Assembly (NCBI GenBank): GCA_003194525.1
Contig: NBIV01000081.1
Span: 232,159 to 296,158 of the forward strand
Source: Gracilariopsis chorda
Lineage: Eukaryota > Rhodophyta > Florideophyceae > Gracilariales > Gracilariaceae
Direction: 5' to 3'
Length of the DNA: 64,000 nt
This document shows positions 1 through 64,000 of this stretch, one piece after another (the stretch's first letter is position 1; each line of letters opens with the position of its first letter). The position numbers and the translations under genes were made by a program. The notes under the pieces were generated by a model. That model was not told the origin of the DNA. It worked only from the letters and a program-made list of their open reading frames with translations, and did no database searches.

Positions 1-1115
1 GCAACTTCATCATCAGCTTTGACACCCCCGCCATTTCCATGAGCGGTGAGAGCTTTGAGACCGTCCTCAACGTCAAGCAAGCCACCACTCCCACTCCGCC
101 CTGTGTCGCATATGGCGGTTCCATCACTACCTCTGGTGGCATGGTCATGATTCGCATGTACAACCTGCTCTCCCCTCCGAGAAGCACCCCGGTCAGCAAG
201 ATTACTCTGTCTGTGGCTGGCACTTCTGTGGACTACGACGCGGGCTCCTCGTCGTTGTCGCTTCCCGACCAGACCGTCGCCTTCAAGACCTCCGCGGCTG
301 GAACCGCCTCGATCAGCTGTGACGGTGCGGACGCCGTCGTCATGGGCGGAGACATTGAGCTGTCCGGTGACAGTTCCGCGCCGGCACTGGCCACCTCTCT
401 CGTCACTGACGCCCCGGAATCGGACTCCATGTCCACTCTGTCCGCCGTGATCTCCGTTGTGGACTCGGACCCGGCTGTGTTGACTCGTGCCGCTGGTGAG
501 AAGCTACTGGCGCAGTTCTGCAGCACCGTGGGCTCGAGCTCTTGCGCCATTGTTGGCATCAGAAAGGGTTCCGCACTGTGTGACATGCGCGCTCTTGTGG
601 ACCCCGACGACGCCGAGGCGGCCGACGAGGCGCTTGTGGAGAGCTTTGCGGAGTGCAAGTTCCAGCAGGCTACCGGGTATGAGTGCGACAAGTTGAAGCT
701 CGGTGAAAGGAGCTTGACGAAGGCTGTTGTTGGTACCGATGTTGGCGCTGCCTCTGGCGGCTTGGCGACGTGGACCATTGTGCTGATTGCCGGCGTGGGT
801 GCGTTCGCGTTGATTCTGGTGATCGTTCTGGGCTTGTACTCGGTGTACCGACGATCGGCTGAACAGTCTGAGAGCGACTACTCGTCATCTGGCCCGCTGG
901 GAGTTCCGGATCCTTCTGACCTGCTGTACGAGCAGAGCATTGTTCGTGACATCTACGGAAGGGGAGACTTCCCAGACGGAGGTCCGTCAGCAGCTGTGGC
1001 GGAACAACGCGCCAGGGAGGCCGACTTGCGGGAAGAAACGCCGCGACCGCCTTCATCGTCTGGCCTGTCGCGCAGTGCGGCCACGGATGATGCATCTTCT
1101 ACGTACTCTGTGTAG
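1..1115 (+). CDS. Type I membrane protein, C-terminal part (5' end outside window)
   Basis: The frame is open from base 3 through the left window edge, so the first ATG (39) is probably internal and the true N-terminus lies outside. From that ATG, 358 residues are visible: a Ser/Thr/Ala-rich, presumably extracellular region with scattered cysteines, one strongly hydrophobic segment at about residues 243-267, a basic stop-transfer stretch (YRRS), and a hydrophilic Ser/Pro-rich cytoplasmic tail of about 90 residues. No catalytic motif or named domain is recognised. It converges with the isoamylase gene; about 700 bp separate the two stop codons. The single-pass topology is well supported; the function is unknown. 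Confidence 0.7.
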   Translation, partial: NFIISFDTPAISMSGESFETVLNVKQATTPTPPCVAYGGSITTSGGMVMIRMYNLLSPPRSTPVSKITLSVAGTSVDYDAGSSSLSLPDQTVAFKTSAAGTASISCDGADAVVMGGDIELSGDSSAPALATSLVTDAPESDSMSTLSAVISVVDSDPAVLTRAAGEKLLAQFCSTVGSSSCAIVGIRKGSALCDMRALVDPDDAEAADEALVESFAECKFQQATGYECDKLKLGERSLTKAVVGTDVGAASGGLATWTIVLIAGVGAFALILVIVLGLYSVYRRSAEQSESDYSSSGPLGVPDPSDLLYEQSIVRDIYGRGDFPDGGPSAAVAEQRAREADLREETPRPPSSSGLSRSAATDDASSTYSV

Positions 1116-1822
1116 TTTTTGGGTTGTGTTTTTGATAAGTGTTGTGTGAAAGAGTGGTTTGTGTGTTTCCGCTGTACTTTCTCTTTTTCTCTTCCTCTTT
1201 TTGTGTGTCTCGCTTTGGTTTGTTTTTCCCCCCCCCCCGCCTTGTGAGATGTTGACATGTGTAGGGGTTTGGTGACTTTAGTGTTTGCTGGGTTGGGAGG
1301 GAAAGTGGAGTGGCAAGATGAAGACGATGTTGATGAAGTTAATGTTTTTGTTTTTTGTTGTTGTTATGAATTGTTAAAAGGACGACTGATTTTGTTCGTG
1401 TCGTTGTTCTGCAAGAGAATGTGTGTGCTGTGTTGTTGTGTGTGTGTGTGAGTGTGAGTGTATTGCGAGAGGATATTAGCCTTGGTACGGCCCTTACGAG
1501 TAAGGAGATACGTTGAGAGGAGGGATGGACGGTAACGGGAATGTGGCGGGTTGTTGAGCGGTTTGGGAATCGACAGCAACTGATGGTACGTATGCGGCAC
1601 TGGTAGGGCAAACGTGTAGATAGCAAGGGGGGTTGGGGGGTTGGTGGCTGTGGGAAGGTTCGGGAAGGCGCCAAGTGTATGTGCGCGGTGGACGGCGGGC
1701 GGCGAGTTGTAAGCCGTGCGTGTGTGACGTGGGCAGTGTGTTGCTGGAATGGGCGCTGGGCGCTGTTGCGGTGGGCGAAATTCCCGGACCGGACGGTAAG
1801 TTAAAGACGCGCGGGGTGCGTT
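1116..1822. other. Intergenic between convergent genes, GT-rich with C11 run
   Basis: This non-coding stretch lies between the stop codons of two converging genes. It is T/G-rich on the + strand just after the membrane-protein stop, as expected of a 3' UTR and polyadenylation zone. It contains a run of 11 C at 1228-1238 and a GT-type simple repeat at about 1417-1465. No gene is seen. Confidence 0.6.
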
Positions 1823-4003
1823 TTAGGCGCCGTTTAAGACGCGGAGGTGCTGCAACTTGCTGCACATGGCGTGCAGCGTGGTGCACGCTGATTCGACGCT
1901 GTCCACCCGCACGAACAGCGCGCTGGAGAACGCGCGCAGCTCGTAGCTCGAGTCCGCCGCCAAGCAGGTGGCGCGCTGCGTCGACGCCACCTCGCGCCCG
2001 TCTGCTACCAGCGAAGTGTCCACGACGCGCAGCCAGCGCGCGCCCTCTTCCCACACTCCCCCCCCACTCACAAGTTTGATGCACGTCCCCTCCCCGCTGG
2101 CGTTGAACGCCACCAACACGTCCCGAGACTCCTTCCTATCCACCAGCGTCATGCACAGCACATTCCGCGACTGCCCGCTCCAGTCCGCTGCCGTTCCATT
2201 CTCGCCGTGCCACTTCACGTCCCCCTCTGTCAAGAACCGTTCCCGCCGCAGCACGCCTCTGTCCGCGCGCACAAACATCAGCGCCGCCGCGAATTGCGCT
2301 ACACGCCCCCCCCTCTCCTCGCCCAACGCGCTCCAGTCGAACCAGCTTATGTCGCTGTCCTGGCACCAGCCGTTGTTGTTTCCGCCCTGACTGTGTCCGT
2401 ACTCATCCCCCATGCGGAGCAACGGCGTCCCACCGCCCATCAGCAGCGCCATCATCAAGTTTCGAATCTGTCGTTCCCGCAGCTGCACCACGCCGTCGTC
2501 CGTCGTGTCGCCTTCGGCGCCGCAGTTCCACGACACGTTATGCGCCTCTCCGTCGCGGTTATTCTCGCCGTTACGCTCGTTATGCTTCTCGTTGTACGAC
2601 ACCAAGTCGCGCATGCAGAAGCCGTCATGCGCCGTAACAAAGTTGATCGAGTGATACGGTTTGCGTCCATCCGAGTACAGATCCTCCGATCCGCACAACC
2701 TGGTTGCAAACTCGCCAGTCACGCCGCCGTCTCCCCTGATAAACCGTCGCACGCAGTCTCTGAACTTGCCGTTCCACTCGGCCCACACCCCAAAGTGCGG
2801 GAACGCGCCCACCTGGTACAGGCCGCCGCAGTCCCAAGGCTCCGCAATAAACTTCACGTCGCGCATGCACGCCTCCTTGCACATGCGTTCAACAACGCTC
2901 GGTCGACTCATAGCCTGCCCGTCCGTGCCGCGACACAGAATGCTCGCCAGGTCGAAGCGGAATCCATCCACACCCATTTCATGGCGCCAGTATCGTAAGC
3001 TGTCACAGATCAAGTCCTGCACAATAACATCATTACAATTCACCGTATTTCCACAGCCGGACAAGTTCACAAACTGCTTTCCACCGTCCTTCCACAAGTA
3101 GTACGTATGCGGCGCCAACAACTTCATGCCATAAAAGCCGCGTCCTACGTAGTCGAAGCCCATTTCAGCCGTGTGATTAAACACAACGTCTAGAATAACT
3201 TCTATTCCCGCGCGATGCAGCTCTCGAACCATGTGTTGGAACTGCTGTTTCGCCTCTTGAGGCGAGCTGCCCTTGCTTGCAAACCGATTCATCACGGAGA
3301 AGAAACCGACCGTAGAGTACCCCCAGTATTGGCATAGATGCTTACCGTCATCGCCTGGCGGCAAGCTGTCACCCTTCTTAGGCCCACTCCATTCACTTTC
3401 ATTAAACTCCATGCACGGTAACAACTCCACCACGTTGACGCCCAGTGCCTTTAGGTACGGAATTCGTTTGACGACGCCTTGAAACGAACCGGCGTTTTTC
3501 AAATCGCCATCCAGCTCAGACAAGCGTTTCGTGAATCCACGAATATGAATTTCATAAATGATCACATCCTTCCAAGCAATTTGAGGGCGTGCCACATCCT
3601 GCCAGTCAAACTCATCTTGAGCGTCTTCAACCACAGCCCATGGGTTGTACTGCTCAGCACGGTCACAAAACTTGTCACACCCCGTAGCAGTATGCAGCAA
3701 TCGGGCGTAAGGATCTACACACTCGTTGGTGATCCACGGTCCGCTGTCGGTTCCGATGCGCCACAGGTACGAATAGCGCGGGACGGGCGGTGCAATGGAC
3801 GCATGCCATACCAGGCCTGAGCGGTGTGACGGGGTTAACTTGTATTCGGTGCTGTTGTTTGAGTGGGGCTCTCTCAAGATGAGCACAGCGTGAGTGGGTT
3901 CTCTCGCGTAGATGGCGAAGTTGGTGCACTTTGATGAGGTGGTAGCGCCCAGGGGATACGGCTTACCCAAGTGCAGCGTATGGGTTGTAGATCGGTTCTT
4001 CAT
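1823..4003 (-). CDS. Isoamylase-type starch debranching enzyme
   Basis: This 726-residue glycoside hydrolase family 13 protein would hydrolyse alpha-1,6 branches of starch or glycogen. The order is an N-terminal CBM48-like beta domain (about 10-125), the catalytic barrel with region I DVVFNHT (272-278), region II GFRFDLAS with nucleophile Asp351, region III FIAEPWD with acid/base Glu388, region IV FVTAHDG with Asp460, and a C-terminal beta domain. All catalytic residues are present and the length suits isoamylases. The ATG at 4003 is followed at once by the conserved GKPYPLGAT start of the family, so no transit peptide precedes it. This fits red algae, which store floridean starch in the cytosol (known biology). 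There are no introns. Whether it is ISA1- or ISA3-like cannot be decided by eye. Confidence 0.93.
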   Translation of the reverse strand: MKNRSTTHTLHLGKPYPLGATTSSKCTNFAIYAREPTHAVLILREPHSNNSTEYKLTPSHRSGLVWHASIAPPVPRYSYLWRIGTDSGPWITNECVDPYARLLHTATGCDKFCDRAEQYNPWAVVEDAQDEFDWQDVARPQIAWKDVIIYEIHIRGFTKRLSELDGDLKNAGSFQGVVKRIPYLKALGVNVVELLPCMEFNESEWSGPKKGDSLPPGDDGKHLCQYWGYSTVGFFSVMNRFASKGSSPQEAKQQFQHMVRELHRAGIEVILDVVFNHTAEMGFDYVGRGFYGMKLLAPHTYYLWKDGGKQFVNLSGCGNTVNCNDVIVQDLICDSLRYWRHEMGVDGFRFDLASILCRGTDGQAMSRPSVVERMCKEACMRDVKFIAEPWDCGGLYQVGAFPHFGVWAEWNGKFRDCVRRFIRGDGGVTGEFATRLCGSEDLYSDGRKPYHSINFVTAHDGFCMRDLVSYNEKHNERNGENNRDGEAHNVSWNCGAEGDTTDDGVVQLRERQIRNLMMALLMGGGTPLLRMGDEYGHSQGGNNNGWCQDSDISWFDWSALGEERGGRVAQFAAALMFVRADRGVLRRERFLTEGDVKWHGENGTAADWSGQSRNVLCMTLVDRKESRDVLVAFNASGEGTCIKLVSGGGVWEEGARWLRVVDTSLVADGREVASTQRATCLAADSSYELRAFSSALFVRVDSVESACTTLHAMCSKLQHLRVLNGA

Positions 4004-5353
4004 CTCTCAGCGAGCAGCAAGGTGTAGGAAACGAAGAGCACAGGAACGCAGGGGAAGGTGCGGGGTAGGGTAAAAGACTGCGATGGCGCGCGGGCGGCGA
4101 CTTTGGGTGGAGGAGGAGATGCGCATGGAGATTGTGTGCTTGCGCGCACTCGTGTACAATTGTGTATTGCTGTGTATGATACACGCCTGCACGCGTGCAA
4201 GATGAAACATTTTTATTTTAATAAATGTGACAGCTTGTTTGCGATTCAACACGGCTGCACAAGTGTTTCGGGACGTGTTGCGGGTTTGAAATCGGATGAG
4301 CTGAACACAAACGGCAGGTGATCAAGTGCTTGACTGTTCGCATCTTTTAACTGTGGGACGGCATGCAAGTGCGACGGAAGGTTTGAATAAGCAGGGAGCG
4401 CAAAGTTGTATTATACGTTAGCTAGCTACTGCCCCTTTTCTCATTGTCAACAAGAGCACGGCTACCAATAGAAAGCGTTGTCCAATCGGTTGGTTGTGTA
4501 CCCGCCCAAGGGTGTCCCACCAACAACGTGCCAAGCTAAGTGGCCAGATAATGCAGCGATAGCGTTTTTGAACAAGTGCCAGGTGATCAAAGTTACAGCT
4601 GCGCGCCAGTCAGCGCTCAGAACTACGTCAGCAAAGCGCATGCTGCGTGCGAATTCGTCCTGACGACGCCGAGCGCCAAACAGGGACACAAACCGCTCGA
4701 TTCAGAACACAAAAAAAAGCACGCATCGCGACGACAGCCAACCAGCGCTGAACCGTCGTTCAAGTGGCGGCGGGGGGTGGCACCGCAGAAACAGCAAGTG
4801 ATATCATAAATGCTTGCACAAAAAAGCGCGGCAGTATGGATAAAGGCTCATCGCCGCGCGCGACACGCAACTTGCCGTTGTGCCCACGCCGGCCGAACAA
4901 AGCCATGACAACTGCCCCGAAACGGGAATGGAAGCAGCTGGAGGCACGCCAATGGCGCAACGGCCAACCGACAAGGAAGAGCGGGAGGCGAGCTCTCCCG
5001 AGTGGGCGCGCTCGAGGCGTCCCAAGTTGGGACTCCCAACTACGCACAGCCCCAACACGCGGGGCGTTCTCGAGCAATCAAAACAGCGCATGCCCCACCT
5101 CGCGCACGCCATGTAAGCAGCCGCCGTCAAATCAGCCATGCAAAATGTGCGCGCGGCGGATGCGCTCAAAAACATACCAAAATATAAAAAACTAAATCTG
5201 ACCGTTCTGTGGCTGCCAACGGGCACCGCGCAAAGCGGCCAAGATCTCAACGCGCGCGCGCGATCTGCGCGCAACCTGCGACTCACAATCTTCGCGCCCG
5301 ATGCCGCTCTCCGACGCCTCCCTCCCCGCGCGCGTCGTTCCCGCCTGAACAAT
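4004..5353. promoter_or_regulatory. Divergent intergenic region, weak TATA-like site
   Basis: These 1.35 kb separate the isoamylase start (-) from the small membrane-protein start (+) and should hold both promoters. The only suggestive element is an A/T-rich TATA-like box (AATATAAAAA) at 5181-5190, upstream of the + gene. Short ORFs here have no family features and look like shadows of GC-rich sequence. Confidence 0.35.
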
Positions 5354-5785
5354 ATGGCTCATTCACCCGCGTTTGCGGCGCCGCAGCCGCTGTGCAAGCC
5401 TTCGTCCCGCAACACCCCCCCCTCCACATGCACTTCCGCAACTCCAATCTCGATGGCGAGGCGACGGCGATCTCGTTCACGTCCGAAACGGCCGTCTAAG
5501 CCAACAAGCAACTCAGCTGCCTCCCAACAACAACAGCAACCATCGCTCGTCGATCATTTCGAGGAAGACGTCAAGAGCCCATTATCCGCAAAGCGTCCAC
5601 CTGCACAACAACGCCGCCAATCGCTCAACCTCAATCCACTTGCATCGTTGAAAGACATCTCGCTGCCCAATCGCAGCGACACGCTCAACTTGTTGGTCAA
5701 GGGTGCGTGGGTCGGTATTGGCATTCTAGTGGGCACCTTTGTCGTCGTTCACTTCGTGATCGTCAGAGACTTCCTACCAAAGTAA
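5354..5785 (+). CDS. Small protein with C-terminal membrane anchor, possible plastid leader
   Basis: The 143-residue product starts at ATG 5354; the frame is open further upstream but in low-quality sequence. Residues 1-57 are rich in Ser/Thr/Pro/Arg without acidic residues, resembling an organelle transit peptide, and include an Arg-rich patch (35-49). A Q5 run (58-62) and an acidic patch follow. One hydrophobic segment (about 116-137) is followed by a five- or six-residue basic tail ending FLPK, so it is a tail-anchored or single-pass protein. The domain is not recognised. Plastid targeting is inference from composition only; a nuclear or ER tail-anchored protein is the alternative. It converges with the GATA gene. 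Confidence 0.6.
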   Translation: MAHSPAFAAPQPLCKPSSRNTPPSTCTSATPISMARRRRSRSRPKRPSKPTSNSAASQQQQQPSLVDHFEEDVKSPLSAKRPPAQQRRQSLNLNPLASLKDISLPNRSDTLNLLVKGAWVGIGILVGTFVVVHFVIVRDFLPK

Positions 5786-6120
5786 ATATGTTTCTTTTAC
5801 GTATCGGTACAGGACAAAACAAAGATAGGAGTGGCGGCCGGTTGGGCATGGTAAATTAGACTGCCCAAAACGGCAACAAGCAAGTAATAGCTATCCCAGC
5901 CTTCAAAAGGACAAGTAGTGTTACAAAAACAGGTAGTAAGAAAGACGCTCAAACATATAAACAATGATACACACACAAGCAATGTCACACACACGTCACA
6001 CACAACACAAGCACACACACAACTGCACAATATACAAGCGCACACACCGACGAGCGCCTAACACCAGATTAGCGAACCAAAACAAGAGCAAACAGCGCTT
6101 TTTCCAAAACTGAAAATGCG
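5786..6120. other. Intergenic, CA-rich simple repeat
   Basis: This gap lies between convergent stop codons. About 5965-6030 is dominated by CACACA on the + strand, which is GT-rich in the sense of the minus-strand GATA gene. It mirrors the GT-rich zone after the first gene and probably marks a 3' UTR or poly(A) region. No gene is seen. Confidence 0.5.
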
Positions 6121-6669
6121 TCAAGCGGTTTCCACAAACTCGATAGCAGCCAACAAGTAATGCAGGCCTATAGCGGTTCCTTTCCGCCAGCTCTTCGAGG
6201 CGGGTGAATGTACGTTGGTGGACGGTGTACGTGCACTCGAAGAGGAGGACGACTTTGCACGCGGTTTGCGTGCGCGCTTGTTGGGAGCATCGACCGTAAT
6301 GAAGTGACGTGTGGACGGCACGAATATGAGTCTACCCTTCTTCATGCGAACGCCACATGCATTGCACAAAGTCTTCGGTCCGAGCGGACTTCGACGCCAA
6401 AGCGGAGTTTCAGTACAACCGCAGTTGGTGCAAACGCGCACGGTGCTACTGGGGGCGGACATATGACGGGAAGCGGGTACACAAACGTAGGGACGCGAGC
6501 AGGCGCTTGTTCTCTTTCCCAGCGAGTAGGATAAGTAGGGTGGTGGTTTGGCGGAGAGGCGGCGGAGAGGTGGCGGGGGAGGGTGGGGCGAGGAGGTGCA
6601 CGTTGAGGGGTGGGCAGAGATGTCGAAGGGACAACACGCGCTGCGAGCACGGCAAGGCAGGTCGCGCAT
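6121..6669 (-). CDS. GATA-type zinc finger protein
   Basis: A single GATA finger of the C-x2-C-x18-C-x2-C form is present: cysteines 80, 83, 102 and 105 in the longest reading, with the signature [19 protein letters not shown]. It is followed by a basic Lys/Arg/Ser-rich stretch (128-148) typical of DNA binding and nuclear import. The 18-residue loop is the plant-type spacing. The longest ORF gives 182 residues, but the first 69 are low-complexity Pro/Ser/Arg sequence. The second ATG (6462) gives a tidy 113-residue protein starting MSAPSS just before the finger and may be the real start. It is likely a sequence-specific transcription regulator; the target genes are unknown. Confidence 0.85.
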
Positions 6670-7062
6670 GCGATTTTGTCGGATTCGCGCTCCCTCTCGC
6701 GCACAACACAGCGCGACAAATGAGGCGCGTGCAGGTGGCGGTGTCAGGTGGAGGCTGCAAATCAGAGCGCTGCAAAAATTGCAATCGCGCCGCTGTGTGG
6801 GCCAAAATTCTCGCGCCGCGCGCGCTCATTGGCGCACGCGATGCGCTCCGTCTGCAACGGCGCGCGCCGCGCGAGCAATGGTCGCGTGTCAACAATTGCG
6901 CGACCGCCGCCCCGTCCTCGCGTACCTTTGGTACAACGGTACCCGCTGCGCCGCACAAAACAAACAAACAAACAAACACCACAAATGCATCCACATTTCA
7001 TCGCATGCATTTCTCCACTCCCGTTTCTTCCCGTAGTGCCGCCCGATTCAGCCCACCGCCGA
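6670..7062. other. Intergenic region upstream of the GATA gene
   Basis: This stretch lies between the GATA gene start and the 3' end of the next minus-strand gene. It contains an AAAC-type simple repeat around 6957-6978. The long overlapping ORFs read here on both strands have no domain features and are judged to be shadows. The GATA promoter must lie here. Confidence 0.4.
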
Positions 7063-8232
7063 TTATTCTCCCCCAAAGTTCACTCTTCTGCCCTTGTTCA
7101 CGTTACTGCCCCGCAGTCGCAGACCCCCAACGCGTAGCGATTCCGCGCGGAACGCTTCGCTGGGCAGCAGTTGAAGACCCGTTTCATCCAAGTCTTCTCC
7201 GCTCCGTCCAATCTCTCCGCACCCCATCGCCCGTTTGGGCAGCGGCAGCACATTGTCCGCATGCGCCGCTTCGCGCAGTAGAGCCAATCCCCTTCCGCTA
7301 CTGGGCGGCACTAGCGCAAATAGCTTCTGCCAGTCCTCCCCCGCAGCCACACACAACAGCGCCTCACCGCAATGTCGAAGCGTTCGCACCACGCTTTCAA
7401 ACATAGCGAGCTCGTTCACGTAGCGGCGCGATTGTCTTGCGTGCCACAGCACAAGTGGAGTGCCATGGAACATGTCCTCGCGAATGCTGTCCAGCGTCAC
7501 ACGCCTGGTGGCCACCAGTGCGCTGGGGTATTCCACTGTGCTCGTTAACACGCGAGGTCGCGCGCATAATGTCAACGCCACTGAAGCAGATGCGTCGCTA
7601 GGAAGTGTCAGCGTTACGCAACCCTCCAGCAGCCGTGCCACAACCTCGGTGAGATGAACATCCACCGATGACATCATTGTGCACGGGAACAGATGACACC
7701 TTTCCGCGGAGAACACCCGCGCATTGACGCCGATCAACGCGCCGGAAATGGCGCTTGAAATGCATTCCGAGCAGAAAATGTATACGTGGGGAACGGCGCT
7801 TCGAGCAGTTGCCCAGTCCAACAGTTGCGCCACCAGCGAGCGGCAGTACTCAGATAGAAATGATGCCAGTATGGGCTTGGCCAGGAGCTGTGCGGTACGC
7901 AGTGCTTGCATTGCACTTGCGATCGAAGTGTGCTTCAATGCGGCCACTTCCAAAAGCTGCACAACTCGCGGTACGTGCTGTTCGTCATGGCCGGAAGTTG
8001 ACAGTAACACCAGCGCATGGCGTAGCTGTTTCGACGAGTGGAACAACAGCTGAAGAAATCGTACAACCGCATCGCGAAGACGAAGACGCGCGCTAGTGGC
8101 GCCTGCGCCATCCGTCACTTCCACGCTGTGCCAGTCGAGCAGCACAATATGCGTGTCTCCAGCGGCCGCCGCTGCAAGCGAAGCTGCACAAAAGTCTGGC
8201 GCGGAAGCGTTCACAGACTGTCCGGATGCCAT
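7063..8232 (-). CDS. Uncharacterised 389-residue protein
   Basis: A clean single-exon frame with ATG at 8232. After an Ala-rich start, residues about 27-90 (IVLLD, an amphipathic helix, then LVLLS) have the alternating strand-helix-strand look of an alpha/beta fold, faintly like a von Willebrand A domain. No MIDAS motif (DxSxS) is present, so this is only a fold impression. The rest is Leu/Ala/Val-rich and globular, and the tail is basic with a Gly/Arg flavour. No signal peptide or membrane segment is evident. It is divergent from DPH4 across 467 bp. The function is not recognised. Codon-level coherence and the gene-like position argue that it is real. Confidence 0.6.
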   Translation of the reverse strand: MASGQSVNASAPDFCAASLAAAAAGDTHIVLLDWHSVEVTDGAGATSARLRLRDAVVRFLQLLFHSSKQLRHALVLLSTSGHDEQHVPRVVQLLEVAALKHTSIASAMQALRTAQLLAKPILASFLSEYCRSLVAQLLDWATARSAVPHVYIFCSECISSAISGALIGVNARVFSAERCHLFPCTMMSSVDVHLTEVVARLLEGCVTLTLPSDASASVALTLCARPRVLTSTVEYPSALVATRRVTLDSIREDMFHGTPLVLWHARQSRRYVNELAMFESVVRTLRHCGEALLCVAAGEDWQKLFALVPPSSGRGLALLREAAHADNVLPLPKRAMGCGEIGRSGEDLDETGLQLLPSEAFRAESLRVGGLRLRGSNVNKGRRVNFGGE

Positions 8233-8699
8233 TTGTCACGGCGGGTTGAGCAAGGAATTGAGTGAGAGAATCAGCGAAGGAGAAGGACGGTGGGGAGTGG
8301 GAGACGGAAGGACATTGCGGATGATCGCCATGGCGACGAGCGTCTGCGAGCGCTTTCGCTTCGCTGCTGCGCTGGTCAACATGGCGCGCGTTTTCGTTTC
8401 AATTGATGAGTGCGACTTTGGACGATCGCAACATGCAATGCCGAGCATCATGCGCGTTTCCCGCCGTCGCAAGTACAGCTTCGTCTTCCACCATTGTACG
8501 TGTCCACGTTGCCACGGTGACATATGTCCACGGATCCATCGCATACACGTCCCAAATGACGAAGAGCAGCTGAGCAGAGACGAAGCGGCCGTCGAGGGCA
8601 AGCTGCCAACCATTCACAAGACATTAGCGTCAGTGCCGTCCCTAACGACACCACGACCGCTATGCGCACTTCTCAGCGGCGGAAACATAGCACATCTTC
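8233..8699. promoter_or_regulatory. Divergent promoter region
   Basis: 467 bp separate the start codons of the 389-residue protein (-) and DPH4 (+), so both promoters should lie here. An overlapping 254-codon frame on the + strand crosses the whole gap but has no family features and overlaps both genes; it is not called. No clear TATA box is seen. Confidence 0.35.
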
Positions 8700-9143
8700 A
8701 TGAAGTCCCCGTCGACGTCATCATCGCCGCTTTCTTTGGCGTGGGCATATCAGGCGCTAGATCTTCCGGTCTCAGCGACTCCCACGGAAATCCGACTCGC
8801 GTACAAACGCCTCTCTCTCCACATCCACCCCGACAAGACGCGCGATCCCGCCAGTCGTGACCACTTCGATCGAGTCCGATCTGCATACGAGTTCCTCAAA
8901 GCGGCTCAGCTCAATGATGCACACGACCAAAAACTGCTACAATCTTCTCACGTCATTACCGACAATGTCCATCTGTCAGACATGCAACAGCAGCCGCACT
9001 ATTTTTCTTATCCCTGTCGATGTGGCAGTTCATATCTTTTGGAAAACCACATTGTAACCCATTCCGCACATCCGCAGGATGATCACATTGTAGTGGGATG
9101 CGATGGATGTTCTCTTGCAATCAAAATCTTTGTTCACCGCTGA
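8700..9143 (+). CDS. DPH4: Diphthamide biosynthesis co-chaperone DPH4 (J domain plus CSL zinc domain)
   Basis: This 147-residue protein carries a J domain (about 13-70) with the essential HPD motif at 43-45, followed by a DPH-type zinc domain (about 100-146) with paired cysteines CRC (106, 108) and CDGC (134, 137). That two-domain order and length match DPH4/DNAJC24. In known biology DPH4 assists the first step of diphthamide formation on elongation factor 2 and handles iron through the zinc-type domain, in the cytosol. There are no introns, and the ATG directly precedes a short Ser-rich leader and the J domain. The identity is confident. Confidence 0.92.
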   Translation: MKSPSTSSSPLSLAWAYQALDLPVSATPTEIRLAYKRLSLHIHPDKTRDPASRDHFDRVRSAYEFLKAAQLNDAHDQKLLQSSHVITDNVHLSDMQQQPHYFSYPCRCGSSYLLENHIVTHSAHPQDDHIVVGCDGCSLAIKIFVHR

Positions 9144-10794
9144 TATGACTTCACAGTCTGTGAGTATGTCGATACGATTTGCGGATTGCACCGTACACAC
9201 CATTGCTGATCGTTCCCGCCGAAATCTTCGTCAATCTCCACACATTTCTTACAACCCCTAACAAGTAAGTTCCTTCACACTTCGATACTCTGTGAAACCG
9301 CACCGCCTCGTGGAAACGATGAAGAACCAGTAATTACTTTCGCTGTTACTGAAATATCCAACTTGAAGAGACTTTCATTTCCGCTTTACCGTTCTGAGTT
9401 TCTATATGCTCAACTATTACTGCTTCGTTTCGGTTTTCGGTACTAACAATACTCTCCCTGATTGCAATTTGAACCTTTGCAGCTTAACCACTTTTCACAC
9501 AACCGTTTTTGAGGAAGCGAGATAACATTGAGCACAAGAGCTGCCACACGAATATTCTGAACCCTGGGGGTTTCCCGGCAGCGTCTTGTCGCACTTCGAC
9601 TTGTAAGTTTGTGTTGACTTCTGAATCCCACGCCTCTGAGAGGCCGTCCTAGACTATGATGACCGAAGCACTTTATCTTATGTCTTCGATACATATGATG
9701 AATACTGCTATATTGCTACCTTACATCGTTGTTTACCCGTCTGAGTTTGGCCTATCCCCTGCGGTGTCAATGATATCGACAAACTAACCGTGTTGCTCTG
9801 CGTCCTTGTTTTGCTACTTGTTCCATAGTGTTTGAATGAGCGGCAGTGTATCTAAACAGCAACTGAAGCTCGCGTTGCCTGCGAAGGTCAGGGCACTTTG
9901 GCAATAAGCAGGTATGTTACTTGAAAGGCGTGTTAACTGCTGGTTGTAGTGTTCTGTGGCGATGATGAATCGGAGACTCGCACTGTCTGATGCTTCATGC
10001 ATTTGACGAAAACGTATCCGATTGCTCAATCGTATGGGCGTCTGAGTATTCCACCATGTTGATCAACTCATTTCACATCGCTGCTCTCTCTGTGTACCCG
10101 AACACGAATGTGTTGCTAACCGTACTTCTATATAGCTCAATACACTACACTGCAGAACCATGGCTTATTCTCAACAAGAGGATTAAACAATATCTTAGAG
10201 TCACCCTTGTCTTGAAAAAGACGTCAACTATTGCAGATCAGGATTTAAGACGCAGAATTGACTCGCACACGTGAAAAATACTGCTCGTCAACTATGAACT
10301 GCGAACTATGATACCCCGGGTTAATGGGAACCTCGCTAGACCAGGCAGATTAGATTGCACTTCGCGCGACAAGTAGACAACGCCCTGTTAGGATACATTC
10401 ATCAACATACAATTGACCTTCAGCACTTGCTTCGATACTATCAAGAAAGGCCTTCTTCACTAAAGAGGCTGTTGGGGTCTTTAAGCACTCCATGGCAAGG
10501 GTTACGAAGAGTTAGCCTTGTATCCTTACAAGTAAATGCAAGAAAATATGGGAGCCTTCATCCTATTCATTCTTGTCTGCAGTTCTTACATAGCGGCTCT
10601 GGCCTACCGGCAAGAGTGGTCGCGCTGAAAAGGCCGAATGTCCTGTATGTTGAGCACTGGTGCATGTAGCACGCAACACGGCATTCGCCTGAAAGAGGTC
10701 AAGTTACTTGGCCACGCTTCCTTGCAGCTCTAGTAGCGCCATCTTGACCGCTTTGTTTACCAGCAGAAGTGGTCAACGTAGCAATGGTCTGCCT
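9144..10794. other. Gene-free stretch
   Basis: About 1.65 kb of more A/T-rich sequence without a supportable gene. The ORFs present are short, lack domain features and overlap on both strands. It marks the transition from the compact host block to the repeat-rich zone. Confidence 0.5.
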
Positions 10795-10890
10795 CAAGGG
10801 TGGGTTGCAATTGATTGGATTGCAATTAATTGCAATCCGAAGAATCCAATCCGGGATTGCTCTTCTTCTTCGGGATTGCAATTTGATGGG
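10795..10890. repeat. Cluster of ATTGCAAT palindromes
   Basis: Four copies of the palindromic octamer ATTGCAAT or close variants, usually as GGATTGCAAT, lie within about 90 bp together with half sites (GGATTGC). A similar cluster is at 20,868-20,965, beside the hAT transposase C-terminus. Such clusters resemble subterminal binding repeats of DNA transposons; that interpretation is inference. Confidence 0.55.
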
Positions 10891-11296
10891 AGCATAGGCA
10901 ACCCATCATCCCATCAGATTGACAATCTCCATAGTTTGCGCCAGTTTTTATAGTCGTTACAATAAAAACAAACCGTTTCACTGTAAGTATTGTACAACAA
11001 AGTTCTCAACGGAACAAAACGCCGGTTGTTGTAAGGATCTCTCCTCCATCTTTGCCACAAAACCAGCCACGAGACTACAGACCAACCAGTGGGAGGATCC
11101 GAGAAATCACAGTTTTACAGTTTTCCCAGACCTCAGCAGTAGCGACATTCCCTTGCTTAGAATCTACACTGCTTAAAAGTTACACGTAGGTGCAAGGTTT
11201 GTTTTCATGTGCACTTGTCAATATTCATAACACCAACAGCTGCAACGTTCCGGCCACCGTTTTGCTTAGATACTCAACTGTTTCGGTTTGTCGAGA

Positions 11297-12070
11297 ATGA
11301 CATTCTACGTAACACCGACGTCTTTTGCACAATACATTCGCATGAAACACAACATGCAACGCTCTCGTATTGCAATTAAAAATCTCGTAGCACTCACACC
11401 ATCTCGAGAACGTCTCTCTCCTGATTCCAACCACACAGACCAAGACGCAGATTCGTGTAACGAGGCAGAAGAATTAGGTCATGGGAGACGATATGGGGCA
11501 CAAAACTACAGCGTTGAAGACGAAGAGAAACTGCTGGATATTGTAGAAGAATTGGAACCAATTTGTCAGAACGGATGGGCCAGAGTGAAAGTATCATATG
11601 ATGAATACGCCAAGTGGAATGACAAACCTTGTAGAACTGTGTCAAGTCTGAGGAAGAAGTATGATAAGTTAGTTTACACACCAAAACGTACTAGCGACCC
11701 AACATGTCCGTTATCAGTGCGTAGAGCCAAACAAATTCAAAATGAAATTCTCGCGAAGATGCATGCTACAATTTACAATAGCAACCGGCAGAAGAAAATA
11801 AATCAGAATAACGAACGCGAATTAGAAGCTGAACCAGAGAAATTCAACGATAGACGTACCAACAACCCAAATTCGATTCAATCTATATGCCACAGGTCTT
11901 TTCGAAAACGACGGCGCATTGAAATGAACGAAACCGTTCAGGAAATATCATATTCTATTCGCATTCTTGCCTAGAGCACTGTGAAGAATCAAGGGTCTTT
12001 GGTCACAAAAGAAAATTTATCCGATGCTTTTGAGGCCACAATAAGACGAATTCACCAGAACATGTAACAA
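11297..12070 (+). pseudogene. DUF6818 SANT-like DNA-binding protein, interrupted by a stop
   Basis: The frame reads from ATG 11297 to a TAG at 11972 and then continues in the same frame for about 31 more codons to TAA at 12068-12070. The core at about 11,480-11,760 (YGAQNYSVEDEEKLL, later SLRKKYDKL and CPLSVRRAKQIQ) matches the DUF6818 pattern, a SANT/Myb-like helix-turn-helix found in multicopy genes. The C-terminal part is basic. The coding-like sequence after the TAG suggests a recent single-base loss. A DNA-binding partner gene of a DNA transposon is a reasonable guess. Confidence 0.65.
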
Positions 12071-12199
12071 ACTTGGTATGAACTTCTCACTGGCAAAAAA
12101 GTGACACTTCAGGCGGTTGGGACGCTCTTCGTTCGAACTCCTTTTCATGAGGGTTGGCCATAGGGTTCCAGATTGTCCCAAGTATAGAAAAGACTGTTA

Positions 12200-12790
12200 G
12201 TACAATGATTATTGCTGACATATTTGTGGGAAGTGCTTTCAATCGCGACAGTGAAAGACTGAGACGCTTGGATGCGAGGTGGAGAAACAGCAAAAGCGGT
12301 TTGGATCGAACCGCGAACGATTGTGAAGGGATAAGGCAGAATGTTTGAGTTGGCTTAATAAGGGCATTGGGAAGATGAGTGTGACGTGTTCTACCCATTC
12401 AGAACCATTGGGGTGCGCTGGGGATCTGGAGTTGATCAATACGGAATCGGAGAAAGTTCGAGATCTGGCTTTGCAGATCTTAGTGTCGTATAGGGAGGAC
12501 GTTGGGCTAACGGCGATCAGTGCGTGCGCGAATAGCAGCGACTAAAAATGTGTGGCACGATGCTATTCTGCTTCTCTTTGCTGCTGGAGGAAGAGCGGAT
12601 GCCACCTTTTGTGTTTGCAGAAGAGCTGAATCAGTGGCTGGACCCAAACAACGAGCTGAAGATCATGAGCATGATGTTTGAGGATGCAGAGAATGAAGAG
12701 GTTCCGCAGAGTTTTGTCATCACGCCCAAGTTGCAGCTCATCATTTCTCTGAGCAGATCTAGAGGCACATCATCTTCAATAGCATGGTGA
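12200..12790 (+). pseudogene. SMC5-like ATPase, C-terminal fragment with frameshifts
   Basis: Three successive frames give collinear pieces of an SMC5 C-terminus: the end of the coiled coil (about 12,250-12,345), a GCAGDLELI segment followed by LQILVSYRED (12,400-12,520), and the Walker B/D-loop region reading EELNQWLDPNNE with PQSFVITPKL (12,600-12,740). In SMC5 this reads DEINQGMDP, so the Walker B Asp is Glu here. The ABC signature (SGGER) is destroyed by a frameshift near 12,530. No N-terminal half is present. SMC5 normally works with SMC6 in DNA repair; this copy cannot make a functional ATPase. Confidence 0.62.
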
Positions 12791-13251
12791 GAAAAAAGGA
12801 CGAAATACTGGTGGCTCTACAACCAGGTGTGTGACTTGTTGTGAATTTCAGAGCGTCCCTTCTCGTCTCGACGTGCATGGCAGGTGTCCTGTTGGGCGCA
12901 TTATGCTGCCATGTCATGGCTGGCGCTGATTGCTCCGCTGCGTGGCGCTAAATCTGCGTGGCGGCAAACGCTGTGCAAGTGACAGGACGTGCGATACCGA
13001 GTTTTTGCTGCAATATGGTGCAATGTCGGGAGGGTGCTGCAAACACATGGCCCATTTGCGCAGAGGGTCCTCTTTGGCCGCTGTTGTTCTTTACCGCCAT
13101 TGCATTTCGCTCCAACGTGCTTAAAGCAGCCATGGCTCTCCCATGCTCGCGCCAGCGTCGCCCTCCTTCCCCCTGCTCACCCCTCCTCGTATCTTCTTTT
13201 TCGCTGTTTGCCCGCTCGTTCTTTGTCTGCTGTCAAACCGAAGCCGTTCGC

Positions 13252-13850
13252 TATGACCGACACTTCCGCCTTTTCTAGACTGCGTCGAAAGCAGTTTTCA
13301 CAACTTGACCGCTCTAACGTCGTCTATTTCGACTACACCGGCGCATGTTGCGTGCCGAAGTCGCTCCCTGAATAGCACATATCAAATATTTCCTCCAACG
13401 TGTACGCTATCCCGCATTCGGCCTCAATGCCGTTCTCAGCTGCCACCGCCGCCTTTCACGGCGCCAAGACAACGGTATTGCGCTTCTTCAATGCGCCAGA
13501 TCACAAATCATCTTCACTGCAAACGCCTTCTCGGCCATTCACCTCGTCGCGCAAACCTTTCCTTTCGACCGCCATTCTACGCTATACCTCACCGCCGACA
13601 ACCACAACTTCATGCTGGCGCTCAGGGAGTTGGCCAGATGCCTCGTTGCAGAACCGTGCTAATTCCCCTGCAATCCCGCCTAACGCTTTCGCAGCCTCTT
13701 TCATATATCTACAAACATACCGCCCCCACTGGTTCGCTATCGTTGTTCGCCTATACAGCGCAGTCCAAATTTTCCGGCGTTCGGCATGATATACACCTCG
13801 TGCAGCACGCCCACTACAAGCATATACACGTCAGTAGGAGCCGTACACAG
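13252..13850 (+). pseudogene. Moco-sulfurase-like class V aminotransferase, N-terminal fragment
   Basis: From ATG 13252 the frame reads a typical start of this family (FSQLDRSNVVYFDYTG, then VYAIPHSAS and AVLRFFNA-like sequence) with an in-frame TAG at 13372. Near 13,500 the match shifts frame (TANAFSAIHL, LYLTADNHNFML) and again near 13,700 (SLFAYTAQSKFSGVRHD). All segments are collinear with pyridoxal-phosphate-dependent molybdenum cofactor sulfurase-like proteins. It stops at about 13,850, at the 3' end of the HARBI1-like gene, which may have truncated it. The PLP-lysine region is missing. Confidence 0.6.
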
Positions 13851-15024
13851 TCCTTATTTGATTGTATCCAACCTTTCTTGTGCAATAGTTAGAAAGGTGA
13901 CAGGCCACGCTGAGCAGTCTGCCTCGCTTACGCGAGTTGGATGGAAGTGTTGTACTCAGGCGGCGAAACGATGCACGTAACCCCCGAACTCCCCACTCTG
14001 CACTCTTCCGCTCGCTCGTATATAACCGTTGAGGCAACAACTCGATTGCGGCGCACTCGACGGACTTGGGAATAGTCCTCATCTCATTGAGCTTTCGTGC
14101 TCGCAGAACCTTCCCATTTGTCACCCGTGTATTGTTGACAAAGGCGCTATCACTTAGAATAGCATAACCTGGAGGTGTGATCGTATTGTCTTTTAGAGAG
14201 GGCCAATACAGTCCTGAAACATAGGCCAGTTTACTATCATGCCAACTTCCCGGAAAGTTTAACGCAGCGTGGATTATCTCGCCCTTCAAGTTCCACACAA
14301 GAAGGTTCGTTACCTCTACCTGCTGCGTGAAAGCTTGAAAATGCGCATTCTGCGCATCAATATCGTCGAAACTAACACATTTGAAGCGCGCTCCGTCTGT
14401 CACACCGAACATTCCACGCAGTGTATACCCATACGATCGATACTTCTGCAACAGCTGTGTTGATTCTTCCATTTCGGCAACAGTTGGCCATACGATTCGA
14501 AACGCCTCGTAGCTTGGGTCTCTCATCACATCCCACAGAATCTCCAACGAATAATCTAACCATTCCGATAGTGAACTTGGCGTGATTCCAAAAGCTCTGC
14601 ATAGTTCGTACATCACATCTTTCGTTCTTATGTAAGAAATTGCAAGCCCCAACAAGTCCTCTGAGTTTAGGAGAGGCTTTCGACCAGTCGAAGAAGTAGT
14701 ATGGTGAAATGGAGAACCATTGTGCACTTCCCATCTTCTTTTGTCAAACCATGGAAGAAGTTCACCAAAGAATAAAAAGCGAGGCACCGATAGCGCCACA
14801 ACAAACTGAAAGTCATCACCGTTTTTCAGAAGACATTGCCATGAAGTTTCTTGGCAAATGGGGTGTTCTATGCCATGTCTAGTGTACTTTAGTATTCGGC
14901 ACGACTTGTTGTGCGACGGTCGAGATTGATGTAGTACAAAGAGAATGTTGGTTATTGCAACGGCAAGGATGAGAATAAGCTGTACATCTGAATCCATGTG
15001 AGTTTTGAGAAAAGAAGAACTCAT
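13831..15024 (-). CDS. HARBI1-like (DDE_Tnp_4) transposase, open reading frame intact
   Basis: A 397-residue open frame from ATG 15024. The catalytic triad is readable: Asp in GVTDGARFKC, Asp in PGSWHDSKLA, Glu in KSAEWGVRGL, followed by the usual LSNYCTRKVG and NQIRTVY tail of this transposase group. A helical N-terminal region precedes it. Unlike nearly every other transposon gene here it has no stop or frameshift, so it is either a young insertion or retained by selection. Terminal inverted repeats were not identified. Its 3' end overlaps the edge of the aminotransferase fragment on the other strand. Confidence 0.85.
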   Translation of the reverse strand: MSSSFLKTHMDSDVQLILILAVAITNILFVLHQSRPSHNKSCRILKYTRHGIEHPICQETSWQCLLKNGDDFQFVVALSVPRFLFFGELLPWFDKRRWEVHNGSPFHHTTSSTGRKPLLNSEDLLGLAISYIRTKDVMYELCRAFGITPSSLSEWLDYSLEILWDVMRDPSYEAFRIVWPTVAEMEESTQLLQKYRSYGYTLRGMFGVTDGARFKCVSFDDIDAQNAHFQAFTQQVEVTNLLVWNLKGEIIHAALNFPGSWHDSKLAYVSGLYWPSLKDNTITPPGYAILSDSAFVNNTRVTNGKVLRARKLNEMRTIPKSVECAAIELLPQRLYTSERKSAEWGVRGLRASFRRLSTTLPSNSRKRGRLLSVACHLSNYCTRKVGYNQIRTVYGSY

Positions 15025-15293
15025 CACATTAGAGTTAGTCGATGATCATTTATGCGTAAAGAGAGAAGGAGTGCTTGTTTTCTTACTCGAATCTTGCTTC
15101 CCATTGCACCATACAGCAATTGCGAAAGTGTGGCGGGTATGTGCTTGGTGTTACAGTTTCCACACTTTCAGGCAACAAGACGAGCGTTTCTAGCCACTCT
15201 GATTCGCTCTATGTTTGTGAAACTGTGAAACTGTGATTTCCCGGATCCCCCCAGTCTTCTTTGTACTGTTAGACAGCTACCACAAGCAACAAC

Positions 15294-15371
15294 ATGGACT
15301 ATCCCATGACAAAACCTACACCGAAACAAGTCGTTCAGATGCTCACAAACTTTCTACGGACAGAGGATAAG
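15294..15371 (+). pseudogene. hAT transposase gene, first segment (before gypsy-2 insertion)
   Basis: ATG 15294 opens a 26-codon stretch ending exactly where the gypsy-2 LTR begins. The reading resumes at 19,124 after the element: codons for RTED at the left junction join to MQIKFKSGEL at the right. The duplicated target is ATAAG at the left and ATATG at the right. This shows that gypsy-2 landed near the N-terminus of the hAT gene. Confidence 0.6.
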
Positions 15372-15620
15372 TGTAAGCGCCGCAAAAGAGCGGCGCCGAG
15401 AATTTTTTTGTTTTGTCTGTCTGTGTCTTCTTTTCTTCAAATTCATTGTGCAAGCGAGGGCAGTGAAGCTAAGCTACTTATATGCTTCTCGTTTGTAACA
15501 GAAATCTTACACGTGGCAAGTAGCTGGAGGGTTACTTGCCGTGCTACCCAAGAGAATACAGAATGATGTCATTGCTAACATATGTCATTGCTGTCTTACA
15601 CGTGTCTCACACGTATGACA
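15372..15620 (-). repeat. gypsy-2 3' LTR
   Basis: This 249-bp repeat reads TGTAAGCGCC to CGTATGACA on the + strand and matches 18,870-19,123 along its length with scattered differences (for example the run near 15,400 against the longer T run near 18,905). On the sense strand of the element it starts TGTCATACG and ends TTACA. Confidence 0.72.
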
Positions 15621-16099
15621 CGATCCTCTCCACAGTGCCTGCCACGGGTCTGGCGTTTGAACTCTATATAAACTGTACTCAACCTTTTGAAGTTGTCTTT
15701 CGCAGCTTTTGTGATATAAAATCGCTCTCCGACTGTTTTTCAACTTTTGATAAACGGTCGAAAGTCAACGTTCGCGGATTCTTTTGCACAGAATCAGATT
15801 TGCACTCGCGGGCGGCCCACTCAATCTTGGTTCACGGCTAAGTCTGTGCGCTTCTCTGACTACCGTGCAAATTAAGAATCCCCCAAAAGAGAGTACACCA
15901 CATGTTGCTCGTATGCAGCCAAACAATCTTCGGGTCGCGGAAGTACAAGATATGTGCTTAAAGCATTATAAATAGCAAACAATCATATCAGACATGCAAA
16001 ATGCTTAGATATGCATATTCAGTCTTCATCAATCTTTGATAAATCAAATGCTTAATTCTTAAACAAAGTTGTTTTTTATTCGTCCAGTATCAATGGCCG

Positions 16100-16560
16100 T
16101 CAGCGATAGAACTTCAATCTTCTTGCATTAACAGGTTGTCTTGTCACTCTACCGTGCATACTTTTCAGTTCATAGCGAAGGTAATTGGCACTAGTCACAC
16201 GGCATGGGCAAAAGTACTTGGTTGCAAATGCAGGCCATTTCTTAGCAGGGTTAAGTTCTTTGCCTTTGCAGATGAGTGCCTCATCACCAACGTTAAATAG
16301 GATAATTCGCATATGTCTACTCTTCGGTTAAGATTGATCCTCAATCCTCTTCAATCGTCTCGGGATCAAAGTATCTAGTTCCAATTTACGATGAGTCTCA
16401 GCGGCATCTAGAAGTAATGGGGTGGCGTCATCATTATTCATTCGGGTAGGAATTCCGTAGAGGAGTTCAAGAGGTGACCTGCCTCCTCGATGTGAACGCC
16501 AATATACTTATAGGACACCGGGAATTGCTTCATCTCAAGAAGTAGGAGACTCTAAAACGG
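16100..16560 (-). pseudogene. gypsy-2 integrase C-terminal fragment
   Basis: On the minus strand two collinear pieces are readable: SPLELLYGIPTR about 16,430-16,470, typical of the integrase core end, and a 70-residue frame (16,100-16,312) with FNVGDEALICKGKELN, KWPAFATKYF and RRLKFY, which is the small C-terminal domain of Ty3/gypsy integrases. The frames are not continuous. Confidence 0.65.
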
Positions 16561-16714
16561 TTTTCCTCATAGCATTCTTCAAAGATCCAATCAACTTCTC
16601 CACTCTTCTTTTCACATTCTGATTACCAAGGTCTAGACAGGTCTGTAATTCCTCCAATTTCGGTAATCATATGATGACATCGAACGGGGGTTCTTCAACA
16701 ACTAGGAAGTTCAA

Positions 16715-17213
16715 ATGTATGGGGTAGTGCGCGCGATCGTCCTACTCAGATGAATTGTCCCGGAACGGTGACGGTGGGTATCACTCAGCGGGGTGTAAAG
16801 CCGTGCGGCTACCGAGTCGGAAAAGGCGGAACGGTGAAGGTGCGGAGTATCGCAGAGCCCTCTGTTGTGAGGCCGAGTACGGAGACACGCGTAGCCCAAA
16901 AAGATACCACGCGCCTAAGCAGAGAGCCGATGTAACGGTAAATATCCGATACGGCGCAGCTTGTACAGGAATTTGACGAGCTGCGTCTCCTACTACGACT
17001 TAGGATCCGTGCCAAGGAACTAAGGCGAAGAACGTAGTAGGAAGCACCTTGGGTTTAATTGGTGAGGGCGTCGGCCGCGCTAGCGGAAAATAAATATCTA
17101 GCTGGGCGTCGCCACACGTGTATGGCTTACCGTTCGTGGGGCACTAGCTGCCATCGGCATACACGTGTGCTACTACAAATACGACACTAGCCGACTAGCA
17201 GAAGGGCTCCTAC
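16715..17213. repeat. Hairpin-rich LTR-like insert inside gypsy-2
   Basis: About 500 bp of G/C-rich sequence, unlike the flanking gypsy-2 remains, lies between its integrase and protease fragments. It starts TGTATGG and ends CCTACA, contains short perfect hairpins (AGCCG-TG-CGGCT near 16,800), and shares wording with solo LTR A, such as CCCGGAACGGTG beside CCGGGAACGGTG, and GCTGGG followed by an ACACGTGT-type segment. It is probably a decayed solo LTR of a related family. The ends are approximate. Confidence 0.4.
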
Positions 17214-17305
17214 AGCCAGAACACCACTCCTATAAACGGTCTTCACTTCCTTACAAAATATGTTCTCGAACTTCCAAAGGTTACTGGTATATTCCGTAAT
17301 ATCCC

Positions 17306-17632
17306 CTACACAACAGATGAGGTTCCATCAGCCACCGTTATCTTTCCAGTGGTAGATTCTGGAGATAAGCCAAGTCCTTCTGCAAATGAAAGGGACATAA
17401 GATTCGGTACTGTTCCAGACTCCAATAACGCTGCAACAGACGTTCCATATACCTTCACTGAGACAACTTTTAGTGTTCTAGTGGGTGAATCTGTCTGCGT
17501 AGCAGTCATTGCTCGAGATGCAATATTCTTCACGAATAACTTCTTGATTTGCTTCTTGGCTTCATCAGCGTCTCTGCGCAAACGTTGTCCAAACGTGAGG
17601 GCACATGAGGCATTGACAAGTTCAATCAACAC
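17306..17632 (-). pseudogene. gypsy-2 protease fragment
   Basis: This 108-residue frame has the retropepsin pattern VKVYGTSVAALLESGTVPNLMS. The catalytic motif is ESG instead of DSG, so the active-site Asp is lost. It is preceded by a basic linker and ends at the LTR-like insert. Confidence 0.6.
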
Positions 17633-17916
17633 GTAGTACTTCCCAACATGATCCGGTATGGCTGACTTTCGTTTAGTTGAAGCTTTCTTCTTTTTCGCTG
17701 TTCTTCGAGTGGAAGTTCTCTACCGAATGGAGGGGAGTGGCCTAGGCTCTTTCTCCCGGACGTTCATAGGAACGCGCTCTATTGGATTCAGCAAGGGAAG
17801 AATATTGGCGTCTGATGCCTTATGTTGCTTCGGCAGGGCCTGGCCATCAGGACCACGTTTGGTAGTATTCATAAGGTCTACTTCTTGACATTCAGTGACC
17901 ACAGTTACTTGATTAT

Positions 17917-18870
17917 TTACAGATGGGCCTGCATTAGAATCAGAGGAGGATTTCGGGTTCCTCTCGGGTTTGGATTCAACATCAGCCTCGGCATTTGGTA
18001 CTTTCTTCCGCTCGGGAGCTGGAATTCTTGCCTAGCAGGTAGCTTCAGAATGCCCCAGTTTGTCGCATCTTCTGCAATGAGTGTTTCTGTGTTGGTTGTC
18101 GAGGCACCTTGAGGCTCATGACCGGGTTTCTTGCAATACGAACAGGTGCAAATCATACTCTCTTTTGTTGGCTGACTCTGTTTTTTCTTCACTAACAGAG
18201 AGAGTTGTGAAATCTGCTCAGTCAGATCCTCCACCTTACTTTCCAAGTAATGAATGGCCTGTTCTGGACGACGCATGATCTTCCTTGGTTCATCTCGACG
18301 AGATGATGAACGGTGAGCAAATGAGTATGAAGACTGAAAAGACTTCACACAACTCACATAGTATTTAACTGTCTTCTTCAAAGACTCATAGTCATCCGCT
18401 TCTCTGACCAGGACGAACTGATCACAATCCATATGTTCCACGACAGCGTTACGAAGAAGTCCATACTTGGCTTGTTTGTTGAAACCAGCCTTCTCGAAAC
18501 ACGGATCCATTTCCTTCAAAGACTCAACAAGTTCCAGTGTTCGACGCTTACATGCCATTGCTCTCCTATTAAGCTCTTGCAGCTCTTCAACAACTGCAAA
18601 CCTTTCGAGTAACAAACGTTTTACTTCAGAGTTGTTCAATGCCTCTTCATACAAAGCGCCATCGATTGCATACATATCATAATAAAAGTCAAATGCTTCA
18701 CCATCAAGATATCCGATGGTCTCTGACGCTCTCTCTTCCAATGAAATTCTCTTCATAATGATATTTTCATAGTAGAAAAAGAATTTGAGGACATCGTTTT
18801 GTGAACTGCTGTCGAAGATGTATATGCGAGAGCTCGCACTAGAGGCGTCAGGCCTTCTCGATAGTACCAT
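17917..18870 (-). pseudogene. gypsy-2 Gag with two zinc knuckles split by a frameshift
   Basis: A 317-residue frame begins at ATG 18870, which is built from the last base of the LTR and the first two bases of the primer-binding site. A helical capsid-like region is followed by a coiled-coil-like stretch and a zinc knuckle starting CSYCKKPGHE near 18,140. A base loss just after it throws the reading off. The second knuckle (CRRCDKLGHSEATC) is readable in the neighbouring frame at about 18,035-18,080. Gag packages the element RNA; this copy would make a truncated nucleocapsid. Confidence 0.7.
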
Positions 18871-19123
18871 GTTAGCGCTGCAAATGAGCGGCGCCCAGAA
18901 TATTATTTTTTTTTGTCCGTCTGTGTCTTCTTTTCTTCAAGTTCATTGCGCAACCGAGGGCAGTGAAGCAAAGCTACTTATACGCTTCTCGGTTGTAACA
19001 GAAATCTTACACGTGGCAAGTAGCTGGAGGGTTACTTGTCATCCTACCCAGTAGAATACAGAATGGCAATGTCATTGCTAACTTATGTCATTGCTGTCTT
19101 AGACGTGCCTCACACGTATGACA
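18870..19123 (-). repeat. gypsy-2 5' LTR with adjacent primer-binding site
   Basis: This 254-bp LTR pairs with 15,372-15,620. Directly after it on the sense strand comes TGGTACTATCGAGAAGG (about 18,853-18,869), starting with the TGG expected to pair with a tRNA CCA end. There is no spacer between LTR and primer-binding site. Confidence 0.65.
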
Positions 19124-20840
19124 ATATGCAAATCAAATTCAAATCAGGAGAGCTCAAACAGACAGAGCATCTCGTTTTTCAATTCTCCAATCAGCATTGC
19201 AAATAGAAGGACAAAGAAGTCCACTGCCAAAAAAGCAAAGGGTTTAATTATCCCACTCCACACCTTAAGGCATGCATTGCGCAGGGTGACGAAGGCACGT
19301 TAATGCAGCTCTATCACGGCATGCTTAGACAAAAAGCAGTACATACCGATCAAGGAACCCCGTCTACTTTCTTTCTGAAGATAACGCCCAAAGAAAAAGC
19401 TTTGAATGATTACATAGGATTAATCATTTTCAACAATATGCCGCTCAACACAGTTGAAGATGGAAACACTCGTAACTTTTCGAAACATAGCGAACGTTTC
19501 TCACGAAAAAGGATGAAAACTGTACTATTCAAACTGACAGAACTTGTGGAAATGCGAATTGCAATGGACCTACATGCTGCGAGACGTGGTGCAATTCTCC
19601 ACGAAGGATGGACTTGCGGCGGAGTACAATACATCTGGCTTTATGCTTCTTATAGAACGGAAACCAAAAATGGTGAGAACGAAAACGGACCCACGTCTCG
19701 TGAAGACGTACAGCTAGCACTTCTTTCTTGCTCTCCGAAGACAAAAATTGAAGCCCAACCAGAACAAGAAGACGCCAGAAAGACAGTTCTTGACGAAGCT
19801 GTTTCTCTTTGCACGGAAACCCACGCACAACATATTAAATCGATGTTTTGGTTATACATCGTCGATGATTTATTATGGGCCATTTGCCAGATAGCAGATA
19901 ACTGCAAATTGAACATGAAGGTCGCAAGTGTAATCGGAAATCCTCATGTTGTGTGCAAGAGTCATTTGCTCAATTTTGAAGTGAACTATATGGTGAAGAA
20001 CACAAGTGATCTTGAAACAACATTGGCACCGTCCATGACAATATGCTACAGTGCAAGCACCGTTTGCAAAATGCCGCTTTACTGTGCAACCTAATCGATC
20101 TTCGCCCGTTCTTATATAATCAGACACGCTGTTCTGGTGAGCTCTACATGCTAGAACGTTTTCTACGGGTCAGAGATGAGTTAATTGAGATGATTCAAGA
20201 CCAGAACTGTAATCTTATCGTTAATAGCAGACAAGCATTGAAGAAAAAAGTACATCGCTACTGCAAGCAACTGGCAAAGATTGGCTTGACCACAAAGGAA
20301 CTTCAAACCAGGAAGATACCGTTGTCGCATTGTCAGTATGCTATGGATTTGTTGGTGGGTGACGTGCGCGCCGTTTTCAATGATGTTGATTCTCCCTTTT
20401 TTTCTGTGCTTCTTGAAGAATAGGTATATCGCGAATGATGCTGAGATGTTACATGATCCCTGCTTTGAGACTGGTTTTTGTAAGGTTCAGGATCATCGTA
20501 CGGCTGCGATGACGCACGCAGAACGAATTGCGTGTGAAAGGTTGTTATTGCCGGTGGAAGATTCTGAGAGTGACAATGGCCTTTTTTCTAACAGTGTCGA
20601 AGAAACAAGCAGCGTCTACATCGTTGCAAGTGCAGAAAGATACGTTCGGAAAAGCGATATATGAATTGCAATTTTATTCTTGGTTCTGTCACGGAAGTGG
20701 AGAGGTTGTGGTCTATAGCAGACCAGATTCTGTCGGATAATCGTATGCGCACTAGTCCGCAGTTGTTGTAAGCTATTATTTTTATTCCTGTGAACGCATG
20801 GTTTTGGGACAAACATCTGGTTCATGAAGCGTTTGCATTT
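19124..20840 (+). pseudogene. hAT transposase gene, main segment, frameshifted
   Basis: After the gypsy-2 insertion the hAT frame continues through a BED-finger remnant (HLKACIA near 19,260), the catalytic region (19,303-20,094: EKALNDYIGLIIFNNMPL, a GAILHEGWTCGG signature, DNCKLNMKVA and CKSHLLNFEV), a frameshift near 20,050, a helical part (20,043-20,423), and the C-terminal dimerisation motif (VERLWSIADQILSDNRMR at about 20,690-20,745). A stop at about 19,208 and several frameshifts make it inactive. The order is fully collinear with hAT transposases. Confidence 0.75.
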
Positions 20841-20867
20841 TCTATGTATGACAATGAAGGCATTCAT

Positions 20868-20965
20868 TGATTGGGATTGCAATCGGAATAGCTTTCAAGA
20901 ACGGAAGATTGCAATCAAGATTTGGTTAGGTAAAGAGATTGCAATCGCGATTGCGATTGCTGTTA
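20868..20965. repeat. Second ATTGCAAT cluster, beside the hAT gene
   Basis: The octamer ATTGCAAT occurs three times in about 80 bp, with further half sites such as GCGATTGCGATTGC. It follows the hAT transposase C-terminus by under 40 bp, the place where hAT elements carry subterminal transposase-binding repeats. The cluster at 10,795 has the same octamer. Confidence 0.55.
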
Positions 20966-21959
20966 CGAAAAACTATCCCATCTCCATCGAATTGGTTCCA
21001 TGCCTGGTCTGCCTGGTTTTAAGAAGAGGAGCTGCAGCTGTTGCTTAAAAGCGCTCATGTCAAAACTACATATAACCTAGCTGTATCATCTGGCTGATTT
21101 AGGCGCCTGTCTCACAACGGCAGATCCCACATCTCTTCAAGACCGCCTATAAGTTTTTGCTAGTTCAAGACATGCTAGCTATTGTCTACAAGAAAACTGT
21201 ACTCATATGAGTACAAACTTCAAAACAATATTTCACTAAAACTACACCAATATGAGAACCTTCTCCACCCAGTTTCCAGAACAAAGTAACCGCCTTCAGT
21301 TCCAAGCAAAAAGCACAGGTCTGTTCCAACACACGTGTGGAACATGCCCAAACTGTGACTGTATATGCTATAAATTCCCTAAATAATGAAGAGACCGTCA
21401 GATCCACGTCTGACTGTTCGTAAGGTTGTAAATACTCGGGCAACGCTGATCACTTTTCACGAAGAATGTAAGCGTTGGTTCGGGTCTCTTTGGAAGACTA
21501 AGAGCATAGCCACCAAGGGTCCAATTATCCGTTCCAATTCAAGTTTTGGAATTGCATGAGGATTTTGTGTCGCACTAATTCGGTTCAATCCATTTCCGAA
21601 AAAATTGGAATAGAATTTGGATTGAAACCAAGCGTACATCAGTCTAAAAACGTTCCTATTAGACCTAGACTTTGGCGGTTCCAATCCAAACAGAACACAA
21701 CTCCATGTCACCAAGACCACCGCAACAGCGCCCCACAATGGATCAGCAAGCTGTACCTAGATCTAAAAATTACGATAGAAAACATTTCCCGCCAGTTTCA
21801 ACGTGATGCTAGCAATATGGTGCAAAACATACATTCCTATTCAGTGCTTTTCGTACAATCCAGTCTCTCTCCCTGTCATTCTGTTTGACCGATAAACAAA
21901 TCAGCCGCCATCGCTCTGTTAATATTTACACGCACTACTAGTACTATCACAACAACGAC
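20966..21959. other. Gene-free stretch
   Basis: No supportable gene. Around 21,525-21,690 short inverted pieces of TTCCAAT/ATTGGAA type recur. The sequence may include the end of the Harbinger-type element to the right, but no terminal repeat could be fixed. Confidence 0.4.
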
Positions 21960-22955
21960 ATGGGAGCAGGCGAAGGATTGACACCAGTGGAGGCATTTGC
22001 TGCCTGTCACGCGATGATTGCAGCATCGGAAGATCCCAAGTCTGGTCGAGGTAAAAAATCGCATGTCATCGAACAACAAGTCCGATACGCTTTTCAAAAT
22101 TTGACAGAACAGAACAAAAGCCGCTACCGTCACCTCGCATTTCATGAAAGAACTGGAGATGCTATCATTCAAAGGTACAAAAAAGTGAGAGCGTCTTGCA
22201 TCAAATTTGAGAGCATTGTGCTTTTGATGAAATCAAAAAGGCCAACAGGTTCTCCGACTTTGTCAGAATTTGAAAGAGCCGCTTTGGCAGTATACAATGG
22301 AGAAGCAACAATCTCAAATATGTATACATTCTTCAACGATCGATCAGTACGACTTCGTCCAAGATTTTCGTTCATGTGGTCGTTATAATTTCTGAGAGAA
22401 ACGCATGGCTGAAGTATGCTTATTGAATCAAGACAGAAACCGAAATCTGCAAGTCAGATCATTGCTATTGAAAATGGAGAACCAAATAATTCCTCTGAGG
22501 TATCGGTATTCGTTGATGGAAGCAATGCTGAGGCATCACAATCCGCACTGCCGAGTGCATCCAAACAGAATGGAAGAGCATCTGGGCAAAAAACAGCGTC
22601 CTACTGGTACCAAGTGAGAATTGGAACATTCGAAGCAGGTTTTTGCTATGCATCTTGGAGCAGATGGGATTGAGAAGTTAGCAGAAGAAGCAAACAAAAG
22701 AAACAAGCTTTCAGAAAAGTTTTACAGGTTGAGCGTCAGCATTCTATGGTGAACTTGTTTTCGATGCCTGGTACAGACCCACAAATGCGTACCCAATTTC
22801 TACAGTTGACGCAACAGAGTGCACTACGAGATCTTGAAATGCACCTGCTGTCCGCTGTGCCGTCCCGTTCCGCAAACGCAGCTCCCCTAGCACCACGCAC
22901 TCGAGAGATGGGAAAAGCATTTTCCAATATCGCAACGAATGAGAGTCATTCGTAG
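21960..22955 (+). pseudogene. NAM-like (Harbinger-associated) DNA-binding gene, broken
   Basis: A 142-residue frame from ATG 21960 shows the pattern of the NAM/Myb-like second gene of PIF/Harbinger elements: RTGDAIIQRYKKVRASCIKFE, then KRPTGSPTLSEFERAA. It ends in a stop at 22,386. Downstream frames carry the usual low-complexity linker, an RPTGTK motif before a frameshift near 22,610, and a helical C-terminus (22,746-22,955). It faces the transposase gene at 23.2-24.6 kb, as a two-gene element would. Confidence 0.6.
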
Positions 22956-23192
22956 TGGACGACTGTTGGTGGAACTGGTGGACAAGATTTAAATGAGGGA
23001 AGGACTAAAAATGTCGTCGGTGAACCATACAATGAAGCAAAAGCCAGTAATGCGCTTTTATCTTTGTCATCTGAGTAACTTAAGCTCAGAGGGATCTGTA
23101 TTTGATCTTCTGAATGAACACAGTCGAGTATACTAAGCGTCCTTGTGGCATATGAAACACAAAATTTGTTCACTTGTTAGATAACAATTGAG

Positions 23193-24580
23193 CTAGGTAG
23201 CCTGTGTGTTCATGTTCCATATGTGTTCGATTAAAGCATCTCGAAGTTTTCTATGCTGGCCTTTAAGTTTTACGTCATCTGCAGTGCCCTCATATGACTT
23301 GACAAACTGAGCAACTGATCCATCTTTGATATACTCTAGCAAAATATCTGAGTCATCTTGTTCCTCTGTAAACATCGTACTACATCCACCTACACCGTCG
23401 CTTGAGTATGAATCCCGCCTGGCCTCAACTTTCATGCTGTGTAGAATGACTTATGTCTTCGCGATCGCCTTCATTTTCTCCACGGAATTCAGTTCTGATG
23501 CCATAAATAAGTACTTGTACTACGAAACAAAACGCCAAATAAACGTTCCACTGCCTTTTGGGCCCCTTCTTGGAGACGCCGGAAGGTTTTGCCCTTGTTA
23601 GACTTATCGTTGAGAACAGTTTTGATAAAGATTTTCCAGTCTGGGTAGATGCCATCCGTTAGGTAATAGAACTATTTGAATAGTTTGCCGTTTACCATAT
23701 ATGACGGTTGCACTGGAGGGAATGTCCCATTCAAAACATTTGAAAAGTGCGAGCTAACTTCAAGGATGTTAAGGTCATGGAATACACCCGGTAATCCAAA
23801 CTGAAAAGACCACACCCATAAATCCAAGTCACAAATGGCCTCCATTGGAAAAGATGATACCTTTTCCTTCCCAGTCATTAAACCTTGTAGTGCCTTCGGA
23901 CAGTTTTTCCATGTCCACTGTGCACAATCGAGACAGCCGATACATCCCGGAAATACAATTCTGGCATACTGCCACTCAATTCTTTCCAAGTCCGCTGCAG
24001 TAGGCTGACGAATATACTCGCCTTCAAATCTATCAATCAAGGCCTTGCAGAACTCCTTAAGGCAATTCGATGGTGTTGTTTCTGAGACATTAAACAGATC
24101 ATCCACAAGATTGGCAGGCAAACCATAAGCAAGCTGACGCTGTGCGCATAGCACCTTTGCCAACGGCGTTACACCCACTCACCCTGTAGCATCTGGACGT
24201 AATCCCTGTCTGAAGTATGATGATGTTTGGATAACATTTGTAAAAAAATAGTTAAACGTTGAGCGGGGCATCCTGAATTGTATCTCGAACATCTTCTCAT
24301 TTTGTTCGGGCCCGTACTGGTTTGTCCCAGGCCGTATCTCGTGAACAGGCCAAAAATATTTGCACATGTAGTAGCGTTGAGTCGTGGCGTAGTCGCAGAG
24401 AATGTTCGGAGATTTCCCTGGTAGAGACCCGGCAGATTGCTCCTTGTGTGCACTTTCATAAACTGCAAGATTCACCATCTGCAACCACAACCCAACACTC
24501 ATGTCCACCTCTCTTAAAAATTCCATACTCATGACACCACGTGCAAACCTTCTTTCTGCCTCTTTAAATTCCATTCGCAA
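23193..24580 (-). pseudogene. PIF/Harbinger transposase with three in-frame stops and one frameshift
   Basis: The whole transposase is collinear on the minus strand: FEIQFRMPRSTFNYFF, then RPDATG followed by TGA (24,179-24,181), GVTPLAKVL, GCLDCAQWTWKNCP (first catalytic Asp), LPGVFHDLNILEVS (second Asp), VNGKLFK followed by TAG (23,672-23,674), then LTDGIYPDWKIF, and EGAQKAVERLFGVL (catalytic Glu). A frameshift near 23,520 and a TAA near 23,451 precede the typical VILHSM and HRKLRDALIEHIW C-terminus. All DDE residues remain recognisable, so decay is moderate. Confidence 0.78.
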
Positions 24581-25358
24581 GAGTAGAGCTGATTGAAAAC
24601 GGTAGCAGTTAGCTTGTTGTGTACTGGCAATAAAATTTGAACATAGCGTGATGACATACCTTTATCCTTGCCCAAATCTTATCACTTTCAATCCTAACCT
24701 TGACAAAGTTTCCTGCTCTAAACGAGGGAAATACAGGTTCCTTACGACAACACAAAAACTTTTTGAAAACGTGTCTGGTTCAGAAATATGAGACAATCTT
24801 TTTGACGTACTTGTAAATGATTAACAGAGCTACGGCCCGACAGGAAGCAGAAGCGAGCTGGTATTCTTGGGTTTGACGTGAACAAGACCCCACTTCAAAC
24901 CTTGTTTTCTCTCCGCTGAATGAGCGATTGCAGTAGCAACAGTTATGCAAGAGAGAGACAGAAAAGCTCGGTACGTGTTACACGCCAGTACAAACACTAC
25001 GGTCTTTTTCCCTGTCACCAAGACGAAAAGTGTTTGCGGATACAATCTGATTTGTTAGACTACCAGCGACACCATCTTTAGCGTTTGCTTAGAGTGGCAT
25101 GGGTGCCTTGGTTGCCGTTCAAGAGGCCACAAGAGAGTCAAGCGGCTTAAGATTGCAGAAAACCCTTCCCGTTGGCGGGCGTTGCTATGCGCGGTTGAAC
25201 TTGAACCTAGGGCCACGTGGGAGAGACTGCGTTCTAATAGCAGTCGAAATCGCCTTCTCTTGAAGTGAATCCAAAATAAAAATATTCACCAGCATATCTT
25301 TCACACGTTTCATACGTGATGGATTGCAAACGACAATGGGTGGCCATGCTCTAAGCGC
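24581..25358. other. Gene-free stretch
   Basis: Nothing supportable as a gene. It separates the Harbinger-type element from the piggyBac-like element and should contain one end of each. No terminal repeats were identified. Confidence 0.4.
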
Positions 25359-26421
25359 TTGATTGGAAATGTCGTCAGTATTGTGGTGTCCATTGAAACT
25401 ATTTGTCACCAAACTTCAGTGTCTGTTGATTGGAAACTACGCCCGCTTAGTAAGCGTTGTTGTATGAAACCGCGCAATTTAAAACCGGATACACCTGAGC
25501 AAGAAATAATACCACCCGTGACAGATGATAACACAATTCAGCATATAAATGATACACAATCCGTGACCAAAATGGAAAATGTCGTTCTTCCTGCAAATTA
25601 CAGAGCATCTGCTACTGGAGTAGAAGTGGCGAGAATTTAAGTGTATGAACGTTTTTGGATCAATAAGAACGTTCATCTTGATTTAAATAAATCTATACGC
25701 GACCGATTATGGAAGGTGATTTGTCTAGCTGGGGATGTAATTCTACAAAACCATACTCAGTATGCCATGCAACTATTCGACCTTTTCATGTGGATGTATC
25801 CGAATGAATATCTACAGAAGATAACAAAGCCTACAAACACAGAACTGGAGTCCTTCGGTCACGTTGCCATGACCGGTGGAAAATGCTAAGGTTTTTTGGT
25901 ATATTGATTCTGATTTCACGATTCGATTTCACTAGTCGTCAGTCTCTCTGGTCCAGTCAATCAGTTTCCAAATACATTCCCAGGCCAAAGTTTGGAATGA
26001 TAATGTTCTGCAACCTATTAGAGGCTATTTCGTCCTGGATCACTTTCAGTAGGTACACAAAAAGCCAAAACTTTGACAAGCGATGGTTGCATGTGAGCAG
26101 GTTTGTCGATGCCATCAATCGACATCGACGTGCCCATGTGGTACCGTCACATCATTTATATGCCGATGAAAGCATGTCACGTTGGTATGGACTTGGCGGA
26201 GACTGGATCTCGATAGGCCCTCCCCATTACTTGGCAATGGCACGTAACCCGGAAAATGGCTGTGAGATAAAAACCGTTTGTAGCGGTGTTAGCGGAATAC
26301 TTCTTTGCATGGAACTCGTACTCTCTTCTCAAGATACATCTTACAGACGTTATGAAGCGTATCATCCACATGATACTGCTATCTTGTTACGTCTAACATT
26401 ACCCTGTGTGGTGCCAAACAC
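25359..26421 (+). pseudogene. piggyBac-like transposase, segment 1
   Basis: An N-terminal acidic/polar part (25,440-25,637) ends in TAA and continues in frame (ERFWINKNVHLD; LFDLFMWMYPNEYL). A frameshift at about 25,885 leads to the DDE_Tnp_1_7 core: LRFFGILILISRFDF, a VPSHHLYADESMSRWYG motif with the first catalytic Asp, and PENGCEIKT. Reading stops at LPCVVPNT, where solo LTR A begins at 26,422. The gene continues in three more segments at 27,264, 28,299 and 39,054. Confidence 0.75.
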
Positions 26422-27263
26422 TGATTTAACGGGGGAAACCCGCTACCGCGGAAGGGACACCTCATGGTGTTCAGCCTTGCTCTCTTTTATGGGGTAAATC
26501 AGCCGTAGAGCCCTCCGAGTAGTCGGCGCGTGTCAGGCGTAGCTCCAGGCCACTATGTCTTTCCTTACAGAAGAAGGTGTGTAGGATGGCTTAGAACCCG
26601 AGACCCGGATGCGCCAGGCCACGACTATCTCCAGGGACCAGAAATGTGCGGACAACGATGAGCCGTACTGCGGAGCACTGACCCGTGACAAAGATAAATA
26701 TTCCCAAGACTTCGGGGCGAACCTGGATACAGGGTGGAGTAGAATGAGACGTAATACTGTTAAGTAGACCAAATAAAGAAACAAATAAAGAAACAAATAT
26801 CATTAATAACGGTTGGTGACTCCTCGGTGAAACGAGGAGGATAACTCGACCGGGAACGGTGGCGACACTCTCCGAAGTCGGAGTCGTAGCCGTACACCAA
26901 CGGTAGAATTAGAGCCAAGTCTCTCGTTAGGGCTCTACTTTGGGGAGGAGCGGCGGCGGCCGCTCCCTTAAATGCCGTAGCTGAAAATATTCAGTATAAT
27001 GCACTAAGTATGCTGACACAGCTGGGCAGTACACCCACGTGTGGTGCTTGGCCCGTAGACACGGAGCATCCCCCTCGTCGGGTGCATCACGTCCCATGTG
27101 TACTATTATCACCCTCTACACTGAGGCACTCCCTAATGCGGCTGTCAGGTGACGGATACTAATATACAACCTATCCACCCCGGGGATACCGCCATCTCGT
27201 TAAAAAAAGCGTTTTCATCCCCTTGTCCTGAGGGCACATTGCACCACACCTTGGGTTCATACA
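26422..27263. repeat. Solo LTR A inside the piggyBac gene
   Basis: This 842-bp hairpin-rich sequence begins TGATTTAACG, ends GTTCATACA and separates piggyBac codons that are adjacent in the family (VVPNT before it, ICANSGF after it). Flanks AACAC and AATAG may be a decayed target duplication. It contains perfect hairpins such as CTCCTCG-GTGAAA-CGAGGAG near 26,820 and CTCCGA-AG-TCGGAG near 26,870. There are no ORFs of note. Confidence 0.6.
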
Positions 27264-27521
27264 AATAGGGTTATATGCGCCAACTCCGGATTTACGACAG
27301 TAACGACTGTTACGGCACCTTTTAAGTATGGGCTACGATTTTTTGGAGTTGATGAAGCCGCTACAAAACACTACCCAATGACGTTTTTGTCCCAGCAGAA
27401 GCTGTCATGGAGAGGGGATCAGCTTGTCATGGTAAGTGAAGGTACGAATAGCTGCCCATCTGTTATGGTCGTTTTATGGATGGACAGAGAACGCCGTTAC
27501 TTCGTAAGCACAAGTGGCACA
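27264..27521 (+). pseudogene. piggyBac-like transposase, segment 2
   Basis: The same reading continues: ICANSGFTTV, KYGLRFFGVDEAATKHYPM, LSWRGDQLVMV and MDRERRYFVSTSGT, a typical mid-to-late piggyBac core. It ends at solo LTR B (27,522). Confidence 0.72.
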
Positions 27522-28298
27522 TGTGGTGCAAAAACCCAAAAGGGAGACGAAGCACGAGGGTGTTCGAATTCCTCCTCTCTTTAGAGGGTAGCATGGCGAC
27601 AAACCCATCTGTGGTGAGCACACAAGCCGGTCGTGAACCGGGGCTCACTTCACGACTAGCGTACAGGTGCAAGAGCGGCCTAGAAAAGGATCGAATACAC
27701 GCAGAGTAGTGATAGTGCAGAACGGGTGGTCACTCGTACAAGGAGTGCGCGACGGTTCACCGGTAAGCACAAAATATGCCACCTGCATAATAGAGTACTG
27801 AAAAGAAACAAAACACACAACAAAAGACAAACGCAAGTCTATAAATGTGGTTGAAAGCGCCACGAGGTGGATGGCTAGTCTTACACAAGGCGACGAATCG
27901 CCGAGGGAGGATATCGTGCACCTGGGGTTTCTGAGTCAGAGCCGAACACTCGCTTGTGCGATGTTTATTGACCAGGACGCCCCAAGCTAACCTACCTAAG
28001 TAGGGTGCCGGCCGTCAACCGTACACTGTAATAACTAATTATGTAGATAGATAAGTAAATAGATAAATAAATAAATAAATAAATAGTCGTAACCGTATCC
28101 CTAAAAAGGGGTGCCTGCATACGTACACGTGTGTTATTCGTAGTCCTGTCACCTGTGTCCAATTAACACGATTTCAAGTGTGCCATGGCCAACCCATTGG
28201 GGAATTAGTTCTCATATACGTGGCTAAATCCAACTCTCGTCACGAGGCATGTATGAGCGTGCATCACGATTAATCACCGCGAAGGGCGTTGCTCTACA
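27522..28298. repeat. Solo LTR B, copy 1, with perfect target duplication
   Basis: 777 bp from TGTGGTGCA to GCTCTACA, flanked on both sides by GCACA. A second copy is at 49,743-50,508. Shared landmarks are CCTCCTCTCT-AGAGGG, ACCTACCTAAGTAGGGT and the CTCGCTTGTGCGA block. It has several short hairpins (CCGGT-CGTGA-ACCGG near 27,630; CCTAC-CTAA-GTAGG near 27,990). It splits the piggyBac gene. Confidence 0.78.
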
Positions 28299-28371
28299 GC
28301 ACAACGCTGCCGTCTCGGCCAAATGTTAGGTCCAGATGGAGAGCAGTTGGAAATAGCGCTCAATTTGTCAC
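28299..28371 (+). pseudogene. piggyBac-like transposase, segment 3
   Basis: A short piece between LTR B and LTR C reads TLPSRPNV then RSRWRAVGNS and FVTVE, fitting the family between YFVSTSGT and the C-terminal part. It ends at the GTCAC duplication (28,367-28,371). Confidence 0.6.
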
Positions 28372-28851
28372 TGTAGAGCAATGCGTGCGCGCATACCCTC
28401 TAGGCGAGGTGGATCATAAATGATTCAATACTGACGTAGCATCGGTTTAATACAGGTATGAGTGGACCTTCGGAAATATTGGGTGAAATTGGATAAGAAT
28501 TTTAATTGGTATTTCTGGAACCTTTGGAGGTGATTTCTGTGGTCTCTGGAACAGATGGACGCGTGGCAAGCGCACGGATATTATTCATGGTTGGTATGAT
28601 GCACACTTGTCGTTTTGCGCCGTGGCCGGCAGTGCCGCCAAGTGACACAAGAGTGTGGACCACAAGTTTGGCACACTACAGTAGTAGTATTGTTAGTTTA
28701 TTGTGACCCAATAGTACCTAACGGAGGAGGGCCTTGCCGTTTCACCATGAAGTAAAGACAAGCTGTGACTTGGCTCTGAGTTTATCGCCTGCGCAAAGTG
28801 ATCAACTCGTGCTGGGGTTTCACCCCATTTGGTCTCGTAATACTTACCCGC
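28372..28851. repeat. Solo LTR C, left part (split by the Ty3 element)
   Basis: Begins TGTAGAGCAA at 28,372, directly after GTCAC. Its other half is at 38,587-39,053, ending TTGCTCCACA, followed again by GTCAC. The two halves sum to about 947 bp. The Ty3 element inserted inside it, duplicating CCCGC (28,847-28,851), which is CCCGT at 38,582-38,586. Confidence 0.7.
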
Positions 28852-29678
28852 TGAAGTGCAACGCCCTCAGGGAGGGATTCCTGGTACTTGATCGTTTTCC
28901 CGATATTATCGGTTGTGTAGTGTGTATATGAACTACGCCCCACAATGGTGGGTATGGACACGTGGGACACGGTTTTGGGTCAATTGGCGGTTGTCCACAG
29001 TAGTGGATGTTGCCACGAAATGTGGAGTATTTTAGTTAATATTATTTATTATTTTTACACCCATTTCTGGGAAGCTAGTACTTAGTGCGACGGCGCACTG
29101 CCGTCGCACCAGTAAACCTTCCCCAACAAGGGACCCCAACCTGGGGAATTGGCTCTAGTTGTTGCCGCTTGCGCGCGTACTCTACTCCTCCTTGGAGGGA
29201 AACGCCGTAAACCACGGGACATCTAACCCCCTTGCACATCTAAAGAAGCCCATCCTTGGGAGTACAATTGTTCCAATCATATTGGTGTTTCGCCCTGTAT
29301 AGGGAGTCCTGTCCACCGGCATTGCCGTATCTGTTCGTCGCTCTCGCGACTCACATCGTCCTCTCTTCCTACTCTCCGCCCTTCCTTTTTCCCCTTTTTA
29401 GGGTAGCACCTCCCGCTATCCGCGGCCCTCGTGTGCGCATCCGCTCACACACCCCCACTTACGTGGAAACATACCTCTACTGAGGATCACACCCCGCTCA
29501 CGCCGATACCGACTCTTCGCCTTCACCTCCCTGCGCGAGTCGCGACAGGTGCCCCTGGTCTTACAAACCGGCTTCGCCGTGACACGTCTGGGAGGGCTCT
29601 ATCCAACTGGGTTCACCTCGTGAGAGGAAGATCACGAACGTCTTTCGGTGTTTTTCCCCTTTGGGGCATTGCACCACA
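28852..29678 (+). repeat. 5' LTR of the Ty3 element
   Basis: 827 bp, starting TGAAGTGCAACG and ending GCACCACA. It includes a perfect 10-bp stem (29,085-29,094 with 29,100-29,109, loop GCACT) and many smaller hairpins such as CCTCC-TT-GGAGG and CCAAT-CAT-ATTGG. It should carry the promoter and poly(A) signals; none is obvious by motif. Confidence 0.92.
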
Positions 29679-29681
29679 AAG

Positions 29682-29703
29682 TGGTCTCCCGACCTAGAAT
29701 CGG
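29682..29703 (+). other. Primer-binding site of the Ty3 element
   Basis: Three bases (AAG) after the LTR comes TGGTCTCCCGACCTAG and then AATCGG. The complement reads as a tRNA 3' end: CCA, discriminator A, acceptor strand TCGGGAG, T-stem CTAGG and T-loop bases CGATT. Complementarity into the T-loop is longer than the usual 18 nt. The implied primer tRNA begins CTCCCGA; it is not the tRNA-Glu at the window end. Confidence 0.6.
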
Positions 29704-29783
29704 TTTTTGTTTTCCCTCTTACGAGGTTTGTTTTTATTTACCGGACGTTCCGTGATCGTTTCCCGTGGTAACGGTATTTTCTC

Positions 29784-31958
29784 ATGTCGAGGAATCCCTC
29801 CGATGCGGAGCCAGTGGTTACGCGTAGTCGCTCCCGCGACAACGCGGACACCTCCAAAGTTCGGTTCGTACCCCGTATCCCTATACAGACATGTTCCAGC
29901 CGTACTGGCGCCGCTTCATCGCGGAATGATACCCCCGACCGGGAACCCCGGAACCTCCTTTTGCCCTCGTTATCACCCCCGCAGGGGAATGCAGCATCGA
30001 CTCCGGCTGTTGCCGCAGTGCCCCAGGCACCCCGGCCCGCTCCCGCTGTCGCGGCTTCAAACCCTCGTGGAACGGGCGATAACAACCCCCAGGGGACTTC
30101 CCTGGAATCCCAGGTCCGCGCTCTGTGGACCGCCCATGACACCCTTGTAGGGGAACTAAAATCCCTCCAAGAGGTGGTCTTGGCAACCCCCGTAAAGGAG
30201 GTCGCCGAGGAACTCCGTATTTTACGGTCTGACGTCAACTCCGTGTTGGAGAGTTTGGGACAACCCGCCACCTTCATCGAAGGAGTTGAAGCCCGATTTG
30301 ATCGGATTGGTACCCGCCTGGAGACGCTGGAGCAGTTCGTCCTCATGGACAAACCATCCCCGGGTGATCCGGTAAACGAGGCATCGCACAACGACCAGAT
30401 TGCTGGGAAGAAGAAACGCCGTCATCGACGGAAACACCACCGAAAATATTCGGACTCCGATTCTTCGACATCGTCTGACTCATCCCGAAACCATTCGGTT
30501 AGCTCGAGCTCCTCGGACTCCGACTCGGAGGACGAGAAGCGAGGCTACTCCTCCCGCTCGAAGTGGTCATCGGCCACTGAAGGTGTGGTCCGAACCCGCG
30601 AGAAGGGGAGAAGACACCCCGGTCTTCGGGAATTGAAACCGACAAACCCGGATTATCGGAAGCTTTTATCATACCGGTACTACCGGCTCGAAGACTCGTC
30701 ACTTGGACGTACGCCCCGTGGTACGGGAAAGGTGCGAGAATGCATTAAGCGAATGCAGCTCTCGCTCCGCAACCAGTATTTCACTGGAGAGGACCCAGTT
30801 CTAGTACTGGATTTCCTATCCCGCTTTGTAGCGGAGGCCGATATCCTCGGTATGAATGAGGGACAAGCCTATTTGGCTTTGCCATATTTCTTACGGGGAA
30901 TGGCGGAGGACCAATACAGCTCTGTCAGATGATCTTTTCGTGCCTCCGAGGGAGGAGTTACTTGCTGGCCGGAGACTGTGCAGTATCTACTGCGCTCTTA
31001 CGCCACAAACACCGCTATCCAGCAGGCTATCCTCGCTTTGCGAGATACACGCCAGCGTGCTGGAGAGACCGAGACCGATTAATCGGTGCGCCTTAACATG
31101 GCTTTCCACAGATGTGGTAACGTATACCCCGCTGGGGAGCGCAGTACCATGTTCATCGATGGTCTTGACCCGGCAATCCGGAGTTTAGTTACCCGTTATC
31201 GGGAGGACAAGCGGAGGATCACCTATCTCGAGCTAATCCAACACGCCCGAGCGGAAGGGGATGCACTTCGTGCAAGAACTCTGAACAATCGGTCTAAATC
31301 CGCCAAGGCGTTGTTGCTGGAAAGCGAAGCTTCCTCTCTCCCGCTCACAGCGGATGGGAACCCTGGACAAAGATTTGATACCGTGCATTTGGTGCAGGAG
31401 GATGGTGTGTCGATACCCACCAGTGACTTACCGTCAACGACGGAGATGACCCGTGATACGGGAACGGAAGACCCCGTTTTGTACGGTGGTAACAGTAGGG
31501 TTCAACCCCAACGACTCCCGTTTTCAAACGGTCAATCCCGTTATCAACGGCCTGGATGGACTGACACCCGCCCTGCGGTTCGCTTCTCCGATACTCGGAA
31601 TAATAATCCGCGTGTCGCGGTATTGGCTCTCATTTGCCACCTGCGCTATACCCATGGCCATACCTCACCTCAGTGTGTTTGTTCACTGAAGGATATGGCC
31701 AAGGTAGTGGCAAATTATGAGGCCCTCACTCCAGAGGAGAAACGTTCCGTTCCGACGGCTTCCTACCTCCGTGCTAAAACAGACTTTTCCCATGCCCTAC
31801 CACAGACCCCGCGTGCGCGGCAAGCTTCATACACCCCGATTCGGGAGATCACGCAACCATCCGTTGCAACCCCCGCTTATGCGGATAGAAACCCCCGTCA
31901 ACGGGATGAAGCACTCGTTGTCGAGGAAACCAACCCACCGCCGAAGGCGGAAAACTAA
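29784..31958 (+). pseudogene. Ty3 Gag with in-frame TGA and TAA
   Basis: ATG 29784 opens a frame that runs to 31,958, broken by TGA at 30,930 and TAA at 31,080. Sequence between and after them is clearly Gag in the same frame (ETVQYLLRSYA, then RLNMAFHRCGNVY and MFIDGLDPAIRSLV). An Arg/Ser-rich region (about residues 205-260) and a capsid-like domain are followed by a nucleocapsid knuckle CHLRYTHGHTSPQC (about 31,635-31,680), whose second zinc Cys has become Arg (CGC for TGC). Gag forms the particle; this copy cannot. Confidence 0.85.
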
Positions 31959-34900
31959 CTGAGGGAGTCTCCCCTTTGGGAGAGGCGTCCTCAAGAACGA
32001 GGCTGTTGGGGCCCGAGGCGTCCTCGCCTTGCTCCCCGGTGAAAGTCCTCTCGAGGAAAGACACCGCTGACGCGGACTCTGCGCACCTCGGTGTGTTGCG
32101 TCGCCCGTGGATACGGAGTAAAAATCCCCGGATTCCCGGTAGAGTCTTGGTCTTGGCCAAGCGCAATTATAAGGTCTATGCCGACCTTGGCCTTGATCCC
32201 CAGTTTATAGTGAGGTTTCTCACCGTCCTGGATATAGGTGCAGGCCCCAACTTTGTTGTGGAATCATTGTTACCCCCGCTTGTGCGGTCTCGTATCCGCT
32301 CTAACGCGGTCCCCGACATTTCGGATGCGAACAACAATCCGTTACAAACGGTGGGCACAGTGGACCTCGTCGTGAGACTTGGTACCTCTGTGGTGAAGTT
32401 GGACTTCATCGTTTGCCGTTCATTGGCAGCACCAGTCATACTGGGATGTGATTACTGCGACAGATTTGTCGACGCAATCAGCCCCCGCCTCAGGCGTGTA
32501 GAACTTGACGACGGATCGTCGGTTCCGATTGTTCGCCGCCCGCTAAAGCGGTCCTCTCGGAAACAAGTTCCGCTCCCCGCTGCGCAGGAACCACCGCCCG
32601 CGTCCCGCGAGTCCACCAAGCTCCGCGTCGCTGCCTCGGTTTCTATACCGGCTGAGTCCCAAGTCTGGGTGCAGGTAAATTCCCGTCAACACGGTCTTCG
32701 GGTCATACAACCCCCCGCCTAGTTGTACGTGAAATCCCAGCTGGCGCTGGCTAATGGAATTGTCTCCATTTCCCCGGATGTTCCTTTCTGGATATTGGTT
32801 GCCAACCTTGGCAAACACCCCCAGTATCTGGTAAAACACCAAGTAATTGGGAGTGTAACCCCACATCCTATGGGAATGCTGCCAACGAAGATGACAGCCG
32901 CCGATGTACTCGGAGGTACCACCTCTTCTGAGGAGTTCGCCCCACCGTCCGAAGACGTCAAGTCTAAGGAGGGGGAGGAAGCCGCTACTTCAGCGTCGAA
33001 CAAACCGAGTAACTCGGAATTGCGAACCACACCTGTTCCACAGGACAATGCTCCATCGAGCAACGACCGGATTGATCCGGAAAAAGCACTTGAAGCGCTG
33101 GACTTCAGCCACGTGCCAGAGTCGCACCGCGACAAACTCCGTACCATGTTACGGGAATTCACCACAATGTGGGATGGCTCGCTTGGCGAGATTAATGCAA
33201 CGGAACACCGGATCGATTTAATCTCCGGTGCGCGACCGGTTGCACAACCCCCTTACAGGGCAGGTCCGAAAGCTCGGGAAGAGGAGCAGTCCCAAGTGGA
33301 CAAGATGCTCCGCGCAGGTGTGATTGAGCCCGCTCAATCACCCTGGGCATCCCCAGTTGTACTGGCTTTAAAGGCCGACGGAACCTGGAGGTTCTGTGTC
33401 TACTACCGCCGGCTTAATGCCGTCACCGTTAGGGACACGTACCCTATCCCTCGTATGGACGAGTGCATCGACTTCCTTGGAGACGCCACCGTGTTCACGG
33501 CCCTTGATGCCAATTGGGGATATTGGCAAGTACCTGTCAGACAGGAGGATTGCGACAAAACCGCATTCACCTGCCACGCAGGAACGTACCGCTTCAAGCG
33601 GATGCCATTTGGGTTAACCAACGCCCCTGCCACCTTTCAGCGTGCAGTAGATATTCTACTCAATCGCTTTAAGTGGCGGAGTTGTCTGGTCTACCTTGAT
33701 GATATTATCATCTTCTCCAACTCGTTGGACGACCATCTCACTCACGTCGGAGACATGCTGACTGTACTCCACGATGCGGGAATTACCCTCAAGTTGAGGA
33801 AATGCGAGTTTTTCACGGATACTGTGAAGTATCTGGGTCACATTATCCGTCCTGGACGGTTAGCGATCAAGAAAGCTCGAGTCAAATCCCTCGTTGAGGC
33901 GAAAGAACCCCGTACTCAAACGGAACTGCGCTCCTTTTTGGGGCTGGTCAACGTCTATCGACGGTTTATCCCGAACTTTTCGGATACTGCAGCGCCCCTA
34001 AACGCGTTGTTGCGAAAGGGGAACCCCCCAAAACTGGGAACATTTACGCCCGAGCAATCGAAAGCTTTTAACTCCTTGAAGGAGGCTGTCACATCAGCAC
34101 CAATCCTACATCTCCCAAAACTTGGGTTGCCATACTCCGTAGATACAGACTCGAGCGACTACCAAGTCGGGTGTGCTCTTTTTCAAACCACCCCCGAGGG
34201 GGAACGACACCCAATTGGTTATTGGTCGCGCTCGCTCAATGTTCATGAGCGGAACTACTCCGTATCGGAGAAAGAGTGCCTCGCCGTCGTATGGGCGACG
34301 ACCACTCTGCGCCCCTACCTTATGGGAATTCACTTCACCGTGTACACGGATCATTCCTCATTGAGGTGGTTGATGAATATCTCCGACCCGTCGGGACGCC
34401 TCATGCGCTGGAGACTCCGCCTCGCGGAATATGACTTTCAAGTCATTTATAAAAAGGGCGCGCAGAACACCCAGGCCGACGCTTTATCGCGGTTACCCAC
34501 AAGTGGGGAGGCACTCCCAACGGAGGATGATGAAGTCCCATGCTTCATGGCTATAGAACCGGATGATCCGGAATATGCCGTCGAGGCTGGGCCAGAAAAC
34601 TGGGACGAGGATGCTGACTTTGAAGAAGTACTCGCATCGCGAGATGAATCTGAGAACCCGATACCGGGAAACTTTGTACTGGTATCACCGGAAGAAATGA
34701 TCCGAGAACAATTCGGCGACCCATTCTGTACGAGGATTCGTGCCCGTCTTAACGGTGGTGAAGATCTCCCTTTCGGGGTAAACGACAAAGGCTACCTCGT
34801 AAGGAAGGTCGAAGCCTGCCCACAGATTGTGGTACCTCATTCCCTGCAATCGCGGGTGTTACATCTATCACACTACGCCCCCATCGGAGGTCACCCAGGT

Positions 34901-36196
34901 GGGAGGAAACTCTACCTAACCCTGCGAAGGGATTTCTATTGGCCCGCCATGGCGGTGGATTGCTACGCAACCGTGCGGTTTTGTAGCGAATGCGCGAAGA
35001 ATCGCGTCAAGCTCGGCAAAAATGCGAAGAAGATGAAACTATTCCCCGCAAGGGCGCCGCTCGAGTTTATCGCGATCGATATTCTCGGACCACTACTCAC
35101 CACAAAACGTGGAAACAAGTTTCTACTTGTCATTACCGACCGCTTTTCTAAGCTGGTACGGACTGTCCCTCTTCGGAGGATAACCGCTCTCACGGTGGCC
35201 CAGGCTCTGGTGACGCACTGGATTTTTGTCTACGGTCCCCCTGTGGAGGTGCTCTCCGATAACGGGAAACAGTTCGTGAGCAAGTTCTTCCAGGATGTTT
35301 GTCGCATCCTGGATGTCAAGAACTTGTTCACCACTACCTACCACCCCCAGTGTAATGGGCAAGTTGAACGGTTTAACAGGACGTTACTCGCGGCGTTACG
35401 TTCCTACGTCGCTGACCACCCAACGAATTGGGATCTCTACGCTGATGCGGTAACCTACGCGTACAATACGCAGGTACACCGGACTACCAGAGTTTCGCCA
35501 TTCGAGTTGGTTCTATCTAGAACACCCCCGCCTGTGGCGCTGGAACCCCAAGCTACCTTGGACAATTTCCCATCTGTGGGTATCTACCGGCAGCAATGGA
35601 AGCAATGGCTTTCCAAGCTGGTCCCCGCGGCGCAGAAGTCTATGGCACGGGCCCAAGCCGCTTCCAAGCGGGATTTTGTCGCTCGCTTGCGAGGAAAGAC
35701 CCCCCCGATTCGGGCAAATAACTACGTCTTCATCAGGAAGGAGTACTACAATCCGGAACGGGAGAAGCATCACAAACTCTCGCCTGTGGCGGATGGATTA
35801 TTCAAGGTCATCTCTGTGAACACCGACACTGTCGTGGTAGAGATGGGCGACACGCACGAACGGATTTCCCGTGATCGTGTTGTCCTTGCCCCTCCTCCCT
35901 CGTCAGAGGTAGTCCTGGATCCAGGCAACCCCGTTTCTACGGACTCTGCAACACCGGAATCATCCGGGCATACTAGGCCTACGGTATTACCACACCCCAG
36001 CCGGGGACTCTCAGACCTACCGACCCTGTTGGACTCACCGGCTCAGCCGGGTAATTCGGGCCTCTCAGCGCCCGCCCCTACCACGCCCGCCCCACTGGCG
36101 CGCATTTATACCCGCCAGGCGGGGAATGTTATCCCTTATCCCGCCGCTCCGTCCAAGAAGGGGGACGAGAACACTCGTTTTCGAGGAACGATATAG
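31910..36196 (+). pseudogene. Ty3 Pol: protease, reverse transcriptase, RNase H, integrase
   Basis: One frame throughout, interrupted by TAG at 32,720. Protease: VLDIGAGPNF (32,228 on) with DIGA instead of the usual DTGA or DSGA, and ILGCDY. Reverse transcriptase: YPIPRMDE, then YLDD at 33,692-33,703. RNase H: SVDTDSSDYQVG, YTDHSSLRWL and QADALSRLP. Integrase: an HHCC zinc region (34,855-34,995), then Asp at 35,078, Asp at 35,258 and Glu at 35,366 (DD35E), with CNGQVERFNR. It ends in TAG at 36,194. All catalytic residues are kept; only the stops break it. Confidence 0.92.
31953..31983 (+). promoter_or_regulatory. Candidate -1 frameshift signal between gag and pol
   Basis: Gag ends GCG GAA AAC TAA at 31,947-31,958, and the pol frame (-1) is open from 31,910, so the frames overlap. 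The heptamer GGAAAAC is near to, but not, a canonical slippery site. Twelve bases on lies a perfect 6-bp hairpin, TCTCCC-CTTT-GGGAGA (31,968-31,983). The pol frame has no good ATG before the protease. Confidence 0.4.
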
Positions 36197-37435
36197 CCGT
36201 CGCAACGGGAAGTTGAAACGCAGCTACCGCACACCCCTGTCAGGGAAGGATCCCCGTTACGGGAGTACGGCGACGATCGCCCTCAATCCCCTGAGCAGGG
36301 CGATGCCTCGAAGCCGCCGTTGGCGGAAGTCCCCGCGGAAGCGGTTCAATCAGGTCGATCAGGGCCGCGCCTTGCGGAGAAGAGGCGCCCAGATACACCA
36401 GCGCCGCTGGGAAATCCCCACACCCAACCTGGGGAAAAAGGTAGCCAAGCCGCAGCCGAAGCTTCAGGCCCTGGCCCGCAAGCGCCGGAAACGCCTCCCG
36501 TCGTCGACGGAATTGAAGCCCCCGTTCCGGGGAATAATTTGCGCCACCTCCCGCAACGCTGCGGGGAAGAACCGAGGAACTCGGAAAAAGCGCACGCCAT
36601 CGCACGCTCGAAACCGGTCATACCGGACGCTGCTCCTCCCCTTGGAGACGGTGCACCGCACTTAGCGGCCAAGCCCCTGAAAAGGGTGTCATCGGCACCT
36701 GCCCGGCACCCCCCAAAGGGGAATTTTGACCAAAATACCGATGTACCGGAGTTTGCCCCAGGCAACCCGTCAGTAGCCGGGGACACCACGGCATCGCCGG
36801 AAAGTATGGTGCAGAGCGCTCGTGCACCTGGCAGGGAGGCGGTTTGCCACCCAATCACCGTGTCGCACGGGACCCCCCAGGGGATTGTGGGAATGCCGAT
36901 TCCGCAGGAGCGGTCATCTTCCTGCAAACTCGCGGTTCGTGAGCTCAACCGCGAAGGTGGAGCCCAAGTCCCCCGCCGACTGGCGGTTCGCCCGCAATAC
37001 CGCGAAAGTGGAAATGAACCTGCCCCAAGGGGGAATGACTTGCCGGTGAAAACCGTGGCACCACACACCCTCTTGAGGGCTATCTTCCCGCATGAGCAGC
37101 GGCCGCTATCACAGCGCACGGCAACGCCCGAGTTATCGCCGAACACCCTGCTAAGGGACATTATACCGCACCGCGGGCAACCCCCGCAAGGGATTACAAC
37201 CACCACCCGGTACGGCCGGCAGGTCTACGAACGAGAATTCGTAGTAGACCGACTCGTCGGACACACCTGGGACCAGGATGGTATTCTACAATACCGCGTC
37301 CGCTGGTACGTGTATGACCCCAGTGGGGATACGTGGGAGTCAATCGAACACCTCCCGCGGTCGCAGGTCGTGCGATACCACCGTCAAACGGAAACTGCAG
37401 CTCCAGCCACGCTGGTAAATGCCCAAGTTGGGTAA
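36197..37435 (+). pseudogene. Ty3 Pol tail: Pro-rich linker and C-terminal chromodomain
   Basis: After TAG 36,194 the same frame stays open to 37,435. The first 340 or so codons are Pro/Arg/Gly-rich and unrecognised. The end is a chromodomain: YEREFVVDRLVGH, then LQYRVRWYVYDPSGDTWES (about 37,225-37,390). Chromodomains on Ty3 integrases direct insertion to marked chromatin (known for chromoviruses). An unusually long linker separates it from the integrase core. Confidence 0.75.
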
Positions 37436-37742
37436 CGTTGCCGCGCGAACGGAGGGCGATAGGAAAGGATAACAAGGCAAGGTCCGTCGAAGACGGGGAA
37501 CTCAAACGAGAATCACCGTTCTAAACGGGAAAGTTTGTTCAAGGGAGCAGCTAGCTCACCACAACACTATACTACACTGCTGGCTATGCCAGGAAAGAAG
37601 AACTAGGAAACAACGGCTGCGGTATCAGGGGCTAGTGACTCTGATGCAGAGGAAATTACCGGAGAACCGGAGACGGCGCACGCGCTTTTATCACCCATTT
37701 TCGTCTGGGAACCCTCCGCGTCCGCGGTTGTTTTCCCGTCTT

Positions 37743-37754
37743 AGGGGGGGGATA
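37743..37754 (+). other. Polypurine tract of the Ty3 element
   Basis: The purine run AGGGGGGGGATA directly precedes the 3' LTR, apart from one T. This is the expected site of plus-strand priming. Confidence 0.8.
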
Positions 37755-38581
37755 TGAAGTGCAACGCCCTCAGGGAGGGATTCCTGGTACTTGATCGTTT
37801 TCCCGATATTATCGGTTGTGTAGTGTGTATATGAACTACGCCCCACAATGGTGGGTATGGACACGTGGGACACGGTTTTGGGTCAATTGGCGGTTGTCCA
37901 CAGTAGTGGATGTTGCCACGAAATGTGGAGTATTTTAGTTAATATTATTTATTATTTTCACACCCATTTCTGGGAAGCTAGTACTTAGTGCGACGGCGCA
38001 CTGCCGTCGCACCAGTAAACCTTCCCCAACAAGGGACCCCAACCTGGGGAATTGGCTCTAGTTGTTGCCGCTTGCGCGCGTACTCTACTCCTCCTTGGAG
38101 GGAAACGCCGTAAACCACGGGACATCTAACCCCCTTGCACATCTAAAGAAGCCCATCCTTGGGAGTATAATTGTTCCAATCATATTGGTGTTTCGCCCTG
38201 TATAGGGAGTCCTGTCCACCGGCATTGCCGTATCTGTTCGTCGCTCTCGCGACTCACATCGTTCTCTCTTCCTACTCTCCGCCCTTCCTTTTTCCCCTTT
38301 TTAGGGTAGCACCTCCCGCTATCCGCGGCCCTCGTGTGCGCATCCGCTCACACACCCCCACTTACGTGGAAACATACCCCTACTGAGGATCACACCCCGC
38401 TCACGCCGATACCGATTCTTCGCCTTCACCTCCCTGCGCGAGTCGCGACAGGTGCCCCTGGTCTTACAAACCGGCTTCGCCGTGACACCTCTGGGAGGGC
38501 TCTACCCAACTGGGTTCACCTCGTGAGAGGAAGATCCCGAACGTCTTTCGGTGTTTTTCCCCTTTGGGGCATTGCACGACA
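37755..38581 (+). repeat. 3' LTR of the Ty3 element
   Basis: 827 bp, TGAAGTGC to GCACGACA. It differs from the 5' LTR at nine positions, of which six are C/T exchanges. One difference breaks the hairpin CCTC-TACT-GAGG of the 5' LTR (CCCC here). It is followed by CCCGT. Confidence 0.92.
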
Positions 38582-38586
38582 CCCGT

Positions 38587-39053
38587 ACAGTACCATCAAG
38601 GACCGCTGATCTGTCTTACCGGGTCGGTTCGCCTAGTGTTCACTTTTGTTTCCGTTTATGTCTACTTTTTATTGTGCGAACAGATAGCCGTTCGCGTCAG
38701 TATTGAGTTTTGCCGTGGTGGCTGAACAAGCAACATCCCCCACCGTCGGTTCTCTTCGGGCTTGCCGCACGACCCGCTGGGTTGTACCTTCCCTCTTGGT
38801 TTCTCCCCTTTTTCCCTTTTCCCTTTCTGTATTCTCCGTGGACCGGAACACCGCTCACACGTACCTGTGCACTACGTTGACTAGCTGCTAACCCGATTCT
38901 CGGAATCACCTTGGTTTGTATCGCCGGAAGCCACCTCAGTTTTACACCCCAACACCGTGTGGTACGGAAGGCCCTGTCGCTGCATCTACCTCACAAGAGA
39001 GCAAGGTTGCGAACATCTTGGGAGGATTCCTCACCTTGGGATATTGCTCCACA
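38587..39053. repeat. Solo LTR C, right part
   Basis: Second half of LTR C, ending TTGCTCCACA at 39,053, which mirrors its start TGTAGAGCAA. GTCAC follows at 39,054-39,058. It contains only non-domain ORFs. Confidence 0.7.
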
Positions 39054-39631
39054 GTCACCATGGAAATACGTATTCCAAAGTTTATCGAGACTTACAACCA
39101 GACGTGTTCCCAAGTTGATAGGCGCAATCGATGCCGCCGGGACAATTTTAATCTTGAAAAGAAAATTGAGATTAAAGACTGATCACTAAGGCTTCATACT
39201 ACATTGCTTTCAATTTTTATTGTTCACCATTGTTTGCTTTACAAGGGAAGTATGGGGTCAAGAAATTGTTTGATTCCTAAAGATTTTTATGCCAAACTTG
39301 CAGAACAACTGATTAAAAACTCGTACGATGTGATTGGCATCAGACAAAGAAACAATCTTTATGAAAAAGTATCTGAGCCTCCAATGGTCACTGGTACTGG
39401 AATACATTTGCTTGCAACCAATAACAAACGAAAGCTGGAAATGGCTCCATCTCTAACGCCACCTATCAAGCGAGATTTAAAAGACGCAAGATGAATAAGA
39501 AGTCCACATATGTATGTTCTGAATGTTCGAAGCTCAGTAGAGAAGTATGGATATGTCACAGTCAGATGGGACGTGACTGCTTTCAAAAACATCTTGTAGA
39601 CAAGCATTTCAAAAAGTACAATAGTATGTAA
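39054..39631 (+). pseudogene. piggyBac-like transposase, segment 4 (C-terminus)
   Basis: The gene resumes directly after LTR C: VTMEIRIPKFIETYNQ, DRRNRCRRDNFNLEKK, a stop near 39,180, then LLYKGSMGSRN, FYAKLAEQLIKNSYDVIG and the C-terminal Cys/His zinc region YVCSECSKL, WICHSQMGRDCFQKH, ending KKYNSM and TAA at 39,629. A frameshift near 39,490 joins the last two parts. This is the normal end of a piggyBac-type transposase. Confidence 0.75.
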
Positions 39632-40174
39632 GTGCTCTTATGTCACTTGATCTGACATTTTTAGTGATAAAAGCCAAAAAGGTGTGGTTCTTAACTATGG
39701 TGGCCTATGTTTCTTATTTGCGTCATTTCACTTGCTGAATCAGTTAAATGTTTTAAGCCTAGTACCCCTATATGAAATTTCACATTATTTTTTCTCATGT
39801 TTTAGTGGGTGCTGTTAAGCTCAATGAAACAGCAACTTTTGCAGAAACGTCGACCTTCTTTTTAGAATGTTTTGCCCTCTTGGTGAGCGAGGCGAGTTGA
39901 ACTCACGATTTATCTTCAATTCTACATGTGGCTGGAAAGTTTCAGAAGTGTTCTGCTCGCTGCACTAACTTTACGATGTATGTAGTAAACTAAGAATGAA
40001 TTGTAGCTATTTGTGTACCGTAATTGACTACTATTTCGTTACACGGACTCATATGAGTACATTAGGTGGTCCTCTAGGCACTAGAAGAAACGTATATCAT
40101 TGAACGTCTTCCACTTGCCTTGGAGCCCATAAAAAATAAGATTCGGAAACCACCTTATCAGTTTTGATGAGGGC
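39632..40174. other. Gene-free stretch
   Basis: A/T-rich sequence with no supportable gene. It should contain the right end of the piggyBac-like element; no terminal repeat was fixed. Confidence 0.4.
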
Positions 40175-40346
40175 CGTATTTGTGACTGCCTATTTTGCCA
40201 TAATGGCGAATGTGAGTGACTACCTCGGCAAAAGAGGTAGCAATCATCCTAGTTTTTGATTATTATTGAAGGTTTTTGACTACCAACTTTGGAAAAGTAT
40301 TGACTAATGACTACTTCACGTGGCAAAATAGGTAGTCACAAATACG
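40175..40346. mobile_element. MITE with 26-bp terminal inverted repeats
   Basis: A 172-bp non-coding element. The first 26 bp (CGTATTTGTGACTGCC and on) and the last 26 bp are inverted copies with a single mismatch. Internally the motif TGACTACC or TGACTACT recurs several times, possibly as transposase-binding sites. No clear target duplication is seen. The parent family is unknown. Confidence 0.72.
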
Positions 40347-40525
40347 CTCTTGGGTTGTATGCACAAAAAACTACAGGAAAATGTCTCGAAGTTTCAGAGA
40401 AGGTGAATCCTGGCGAAACAAATGAAGCAGATAAAAGGCGAGCTGGGAATGAAAAAACCCGAAAAGGATCTTGAGGAGAGAGGAATTGTTCAACGAGAGC
40501 TCGTACAATGCTTTCGGAATTAGTT

Positions 40526-40562
40526 GCGTGCGTCCGTAAACATACATTCATACATACATACA
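40526..40562 (+). repeat. LINE-type 3' tail with CATA repeat, copy 1
   Basis: GCGTGCGTCCGTAAACATAC followed by CATA units. The same wording is at 41,497-41,538 (+) and, inverted, at 43,000-43,044. Upstream about 60 bp also align between copies 1 and 2. A shared 3' end with a simple repeat is typical of LINE retrotransposons. Confidence 0.45.
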
Positions 40563-40979
40563 GAACGAAGCGGTCACGTGCAATGTTTTGGGTAAGGTTG
40601 GAGCACCAGGTAGTTCCTGACGGCATTTTGAATGTCAGCGATGAAAATGGCGAAGCTCAAAGGCTTAGAATCATCCAGCTCATAATGCAATGTAACACAG
40701 AAATTTGCCATATTCTGGAATGACAGAAACCAACCCCAGACTGGAACCGTTCACACGGGAGTAAGAGTTTGTTACTATACTGCAAAAATAGCCCCAACAA
40801 GAAGAGCCCTTTCTGAGGTTTTTATTACGACTTGATTTGGGTGGAAAGAGTTTTTGAGGTTAGTAACAGACTTAGAAAGCGCACTACATGTACTTCATAA
40901 ATGAGCAAGGCACCAGACCAGACCCTTGCAATAGATAACAGATTTGCTAAAAATGGTTGGTAATTTGTGTCCATTCTAG

Positions 40980-41285
40980 GTGGTCTGGGTCCCCGGAAAT
41001 TCTGGAATTGATCGAAACGAGAAAGCAGTCAAGCTGGCCAAGAGTGTTTTATCGATGCCGCTGGTAGACGGAGAGAAGGTTCCCTTAGACTTCCGTGAAG
41101 TACAGCAGAGGCTTATAATCCATCTTGTTACTCAACCGCCAGTTCAGAAGGTCCCAGAATCATTAAAAGAAGACCTCACTTTTAGGGCTGCTCAAACAGC
41201 TATTCCACATGGTTTTGTAAGACACGCGCCAGAGTTAGACCCTGTTTCTACCTACTTGCTTCGTAGAAAGAGCTACTGCCCCTAG
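40980..41285 (+). pseudogene. LINE RNase H domain fragment
   Basis: This frame opens with VWVPGNSGIDRNEKAVKLAK, the C-terminal RNase H motif of non-LTR retrotransposons (usually GHSG and NExAD). Val replaces the catalytic Asp. The rest is unrecognised. The nearby CATA-tailed copies fit a LINE origin. Confidence 0.5.
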
Positions 41286-44200
41286 AAGTAAGGTATAGAG
41301 TTAAAAATACCGTTGATGACTTTTTCATGAGGTTTAGAAACGCTTCAAGTCCAGGCTAGACACGATCCCCTCTGCAAGAGAAAGAAAAGGAGTTGGAGTA
41401 TTGGAAATAGTGAAGAAATGGCCGGAAAGGTTGTTGGAATTGTTGTGAAGAGATGGATTCATCAACAAGAGGACCTATCACGCTGTCGGAACTCGTGGCA
41501 TGCGCCCGTAAACATACATAAGTACATACATACATACAACACAGAAATGCTTTGGGATGTATGCAGTCACAGTTCTCTTGATATAGCACGTCCGCAACCA
41601 GCTCTAGACGACTTATAATACGGTGTCAGAGGTGTACACGAGCGCGCTTCGAAGTTTATCGCAGTTAGTGGTTTGCGCGGTAATGTGCAGGGGAATATAC
41701 TTTTGCCTTCAGGTCTTCCAGGTGACGAGACTAGTGTTGAAGGAAGCATCGCAAAGCTCAAAATTGCGAATGCTACCTATTCTCTGTGGGGGTACGGGAT
41801 GTTGTTGTTGATGTTTTTCGTGGGTGAACAAAGGGTAAATTTGACTTTGACATACTTATTCTCTGAGAAGATAGCCTCCGTCTGGAAATCAAAGTACACG
41901 ATCCATTTTCTTCCTTCTGAATCACATCAGCAGGAAGGTCGGCACACCACGATAGGCGGATTGTGCATTGTGCCCAAGCGTGGACTCTGGCGCGTGACCC
42001 CTTAATGCAGTACTAATCGAGCACGAAGCTTGGCTCCGCGGCTCCAGATATGAGATACGACATCTTATGAAGAAGAAGAAGAAGACAGCTTAAACTTCAA
42101 CAGTTTTCTCCTGTATGAGTTTAGTGACACCCGGGTCATGGGGGTAGGCATGATGCTGGGGTGACTTAAGTCACTGACGAACGCATGTTGAGCTCATGCC
42201 AGGTAAGTTCGTTCAAGCTCTCAACAATGCAAAGGCCACCAATATAGCTTTTTTGATCGAAGAGATTGACGAGAAGAGGCAGAGGTTGGACTGGTGATCT
42301 AATGCCTGGCTTGTTGCAAGCAATTGACCGAGAGCAAAATTTCTTTTCTCTTGATCAAGACATTGATAACCTATTGCATTATCAAAGGTTCTCTTTCTGG
42401 ACACCGCAGATACTCTGCCTACAATACCCGCTCCACTTCTTGATCGTACACAATCTTTGGCGTCAAGCCGATACATTTTGGAAGAAAATCTGCTGCTTGT
42501 AGATATGTACCTCACCCTACCTGCGAGGACAGAAGCTGGACTTCTTTAAAGACCAAGTTTACATACTTAGCCTTTCTTAAGAGAGAGAGGGGTTTCTCAG
42601 AAAAACCTCTGACAATATGCCGTAATTAGACATATTGAACACGATATAAAGAAGAAGAAGAGAAGTTGAGATACGCGAAGATAGGCTCGGTTCGTTTGTG
42701 TACCACCAGGAGGCTCGGGTAAGGACTTTGAAGCAGCAGATAGAAAAGCTGTCCTGAAAGGTTGCTCTTTGTACTGCTAAAATAAGGCCGCAGGTACGGG
42801 ACACAAAGAAAAGGAAGAACAAATCGCTAAAGAGATTCAGCAGGTTAAGACTACTGCCGGGAGCATTGAGGACAGGTTGGGAAAGAACCCCACCACAAAG
42901 GAACGGCTTTTCGACCTTATCCGGTCTGGTATCACGACTGGCCTCGCGTGGACTGCAATGGGTGGTGCGACTTTCTAAAATGATCGCGTACATATTGAAG
43001 ATATATACTTATGTATATATGTATCTTTACGGGCGCACGCTTCCAATTACAAAGGTATGATAGGAGTTCTTCTTAGAGAACTTCTCTCTCCTCAAGAATT
43101 CCCACACCCGATTGGGCCATTTCTTCACTATTGCAATAACTCTTAGTCCTTGTCGTTCCGTTGCAGACGGAAAACATCTCGTCGAGACGTGGAGCGTTTT
43201 CGATAATAACCAGATGCATGGGGTGGCCCTCCCTGGTAGAAGCCACTTGCACATTGAGGTTGTAGCCTGCTCCGACTACCCGGCTACCAAGGATGCGCTA
43301 CTCAAACTTGCAATATAGACCAGAACAGAGTTGTCGTTTGCTGTGTCTGCGTTCATCCCGACATCTGTACAACAGCATACTGTGAGCGCCTTTCTGTCAG
43401 TCCAAAAAAGAAGAGGAAACCAGGAAAACATTCGCGTCATATAAGTGCGATGCTTTTTTCTTTGTTGGGTGACAAACACTGTCTATAAGGGTAAAGGGTT
43501 AGTCGAAAACTACGGATTGTTGAACGGCTTCACTCATATGTTACGAAATGAGTGAATGTAGCTTTTCGCTCTCCCATAATGCGATCGCCAACGCTGCTAA
43601 ATGTGGCTCTGAACGTGTCGGATATGAAATGGTATATTTAAACCGATGCCACAGATTCTATGTAGACAAGTTGCAACCTCTGTTACTGTCATCATGCAGT
43701 GCTGAAGCGCATTTTAAACTAGGTTCAAGGCATCATGGATGATGGGTTGTACTTTCAATCCGAAGCAGGGTCCACGCCATCAGTTTAGTGTTTATAGGCT
43801 GCCGCCAGTTTGGAGGATGTTTCTATCGCTAGAATGATCCATGTGTGCTTTGGAAGTCTGAACTTCAGACTGTGACCACACTCTTCTTGGTATAGGCACA
43901 ATATATTGCACTCCTATCTTCCGCATAGCATGTCACCAACGGTACCGAAGGGTACCTTCGTTCATGAATATCAGAACGTTCTGGAAAATTGCTCACCAAA
44001 AAATTTGTGACAAAAAGTTGTAATTCAAGCCAAAATGTTCAACAAAAGCCCAACTGGGGTACCTTTCGCATCCAGTTTGCAGCTGTGTGCTCGTAACGAT
44101 CATAGTAATCTCAAGTTTCGTTATATGCAAGATGTTCTTGTGAATGGACTGATTGTGGCCGTTCATCAGAACAAGCCACAGAGTCCACCCACTAGATTCA

Positions 44201-45626
44201 TAAATATTGACTAAATAGACTAACCGTTCTCACTCTCCTCAAGGAAAAAGAGGAAGACCGAGTAACAAGCGCTACATGGTAGCATCGCTTTGGAAATAAG
44301 ACAAGCCTAACAGCGATCTTAGAATATACTACATCGATATTTGTATCGATAAATACAGAGAAGTCGGTTGTGCACCAACACAAGCAAAAGAGTTGGCCGT
44401 TCAGTCTTGTTTCAGCACTTACGGCCTAACAAAAACTGCCCTATGAGCGCAAACAAGCTCATCTCTCTACTCTCTGGAAGACAGTATTACTTAGCAGTGT
44501 CTTAAACGCGCCTTTTGACACTCTGTTCTGCCATTCACACTTTCCTTGGCCTTCTCTCTGCGACTGATGTCCTATGCGCTGCATGTGCGTTCTTTGTCAT
44601 CAGAGCCACTCCCATTCTCTTAAAGGTGTTGATCTCGGCATAGTCTGTATGCTCTTGGAATCAAACTGTACACCAGGGATTAATCTTGGTTCGCGTTTTC
44701 TATGTCTCTTCACTGCCTCTTTCCTATCACTGCCAACCTGCGCTTATCTACGCGCCACCTTTACGCGGTCTGAACATCGGCTTTCGCTTCTGTCTCACGT
44801 TCTTTTCTCCCCCCTGGACTGCCTCTACCATACTGTCGTCGGCCGTGCTCTTTACTTTGTGTTACATCTTCTAGCACTAGACAACAGCTTCCACCGTTGC
44901 TGCGAGCCCTCCCCAAAACGCGCCAACTCTTAAACATCTCCGCCCGCCTGCAATTTTCCCAGTGCAACCCCCAAATACTAACTGGACACCGATTTCCGTC
45001 TTTGGCCCCCCCATCTCCCTCTGCTCCGCCTCACCAATAACACCCTGGACCTAAAACGGAACCAGTCTACCAGTGCGCAACATTTTTAAGTCCTGAACAG
45101 AAGGCCTCGCCTGTCACTACCCGACTAGAAACATTGATTGTAAGACGAGATATGTAGTACAGTGGGTACTGATTATTCTCCAAAGGATGGGCTGTTATAG
45201 AAGATTACTAACGGAGTGTCTGTATTTTTTAACTGGTGCAACGTTGCACACCATTCCAGAGGAATCGTTCCAGTGGACTGTAATTATAAGGTAGAATAAC
45301 CTAACTTAGATTTTTATAGGGTACAGTAGATAGTTTCCGTCGCGGTCTGCTCATGGCAATGTATATAGTAGGCCGCTGGAGCTACATCTCTGGGGAAGTA
45401 AACCAAGCACCCTCGACGCTTGTCCTAGTTCGTCTGGTTCAACTTCGTCATACTCACCTTCACTTACACTATTACGTCATCCTACAGGTGTGGTTTCTAA
45501 GCTGCCGATACCCAGCGCCTCCCAAAGCAGCGTCTGTCGAAATATCGTCGGCCCACTTGACTCAGTCTCCGCTTGGTGCTTGCGGATCTTCTTTCAGGAA
45601 TCTTCCGGTCGCCACTCCTATATTAG
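41286..45626. other. Long gene-poor stretch with scattered repeat fragments
   Basis: No supportable gene in 4.3 kb. It contains the second (41,497-41,538) and inverted third (43,000-43,044) CATA-tailed copies, GAA runs near 42,070 and 42,650, and about 130 bp at 44,140-44,270 that resembles 56,785-56,915 (GGCCGTT, ACAGAGTCC/GCAGAGTGC, ATATTGAC/ATATTGAAC). Short ORFs lack family features. Confidence 0.45.
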
Positions 45627-46452
45627 TGAAGTGAAACGCCCTCAGGGAGGGATTCCTGGTACTTGATCGTTTTCCCGATATTATCGGTTGTGTAGTGTGT
45701 ATATGAACTACGCCCCACAATGGTGGATATGGACACGTGGGACACGGTTTTGGGTCAATTGGCGGTTGGCCACAGTAGTGGATGTTGCCACGAAATGTGG
45801 AGTATTTTAGTTGATTTTATATATTATTTTCACACCCATTTCTGGGAAGCTAGTACTTAGTGCGACGGCGCACTGCCGTCGCACTAGTAAACCTTCCCCA
45901 ACAAGGGACCCCAACCTGGGGAATTGGCTCTAGTTGTTACCGCTTGCGCGCGTGCTCTACTCCTCCTTGGAGGGAAACGCCGTGAACCACGGAACATCTA
46001 ACCCCCTTGCACATCTAAAAGGACCCATCACTGGGAGTCATATTATTCCAATTGCATTGGTGTTTCACCCTGTATAGGGATATTGCTACCGGCATCGCCG
46101 TTCGTCCCCGTCGCTCTCGCTACTCACTTCGTCCTCTCTTCCTCCTCTTCGCCCTTCCTTTTTCCCCTTTTTAGGGTAGCACCTCCCGCTATCCGCGGCT
46201 CTCGTGTGCGCATCCACTCACACACCCCCCCTTACGTGGAAACCTACCTCTGGCGAGGACGCATTTCCGCTCTCGCGGATACCGATTCTTGTCCTAAACC
46301 CTCTTGCGCTAGTCGCGAAGGGTGGCCTCGGTCTTACAAACTGGCTCCACCGTGCCACCCCTAGAGGGGCTCTACCCAGCTGGGTTCACCCGCACGAAGG
46401 AAAGATCCCGAACGTCTTTCGTTGTTTCTCCCCTTTGGGGCGTTGCAACCCA
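45627..46452 (+). repeat. Solo LTR of the big Ty3 family, perfect target duplication
   Basis: 826 bp alignable end to end with the 827-bp LTRs at 28,852 and 37,755, including the 10-bp hairpin near 45,870, but more diverged. It is flanked by ATTAG on both sides (45,622-45,626 and 46,453-46,457), so it is a solo LTR left by LTR-LTR recombination. A gag remnant of a related element begins about 100 bp downstream; that juxtaposition may be chance or nested insertion. Confidence 0.82.
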
Positions 46453-46544
46453 ATTAGGGAGACGACTACCTATTGGAACTCATCTGTTATGGGGAATCTA
46501 AAAGTCCTACTTTACGAACGTTGTGCTCACCACTGGCTGTTCCA

Positions 46545-48720
46545 CAACTAGTCCCCCGACCTAAACGCTTCGGTCTTTAAGGTGTATCTAACGGAGCGCG
46601 ACCGAAAACCGCTAAATGCGCACTGACTGCACCCCCCTCGTAATGGAATCCTTCCTCAAGCTGAACCGGAAGTGGAAGCAAATCACCCAGACCTACTGCT
46701 CTAGTGACCCCCAAGAGCCTACCCCGGAAACCTCTCTTAGGCTCCTCATGCGCCGGGCTCCCAGGGTGGACGCAGCACGGGCAGCGCCGTTCAAACACCC
46801 ACCGCCATGCTGGATGATCCTGACCGTCTCCTACGGAATGCCGGCTCCAGTGTCAAACGGTTCCGACAACGCTTATGGAGACTACATGACCCAAGGACAG
46901 AAGATACCCCCGCCACGCCTCCGGATAATGCCGCTGTGAAAGTTGAAGAACCCCAGAAGGCTCCACAACGTCCGCCTTTTCAGGAGATCCAGGCCCAGGG
47001 CGCAATAGAACTGGATACAATTATCATGGCTCAACGATTGGCTCTCGCAAGATCCCGCCAAATGGATTACTGCAGGTATTGAGGCGCATCTTGGATCCCG
47101 CCACCATGCCATAGTGGAGGAAATTGCGATCGAAAGTACGCACCGCTCGGCAGACGCTCTCTTGGATTTGGATGCTTTCCTAGAGGGGTTTTCTGATGTT
47201 ATCCGAACGGAGGTTTGCTCCCAAACCACGCAGATACAACCGGTAGCCGCGTTTCAAAGTGCATCTTCAGTACAGGAAAGGTTCCCTCTATCAACACCTA
47301 AGGTATTGCCGGGCAGAGGAGGACAGGATACAGCCACAAGGAAACGGGGACGCCTAAGAAATACCGCTATGAACCGTTTAGATCTCACACCCCACCGAGG
47401 AGGACAGGATACTGGTCGCGAAAAAAATTCACCTCCGGAGAGGAGGACAGGATAGTCCGGGGGTGAATCGCGATAACGGGGACTAGGTCAGACCCCCAGA
47501 CACCATTCAGGAAAGACGAAACCAAAAAAGGAGGGACAGGAGAAGAAATAGAAGACACCCCCATTAGGAGAGTAATACGGGCTCTGATTCCGAGAACAGC
47601 TCCTACTCAGAGGACGACGCGCCTCTGAAGGAGAAACGACCAAGGGTCAGGAAGATCGTCCCATCAGACAATCTATTCGCCAAGGTGTTGGATTATGAGA
47701 CCTACAAGTTGAATGATCCCTCCACTCTTTACGACACGTCGGTCGCTAAACAACTTCCGAAGATTCAGCACCCAATGGATATTCAACTTAAGAAATACCC
47801 CTTTCCAGGCGAAGACTCCATCTCAGTGCTTAAATTCCTTACATGGTTCCGTTGGGCGAGTAACACAAACGGCGCGCACGATGGTGCCACCATGTTGTGC
47901 TTTCAGTTCTACCTCACTCGGCAGGCGCACTCCCTCGTGTAACCCCGCCTCACTGGAGAGAGCGGCACTGTGGATGATCCTGGAAGGGAAGTTCTGATGA
48001 CGTACCCCAAGTTGGTCAACTTCTTCTTCAAACGGTACGCCACTAGGGGATTGCAGATGCTAACGATGAGGTCACCTCCTACCTGCAGAGCACGGGAATG
48101 ACCGAAACGAAGTTTTCCCAGAAAATCTGGAGCAAGGCCTTAAGGTGCGGAAACGTGTACTCCGAATGGCGGATAAAGTCGCTGTTAGTCGAGGCACTCC
48201 TCCCTTTGATACGCACGAGGGTGCGCAACCATTTGACCACGCATCATTGTACCACCTATACGGTGTTATTGCGCTTCGTGGAATCCTACGGGGACACCCA
48301 CCGCGCTGCATGGCGAAGCCACGCTCCACTTTCGAAAAAACCCTCCGCCTCAAATAATCGCACGGGTACGGCCTTTACGTTGGACCCCAGCATCTCAGGA
48401 GACGCGGGGAATCTAACGATCGAACAGGAGCAGAAAACTCTTGCTCTGAGCTTTGCACTATCCCAAGGGGCACCTTCCCGTTCGCGGAAACCGTCGTCAC
48501 CCACCTCATACACCTCAGCCAGATCCTTTAGGAATGTCTGCTTCGCAAATCGTCCAAGTTACCCACCACCTTGTAGGATTTGCTTGTCCCGAGAACCAGT
48601 GCACCCCACCACTCTTACCGCGGCAATGATGGCCGCTATCCTTCAGGAAAGGGAGAGGAATTTCCAGACAGCGAAAGACACCTATGCGAAGAATGATAGT
48701 TAACATACCGCTTATGGCGA
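46545..48720 (+). pseudogene. Degenerate Ty3-type gag remnant
   Basis: It begins with a primer-site-like CCCCCGACCTAAACGC (about 46,552), close to that of the complete element. Frames at 46,616-48,703 give collinear but shifting Gag pieces: an acidic/basic polar N-part, YETYKLNDPSTLYDT (47,690), LKKYPFPGEDSISVLKFLTWF (47,790) and RCGNVYSEWRIKSLLVEALL (48,150), which parallels the complete element Gag. Three copies of GAGGAGGACAGGATA lie at 47,316-47,454. No pol follows; at about 48,720 it gives way to copia-2. Confidence 0.55.
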
Positions 48721-48854
48721 TTTCCGTTCCCTTCAAGGTCATTATGGATACTGCACTTCTTTGGGGAACGCCGCTCAACCAGTCCCGGCACCACCTACGC
48801 AGGGACCGGCCGCCCCGGCTGCACCTCTTATCACCTTGCTCTCGTGGCAGGACA

Positions 48855-49742
48855 ACAGACTATCCGTCTCGTCGTTGCCAAAGCTGCGGCCTAAGGTTTA
48901 ATATTGAAGGCGATGGACATAAGCAACGCATACCTCCACAGGGATCTCGACTAACCTTTAGTAATGTAGCAACCACAAAACGTGTCTGGATCCTCATTTG
49001 TCCCTGGGAAAGTATGCTTGCTGCTCAAATCTCTCTATAGGGCACGTCTAGCTGGAGATATATGGGGCGCACTACTACATATTGCAATATGACGACTATT
49101 ATTCACACAATATAGTACAGATAGTCACGTTTACATATATAAATTCACATGTGGTACGTTGAAACTAGTGCTGGTTGTGGATGACATCTTAATTTCATGT
49201 GATTCACATTTTCTACTAAATGAATTCAAAGTAGAGATGCAGAAGCTGTTCAAGGTCAACCATCTTCGAGACGTTAAGCCATTCATCAGACCTGATATTG
49301 AGAGGAACGAAACAGCCATCAAGGTCGGACAGACTAGGTAAGTCGAATAGATCTTGAAAGAAAACTGGTTGAGCAACTCAAGTAGTGTTTGAACATCATT
49401 GTCTTCTCAATGACACCTCATAGGGCGGCGAGAAGACGCACAAATTGTAGCCCCCAGCATTCATAAGTGGTACCGGAAGATTGCAGGTAACTTAATGTAC
49501 TTGGCCGTTTCGTCCAGGCCAGACATAATGTTTGCAGCATCTATGCTAGCAAGGCTAGTCGAAGACCCATGCATGAGGCACGTGAGAATTAGAAAGAGAG
49601 TACTTAGGTACTTGAAAGGTACATCTTTCTTTGTTCTTTCCCACGCATACTACAGCGCCAATGGAGGCACATTGCGGTGCCGAGTGGGCGGGATGTCAAG
49701 CCACAAGGGCGTATACGACTGGATTGTTGTTCAAGGTGAATG
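48855..49742 (+). pseudogene. copia-2 reverse transcriptase/RNase H remnant, first part
   Basis: Collinear with the copia-1 polymerase: MDISNAYLHRDL at about 48,913, GKVCLLLKSLYRA (48,990-49,050), LVLVVDDILISCDSHFLLNEF (49,160-49,225), then YLAVSSRPDIMFAASMLARLV (49,498 on). It has several in-frame stops and missing pieces. It breaks off after FKVN at 49,742, where LTR B copy 2 is inserted, and resumes at 50,509. Confidence 0.72.
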
Positions 49743-50508
49743 TATGGTGCAGTACCCTTCAATGGTGGAAGACAGGCGAGGGTGGCTGAGGTCCTCCTCT
49801 CTATGGAGGGTAGCGCAGCGACAGACCCACCCGTGGTGAGTACAAGAGCCGGGGGTAAACCGGGACTCACCTCACGACTGGCGTACAGGTGTGAGAGCGG
49901 CCTAGAAAAAATCAGGGACACGAGAGGCAGCGGCAGTACGAGAAACAAGATCACTCAAGCGAGGAAGGCACGAAGGGTCACCGTTAAGCACGAAGAGGGC
50001 CACCTGTATAATATAGCAAAGAAAGAAAACAAAACACACAACAAATGACAAACACGAGTCTGTAAACGTAGTTGATAGCTCCACGAAGTTGATGACTAGT
50101 CCTACACAATCTCCGAAAAAGTATATCGTGCGCCAGGGGTTCCCCAGTCAGCGCCGATTACTCGCTTGTGCGAGGTTCATTGCCCGAGACGGCCCGAGCT
50201 CACCTACCTAAGTAGGGTGCCGGTCGTCAATCGTACACTGCAAAAGTCTATATATAAGAAAATAGATAAATATTAAATTCACTATATTGATAAGGCAAGG
50301 CAACAGTATCCCTCGGAAAGGTCCCTTACACGCATACACGTGTTTTATACGTACTCCTGATCACAGTGCCTAATTCCCACAATTCCACTTGTGCCAAACC
50401 AACCGTATTGGAAAATTGCTTGTCATGTATTTGTGTGAGACTGCCATTTCCCGCGAGGTATGTCTGAGCTGGAATATCCGTGAACACTGCGAATGGCCGT
50501 GCTCTACA
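49743..50508. repeat. Solo LTR B, copy 2, inside copia-2
   Basis: 766 bp matching 27,522-28,298 from TATGGTGCA (TGTGGTGCA in copy 1) to GCTCTACA, flanked by GAATG on both sides (49,738-49,742 and 50,509-50,513). The copia-2 reading KVN before it continues as EPWIMWMTKKQPLVAL after it, which proves the insertion. Confidence 0.78.
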
Positions 50509-50917
50509 GAATGAACCGTGGATCATGTGGATGACCAAGAAACAACCGCTTGTTGCGTTGTAGTCCAGAGAAGCAGAGTATATTGCACTTTCGTATTGCG
50601 GTAAAATGCTTAAGTGATTTCGAAGACGGTTTTGGAAATTACAAAACTAAAAAGTTCTAGACGATGAACAAAAAATGTACCAAATAACTGTTGTCACAGA
50701 CAATTCGACTGAACTGTCGATTGTCAGTAGTCCAAAGGTCGCGGAAAAAAAACAAGCATATAGCCCTTAAATTTCATCGCGTCAAAACACAGAGGAACAC
50801 CAATGTTTTGGATGTGAAGATAATTGGAACCGTAGTACAAGCTGCTGAGGTCTTTACCAAGCCTTTTTTCTATGACATGTTAAAGCTACTATCGTTGCAA
50901 TTTGGCATGATGTCTTA
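50509..50917 (+). pseudogene. copia-2 RNase H remnant, second part
   Basis: Continues with MTKKQPLVAL, EAEYIALSYCGKML and, after stops, KVAEKKQAYSP-like sequence and LKFHRVKTQ, matching the end of the copia-1 polymerase (TKKQ, EAEYTALSYCGKMLTW, HVALKYHHVKE). It ends near 50,917. Confidence 0.65.
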
Positions 50918-51213
50918 AAGTAAGTATCATTACTATCACATTGACGTTATTTCTGCTTTGATTGAGTCTTTTCTATTTCTGTGTTTTCGTCTCTAAACCA
51001 TACCAGTTTCTCTTTTTTCTGCATACGTTTACATTGTTGTACTTGCAGTTTTGCTCATAACCATCTTAAAAAAATTGGTATACCATTTTACTAGTATGAG
51101 GATCATTATGAGGGTTTTAACGTATTAAAGTTCTTAAAGGAAGCCACTACGTCCCCGAAATATATTATAGGTCCTCAAGATTCTAGCTAAGTCGTTTGTA
51201 ATGGTCAGTGTTG

Positions 51214-51345
51214 TGAAGATTGCGGCTTGACCCCCCAAGAGTCGTGCGGAGTGCGGCCGCCTGCCGCTACATTATTATGCCAGCTGCTCGGCAACGTTTG
51301 GACACCGTGCGCTGTCCGAATGAACGGTTACAAGCACGTCATTCA
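51214..51345 (-). repeat. copia-1 3' LTR (putative)
   Basis: 132 bp from TGAAGATTGCGG to GTCATTCA, matching 56,653-56,784 at roughly 85% by eye. Both ends are TG and CA. Confidence 0.55.
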
Positions 51346-51588
51346 CCGCCCCTCGCAAACATGCGAACTAGCTATGTATTGCGTACCAACTAAGTAACAG
51401 ACGTAGTGACTACCGTTAAAACCCTTAGCTACGACAAAACCCTGTAGGAAAAACTCGTGAGAGAAGGAAAAGGTATAGATAGCTTATCTCATACGTAAAA
51501 CTTCATAACACCAGAAATTTCAGACTCTGTGCTAAATAAAAGCAGTAAACAGAAGACAAACATTAACAGTCAGAACAATTTCAAAAGG

Positions 51589-53064
51589 TTAAAATCTTAA
51601 GCCGCACAAGAAGCTTAGCTTCTCAAGAGTTTCACCTCTTACAGCCATTTTTAACAAGTCAGCTGGTTGCAGATCAGTTCTTATCTTCGCAACATTAACA
51701 ACCCCAATCTTCATCAGCTCTTTCACATGATGATACTTCAATGCAACATGCTTGTTCCTTTCTGAAACCTTGGGTTTATTCAAAATTGGCGTTGCTGTTC
51801 TGCTGTCAGAATACAACAGAATGGCATACATGTCAGGTTCACTCTGGCTCAGAACTTTGTCACTGCACATCTCGCAGAAGAGCCTACATAGCCATGTCAA
51901 CATCTTACCGCAGTAAGAAAGAGCAGTATATTCAGCTTCTCCAGACGACCATACAATCATGGTCTGCTTTTTCGTCGTCAACATTATTGGTGCTTCATTA
52001 ACCTTAATCAACAATCCAGTCGTAGACTTTCTGGTCTCACGAAAACCGACCCAGTCTGCATCACAATATGCTTCCATTGGCGCTAGTACCTCCGAAGGGA
52101 AAAACAAGCCAAGATTCTTCGAACCCTTCAGGTAACTTAGTTCTCTCTTCGCTAAACCCAAGTGCCTCATGCACGGGTCGTAAACCTGTCTTGCCAGCAT
52201 CGAAGCTGCAAACATTGTGTCCAGTCTGGGTGATACAGCCAGGTACATCAAATTTCCTACCACATTACGGTAGCGACCGTGAAGCGCGGGCGATAGACCA
52301 TCTTCATTTTCACATCCACTGCTTAAGTCACATGGAGAGGGCAATGGCGTCCTAGCAAGATTAGAGATAAAGAGCTTATACTCTTTCAACATCTTATCAA
52401 GGTACCTGGATTGCTGGACTTTGATACCATTCTTGCTCCGTTCAATATCCAGTCCAATAAAGGACTTTGCTTCATCTAGGTGTCTCATTTGAAACAGCCC
52501 CTTCATGTCTTCTTCGAAGTCATTCAGGAGAAATACCGAATTGGACAACATCAGTATGTCGTCAAGAACCACGACGAGGGTCAATGTTACCTTCCCAGAC
52601 TTAAACAGGTACAGGTGACTGTCTGTGCTGGACTGCTTGAAGCCATGTCCGAGTAATTCCTGATAGAGTAGAAAGCCCCATACCTTTTTGGCTTGCCGTG
52701 CGCCATTGATAGACTTCTTCAGTAGGCACACCTTTCCAAGGAGGTAAGAGGATTCTGATGCGTTCTGGGGCTGCTCCATAACCAAAGGTTCCTCAAGGTT
52801 GCAGTACAGATACGCATTGCTGATGTCCATGGTTTCCATCAGTAGAAATTGGGTGGCGGCCTTCGCAATAGCTAACTGAATGGTTTCCAATCGAGCTACC
52901 GGAGCGCAGAGGTTATCCGGATCAAAGTCCAAGTAAGGGAGTTGCATGTCACCACGGATTACGCAACGTGCTTTCGGGAGTATACTAATAGTACTGGTAT
53001 TCAGATGTTTCCCCATGAAGGTCCATAGGAAGGGAAGGGGGTTCATGCCCGGTTTCCTATCCAC
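51589..53064 (-). CDS. copia-1 reverse transcriptase and RNase H (open part of pol)
   Basis: A 491-codon frame. Sense-strand landmarks: GMNPLPFLWTFMGK, KARCVIRGDMQLPYLDFDP, VARLETIQLA, MDISNAYLYCNL, VCLLKKSINGARQAKK, then the polymerase active site VVLDDILMLSNS (Leu-Asp-Asp, where copia usually has VDD), LMYLAVSPRLDTMFAAS, and RNase H motifs AYCDADWVG, TKKQ and EAEYTALSYCGKML. The frame opens just after a TGA at about 53,077, so it lacks the first part of pol in frame. It is too complete to call decayed on its own, but the element as a whole is broken. Confidence 0.85.
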   Translation of the reverse strand: MDRKPGMNPLPFLWTFMGKHLNTSTISILPKARCVIRGDMQLPYLDFDPDNLCAPVARLETIQLAIAKAATQFLLMETMDISNAYLYCNLEEPLVMEQPQNASESSYLLGKVCLLKKSINGARQAKKVWGFLLYQELLGHGFKQSSTDSHLYLFKSGKVTLTLVVVLDDILMLSNSVFLLNDFEEDMKGLFQMRHLDEAKSFIGLDIERSKNGIKVQQSRYLDKMLKEYKLFISNLARTPLPSPCDLSSGCENEDGLSPALHGRYRNVVGNLMYLAVSPRLDTMFAASMLARQVYDPCMRHLGLAKRELSYLKGSKNLGLFFPSEVLAPMEAYCDADWVGFRETRKSTTGLLIKVNEAPIMLTTKKQTMIVWSSGEAEYTALSYCGKMLTWLCRLFCEMCSDKVLSQSEPDMYAILLYSDSRTATPILNKPKVSERNKHVALKYHHVKELMKIGVVNVAKIRTDLQPADLLKMAVRGETLEKLSFLCGLRF

Positions 53065-53121
53065 GAGTACCCATGTTCATGTGCTTACGACTGCATTGTA
53101 TTCCCTGTCGATAGTTTCAGC

Positions 53122-54125
53122 CTATTTGGGCTGCTCTCTCGCCTCATCAATGCTCCTAGGGACCCAGCCGATGTCTCGAAAGTCTTTGGAGCCTGATTTA
53201 GCAACCATGCAGAAGGCCAGAGAAGCGTCCAAGTGTTCTTCATCGTCTTCCTCCATCTCTTTCTCGGCCTCGTCTCTTCGGAGGAAGGAGAAGTCGATGA
53301 GTTCTTTGATAGAGGGTAGTGATTCGTTTGCAGCCTTGAAGTGCATTTGTCCGCATTTGATAACCTTTGCTATGGAGGGGACATATATTATTAGTAGCGT
53401 GCATTGGCGTTGCATTCCAACGAAGTAACCAAGAACCGCACGGGGGAGAAAGTTCTTGTTTGCTACGGTTTCCGATCTGTAGATAGACGCATGCCCCTTT
53501 TGTCCGAACTTTAAAATATTTGTGAATTCGCGTCTTCGTCCGAACCAAACGGTAAAGGGAACCTTCATTCCTATGCATGAGTTTGGGAGACGGTTTCTTA
53601 TGTAATTGGAGTGCGAGATTGCTTCTTCCCATACTGTCAAAGGGAGTTGAGAAGCATACAAGAATGTACGTGCTGTCTTCCATAAGTCCTGGATGATCTT
53701 CTCAGCATCACTGTTGGATTGACTATCAATCTATGGTGTTAGAGTAAACTCCACCGCGCGTACGGTGGAGTGTACTCTAACACCAGACCACTCTGCAATG
53801 CCCATTTGGCGAAGTCATCCGATCTGTTCTTACCCGCCCCGTCAAGACGAACGCGGAAGATACGATTAGGCGCTATCTCGTTTTCCACCTGAGCCTTGTA
53901 CCACCTTATGGTCTGGACGAACTGTGGTTTTTCGTTCAAGAAGTAAAGTGAGCAAGCTCTAGTGTTGTCATCCAAGAGGACTTGAATATACTTCGATCCT
54001 TGTAGAGACGGAGGGTTAATAGGCCCTGTTAAGTTCATAAGGGTGAGCTTCAGGGTCTCGAGGCGACCGAGTCCGACCTTTGAAGTGGTGCGCGCCCAGC
54101 CCCGGCATCGATGCAAGGTGGACAA
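53122..54125 (-). pseudogene. copia-1 integrase, split by an inverted duplication
   Basis: The first half (53,739-54,125) reads LTGPINPPSLQGSKYIQVLLDD and RVRLDGAGKNRSDDF and ends EYTPPYA. In the family this is followed directly by a segment like SNSDAEKII. Here it runs into an inverted copy of itself (53,735-53,784) and a stop. The second half resumes near 53,715 (KTARTFLYASQLPLTVWEEA, YIRNRLPNSCIGMKVPF). The first catalytic region has NLTGP instead of DLxGP, so an active-site Asp is lost. Confidence 0.68.
53735..53784. repeat. 50-bp inverted duplication (22-nt arms, 6-nt loop)
   Basis: The arms 53,735-53,756 and 53,763-53,784 pair at 21 of 22 positions around the loop CGCGTA. One arm is native integrase sequence; the other is its reverse complement, inserted where normal coding should continue. 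Confidence 0.9.
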
Positions 54126-54325
54126 AAGATGTTTTGTACTTCAGGGTGTGAGAGATGCGGTACTCCATCGCATTGTTCCACCGTGGATAACAGCTTATCC
54201 TTTCCAGGATGTCTTATTTCCCATGCCAATCTTTAGCGGTGTTTCCCTGTAAGTGTAAGGGTGCGTTTGCTCGCAGGGGTGGCACGGGGTTAGAAAGTGG
54301 ATATAGTTCATCCGGTGTTGTAGAC

Positions 54326-54915
54326 CTATAGGAGTTCTTGTTGGGTTTTTGGGTCCCGGTTAGTAAATTCTCTGTTCTCAGGTGTACTGTTTAACTCTAT
54401 TTTCGCATTTCTCGACAACACGGATAATGAGATAAGGTTAGAGTCGAAGGAAGGCGTGTGTTTGGCGTGGAGTGTTATCCCACTTCCAAGTGGTGGTTTG
54501 ATTGTACCATGGCCAATTATTTCCGATACCTGGTCGCAGGTTTGTACCGTTTGATTCCTTGACGATTGATAGTCCCAAAACAAATATTTGTCTTTGATGA
54601 AGACATGTGTTGCCCCAGAGTCCAACCATTTTTGATCGTTCTCTTCGTGTGAAATTTTTGCGTAAGCAATTTCAACAAAGCCATGAGGGTTCTCGTCGTT
54701 CTGTTTATCGTTATCGCAGTTGTTACCGGTCCGTTGGTGGTTGTTTCGATTGTCGTTGTTCGAATTGTTGCGGGACTCCCAGTTCCTACTTGGTCTGTTA
54801 TTGCGATGTTGATCTCTTCCTTTAGACTGATTATTGTGCCGATTGGAGGATTGGTTATATTTACTGGACTTATTTCGTGACCATTACTCGGAGCTGATAT
54901 GACCGATGCGTCCAC
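54326..54915 (-). pseudogene. copia-1 protease region
   Basis: The retropepsin start WLDSGATHVFIKD is readable on the minus strand (about 54,600-54,630) with an intact DSGA catalytic motif, followed by SEIIGHGTI and LISLSVLSRNAKI. The preceding part (to 54,915) is Asn/Thr-rich low complexity in a shifted frame. Confidence 0.65.
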
Positions 54916-55739
54916 AGATCCAGCACTAGACCTTTGGTGTTCTTTCTTGAAAGTTGTTTGCGGTTTGTTCTAGACTTTTTAGCAGCAGAATAGGGGTGTG
55001 TTTGGATTTTCTTCGTGTCGCTAGAGGTGGGCTGTGTGGCGGCTGCGCGGTATGCTCGACGATTCATCTCCGAACGGACCAGTGAAACGACCTGATCATA
55101 CTCCATATTGTTGGCGTCAGCCATTAATGTGATTGCCATGAGAGAGTCTGGTATTGTTCGAAGTAGGGTGGCAGTTTTTTCTTGGTCAGTTAGAGGATCG
55201 CCAAGTCGCGCCAATTCCAGGAAATTATTTTTTCCATCTCGAGTTGGTGTTCTTGGATGTCGTCAACATCTTTGAACAGGAACGTACTTAGCTTTTGCCT
55301 GAAGTTCATTTTGGACTGAATATTGTCCTTCTTGTAGGTGGCTTCGAGTTTAGTCCACACTTCCACGCAGAGCAGAGCTCACGTTCCAATATGTCAGATA
55401 CGGCGACAATTGGCTGCGTACCCGAGTTCTGCACGATGAAAGATCGTGCCTTACGATCGGCGTCGTGATAACGACTGCGGGCTTGAGCAGTGCCATCTTC
55501 CGGTCGAGGTTCGGTAAATACAAACAGCGATTGATTTGAATGCATCAGATCTCGAACGTAGATGTGCCTAGTATAGTAGTTAGCGGAACCCTTGAGGCGA
55601 GGAAAACGCTTCGACTCTTGTTCTTTGTACACATCCATCGCGGAGTATTCTCTACGCTAGAGCGAACGTAGTGCTGGTTACCAGAAAATATCTTCGCCAG
55701 TCCCCTACTGGTTGAGGGATCCTTCTTCTTCAACTTCAA
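54870..55739 (-). pseudogene. copia-1 Gag (UBN2-like)
   Basis: Frames at 55,306-55,638 and 54,870-55,214 are collinear with the UBN2-type Gag of copia elements: an N-part KRFPRLKGSANYYT, then ARLGDPLTDQEKTATLLRTIPDSL and YDQVVSLVRSEMNRR. They are joined only after a frameshift near 55,220-55,310. An upstream start near 55,739 reads MKLKKKDPSTSRG. Confidence 0.6.
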
Positions 55740-56264
55740 TTGCCTACTTCAATAACAAATCTGTATGCAAGAATAATAATAGTAATGTTAGTTTGCTTCG
55801 CACGTCCCCTACGCATGAAGGAGGCCATTTTCTCTCGCTTAAAACGCACAGTACAGGCCTAAGTGGTGCGCAGCGGTTAGGTGTGCTCGGGTACTACACA
55901 CTGGGCGGCAAGGCCAACCCTCTATTCGGTGCCTTTCTACTATAACAAATCACGCCTTGAGCCTGAAGCAGTTCCCTATCAAAGGGGGGCCCGTTTAGAT
56001 ATGCCAGTGCAACTTCCCACCAACACACCACAACGCACTACAAAATCCTCCTGCAGGTGAAGCTGGAATTTCTTCTCCACGTACTTGATGTTTACGGTGG
56101 GGGGGAGGGTCGCTACGTACCTGTAGTTGTGAACACGGGAGGATCCAAGAGTACCTTTAAGCAAAAGGGACCCTCGACTGAAGTGACACGCAGTGTGTAG
56201 CAGTTGGGACCAACTTCCAAGGTCGATGGTTGGTCCGGAGGGCGAGCAGGAGCAAGCATGAAAG

Positions 56265-56580
56265 CACGAAGCACAGGGTGGCGCGAGGAGCAGGGTGAAT
56301 GGAGGCACAGGGTGTAACAAGGCGCAGGGCGGCGCAAGGCGCAGAGCGATCAAGGCACAGGGCGGCGCGAGGCGCAGTGTGGCTAAGGCGCAGGGTCCAG
56401 CGAGGGGCAGGGTGGCGCAAGACGCACGGTGGCCGAGGCGCAGAGTCAAGCAAGACGCAAGGCGGCCAAGGCACAGGGCGGAGCAAGACGCAGGTAAGCC
56501 CGAGGCGCAGGGTGGCCAAGGCAAATGGTCAAGCGAGGCGCAGGGCAACCCGAGGCACAGGGTGGCCAACGAGCAAAGTC
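56265..56580. repeat. GC-rich minisatellite, unit about 15 bp
   Basis: About twenty imperfect copies of a unit like AGGCGCAGGGTGGCC lie head to tail. On the other strand it reads as Ala/Leu/Pro/Cys-rich pseudo-protein in three frames, so ORFs crossing it are artefacts. It lies in the untranslated leader side of copia-1, between its 5' LTR and gag. Confidence 0.8.
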
Positions 56581-56652
56581 AGAAGATAGGACCGGCAGGG
56601 TGCGCTGCGCGGGTGGTGCAGTCGGATGGATCATGCAGCGATTGGTATCATA

Positions 56653-56784
56653 TGAAGATTGCGGCTTGAGCCCCCAAGAGTCAAGCGGAGTGCAACCGCC
56701 GGCCGCTACTTTATTATGCCAGCTGTTCGGCAACTTTTGGGCACTATGGGCTGTCAGAATGAACGGTTAGAAATATGTCATTCA
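56653..56784 (-). repeat. copia-1 5' LTR (putative)
   Basis: The 132-bp partner of 51,214-51,345, in the same orientation, with TGAAGATTGCGG and GTCATTCA ends. Confidence 0.55.
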
Positions 56785-57716
56785 AGTTTGAGTGAATTCA
56801 GTGTGGCCGTTAATAAGAACGATCCGCAGAGTGCTTAATCTATATTTATAGATATTGAACAAATAAGCTGATCTTTCTCACTCTACTCAGAGTGCAAAAG
56901 GCGGAAAGAGGTATAAAAAACTCTAAATTGCTGCAGGAGGTTATCAGGTCATTTTAAGAAAGTCATTAAAACTGAACAAGTACCTTATAATCTAATTAAA
57001 AGCACTATTCTCAAGTCTCTAACGATTGAACATGCTTACTCTTCGAAAGTTGATGGGCCTTGACGCGTTGCTATTTGTAACTTTATAATAATTGTTTTGT
57101 TAGATCCCAATGCATGTGCTTTTCATTTGTGTCCTTGCAAATATAACTTGGTTGTTCTACTTATATTTTGTTATTAATATTGCTGGAGAAGCCATGCGTT
57201 TTTACTTGAGAGTTGCTTCAGAGCTAATTCTGTGTCCTTATTATATGATGTTTCTGACTGGGGTAAGATGTGGCTTTTTGTTTTTGTATTATCTGCTGTT
57301 TGGTGTTGCCTGCTTTAAGCGGAAAGGTCTCTTCCTTCAATCTTGTAGATATTCTGCAAACGGCTTACCAAACGCAAAGCATTATCGTGGGAGGCCCTAA
57401 CACGAAAGATAAACGTTAAAGGCATAACTTTACATTTGTGTGACAATGTCAGCTAGACGACGAATAACATTTTTGTCGTCGAAGACATTAGTTTTGAATT
57501 CATAATGTTTTTACAGGTATGCGCTTCACTTTTGCGTGAAGCCCAATCAGTATACAGTGCGCGAAACGATAATAAATACACCCTACTCTGCTTTCTTTCC
57601 TGCCACCTACTAGACCATGCTAGCACTCCCAACCAGAAACGTAGGTAGTGAATAGGTAGATATAAAAACCCCCGGTCGCCTGTCGAACACGTACACCTGA
57701 TCTGTACTTATAGCTA
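56785..57716. other. Gene-free A/T-rich stretch
   Basis: It starts with about 130 bp that recur in diverged form at 44,140-44,270. The rest is A/T-rich. A hydrophobic 96-codon frame at 57,110-57,400 is judged compositional and is not called. Confidence 0.4.
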
Positions 57717-58947
57717 CGAAACAGTTATAAATACACGAAAAAACAATAAATAAACTTTACTTTACGTGCATCTACGCATAGCTCAGTACTTAGTAGCACC
57801 TCCCTTCTTATCCATAACAGCAAGGAGCCTTCTCAATATAGACCTGTACAGCTGTTGAAGGTAATCTCCAGCTACATCGTCCCATACAGCAGTTATAGCG
57901 TCGTTCAGATCAGTTACATTATTGTACTGCTTTCCACGTGCATTAACACGCCTGGCCATAAGTCTCCACACATTTTCAATAATGTTCAAATCCGGGGACT
58001 TTGCAGGCCACGGTAGAACGCGTATATTCTTGGTACGTAGCCAGTTCCTTGTGTAGATAGAGGTATGTATGGAAGCATTATCCTGTTGAAAGTGCCAAGG
58101 CCGTTCTTAGCTGAAAACAACACCTAGCCATGGTAGTAGATTAGACTTTTGTCCCTCACAGTACTTTGTAGGATTCTGATTTCCAGTAATAAAAACCAAA
58201 GGACAGACTCCATAGAAAGATATTTCTCCCCATATCATGACCAAATCTCCTCCATTTTGACGCTTAGAAAATCGTTGAGGTTCCTTCCAAAGATCATGCC
58301 AATAGTATGCAAATCCATCCGGTCCATCTATATTAAACTTCTTCTCATCGCTGGAAATTACCTTGCACCAGAAATAGTCTCCACGAGATATATTACGACG
58401 TGCGTATTCTATGCGTGCAGTTTTAAGCTTCTGAGTCATTAGTGGACTGGGCTCCATTTTGCAATATTGAAGATGTTCACATTGAGATAGTAATTGCTAA
58501 ACTCTTCGCACCTTGATGGGTAAACTAAGCGAAAATTTTAGTTGAGAAGCAAATTGAATGCTTTTGGAAGTTTCCTTTAGTAGAGTTCTCTTCTGTTGTA
58601 CTGATATCTTGGAATTTTTACTGATGTTTTCATGCGGTTAAGATGTTTGTTTGTGTCTCAGTTCTTATTGTACTGCTCCTAAAGAGCGGTTGATAGTGTC
58701 AGCAATTTGTCGAAGAGACATTATTTCATGTCTCAGGGCATGAATCTGGCCGAGTTTGAACTCAGAAAGATGAGGGCCTTTAGCCATGTTTGTTTTGGCA
58801 AAAGACTTGGCTAAAGTCGTCAAGATGTGGCAAAGAACTGTTTATTTGATGGTGGTAAGTATGTAGAGAACGGCTAAGTGGTTTGAATATGGCGCGGTTT
58901 TTGTGGAAGTGTATTTATTTTTGTTTCGTGTATTTATCACTGTTTCG
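57717..58947 (-). mobile_element. Tc1/mariner element with TIRs and TA target
   Basis: 1,231 bp, bounded by inverted repeats starting CGAAACAGTTATAAATACAC (left, 57,717 on) and its complement (right, 58,921-58,947), with about one mismatch in 24. TA dinucleotides flank both ends (57,715-57,716 and 58,948-58,949), as expected for this superfamily. It carries one transposase reading frame. Confidence 0.82.
57783..58787 (-). pseudogene. Tc1-type DD34E transposase with four in-frame stops
   Basis: A single frame runs from ATG 58787 (MAKGPHLSEFKLGQIHALRH, an N-terminal helix-turn-helix) to the KGGATKY end at 57,783, with no frameshift. Stops: TAA 58,665, TAA 58,638, TAG 58,497, TAA 58,107. Catalytic residues are intact: SSDEKKFNIDGPDG, FQQDNASIHTS and SPDLNIIENVW, with 34 residues between the second Asp and the Glu. 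The decay is by substitution only. Confidence 0.85.
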
Positions 58948-61900
58948 TAGGGTGTAGAGAAGTTTTTTATATTGGTAAAGTGACATTCTGCCTGGTGCAA
59001 AGTTGTGAGTTACAGGGTTGGTTTAGGAGTAAATAGCCTCTACATTTACTAAGGCTACATGGCCACAAACGGAGAGAAAGACGCAAAGTCTTTAAGAGTG
59101 CTGCGTGTATATAATGTTGTTTCGCGGACTGTAAAGGATAAAAGATTTACTGCGTGGCAAATCGTTAGTGGCCAGCCGGGCAAAGCCACGGCAAATCTTT
59201 TTTACTGTACCTCCGGGTAACCCTTTATCCCCGTATCGTCAGTTTTGCTCTCCACCACCGCCGCCGCCGCCGGCAGCTACTGCCCACGACTAACGGCACC
59301 CTCGTGGCTATCACGACTATATAACGTGCGCCGTCACCTCTGTGGCGATATCCCATGTTAACGACCACACGCGAAGAGCCCTCCCAGGATTGCCACAGCC
59401 TTGAAGGCACGGGCATCGTGATCATGTCTTTCCCAGAGGGTTACACAACATCTCGCAGTGGACAAGGCTCGTTCATGTCACTTTGCAGTTCAAATGTACA
59501 CTTTTTGTGTCGATGTTTGGGGGTGATGGAAGTGCAAGCGAGCTGATCTTCAGTTGGTAGCATCTTGTGGAGTCAGTTCGAGATAGAATGGCGAAACGCG
59601 ATGCTACCAATTGAACATCAGAAGCATTATTTTGAGGGTGCAAACCTGAGAAACGCATTGCGTTCACGCCTGTCCCATTACCCTTCAAGCTTCGTGTTAA
59701 GGACGGTTGTCTGCATACCCTCTAGTTGCGCTTTGCATCTACTTCGCTTCAGATTGGTACAACTTCCACACTTTTACGTTCAGGTAATCGTTCTGGACCG
59801 CACTATGTTGCCTGCGATACTTGTAACTATATACTGCGCATTTTGGCCTCCTAATCCCGTACGGGTGTGCAGTTTGCGATGTATATTACTAACTCAGATT
59901 AACTTTACGTCGAGTTCCTGCTCCCACAGCAACTAAAGGTGAAGATCAATGGTACAGGTAGTTCAAATGTCTGTTATGATCGATATCTAGCGAAACTTGT
60001 CGCTTTCTGACTTACCTTTATTCACTGGCCCTGTCTCATTATTCTTACAGCAGGAATGTTTTGGAAGGAGCTTCAGGGCGAACGAAACATTTTCTCACTA
60101 TGCAGAAGAAAGGCGTCAAAACTTGCAACAGGCTGTAATCGGCAGGCCCGCGACACTTTCCTTCTCGAGATACTTCTCGAGCACATGTTGATTTGCATCG
60201 CAGGTAAGGACGAGACGATGAAACATATAGCGAGCTACACTACCTATTGAATTCCTCACGTTTATTCGGTGTCAGGCTACAGTTTAAAGGAAGTTCACGT
60301 CAACGTAGATATGTGTCGCTGAACATTCAGCGCTTATATCTTGTTGGTCCCTTAGCAGATCTCTACCTCCGAATGAAAAAAGACGTGTGACTGATCTGAG
60401 TGGAAAGAGGAGTGCAAGGTAGAATGAGGAGAACAAGGTCCTACACCGGGCGTGTGATTGCCCCAAGGCAAACACGGGATGACGCAGAGGAAACAACTCG
60501 CGAGAGTCGAACTGCAGTGGAAGTCCTGCGATTCAGCAATGTGTGTAGGGTGGCTATGTCCTTCTTGTATTTCTATGAATGAACGATACATGCCAACTCA
60601 AGAAAAGCCGTCTGCGTGCTGGAGTATGGTGGTGGTGGAAAGCTTTGCTGGGTGAAGTGGACACATTGTATGTGTATGCCAAAGGATTCAACAGTGGCAG
60701 TGGTTGCTGCACTGGAAAACTGGTAACCCTCAGCTGGGCAAAAATGGACGTGACGGTTGAACGATCGTTGAACAAAAGATGGGCGCGATTACCATGCCAA
60801 GACTTGACGTTTTTGAAAACCTACACACGGTGATGGTTATATTTCCAAACCTGTGTGGGGCGCAGCAGAGGACACGCCATTCCAGTGGTTAACGATCATT
60901 GTCGGGCCTTTCGTAAAGTTGCTGTCAAGTCCGGTGTGTTGGTTGGGGTAGGTCGAAAGGATACACTCTAAAAGAAGCGCAAGTACAAGAGCACGGCGTA
61001 CAACTTGGTCTGGACTTGACGCCATGCATAACTATGTTCTGCTTATTCGAATCTGTATGTGGAACTGCATTCAAGGTCGCAGAGCTGCAAGGGAGAGCGG
61101 CCGCTCGACGGACCAACATAGTGGAACCGGAAGGTTTGGGTGTGGGAGACGGCCGGCGAAACATGGCGTGCAGGCCGCAAGAGGCAAGGGCAGAGGGCTT
61201 GTGCTGGGCAGCTTGTGAATGCACAGTGCTCGTACTGATTGGTAGCGGATTCGTTGGCGTGTACGAAGGTACCGTTGGTAGGGTTATCTGCTAAAGGGTT
61301 AGAGGTTAGACTGCTACCACGGGTATTCTGTTGTACGAAGGAAAGCTGCAGTATTGCTCGCCATGAAACGGCGCGGATAGTTATAAGTGTCGCAAGAGAA
61401 GACTGACTGATTAGTGCGAACGAGACTAACGACTTTAGATACACCGTGCGGAGATTAAAACCGCGATTGTGCAGATGGCTTGAGGCGCGATGGCAAGGGT
61501 AACGAGGTTAACGACGCGTCAGCAGGCTGCACGTCGAAACGTTTTGCGTGTTGCAAACGAACGGTCTCGCGGGCGTGACAGGCGTGGCTAAAGAAGTCAA
61601 AGTTACAGCGTGTAAGTTGTGCCGGGAGAATACGGACGCGGAGTGCTCGGTGGCAGAGGGAAGTGCGCGGAGGAGGGCTAAGCAGCTTGTATGTAACAGC
61701 GAAGGTGGGGAGGCTGTCCTGAGACCAGGTGTTGAAGTCAACATTACGCTGTAGAGCAGGGCCATAACGGCGCAACGCTTGAAAGACTTGAACAAAGCAC
61801 GCAACGTGGAACAACAGCAGAGCTTATGGACACGGAGCAAATAATCTTCGAAAACGGTGAGATTCAGCACGATGGCGTATTTCACGCACCTACTGTGGCT

Positions 61901-62186
61901 CTGGGTACCAATTCCAGTGGGTTGAGACAACCTGCCAGCGAAGCCTCGCAACTAGCTCCCATTCGTATATTCGCTTCCCCACTCCACTGTCACTCGAAGC
62001 ATTCCCCCCCCGAAGCCTTGCCCCCCGACCTTGCCTCTTCGGACCGCATTTATAGCGGCTTCCCTTACCTTCCCTGCCTTCGCTTCGCTCCCTCTCAACC
62101 TCGCCCTTGCCCTCCACTCGCCCGCTGATTTTGATATCCATAAGTTTAGCTTGCTCCCGTCTTCAGCAGTACCCTACTCTTTCGAA
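58948..62186. other. Gene-free stretch before the right-hand gene
   Basis: About 3.2 kb without a supportable gene. A CCG repeat lies at about 59,255-59,275. The last few hundred bases are C/T-rich (61,980-62,140), plausible as promoter and 5' UTR of the next gene. The short ORFs on both strands overlap one another and have no domains. Confidence 0.45.
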
Positions 62187-63659
62187 ATGAACCCCCCCAC
62201 TAAGCCCACCCAGAAGAAGCGCGTTCGCTTTCAGCTGCCCGACGAAACCCCCGGCCAAACCCCTCAACCGCCCTCAATTCTTCGCCCGCCGCCCTCAAAC
62301 GTCTCCCCGGCGCATGATGCGATCGGCGCTCAACCGCAACTAAAGCATTATTCGTCCTTGCCCACGTCTACGTACTATGCACACCCCAAGAGACATACCA
62401 AACGCGAACTGCTTCGCGGAATGGAGGCGCTTCACAGCATACGAGGTTACTTGCGTCAATTGTGCAATCTAGAGAACACTGCCCACAGCCGAAGGGTCTT
62501 GCGTCCGCTCTCGACACAAACACTGCAGACCCTTTTGAAGGATGCCCCGACGCAAGTCTCCCGCGAGTTGAAGTTAGTGCGTTCGATTGTTGAACCGACG
62601 AAACGACACCCCCATGAGTATCTCAGCACCGTGTCCATAGAATCCGATTGGGAAAGATGCGTAAGGCAGGCCTTCAAGTGGCGTGAACGAAGAGAGGCTG
62701 ACTACCATCTTCACCATTTCGTCGCCCATCAGCTTCGTATGCCATTGGCCCAAATCCAGAGCTGCGGCGACAAGAAACGATACTTGTACGAAGTGGATGC
62801 CTTTCGGCTGCGTATGGACACATTCTCCCTCGTGCGCACCGGCGCTCGCAATTCCGCACCGAACAGTCCAGCTAGGCAAAGCATACCGCAGCGAGAATCG
62901 CGAACAGATCCGATTCGGTCTGGAGTGCCACCAGCGGTGCTGATGAGTATGTTGGAACTACCAAGTGCCATTGCCCCTGATTCCGGTCCAGTCGCAGAAA
63001 AGCAGCGCCCGTCTGAGAGGAAATCGGGCGCCAAGAAAAATTCCCCCTATGTGACAGCAAGGGAATCGCCGTATTCGAATACACGCCAGTCTCCGTACAC
63101 GAATACTCGCCAGTCCCCGTACACGAATACCCAGCAATCTCCTTACACGAACACACGCCACTCGCCATATATCGCAACCGCTACATCGCCGTATGCAAAC
63201 ACGGCTGCCTCACCGTTCGGCACTCCATCTCATTCGCCGTACGCGCCCGTGCAATCGAGCATCCCTCCCATGACGCTCCCGCACCACTCGGCCCCGTATC
63301 CGTACCCGATGTACCAACCGTCCGTATTCGTGTACGGACCGACAGGCTACGCACCAACGTACCCTTATCCGTATTCTATGGGGATGCCCACAAATCCCGT
63401 TGCGCCATCTGGAATGTCGGCGTCACCTGCAGTGCCGCCTCTGCAGCCCCCAGTATCCGGTCCAAATCCTGCTGTGCCGAGTACATCCAGAGGGGCTGCT
63501 TTTGCAGCAACTGCTTCGAATCCGCCTGTCACAAGACCAGACCTACAGACGGCCGTTTTATGGAGGACACATACAATACTATCCGTTCACGCCACCACCA
63601 CCGCCCCCGGAAGCAACTCAACCTGGTACTACTACACAGCCGTAGCTCAAGACCAATAA
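62187..63659 (+). CDS. 490-residue protein with octapeptide repeats and an RVxF motif
   Basis: The start chosen is ATG 62187; the frame is open further upstream but without ATG. Order: a PP1-docking-type motif RVRF (12-15), a Pro-rich stretch, a helical region (about 70-215), then nine octapeptides of the type SPYTNTRQ (residues 286-357, DNA 63,042-63,257), and a Pro/Tyr/Gly-rich tail. Each repeat offers a Ser-Pro site, loosely recalling the RNA polymerase II tail, but the protein family is not recognised. Near 63,540 the next frame gives a better-looking tail (YGGHIQYYPF, then P6) ending at 63,645, so a 1-bp error or allele is possible. AATAAA overlaps the stop codon. Confidence 0.65.
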   Translation: MNPPTKPTQKKRVRFQLPDETPGQTPQPPSILRPPPSNVSPAHDAIGAQPQLKHYSSLPTSTYYAHPKRHTKRELLRGMEALHSIRGYLRQLCNLENTAHSRRVLRPLSTQTLQTLLKDAPTQVSRELKLVRSIVEPTKRHPHEYLSTVSIESDWERCVRQAFKWRERREADYHLHHFVAHQLRMPLAQIQSCGDKKRYLYEVDAFRLRMDTFSLVRTGARNSAPNSPARQSIPQRESRTDPIRSGVPPAVLMSMLELPSAIAPDSGPVAEKQRPSERKSGAKKNSPYVTARESPYSNTRQSPYTNTRQSPYTNTQQSPYTNTRHSPYIATATSPYANTAASPFGTPSHSPYAPVQSSIPPMTLPHHSAPYPYPMYQPSVFVYGPTGYAPTYPYPYSMGMPTNPVAPSGMSASPAVPPLQPPVSGPNPAVPSTSRGAAFAATASNPPVTRPDLQTAVLWRTHTILSVHATTTAPGSNSTWYYYTAVAQDQ

Positions 63660-63927
63660 ACGCTTCATTTTCCTAGGTATAGACACATACGGATATCCCA
63701 CTTCCTCAACCACTTTGCACCAACGGTATCATTGAGTATTACCTTTGGTAAGTAGTGCAGTAGCAGACGAACCTTTGTCGATGGACGTCGGATCGGCAAG
63801 AAACGATCGGCTAGAAGCGTTGAGCACGGGGTTATGACTCAAAAACTTACGAGGAAGGATCACGTGTGACTCGAAAACAGTAGCCGTATAAGTATTTTGC
63901 ACTCCAGGTGTGCAGTTGTCCCGGCAT

Positions 63928-64000
63928 TTCCCGTTGGTCTAGTGGTTCTGATCACCAAGGATGTCCCGCTTTCACCGGGAAGATCGCGGGTTCAAACCCC
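63928..64000 (+). tRNA. tRNA-Glu(UUC), cut by window end, with D-loop insertion
   Basis: Acceptor TTCCCGT, A-box TGGTCTAGTGG, anticodon stem TCCCG/CGGGA with loop CTTTCAC (anticodon TTC at 63,971-63,973), T-stem GCGGG and B-box GGTTCAAACCC; the window ends in the 3' T-stem. Between the D-loop GGTT and AGGAT there are 10 extra bases (CTGATCACCA, 63,948-63,957). Removing them gives a normal tRNA-Glu. This position matches D-loop introns known in red-algal tRNA genes. The 3' acceptor strand is outside the window. Confidence 0.85.

Follow-up and report, generated by a model that had tools for sequence, protein, structure and literature searches.

What could lead a retrotransposon to carry short perfect hairpins throughout its length, in coding and noncoding parts alike? 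The question is raised by an element in the window analyzed here, a stretch of 64,000 nucleotides from Gracilariopsis chorda (contig NBIV01000081.1, positions 232,159 to 296,158). An initial annotation had described the element as "built almost entirely" of such hairpins and had argued from their apparent strand bias to an RNA-level cause.

The element and its hairpin excess

The element (positions 28852-38576 of the window; it and all features below lie on the plus strand) is a Ty3/gypsy long terminal repeat (LTR) retrotransposon with a chromodomain, and at least 40 close copies of it exist. Its TG...CA 5' LTR (28852..29673, 822 bp) has 99.03% identity with the 3' LTR (37755..38576; 8 of 822 positions differ). 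Eight nucleotides 3' of the 5' LTR, a stretch beginning with TGG (29682..29694) resembles a primer-binding site and presumably matches the CCA end of a tRNA, and a polypurine run adjoining the 3' LTR (37743..37752) is likely the plus-strand primer. Two gag-side open reading frames (ORFs) occupy 29775..30932 and 31083..31958, the second with what we take, by eye, to be a CCHC-like motif (31635-31676) that is one Cys short in this copy. An ORF with an in-frame stop immediately 5' of pol (31910..32722) is placed as a protease would be; these three ORFs had no Pfam match. The pol ORF (32723..36196) encodes reverse transcriptase (RT), RNase H, and integrase zinc-binding and core domains in that order, and its frame continues past an in-frame stop into the chromodomain ORF (36197..37435; PF00385, 1.7e-08). 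The flanks, inspected by eye, showed no 4- to 6-bp target-site duplication at either end, and membership among the Ty3/gypsy chromodomain elements therefore rests on the domains.

All 11 stems named in the initial annotation are present. The eight in the RT region have 5 to 9 pairs, and the 281-bp stretch that holds them (33321..33601) contains 10 nonoverlapping stems of at least 5 bp with loops of 2 to 7 nt. In the integrase core, an 8-bp stem (35290-35312; 9 bp when taken as 35289-35313) is nested within another 8-bp stem (35282-35325), and the 5' LTR contains a 10-bp stem at 29085-29109. Nevertheless, "built almost entirely" overstates the case, as the interior has one stem per ~61 nt. The spacing of stems of at least 5 bp with loops of 2 to 5 nt (mean, 61 nt; standard deviation [SD], 45) gave no evident regularity.

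We counted perfectly paired units of 11 to 14 nt in total, here called frames, and found them 3.2- to 4.3-fold above expectation in all seven parts of the element tested: the LTR (4.2; 32 versus 7.6 expected in the 5' LTR), leader (3.9), first gag-side ORF (3.6; 47 versus 13.2), positions 30933-32722 (4.3), pol (4.1), chromodomain ORF (4.0; 58 versus 14.7), and 3' noncoding part (3.2). A solo LTR of the same family (45627..46447; 89.4% identity with the 5' LTR) has 30 frames versus 7.0 expected. In 1-kb tiles, each compared with 20 dinucleotide shuffles of itself, all eight tiles from 30001 to 38000 had 12 to 29 stems versus 4.5 to 6.5 expected (z = 4.0 to 8.6), and in 500-bp tiles z exceeded 3 without a break across 28501-38500. 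Outside the element, z also exceeded 3 in the six 1-kb tiles starting at 26001, 42001, 43001, 45001, 51001, and 54001 (z = 3.2 to 4.6), and the remaining window is therefore not perfectly flat; two of the six other 500-bp tiles above this value overlie the solo LTR.

Could base composition, codon usage, or repeats produce such counts? In pol, the 72 stems observed compare with a mean of 20.0 (SD, 3.9; maximum, 30) in 200 codon-preserving shuffles. A stricter shuffle that also preserves neighboring bases raised the expectation to 27.2 (SD, 4.5), as an artefact would have it, but the maximum in 200 such shuffles was 41. The four shorter ORFs have 25, 15 (31083..31958), 17 (31910..32722), and 22 stems versus codon-shuffle means of 8.1, 5.3, 5.7, and 9.0, and no codon shuffle reached the observed count. 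Under the stricter shuffle, which leaves few free swaps in these ORFs, the maxima were 23, 17, 17, and 21, and the observed count was reached in two of the four. On the whole, hairpins are far denser than in codon-preserving and dinucleotide shuffles. The retention and compensation tests described below are independent of composition, and on all of this evidence we reject an artefact.

The excess increases with the opportunity for synonymous change. Against codon-preserving shuffles, it was 1.8- to 2.2-fold in the three codon phases that place a single stem pair on a third codon position and 2.6- to 6.1-fold in the nine phases that place more than one there, which bears out the earlier view that pairing shapes synonymous positions. 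Amino acid choice is bent as well where synonymous change helps little (protein-level ratio, 1.28 to 1.54).

Hairpin form and the question of strand

The typical hairpin is mostly 11 to 14 nt long in total, with four or five Watson-Crick pairs, a loop of 3 to 5 nt, and a preference for 5'C-3'G near the base. In family F1 the enriched frame lengths are 11 to 14 nt with a peak at 13, and in the other families the peak lies at 12 to 14 or 11 to 13. The length preference is sharpest in the element's own family and blurred in F5, where frames of 15, 16, and 17 nt are also enriched (9 versus 2.9, 6 versus 2.3, and 7 versus 2.5). At the second stem pair, 5'C-3'G outnumbers 5'G-3'C by 86:15, 21:4, 21:4, 22:2, and 22:2 in five families; polarity at the outermost pair is weaker in F3 (11:6) and F5 (16:7).

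The initial annotation took this polarity as strand specific and hence as a sign of RNA. The argument is void, because the reverse complement of a 5'C...3'G stem is again a 5'C...3'G stem, and the bias by itself cannot decide between RNA and DNA. A double-stranded DNA motif would have this very symmetry: a dyad site whose 5'CC...GG3' ends are separated by roughly one turn of the helix might be read by a dimeric silencing, chromatin, or integration factor, in keeping with the outer spacing of 11 to 14 bp and the equal density of LTR and interior. Recognition by a dimer does not, however, require the inner positions to remain complementary as they vary, which they do (79 compensated stems versus 11.1 expected; see below); within CC...GG frames, pair fractions at inner positions are up to 0.63. 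The flanks also differ between strands, which such a motif would not predict. We therefore regard a DNA motif as very improbable. On the coding strand, A exceeds T both just 5' of the stems (78 versus 42) and just 3' of them (93 versus 51), a departure from strand symmetry (Fisher P = 2.3e-6) matched by 10 of 300 codon shuffles; G-poor loops were matched by 50 of 300. The A-rich flanks are the sole strand-specific sign and amount to a hint.

Pairing is strictly Watson-Crick. Perfect stems number 346 versus 109.1 expected and stems with G.U pairs 160 versus 145.5, and G.U pairs show no excess over A.C mismatches. We at first took the comparison of G.U with A.C as evidence against RNA and have withdrawn it: the RNAs of phages MS2 and Qbeta are known to be structured, and they likewise show no G.U excess over A.C, so that the comparison decides nothing. 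When pairing was limited to a 16-nt span, folding was favored about equally on both strands (mean z on the sense strand, -1.43 to -2.28 in five families). Without a span limit (120 nt, sense strand), mean z was -1.35 in F1 and -0.31 to -0.78 in the other four families, and the hairpin-poor lineage L068 had -0.60. An effect this weak in four of five families, with L068 in the same range, indicates that what is maintained is something other than overall RNA stability.

Evolution and distribution of the hairpins

Comparisons among copies suggest that the hairpins are maintained as the element replicates. Between copies L002 and L006, 45 of 55 stems were kept despite 338 differences in pol; when the same changes were moved to nearby positions, 31.4 stems were kept on average (SD, 2.6), and none of 400 simulations reached 45. 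The same held for each of the five comparisons across the subfamily divide, this one included (0 of 400 each). Four comparisons of closer copies gave weaker results, three being reached by 1 to 24 of 400 simulations and one by none. Private changes, numbering 14, 11, 2, 30, and 32 in five tests, were overall consistent with random placement, although the L005 test leans toward retention (29 of 400). The hairpin bias thus appears to be gone after insertion, a result less firmly shown, from just 89 private changes.

Between families, individual hairpins turn over. Their positions are mostly not conserved, with 21 to 23 of 26 F1 stems broken in each of five other-family loci. Compensatory changes, which the initial annotation had proposed to look for, were found: 79 of 1,127 family-to-family comparisons showed a perfect stem with changed pairs, versus 11.1 in a permutation null (SD, 3.2; maximum, 20 in 200 permutations). 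Since substitutions between subfamilies spare hairpins and compensated stems exceed their null, selection during the replication cycle is indicated, and we consider it highly probable that the hairpins are under selection.

These comparisons also bear on a purely mutational origin, in which the reverse transcriptase of this clade folds the nascent strand back and perfects near-palindromes in each cycle. Strict Watson-Crick pairing without G.U, the nearly equal signal on both strands, and the bent amino acid choice are all consistent with such a by-product. It predicts change in one arm, however, whereas both arms changed in 791 of 1,127 comparisons, more than the 736.4 expected under independence. 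Moreover, the excess tracks the number of synonymously adjustable pairs, and it is hard to see which mutational process would fix the length or produce the CC...GG polarity. A by-product of reverse transcription therefore seems improbable.

Among the lineages sampled, the trait is restricted to one clade, and it is known from one genome. It is common to five families of this clade, the element's own included (75 to 83% RT identity), and weak in a sixth. Three distant Ty3 lineages (35 to 39% RT identity) had stem ratios of 1.25 to 1.38 and frame ratios of 1.04 to 1.28, and 12 copia loci of the same genome showed no excess (ratios, 0.51 to 1.23), which together rule out a trait of all retrotransposons here; the window's own copia RT ORF had a 1.60-fold ratio (z = 2.2). 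Frame ratios near 1 in four 10-kb genome samples (1.03, 1.14, 1.07, and 1.34, the last with z = 2.6) and in the isoamylase ORF (1.18) rule out a host-wide feature. The element is far denser in hairpins than most host DNA tested. Among 40 1-kb tiles of the host samples, L039:5001-6000 had a z of 6.1 and two more had z of 3.0 to 3.1. The isoamylase stretch that had been credited with about one stem has three (3001-3300).

Among 76 Ty3-like loci from elsewhere, the maximum was 1.79-fold; 15 of the 76 had z > 3, with a pooled excess that extends beyond 11 to 14 nt. Searches of viral contigs with a single protein and with an alignment, and of genome contigs with a single protein, returned no match. 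Our literature search, judged mostly by titles and the openings of abstracts, did not turn up any description of an LTR retrotransposon rich in hairpins or of this clade.

Possible roles and comparison with known systems

The hairpins probably act as RNA: they would work on a single strand of nucleic acid, for which the sense genomic RNA is the likeliest candidate. We tentatively favor, at slightly less than even chances, the reading that the transcript of this clade is written to allow a tiny hairpin every few dozen bases and that these hairpins serve as dispersed Gag-binding sites. They would be many redundant sites for an element protein, and Gag or its nucleocapsid part is our best guess for the binder, though the chances lean somewhat against it. 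Binding would condense the element RNA and mark it for packaging, and redundancy of sites would account for the turnover of individual hairpins at a maintained density. The 5'C-3'G polarity at the second pair, too, has the look of a recognition feature. In its fullest and more doubtful form, the proposal is that a second, size-limited hairpin code overlies the protein code, with well over 100 redundant sites of 11 to 14 nt per transcript that the Gag of the element itself reads in the RNA. Instructions for packaging would then lie along the entire genome, not in a single 5' signal, and the code would be strong enough to influence amino acid choice. Counting against Gag-binding sites, the interior of yeast Ty3 (nt 429-4979) was reported to be dispensable for retrotransposition when proteins are supplied in trans (PMC4974528), so that a related element has no need for interior sites.

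If Gag-binding sites are the answer, an LTR retrotransposon uses the dispersed mode of RNA recognition put forward for RNA viruses, this mode is visible from sequence alone, and RNA-level selection on synonymous and some amino acid sites of a mobile element is unusually strong; the close copies and several families are natural replicates. Even under another function, a trait seen in a Ty3 clade and absent from the copia loci beside it allows causes specific to the element to be told apart from host-wide ones.

One such function is general protection, in which tiny folds shield the RNA from small RNAs, antisense RNA, or nucleases or prevent long duplexes and no element protein reads them. Genome-scale ordered RNA structure (GORS) has been proposed as such protection in RNA viruses. 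Even density throughout the element, noncoding parts included, and turnover at constant density agree with this idea, as does a similar, weaker excess in MS2 (39 versus 13.2 short perfect stems) and Qbeta (42 versus 14.7). If any local structure sufficed, however, neither the 5'C-3'G polarity nor the preference for 11 to 14 nt would be expected, and the excess is missing from the 12 copia loci that share the genome; we consider general protection unlikely.

Set beside known systems, the element resembles Ty3/gypsy (Metaviridae) chromodomain elements in domain order, C-terminal chromodomain, and TG...CA LTRs. Structured regions are reported to be scattered over yeast Ty3 RNA, the RT domain having many pairs of high probability, and in yeast Ty1 and Ty3 the stable ones form a mosaic that accounts for up to 30% of the RNA (PMC11381356), whereas here a single hairpin size class is enriched 3.2- to 4.3-fold in all seven parts. 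Under GORS, folding energy would lie well below the level of shuffled sequence throughout the genome; here unrestricted folding energy is little changed in four of five families. In MS2 and Qbeta, short perfect stems are likewise about 3-fold more frequent than in dinucleotide shuffles, but longer and mismatched stems are enriched in these phages too, and polarity at the second pair is absent in MS2 (7:14) and weak in Qbeta (13:6). The dispersed packaging signals of single-stranded RNA viruses (Twarock, Stockley, and colleagues) are many hairpin motifs with a common feature genome-wide (PMC6281560). Many dispersed hairpins with a shared feature, the 5'C-3'G second pair in five families, are likewise found in this clade; the viral signals were described for capsid assembly, whereas those proposed here are predicted from sequence and share their feature at the stem base.

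Hairpin excess and its boundaries

The window belongs to a 91.3-Mb genome (1081 contigs) in which the phycobilisome linker family has seven matches, and it contains the isoamylase gene, a DDE_Tnp_4 transposase-like open reading frame (ORF; 13831–15045), a copia reverse transcriptase (RT) ORF (51589–53076, minus strand), and the Ty3/gypsy chromodomain retrotransposon studied here (28852–38576). The linker matches and the isoamylase gene make a red-algal host probable. The element has RT, RNase H, integrase, and chromodomain regions between LTRs of 822 bp each that carry 8 differences between them. The copy is broken by in-frame stops (e.g., before 32723 and before 36197), and related-family copies with open frames of at least 1490 codons around RT are present in the genome. 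No target-site duplication was visible by eye at its ends (28837–28851 versus 38577–38590). Immediately upstream lie two dispersed repeats (27522–28299 and 28372–28851), with 22 and 18, respectively, of 40 other scored matches and 73–89% identity. Matches to the second repeat reach the element edge, where the query too ended, and this repeat may therefore have been the site of the element's insertion.

The initial annotation claimed that the element holds more short perfect hairpins than random sequence should, and the counts bear this out. Across 30001–38000, each kilobase contains 12–29 stems that are 5 bp or longer and enclose loops of 2–7 nt (4.5–6.5 expected), and pol contains 72 such stems, compared with 20.0 (SD 3.9) after codons were reshuffled among synonymous sites. 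When the whole element was counted by outer frame (total length, D, and number of pairs), the enriched frames were 11, 12, 13, or 14 nt long with at least 4 pairs, including 4-pair stems at D12 (75 versus 24.6 expected) and 5-pair stems at D13 (56 versus 5.3). At 15 nt and above the excess is small and patchy (e.g., D16 with 6 pairs, 9 versus 2.0), and few stems exceed 6 bp. Frame excess was 3.2- to 4.3-fold in all seven element parts tested, and hairpin-rich 500-bp tiles stop at the element boundaries; the 2 kb upstream, made up in part of other dispersed repeats, reach 2.55-fold. A solo LTR of the same family (45627–46447; 89.4% identical) is as hairpin-rich as the 5' LTR, at 4.3-fold.

Distribution among retrotransposons

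We examined 58 RT loci of 2.2–4.0 kb from the same genome, drawn from the best-scoring matches listed (150 of 3380 candidates scored) together with element copies, and thus a sample rather than a full survey of the Ty3 lineages. By nucleotide linkage, 55 form one clade of six families. The observed/expected stem ratio was 4.6–5.8 in the eight loci of the element's own family (F1), 2.6–3.3 in 30 non-F1 loci of a first count and again in the reported loci of four other families in the second, 58-locus count, and 1.66 (z = 2.7) in L072, sole member of the sixth family. Three loci outside the clade (RT identity, 35–39%) gave 1.25–1.38, and twelve copia loci gave 0.51–1.23. Eight of the latter (L045, L047–L051, L053, and L054) fall below shuffle expectation at 0.51–0.66, the opposite of the Ty3 clade. 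By the frame measure, F1 had 347 frames versus 86.1 expected, and five pooled F2–F6 loci had 504 versus 176.9. One 1-kb tile of a genome sample (L039:5001–6000) had a short-stem z of 6.1; F1 proteins gave no tblastn match to L039.

As an outside comparison, 76 Ty3-like loci (L078–L153) came from contigs filed under named bacterial or archaeal assemblies, which, judging from their content, are probably eukaryotic contamination. Their median frame ratio was 1.20 (maximum, 1.79). Fifteen had z > 3 (L084, L087, L088, L107, L122, and ten others; 1.39- to 1.79-fold), but their pooled excess is about level across 13 to 20 nt with no length limit, whereas the element prefers 11–14 nt.

Selection or mutational by-product

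The hairpins could be a mutational by-product or could be maintained by selection. We simulated divergence by moving the same changes within 200 bases, keeping codon position, base, and synonymous status (400 runs). Between the F1 loci L002 and L006 (338 changes), 45 of 55 stems were retained versus 31.4 simulated, and stems totaled 60 versus 38.3; no run reached either count, and the other four comparisons across this subfamily divide likewise gave 0/400. Four comparisons among closer copies were weaker, the total being reached in 0, 24, 17, and 1 of 400 runs. Private mutations of five copies, 89 changes only, fit random placement (totals of 57, 58, 58, 55, and 57 versus 56.1, 56.5, 57.5, 55.9, and 54.0 simulated), with those of L005 leaning toward stem retention (29/400). 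L006 and L002 are 97% identical in the RT region and only 91% over the 4-kb loci, with differences crowded on the integrase side, and L006–L008 look like a recombinant subfamily relative to L002.

Between families, most stems lack positional conservation. In 1127 hairpin comparisons (28 ordered comparisons among six sequences, not independent), 175 hairpins are still perfect, 79 of these with changed pairs versus 11.1 expected, and both arms are altered in 791. The excess also tracks the number of pairs adjustable by synonymous change. Amino-acid choice is bent 1.28- to 1.54-fold in three codon-register phases with one such pair and 1.30- and 1.33-fold in two of three D13 phases, with 0.90–1.09 in the remaining seven. 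Jointly, stem retention, the private-change pattern, compensation, two-arm changes, and synonymous tuning favor selection during element replication over a mutational by-product.

Nature and possible recognition of the hairpins

The initial annotation's inference of an RNA-level cause from strand bias is void by symmetry. G·U stems show no excess in the element families, nor in the single-stranded RNA phages MS2 and Qbeta, and this test of RNA versus DNA was therefore discarded. Folding energy at 16-nt restriction is about equally low on both strands. The only strand asymmetry observed is in the stem flanks: on the coding strand, the bases just before and just after a stem are often A (171 A versus 93 T for both positions combined; Fisher P = 2.3e-6 for departure from strand symmetry), although 10 of 300 codon shuffles show as much. 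A double-stranded DNA dyad site would also be palindromic, but inner positions vary yet stay complementary and change in compensation, which point to a single-stranded hairpin instead; RNA is the natural candidate.

The second pair is strongly 5'C-3'G in five families. For the outermost pair, 5'C-3'G outnumbers 5'G-3'C by 91:18 in F1, 22:4 in F2, and 13:3 in F4, and more weakly in F3 (11:6) and F5 (16:7). This polarity suggests that the stem base may be recognized by something. The hairpins would then be putative dispersed binding or condensation sites, a role that even spread, redundancy, and turnover would suit, with Gag the obvious candidate reader. MS2 lacks such polarity, at 17:11 (outermost) and 7:14 (second pair); the corresponding ratios in Qbeta are 12:11 and 13:6. 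In yeast Ty3, the interior is reported to be dispensable in trans (PMC4974528), which weighs against a general Ty3 rule and not against a clade-specific one.
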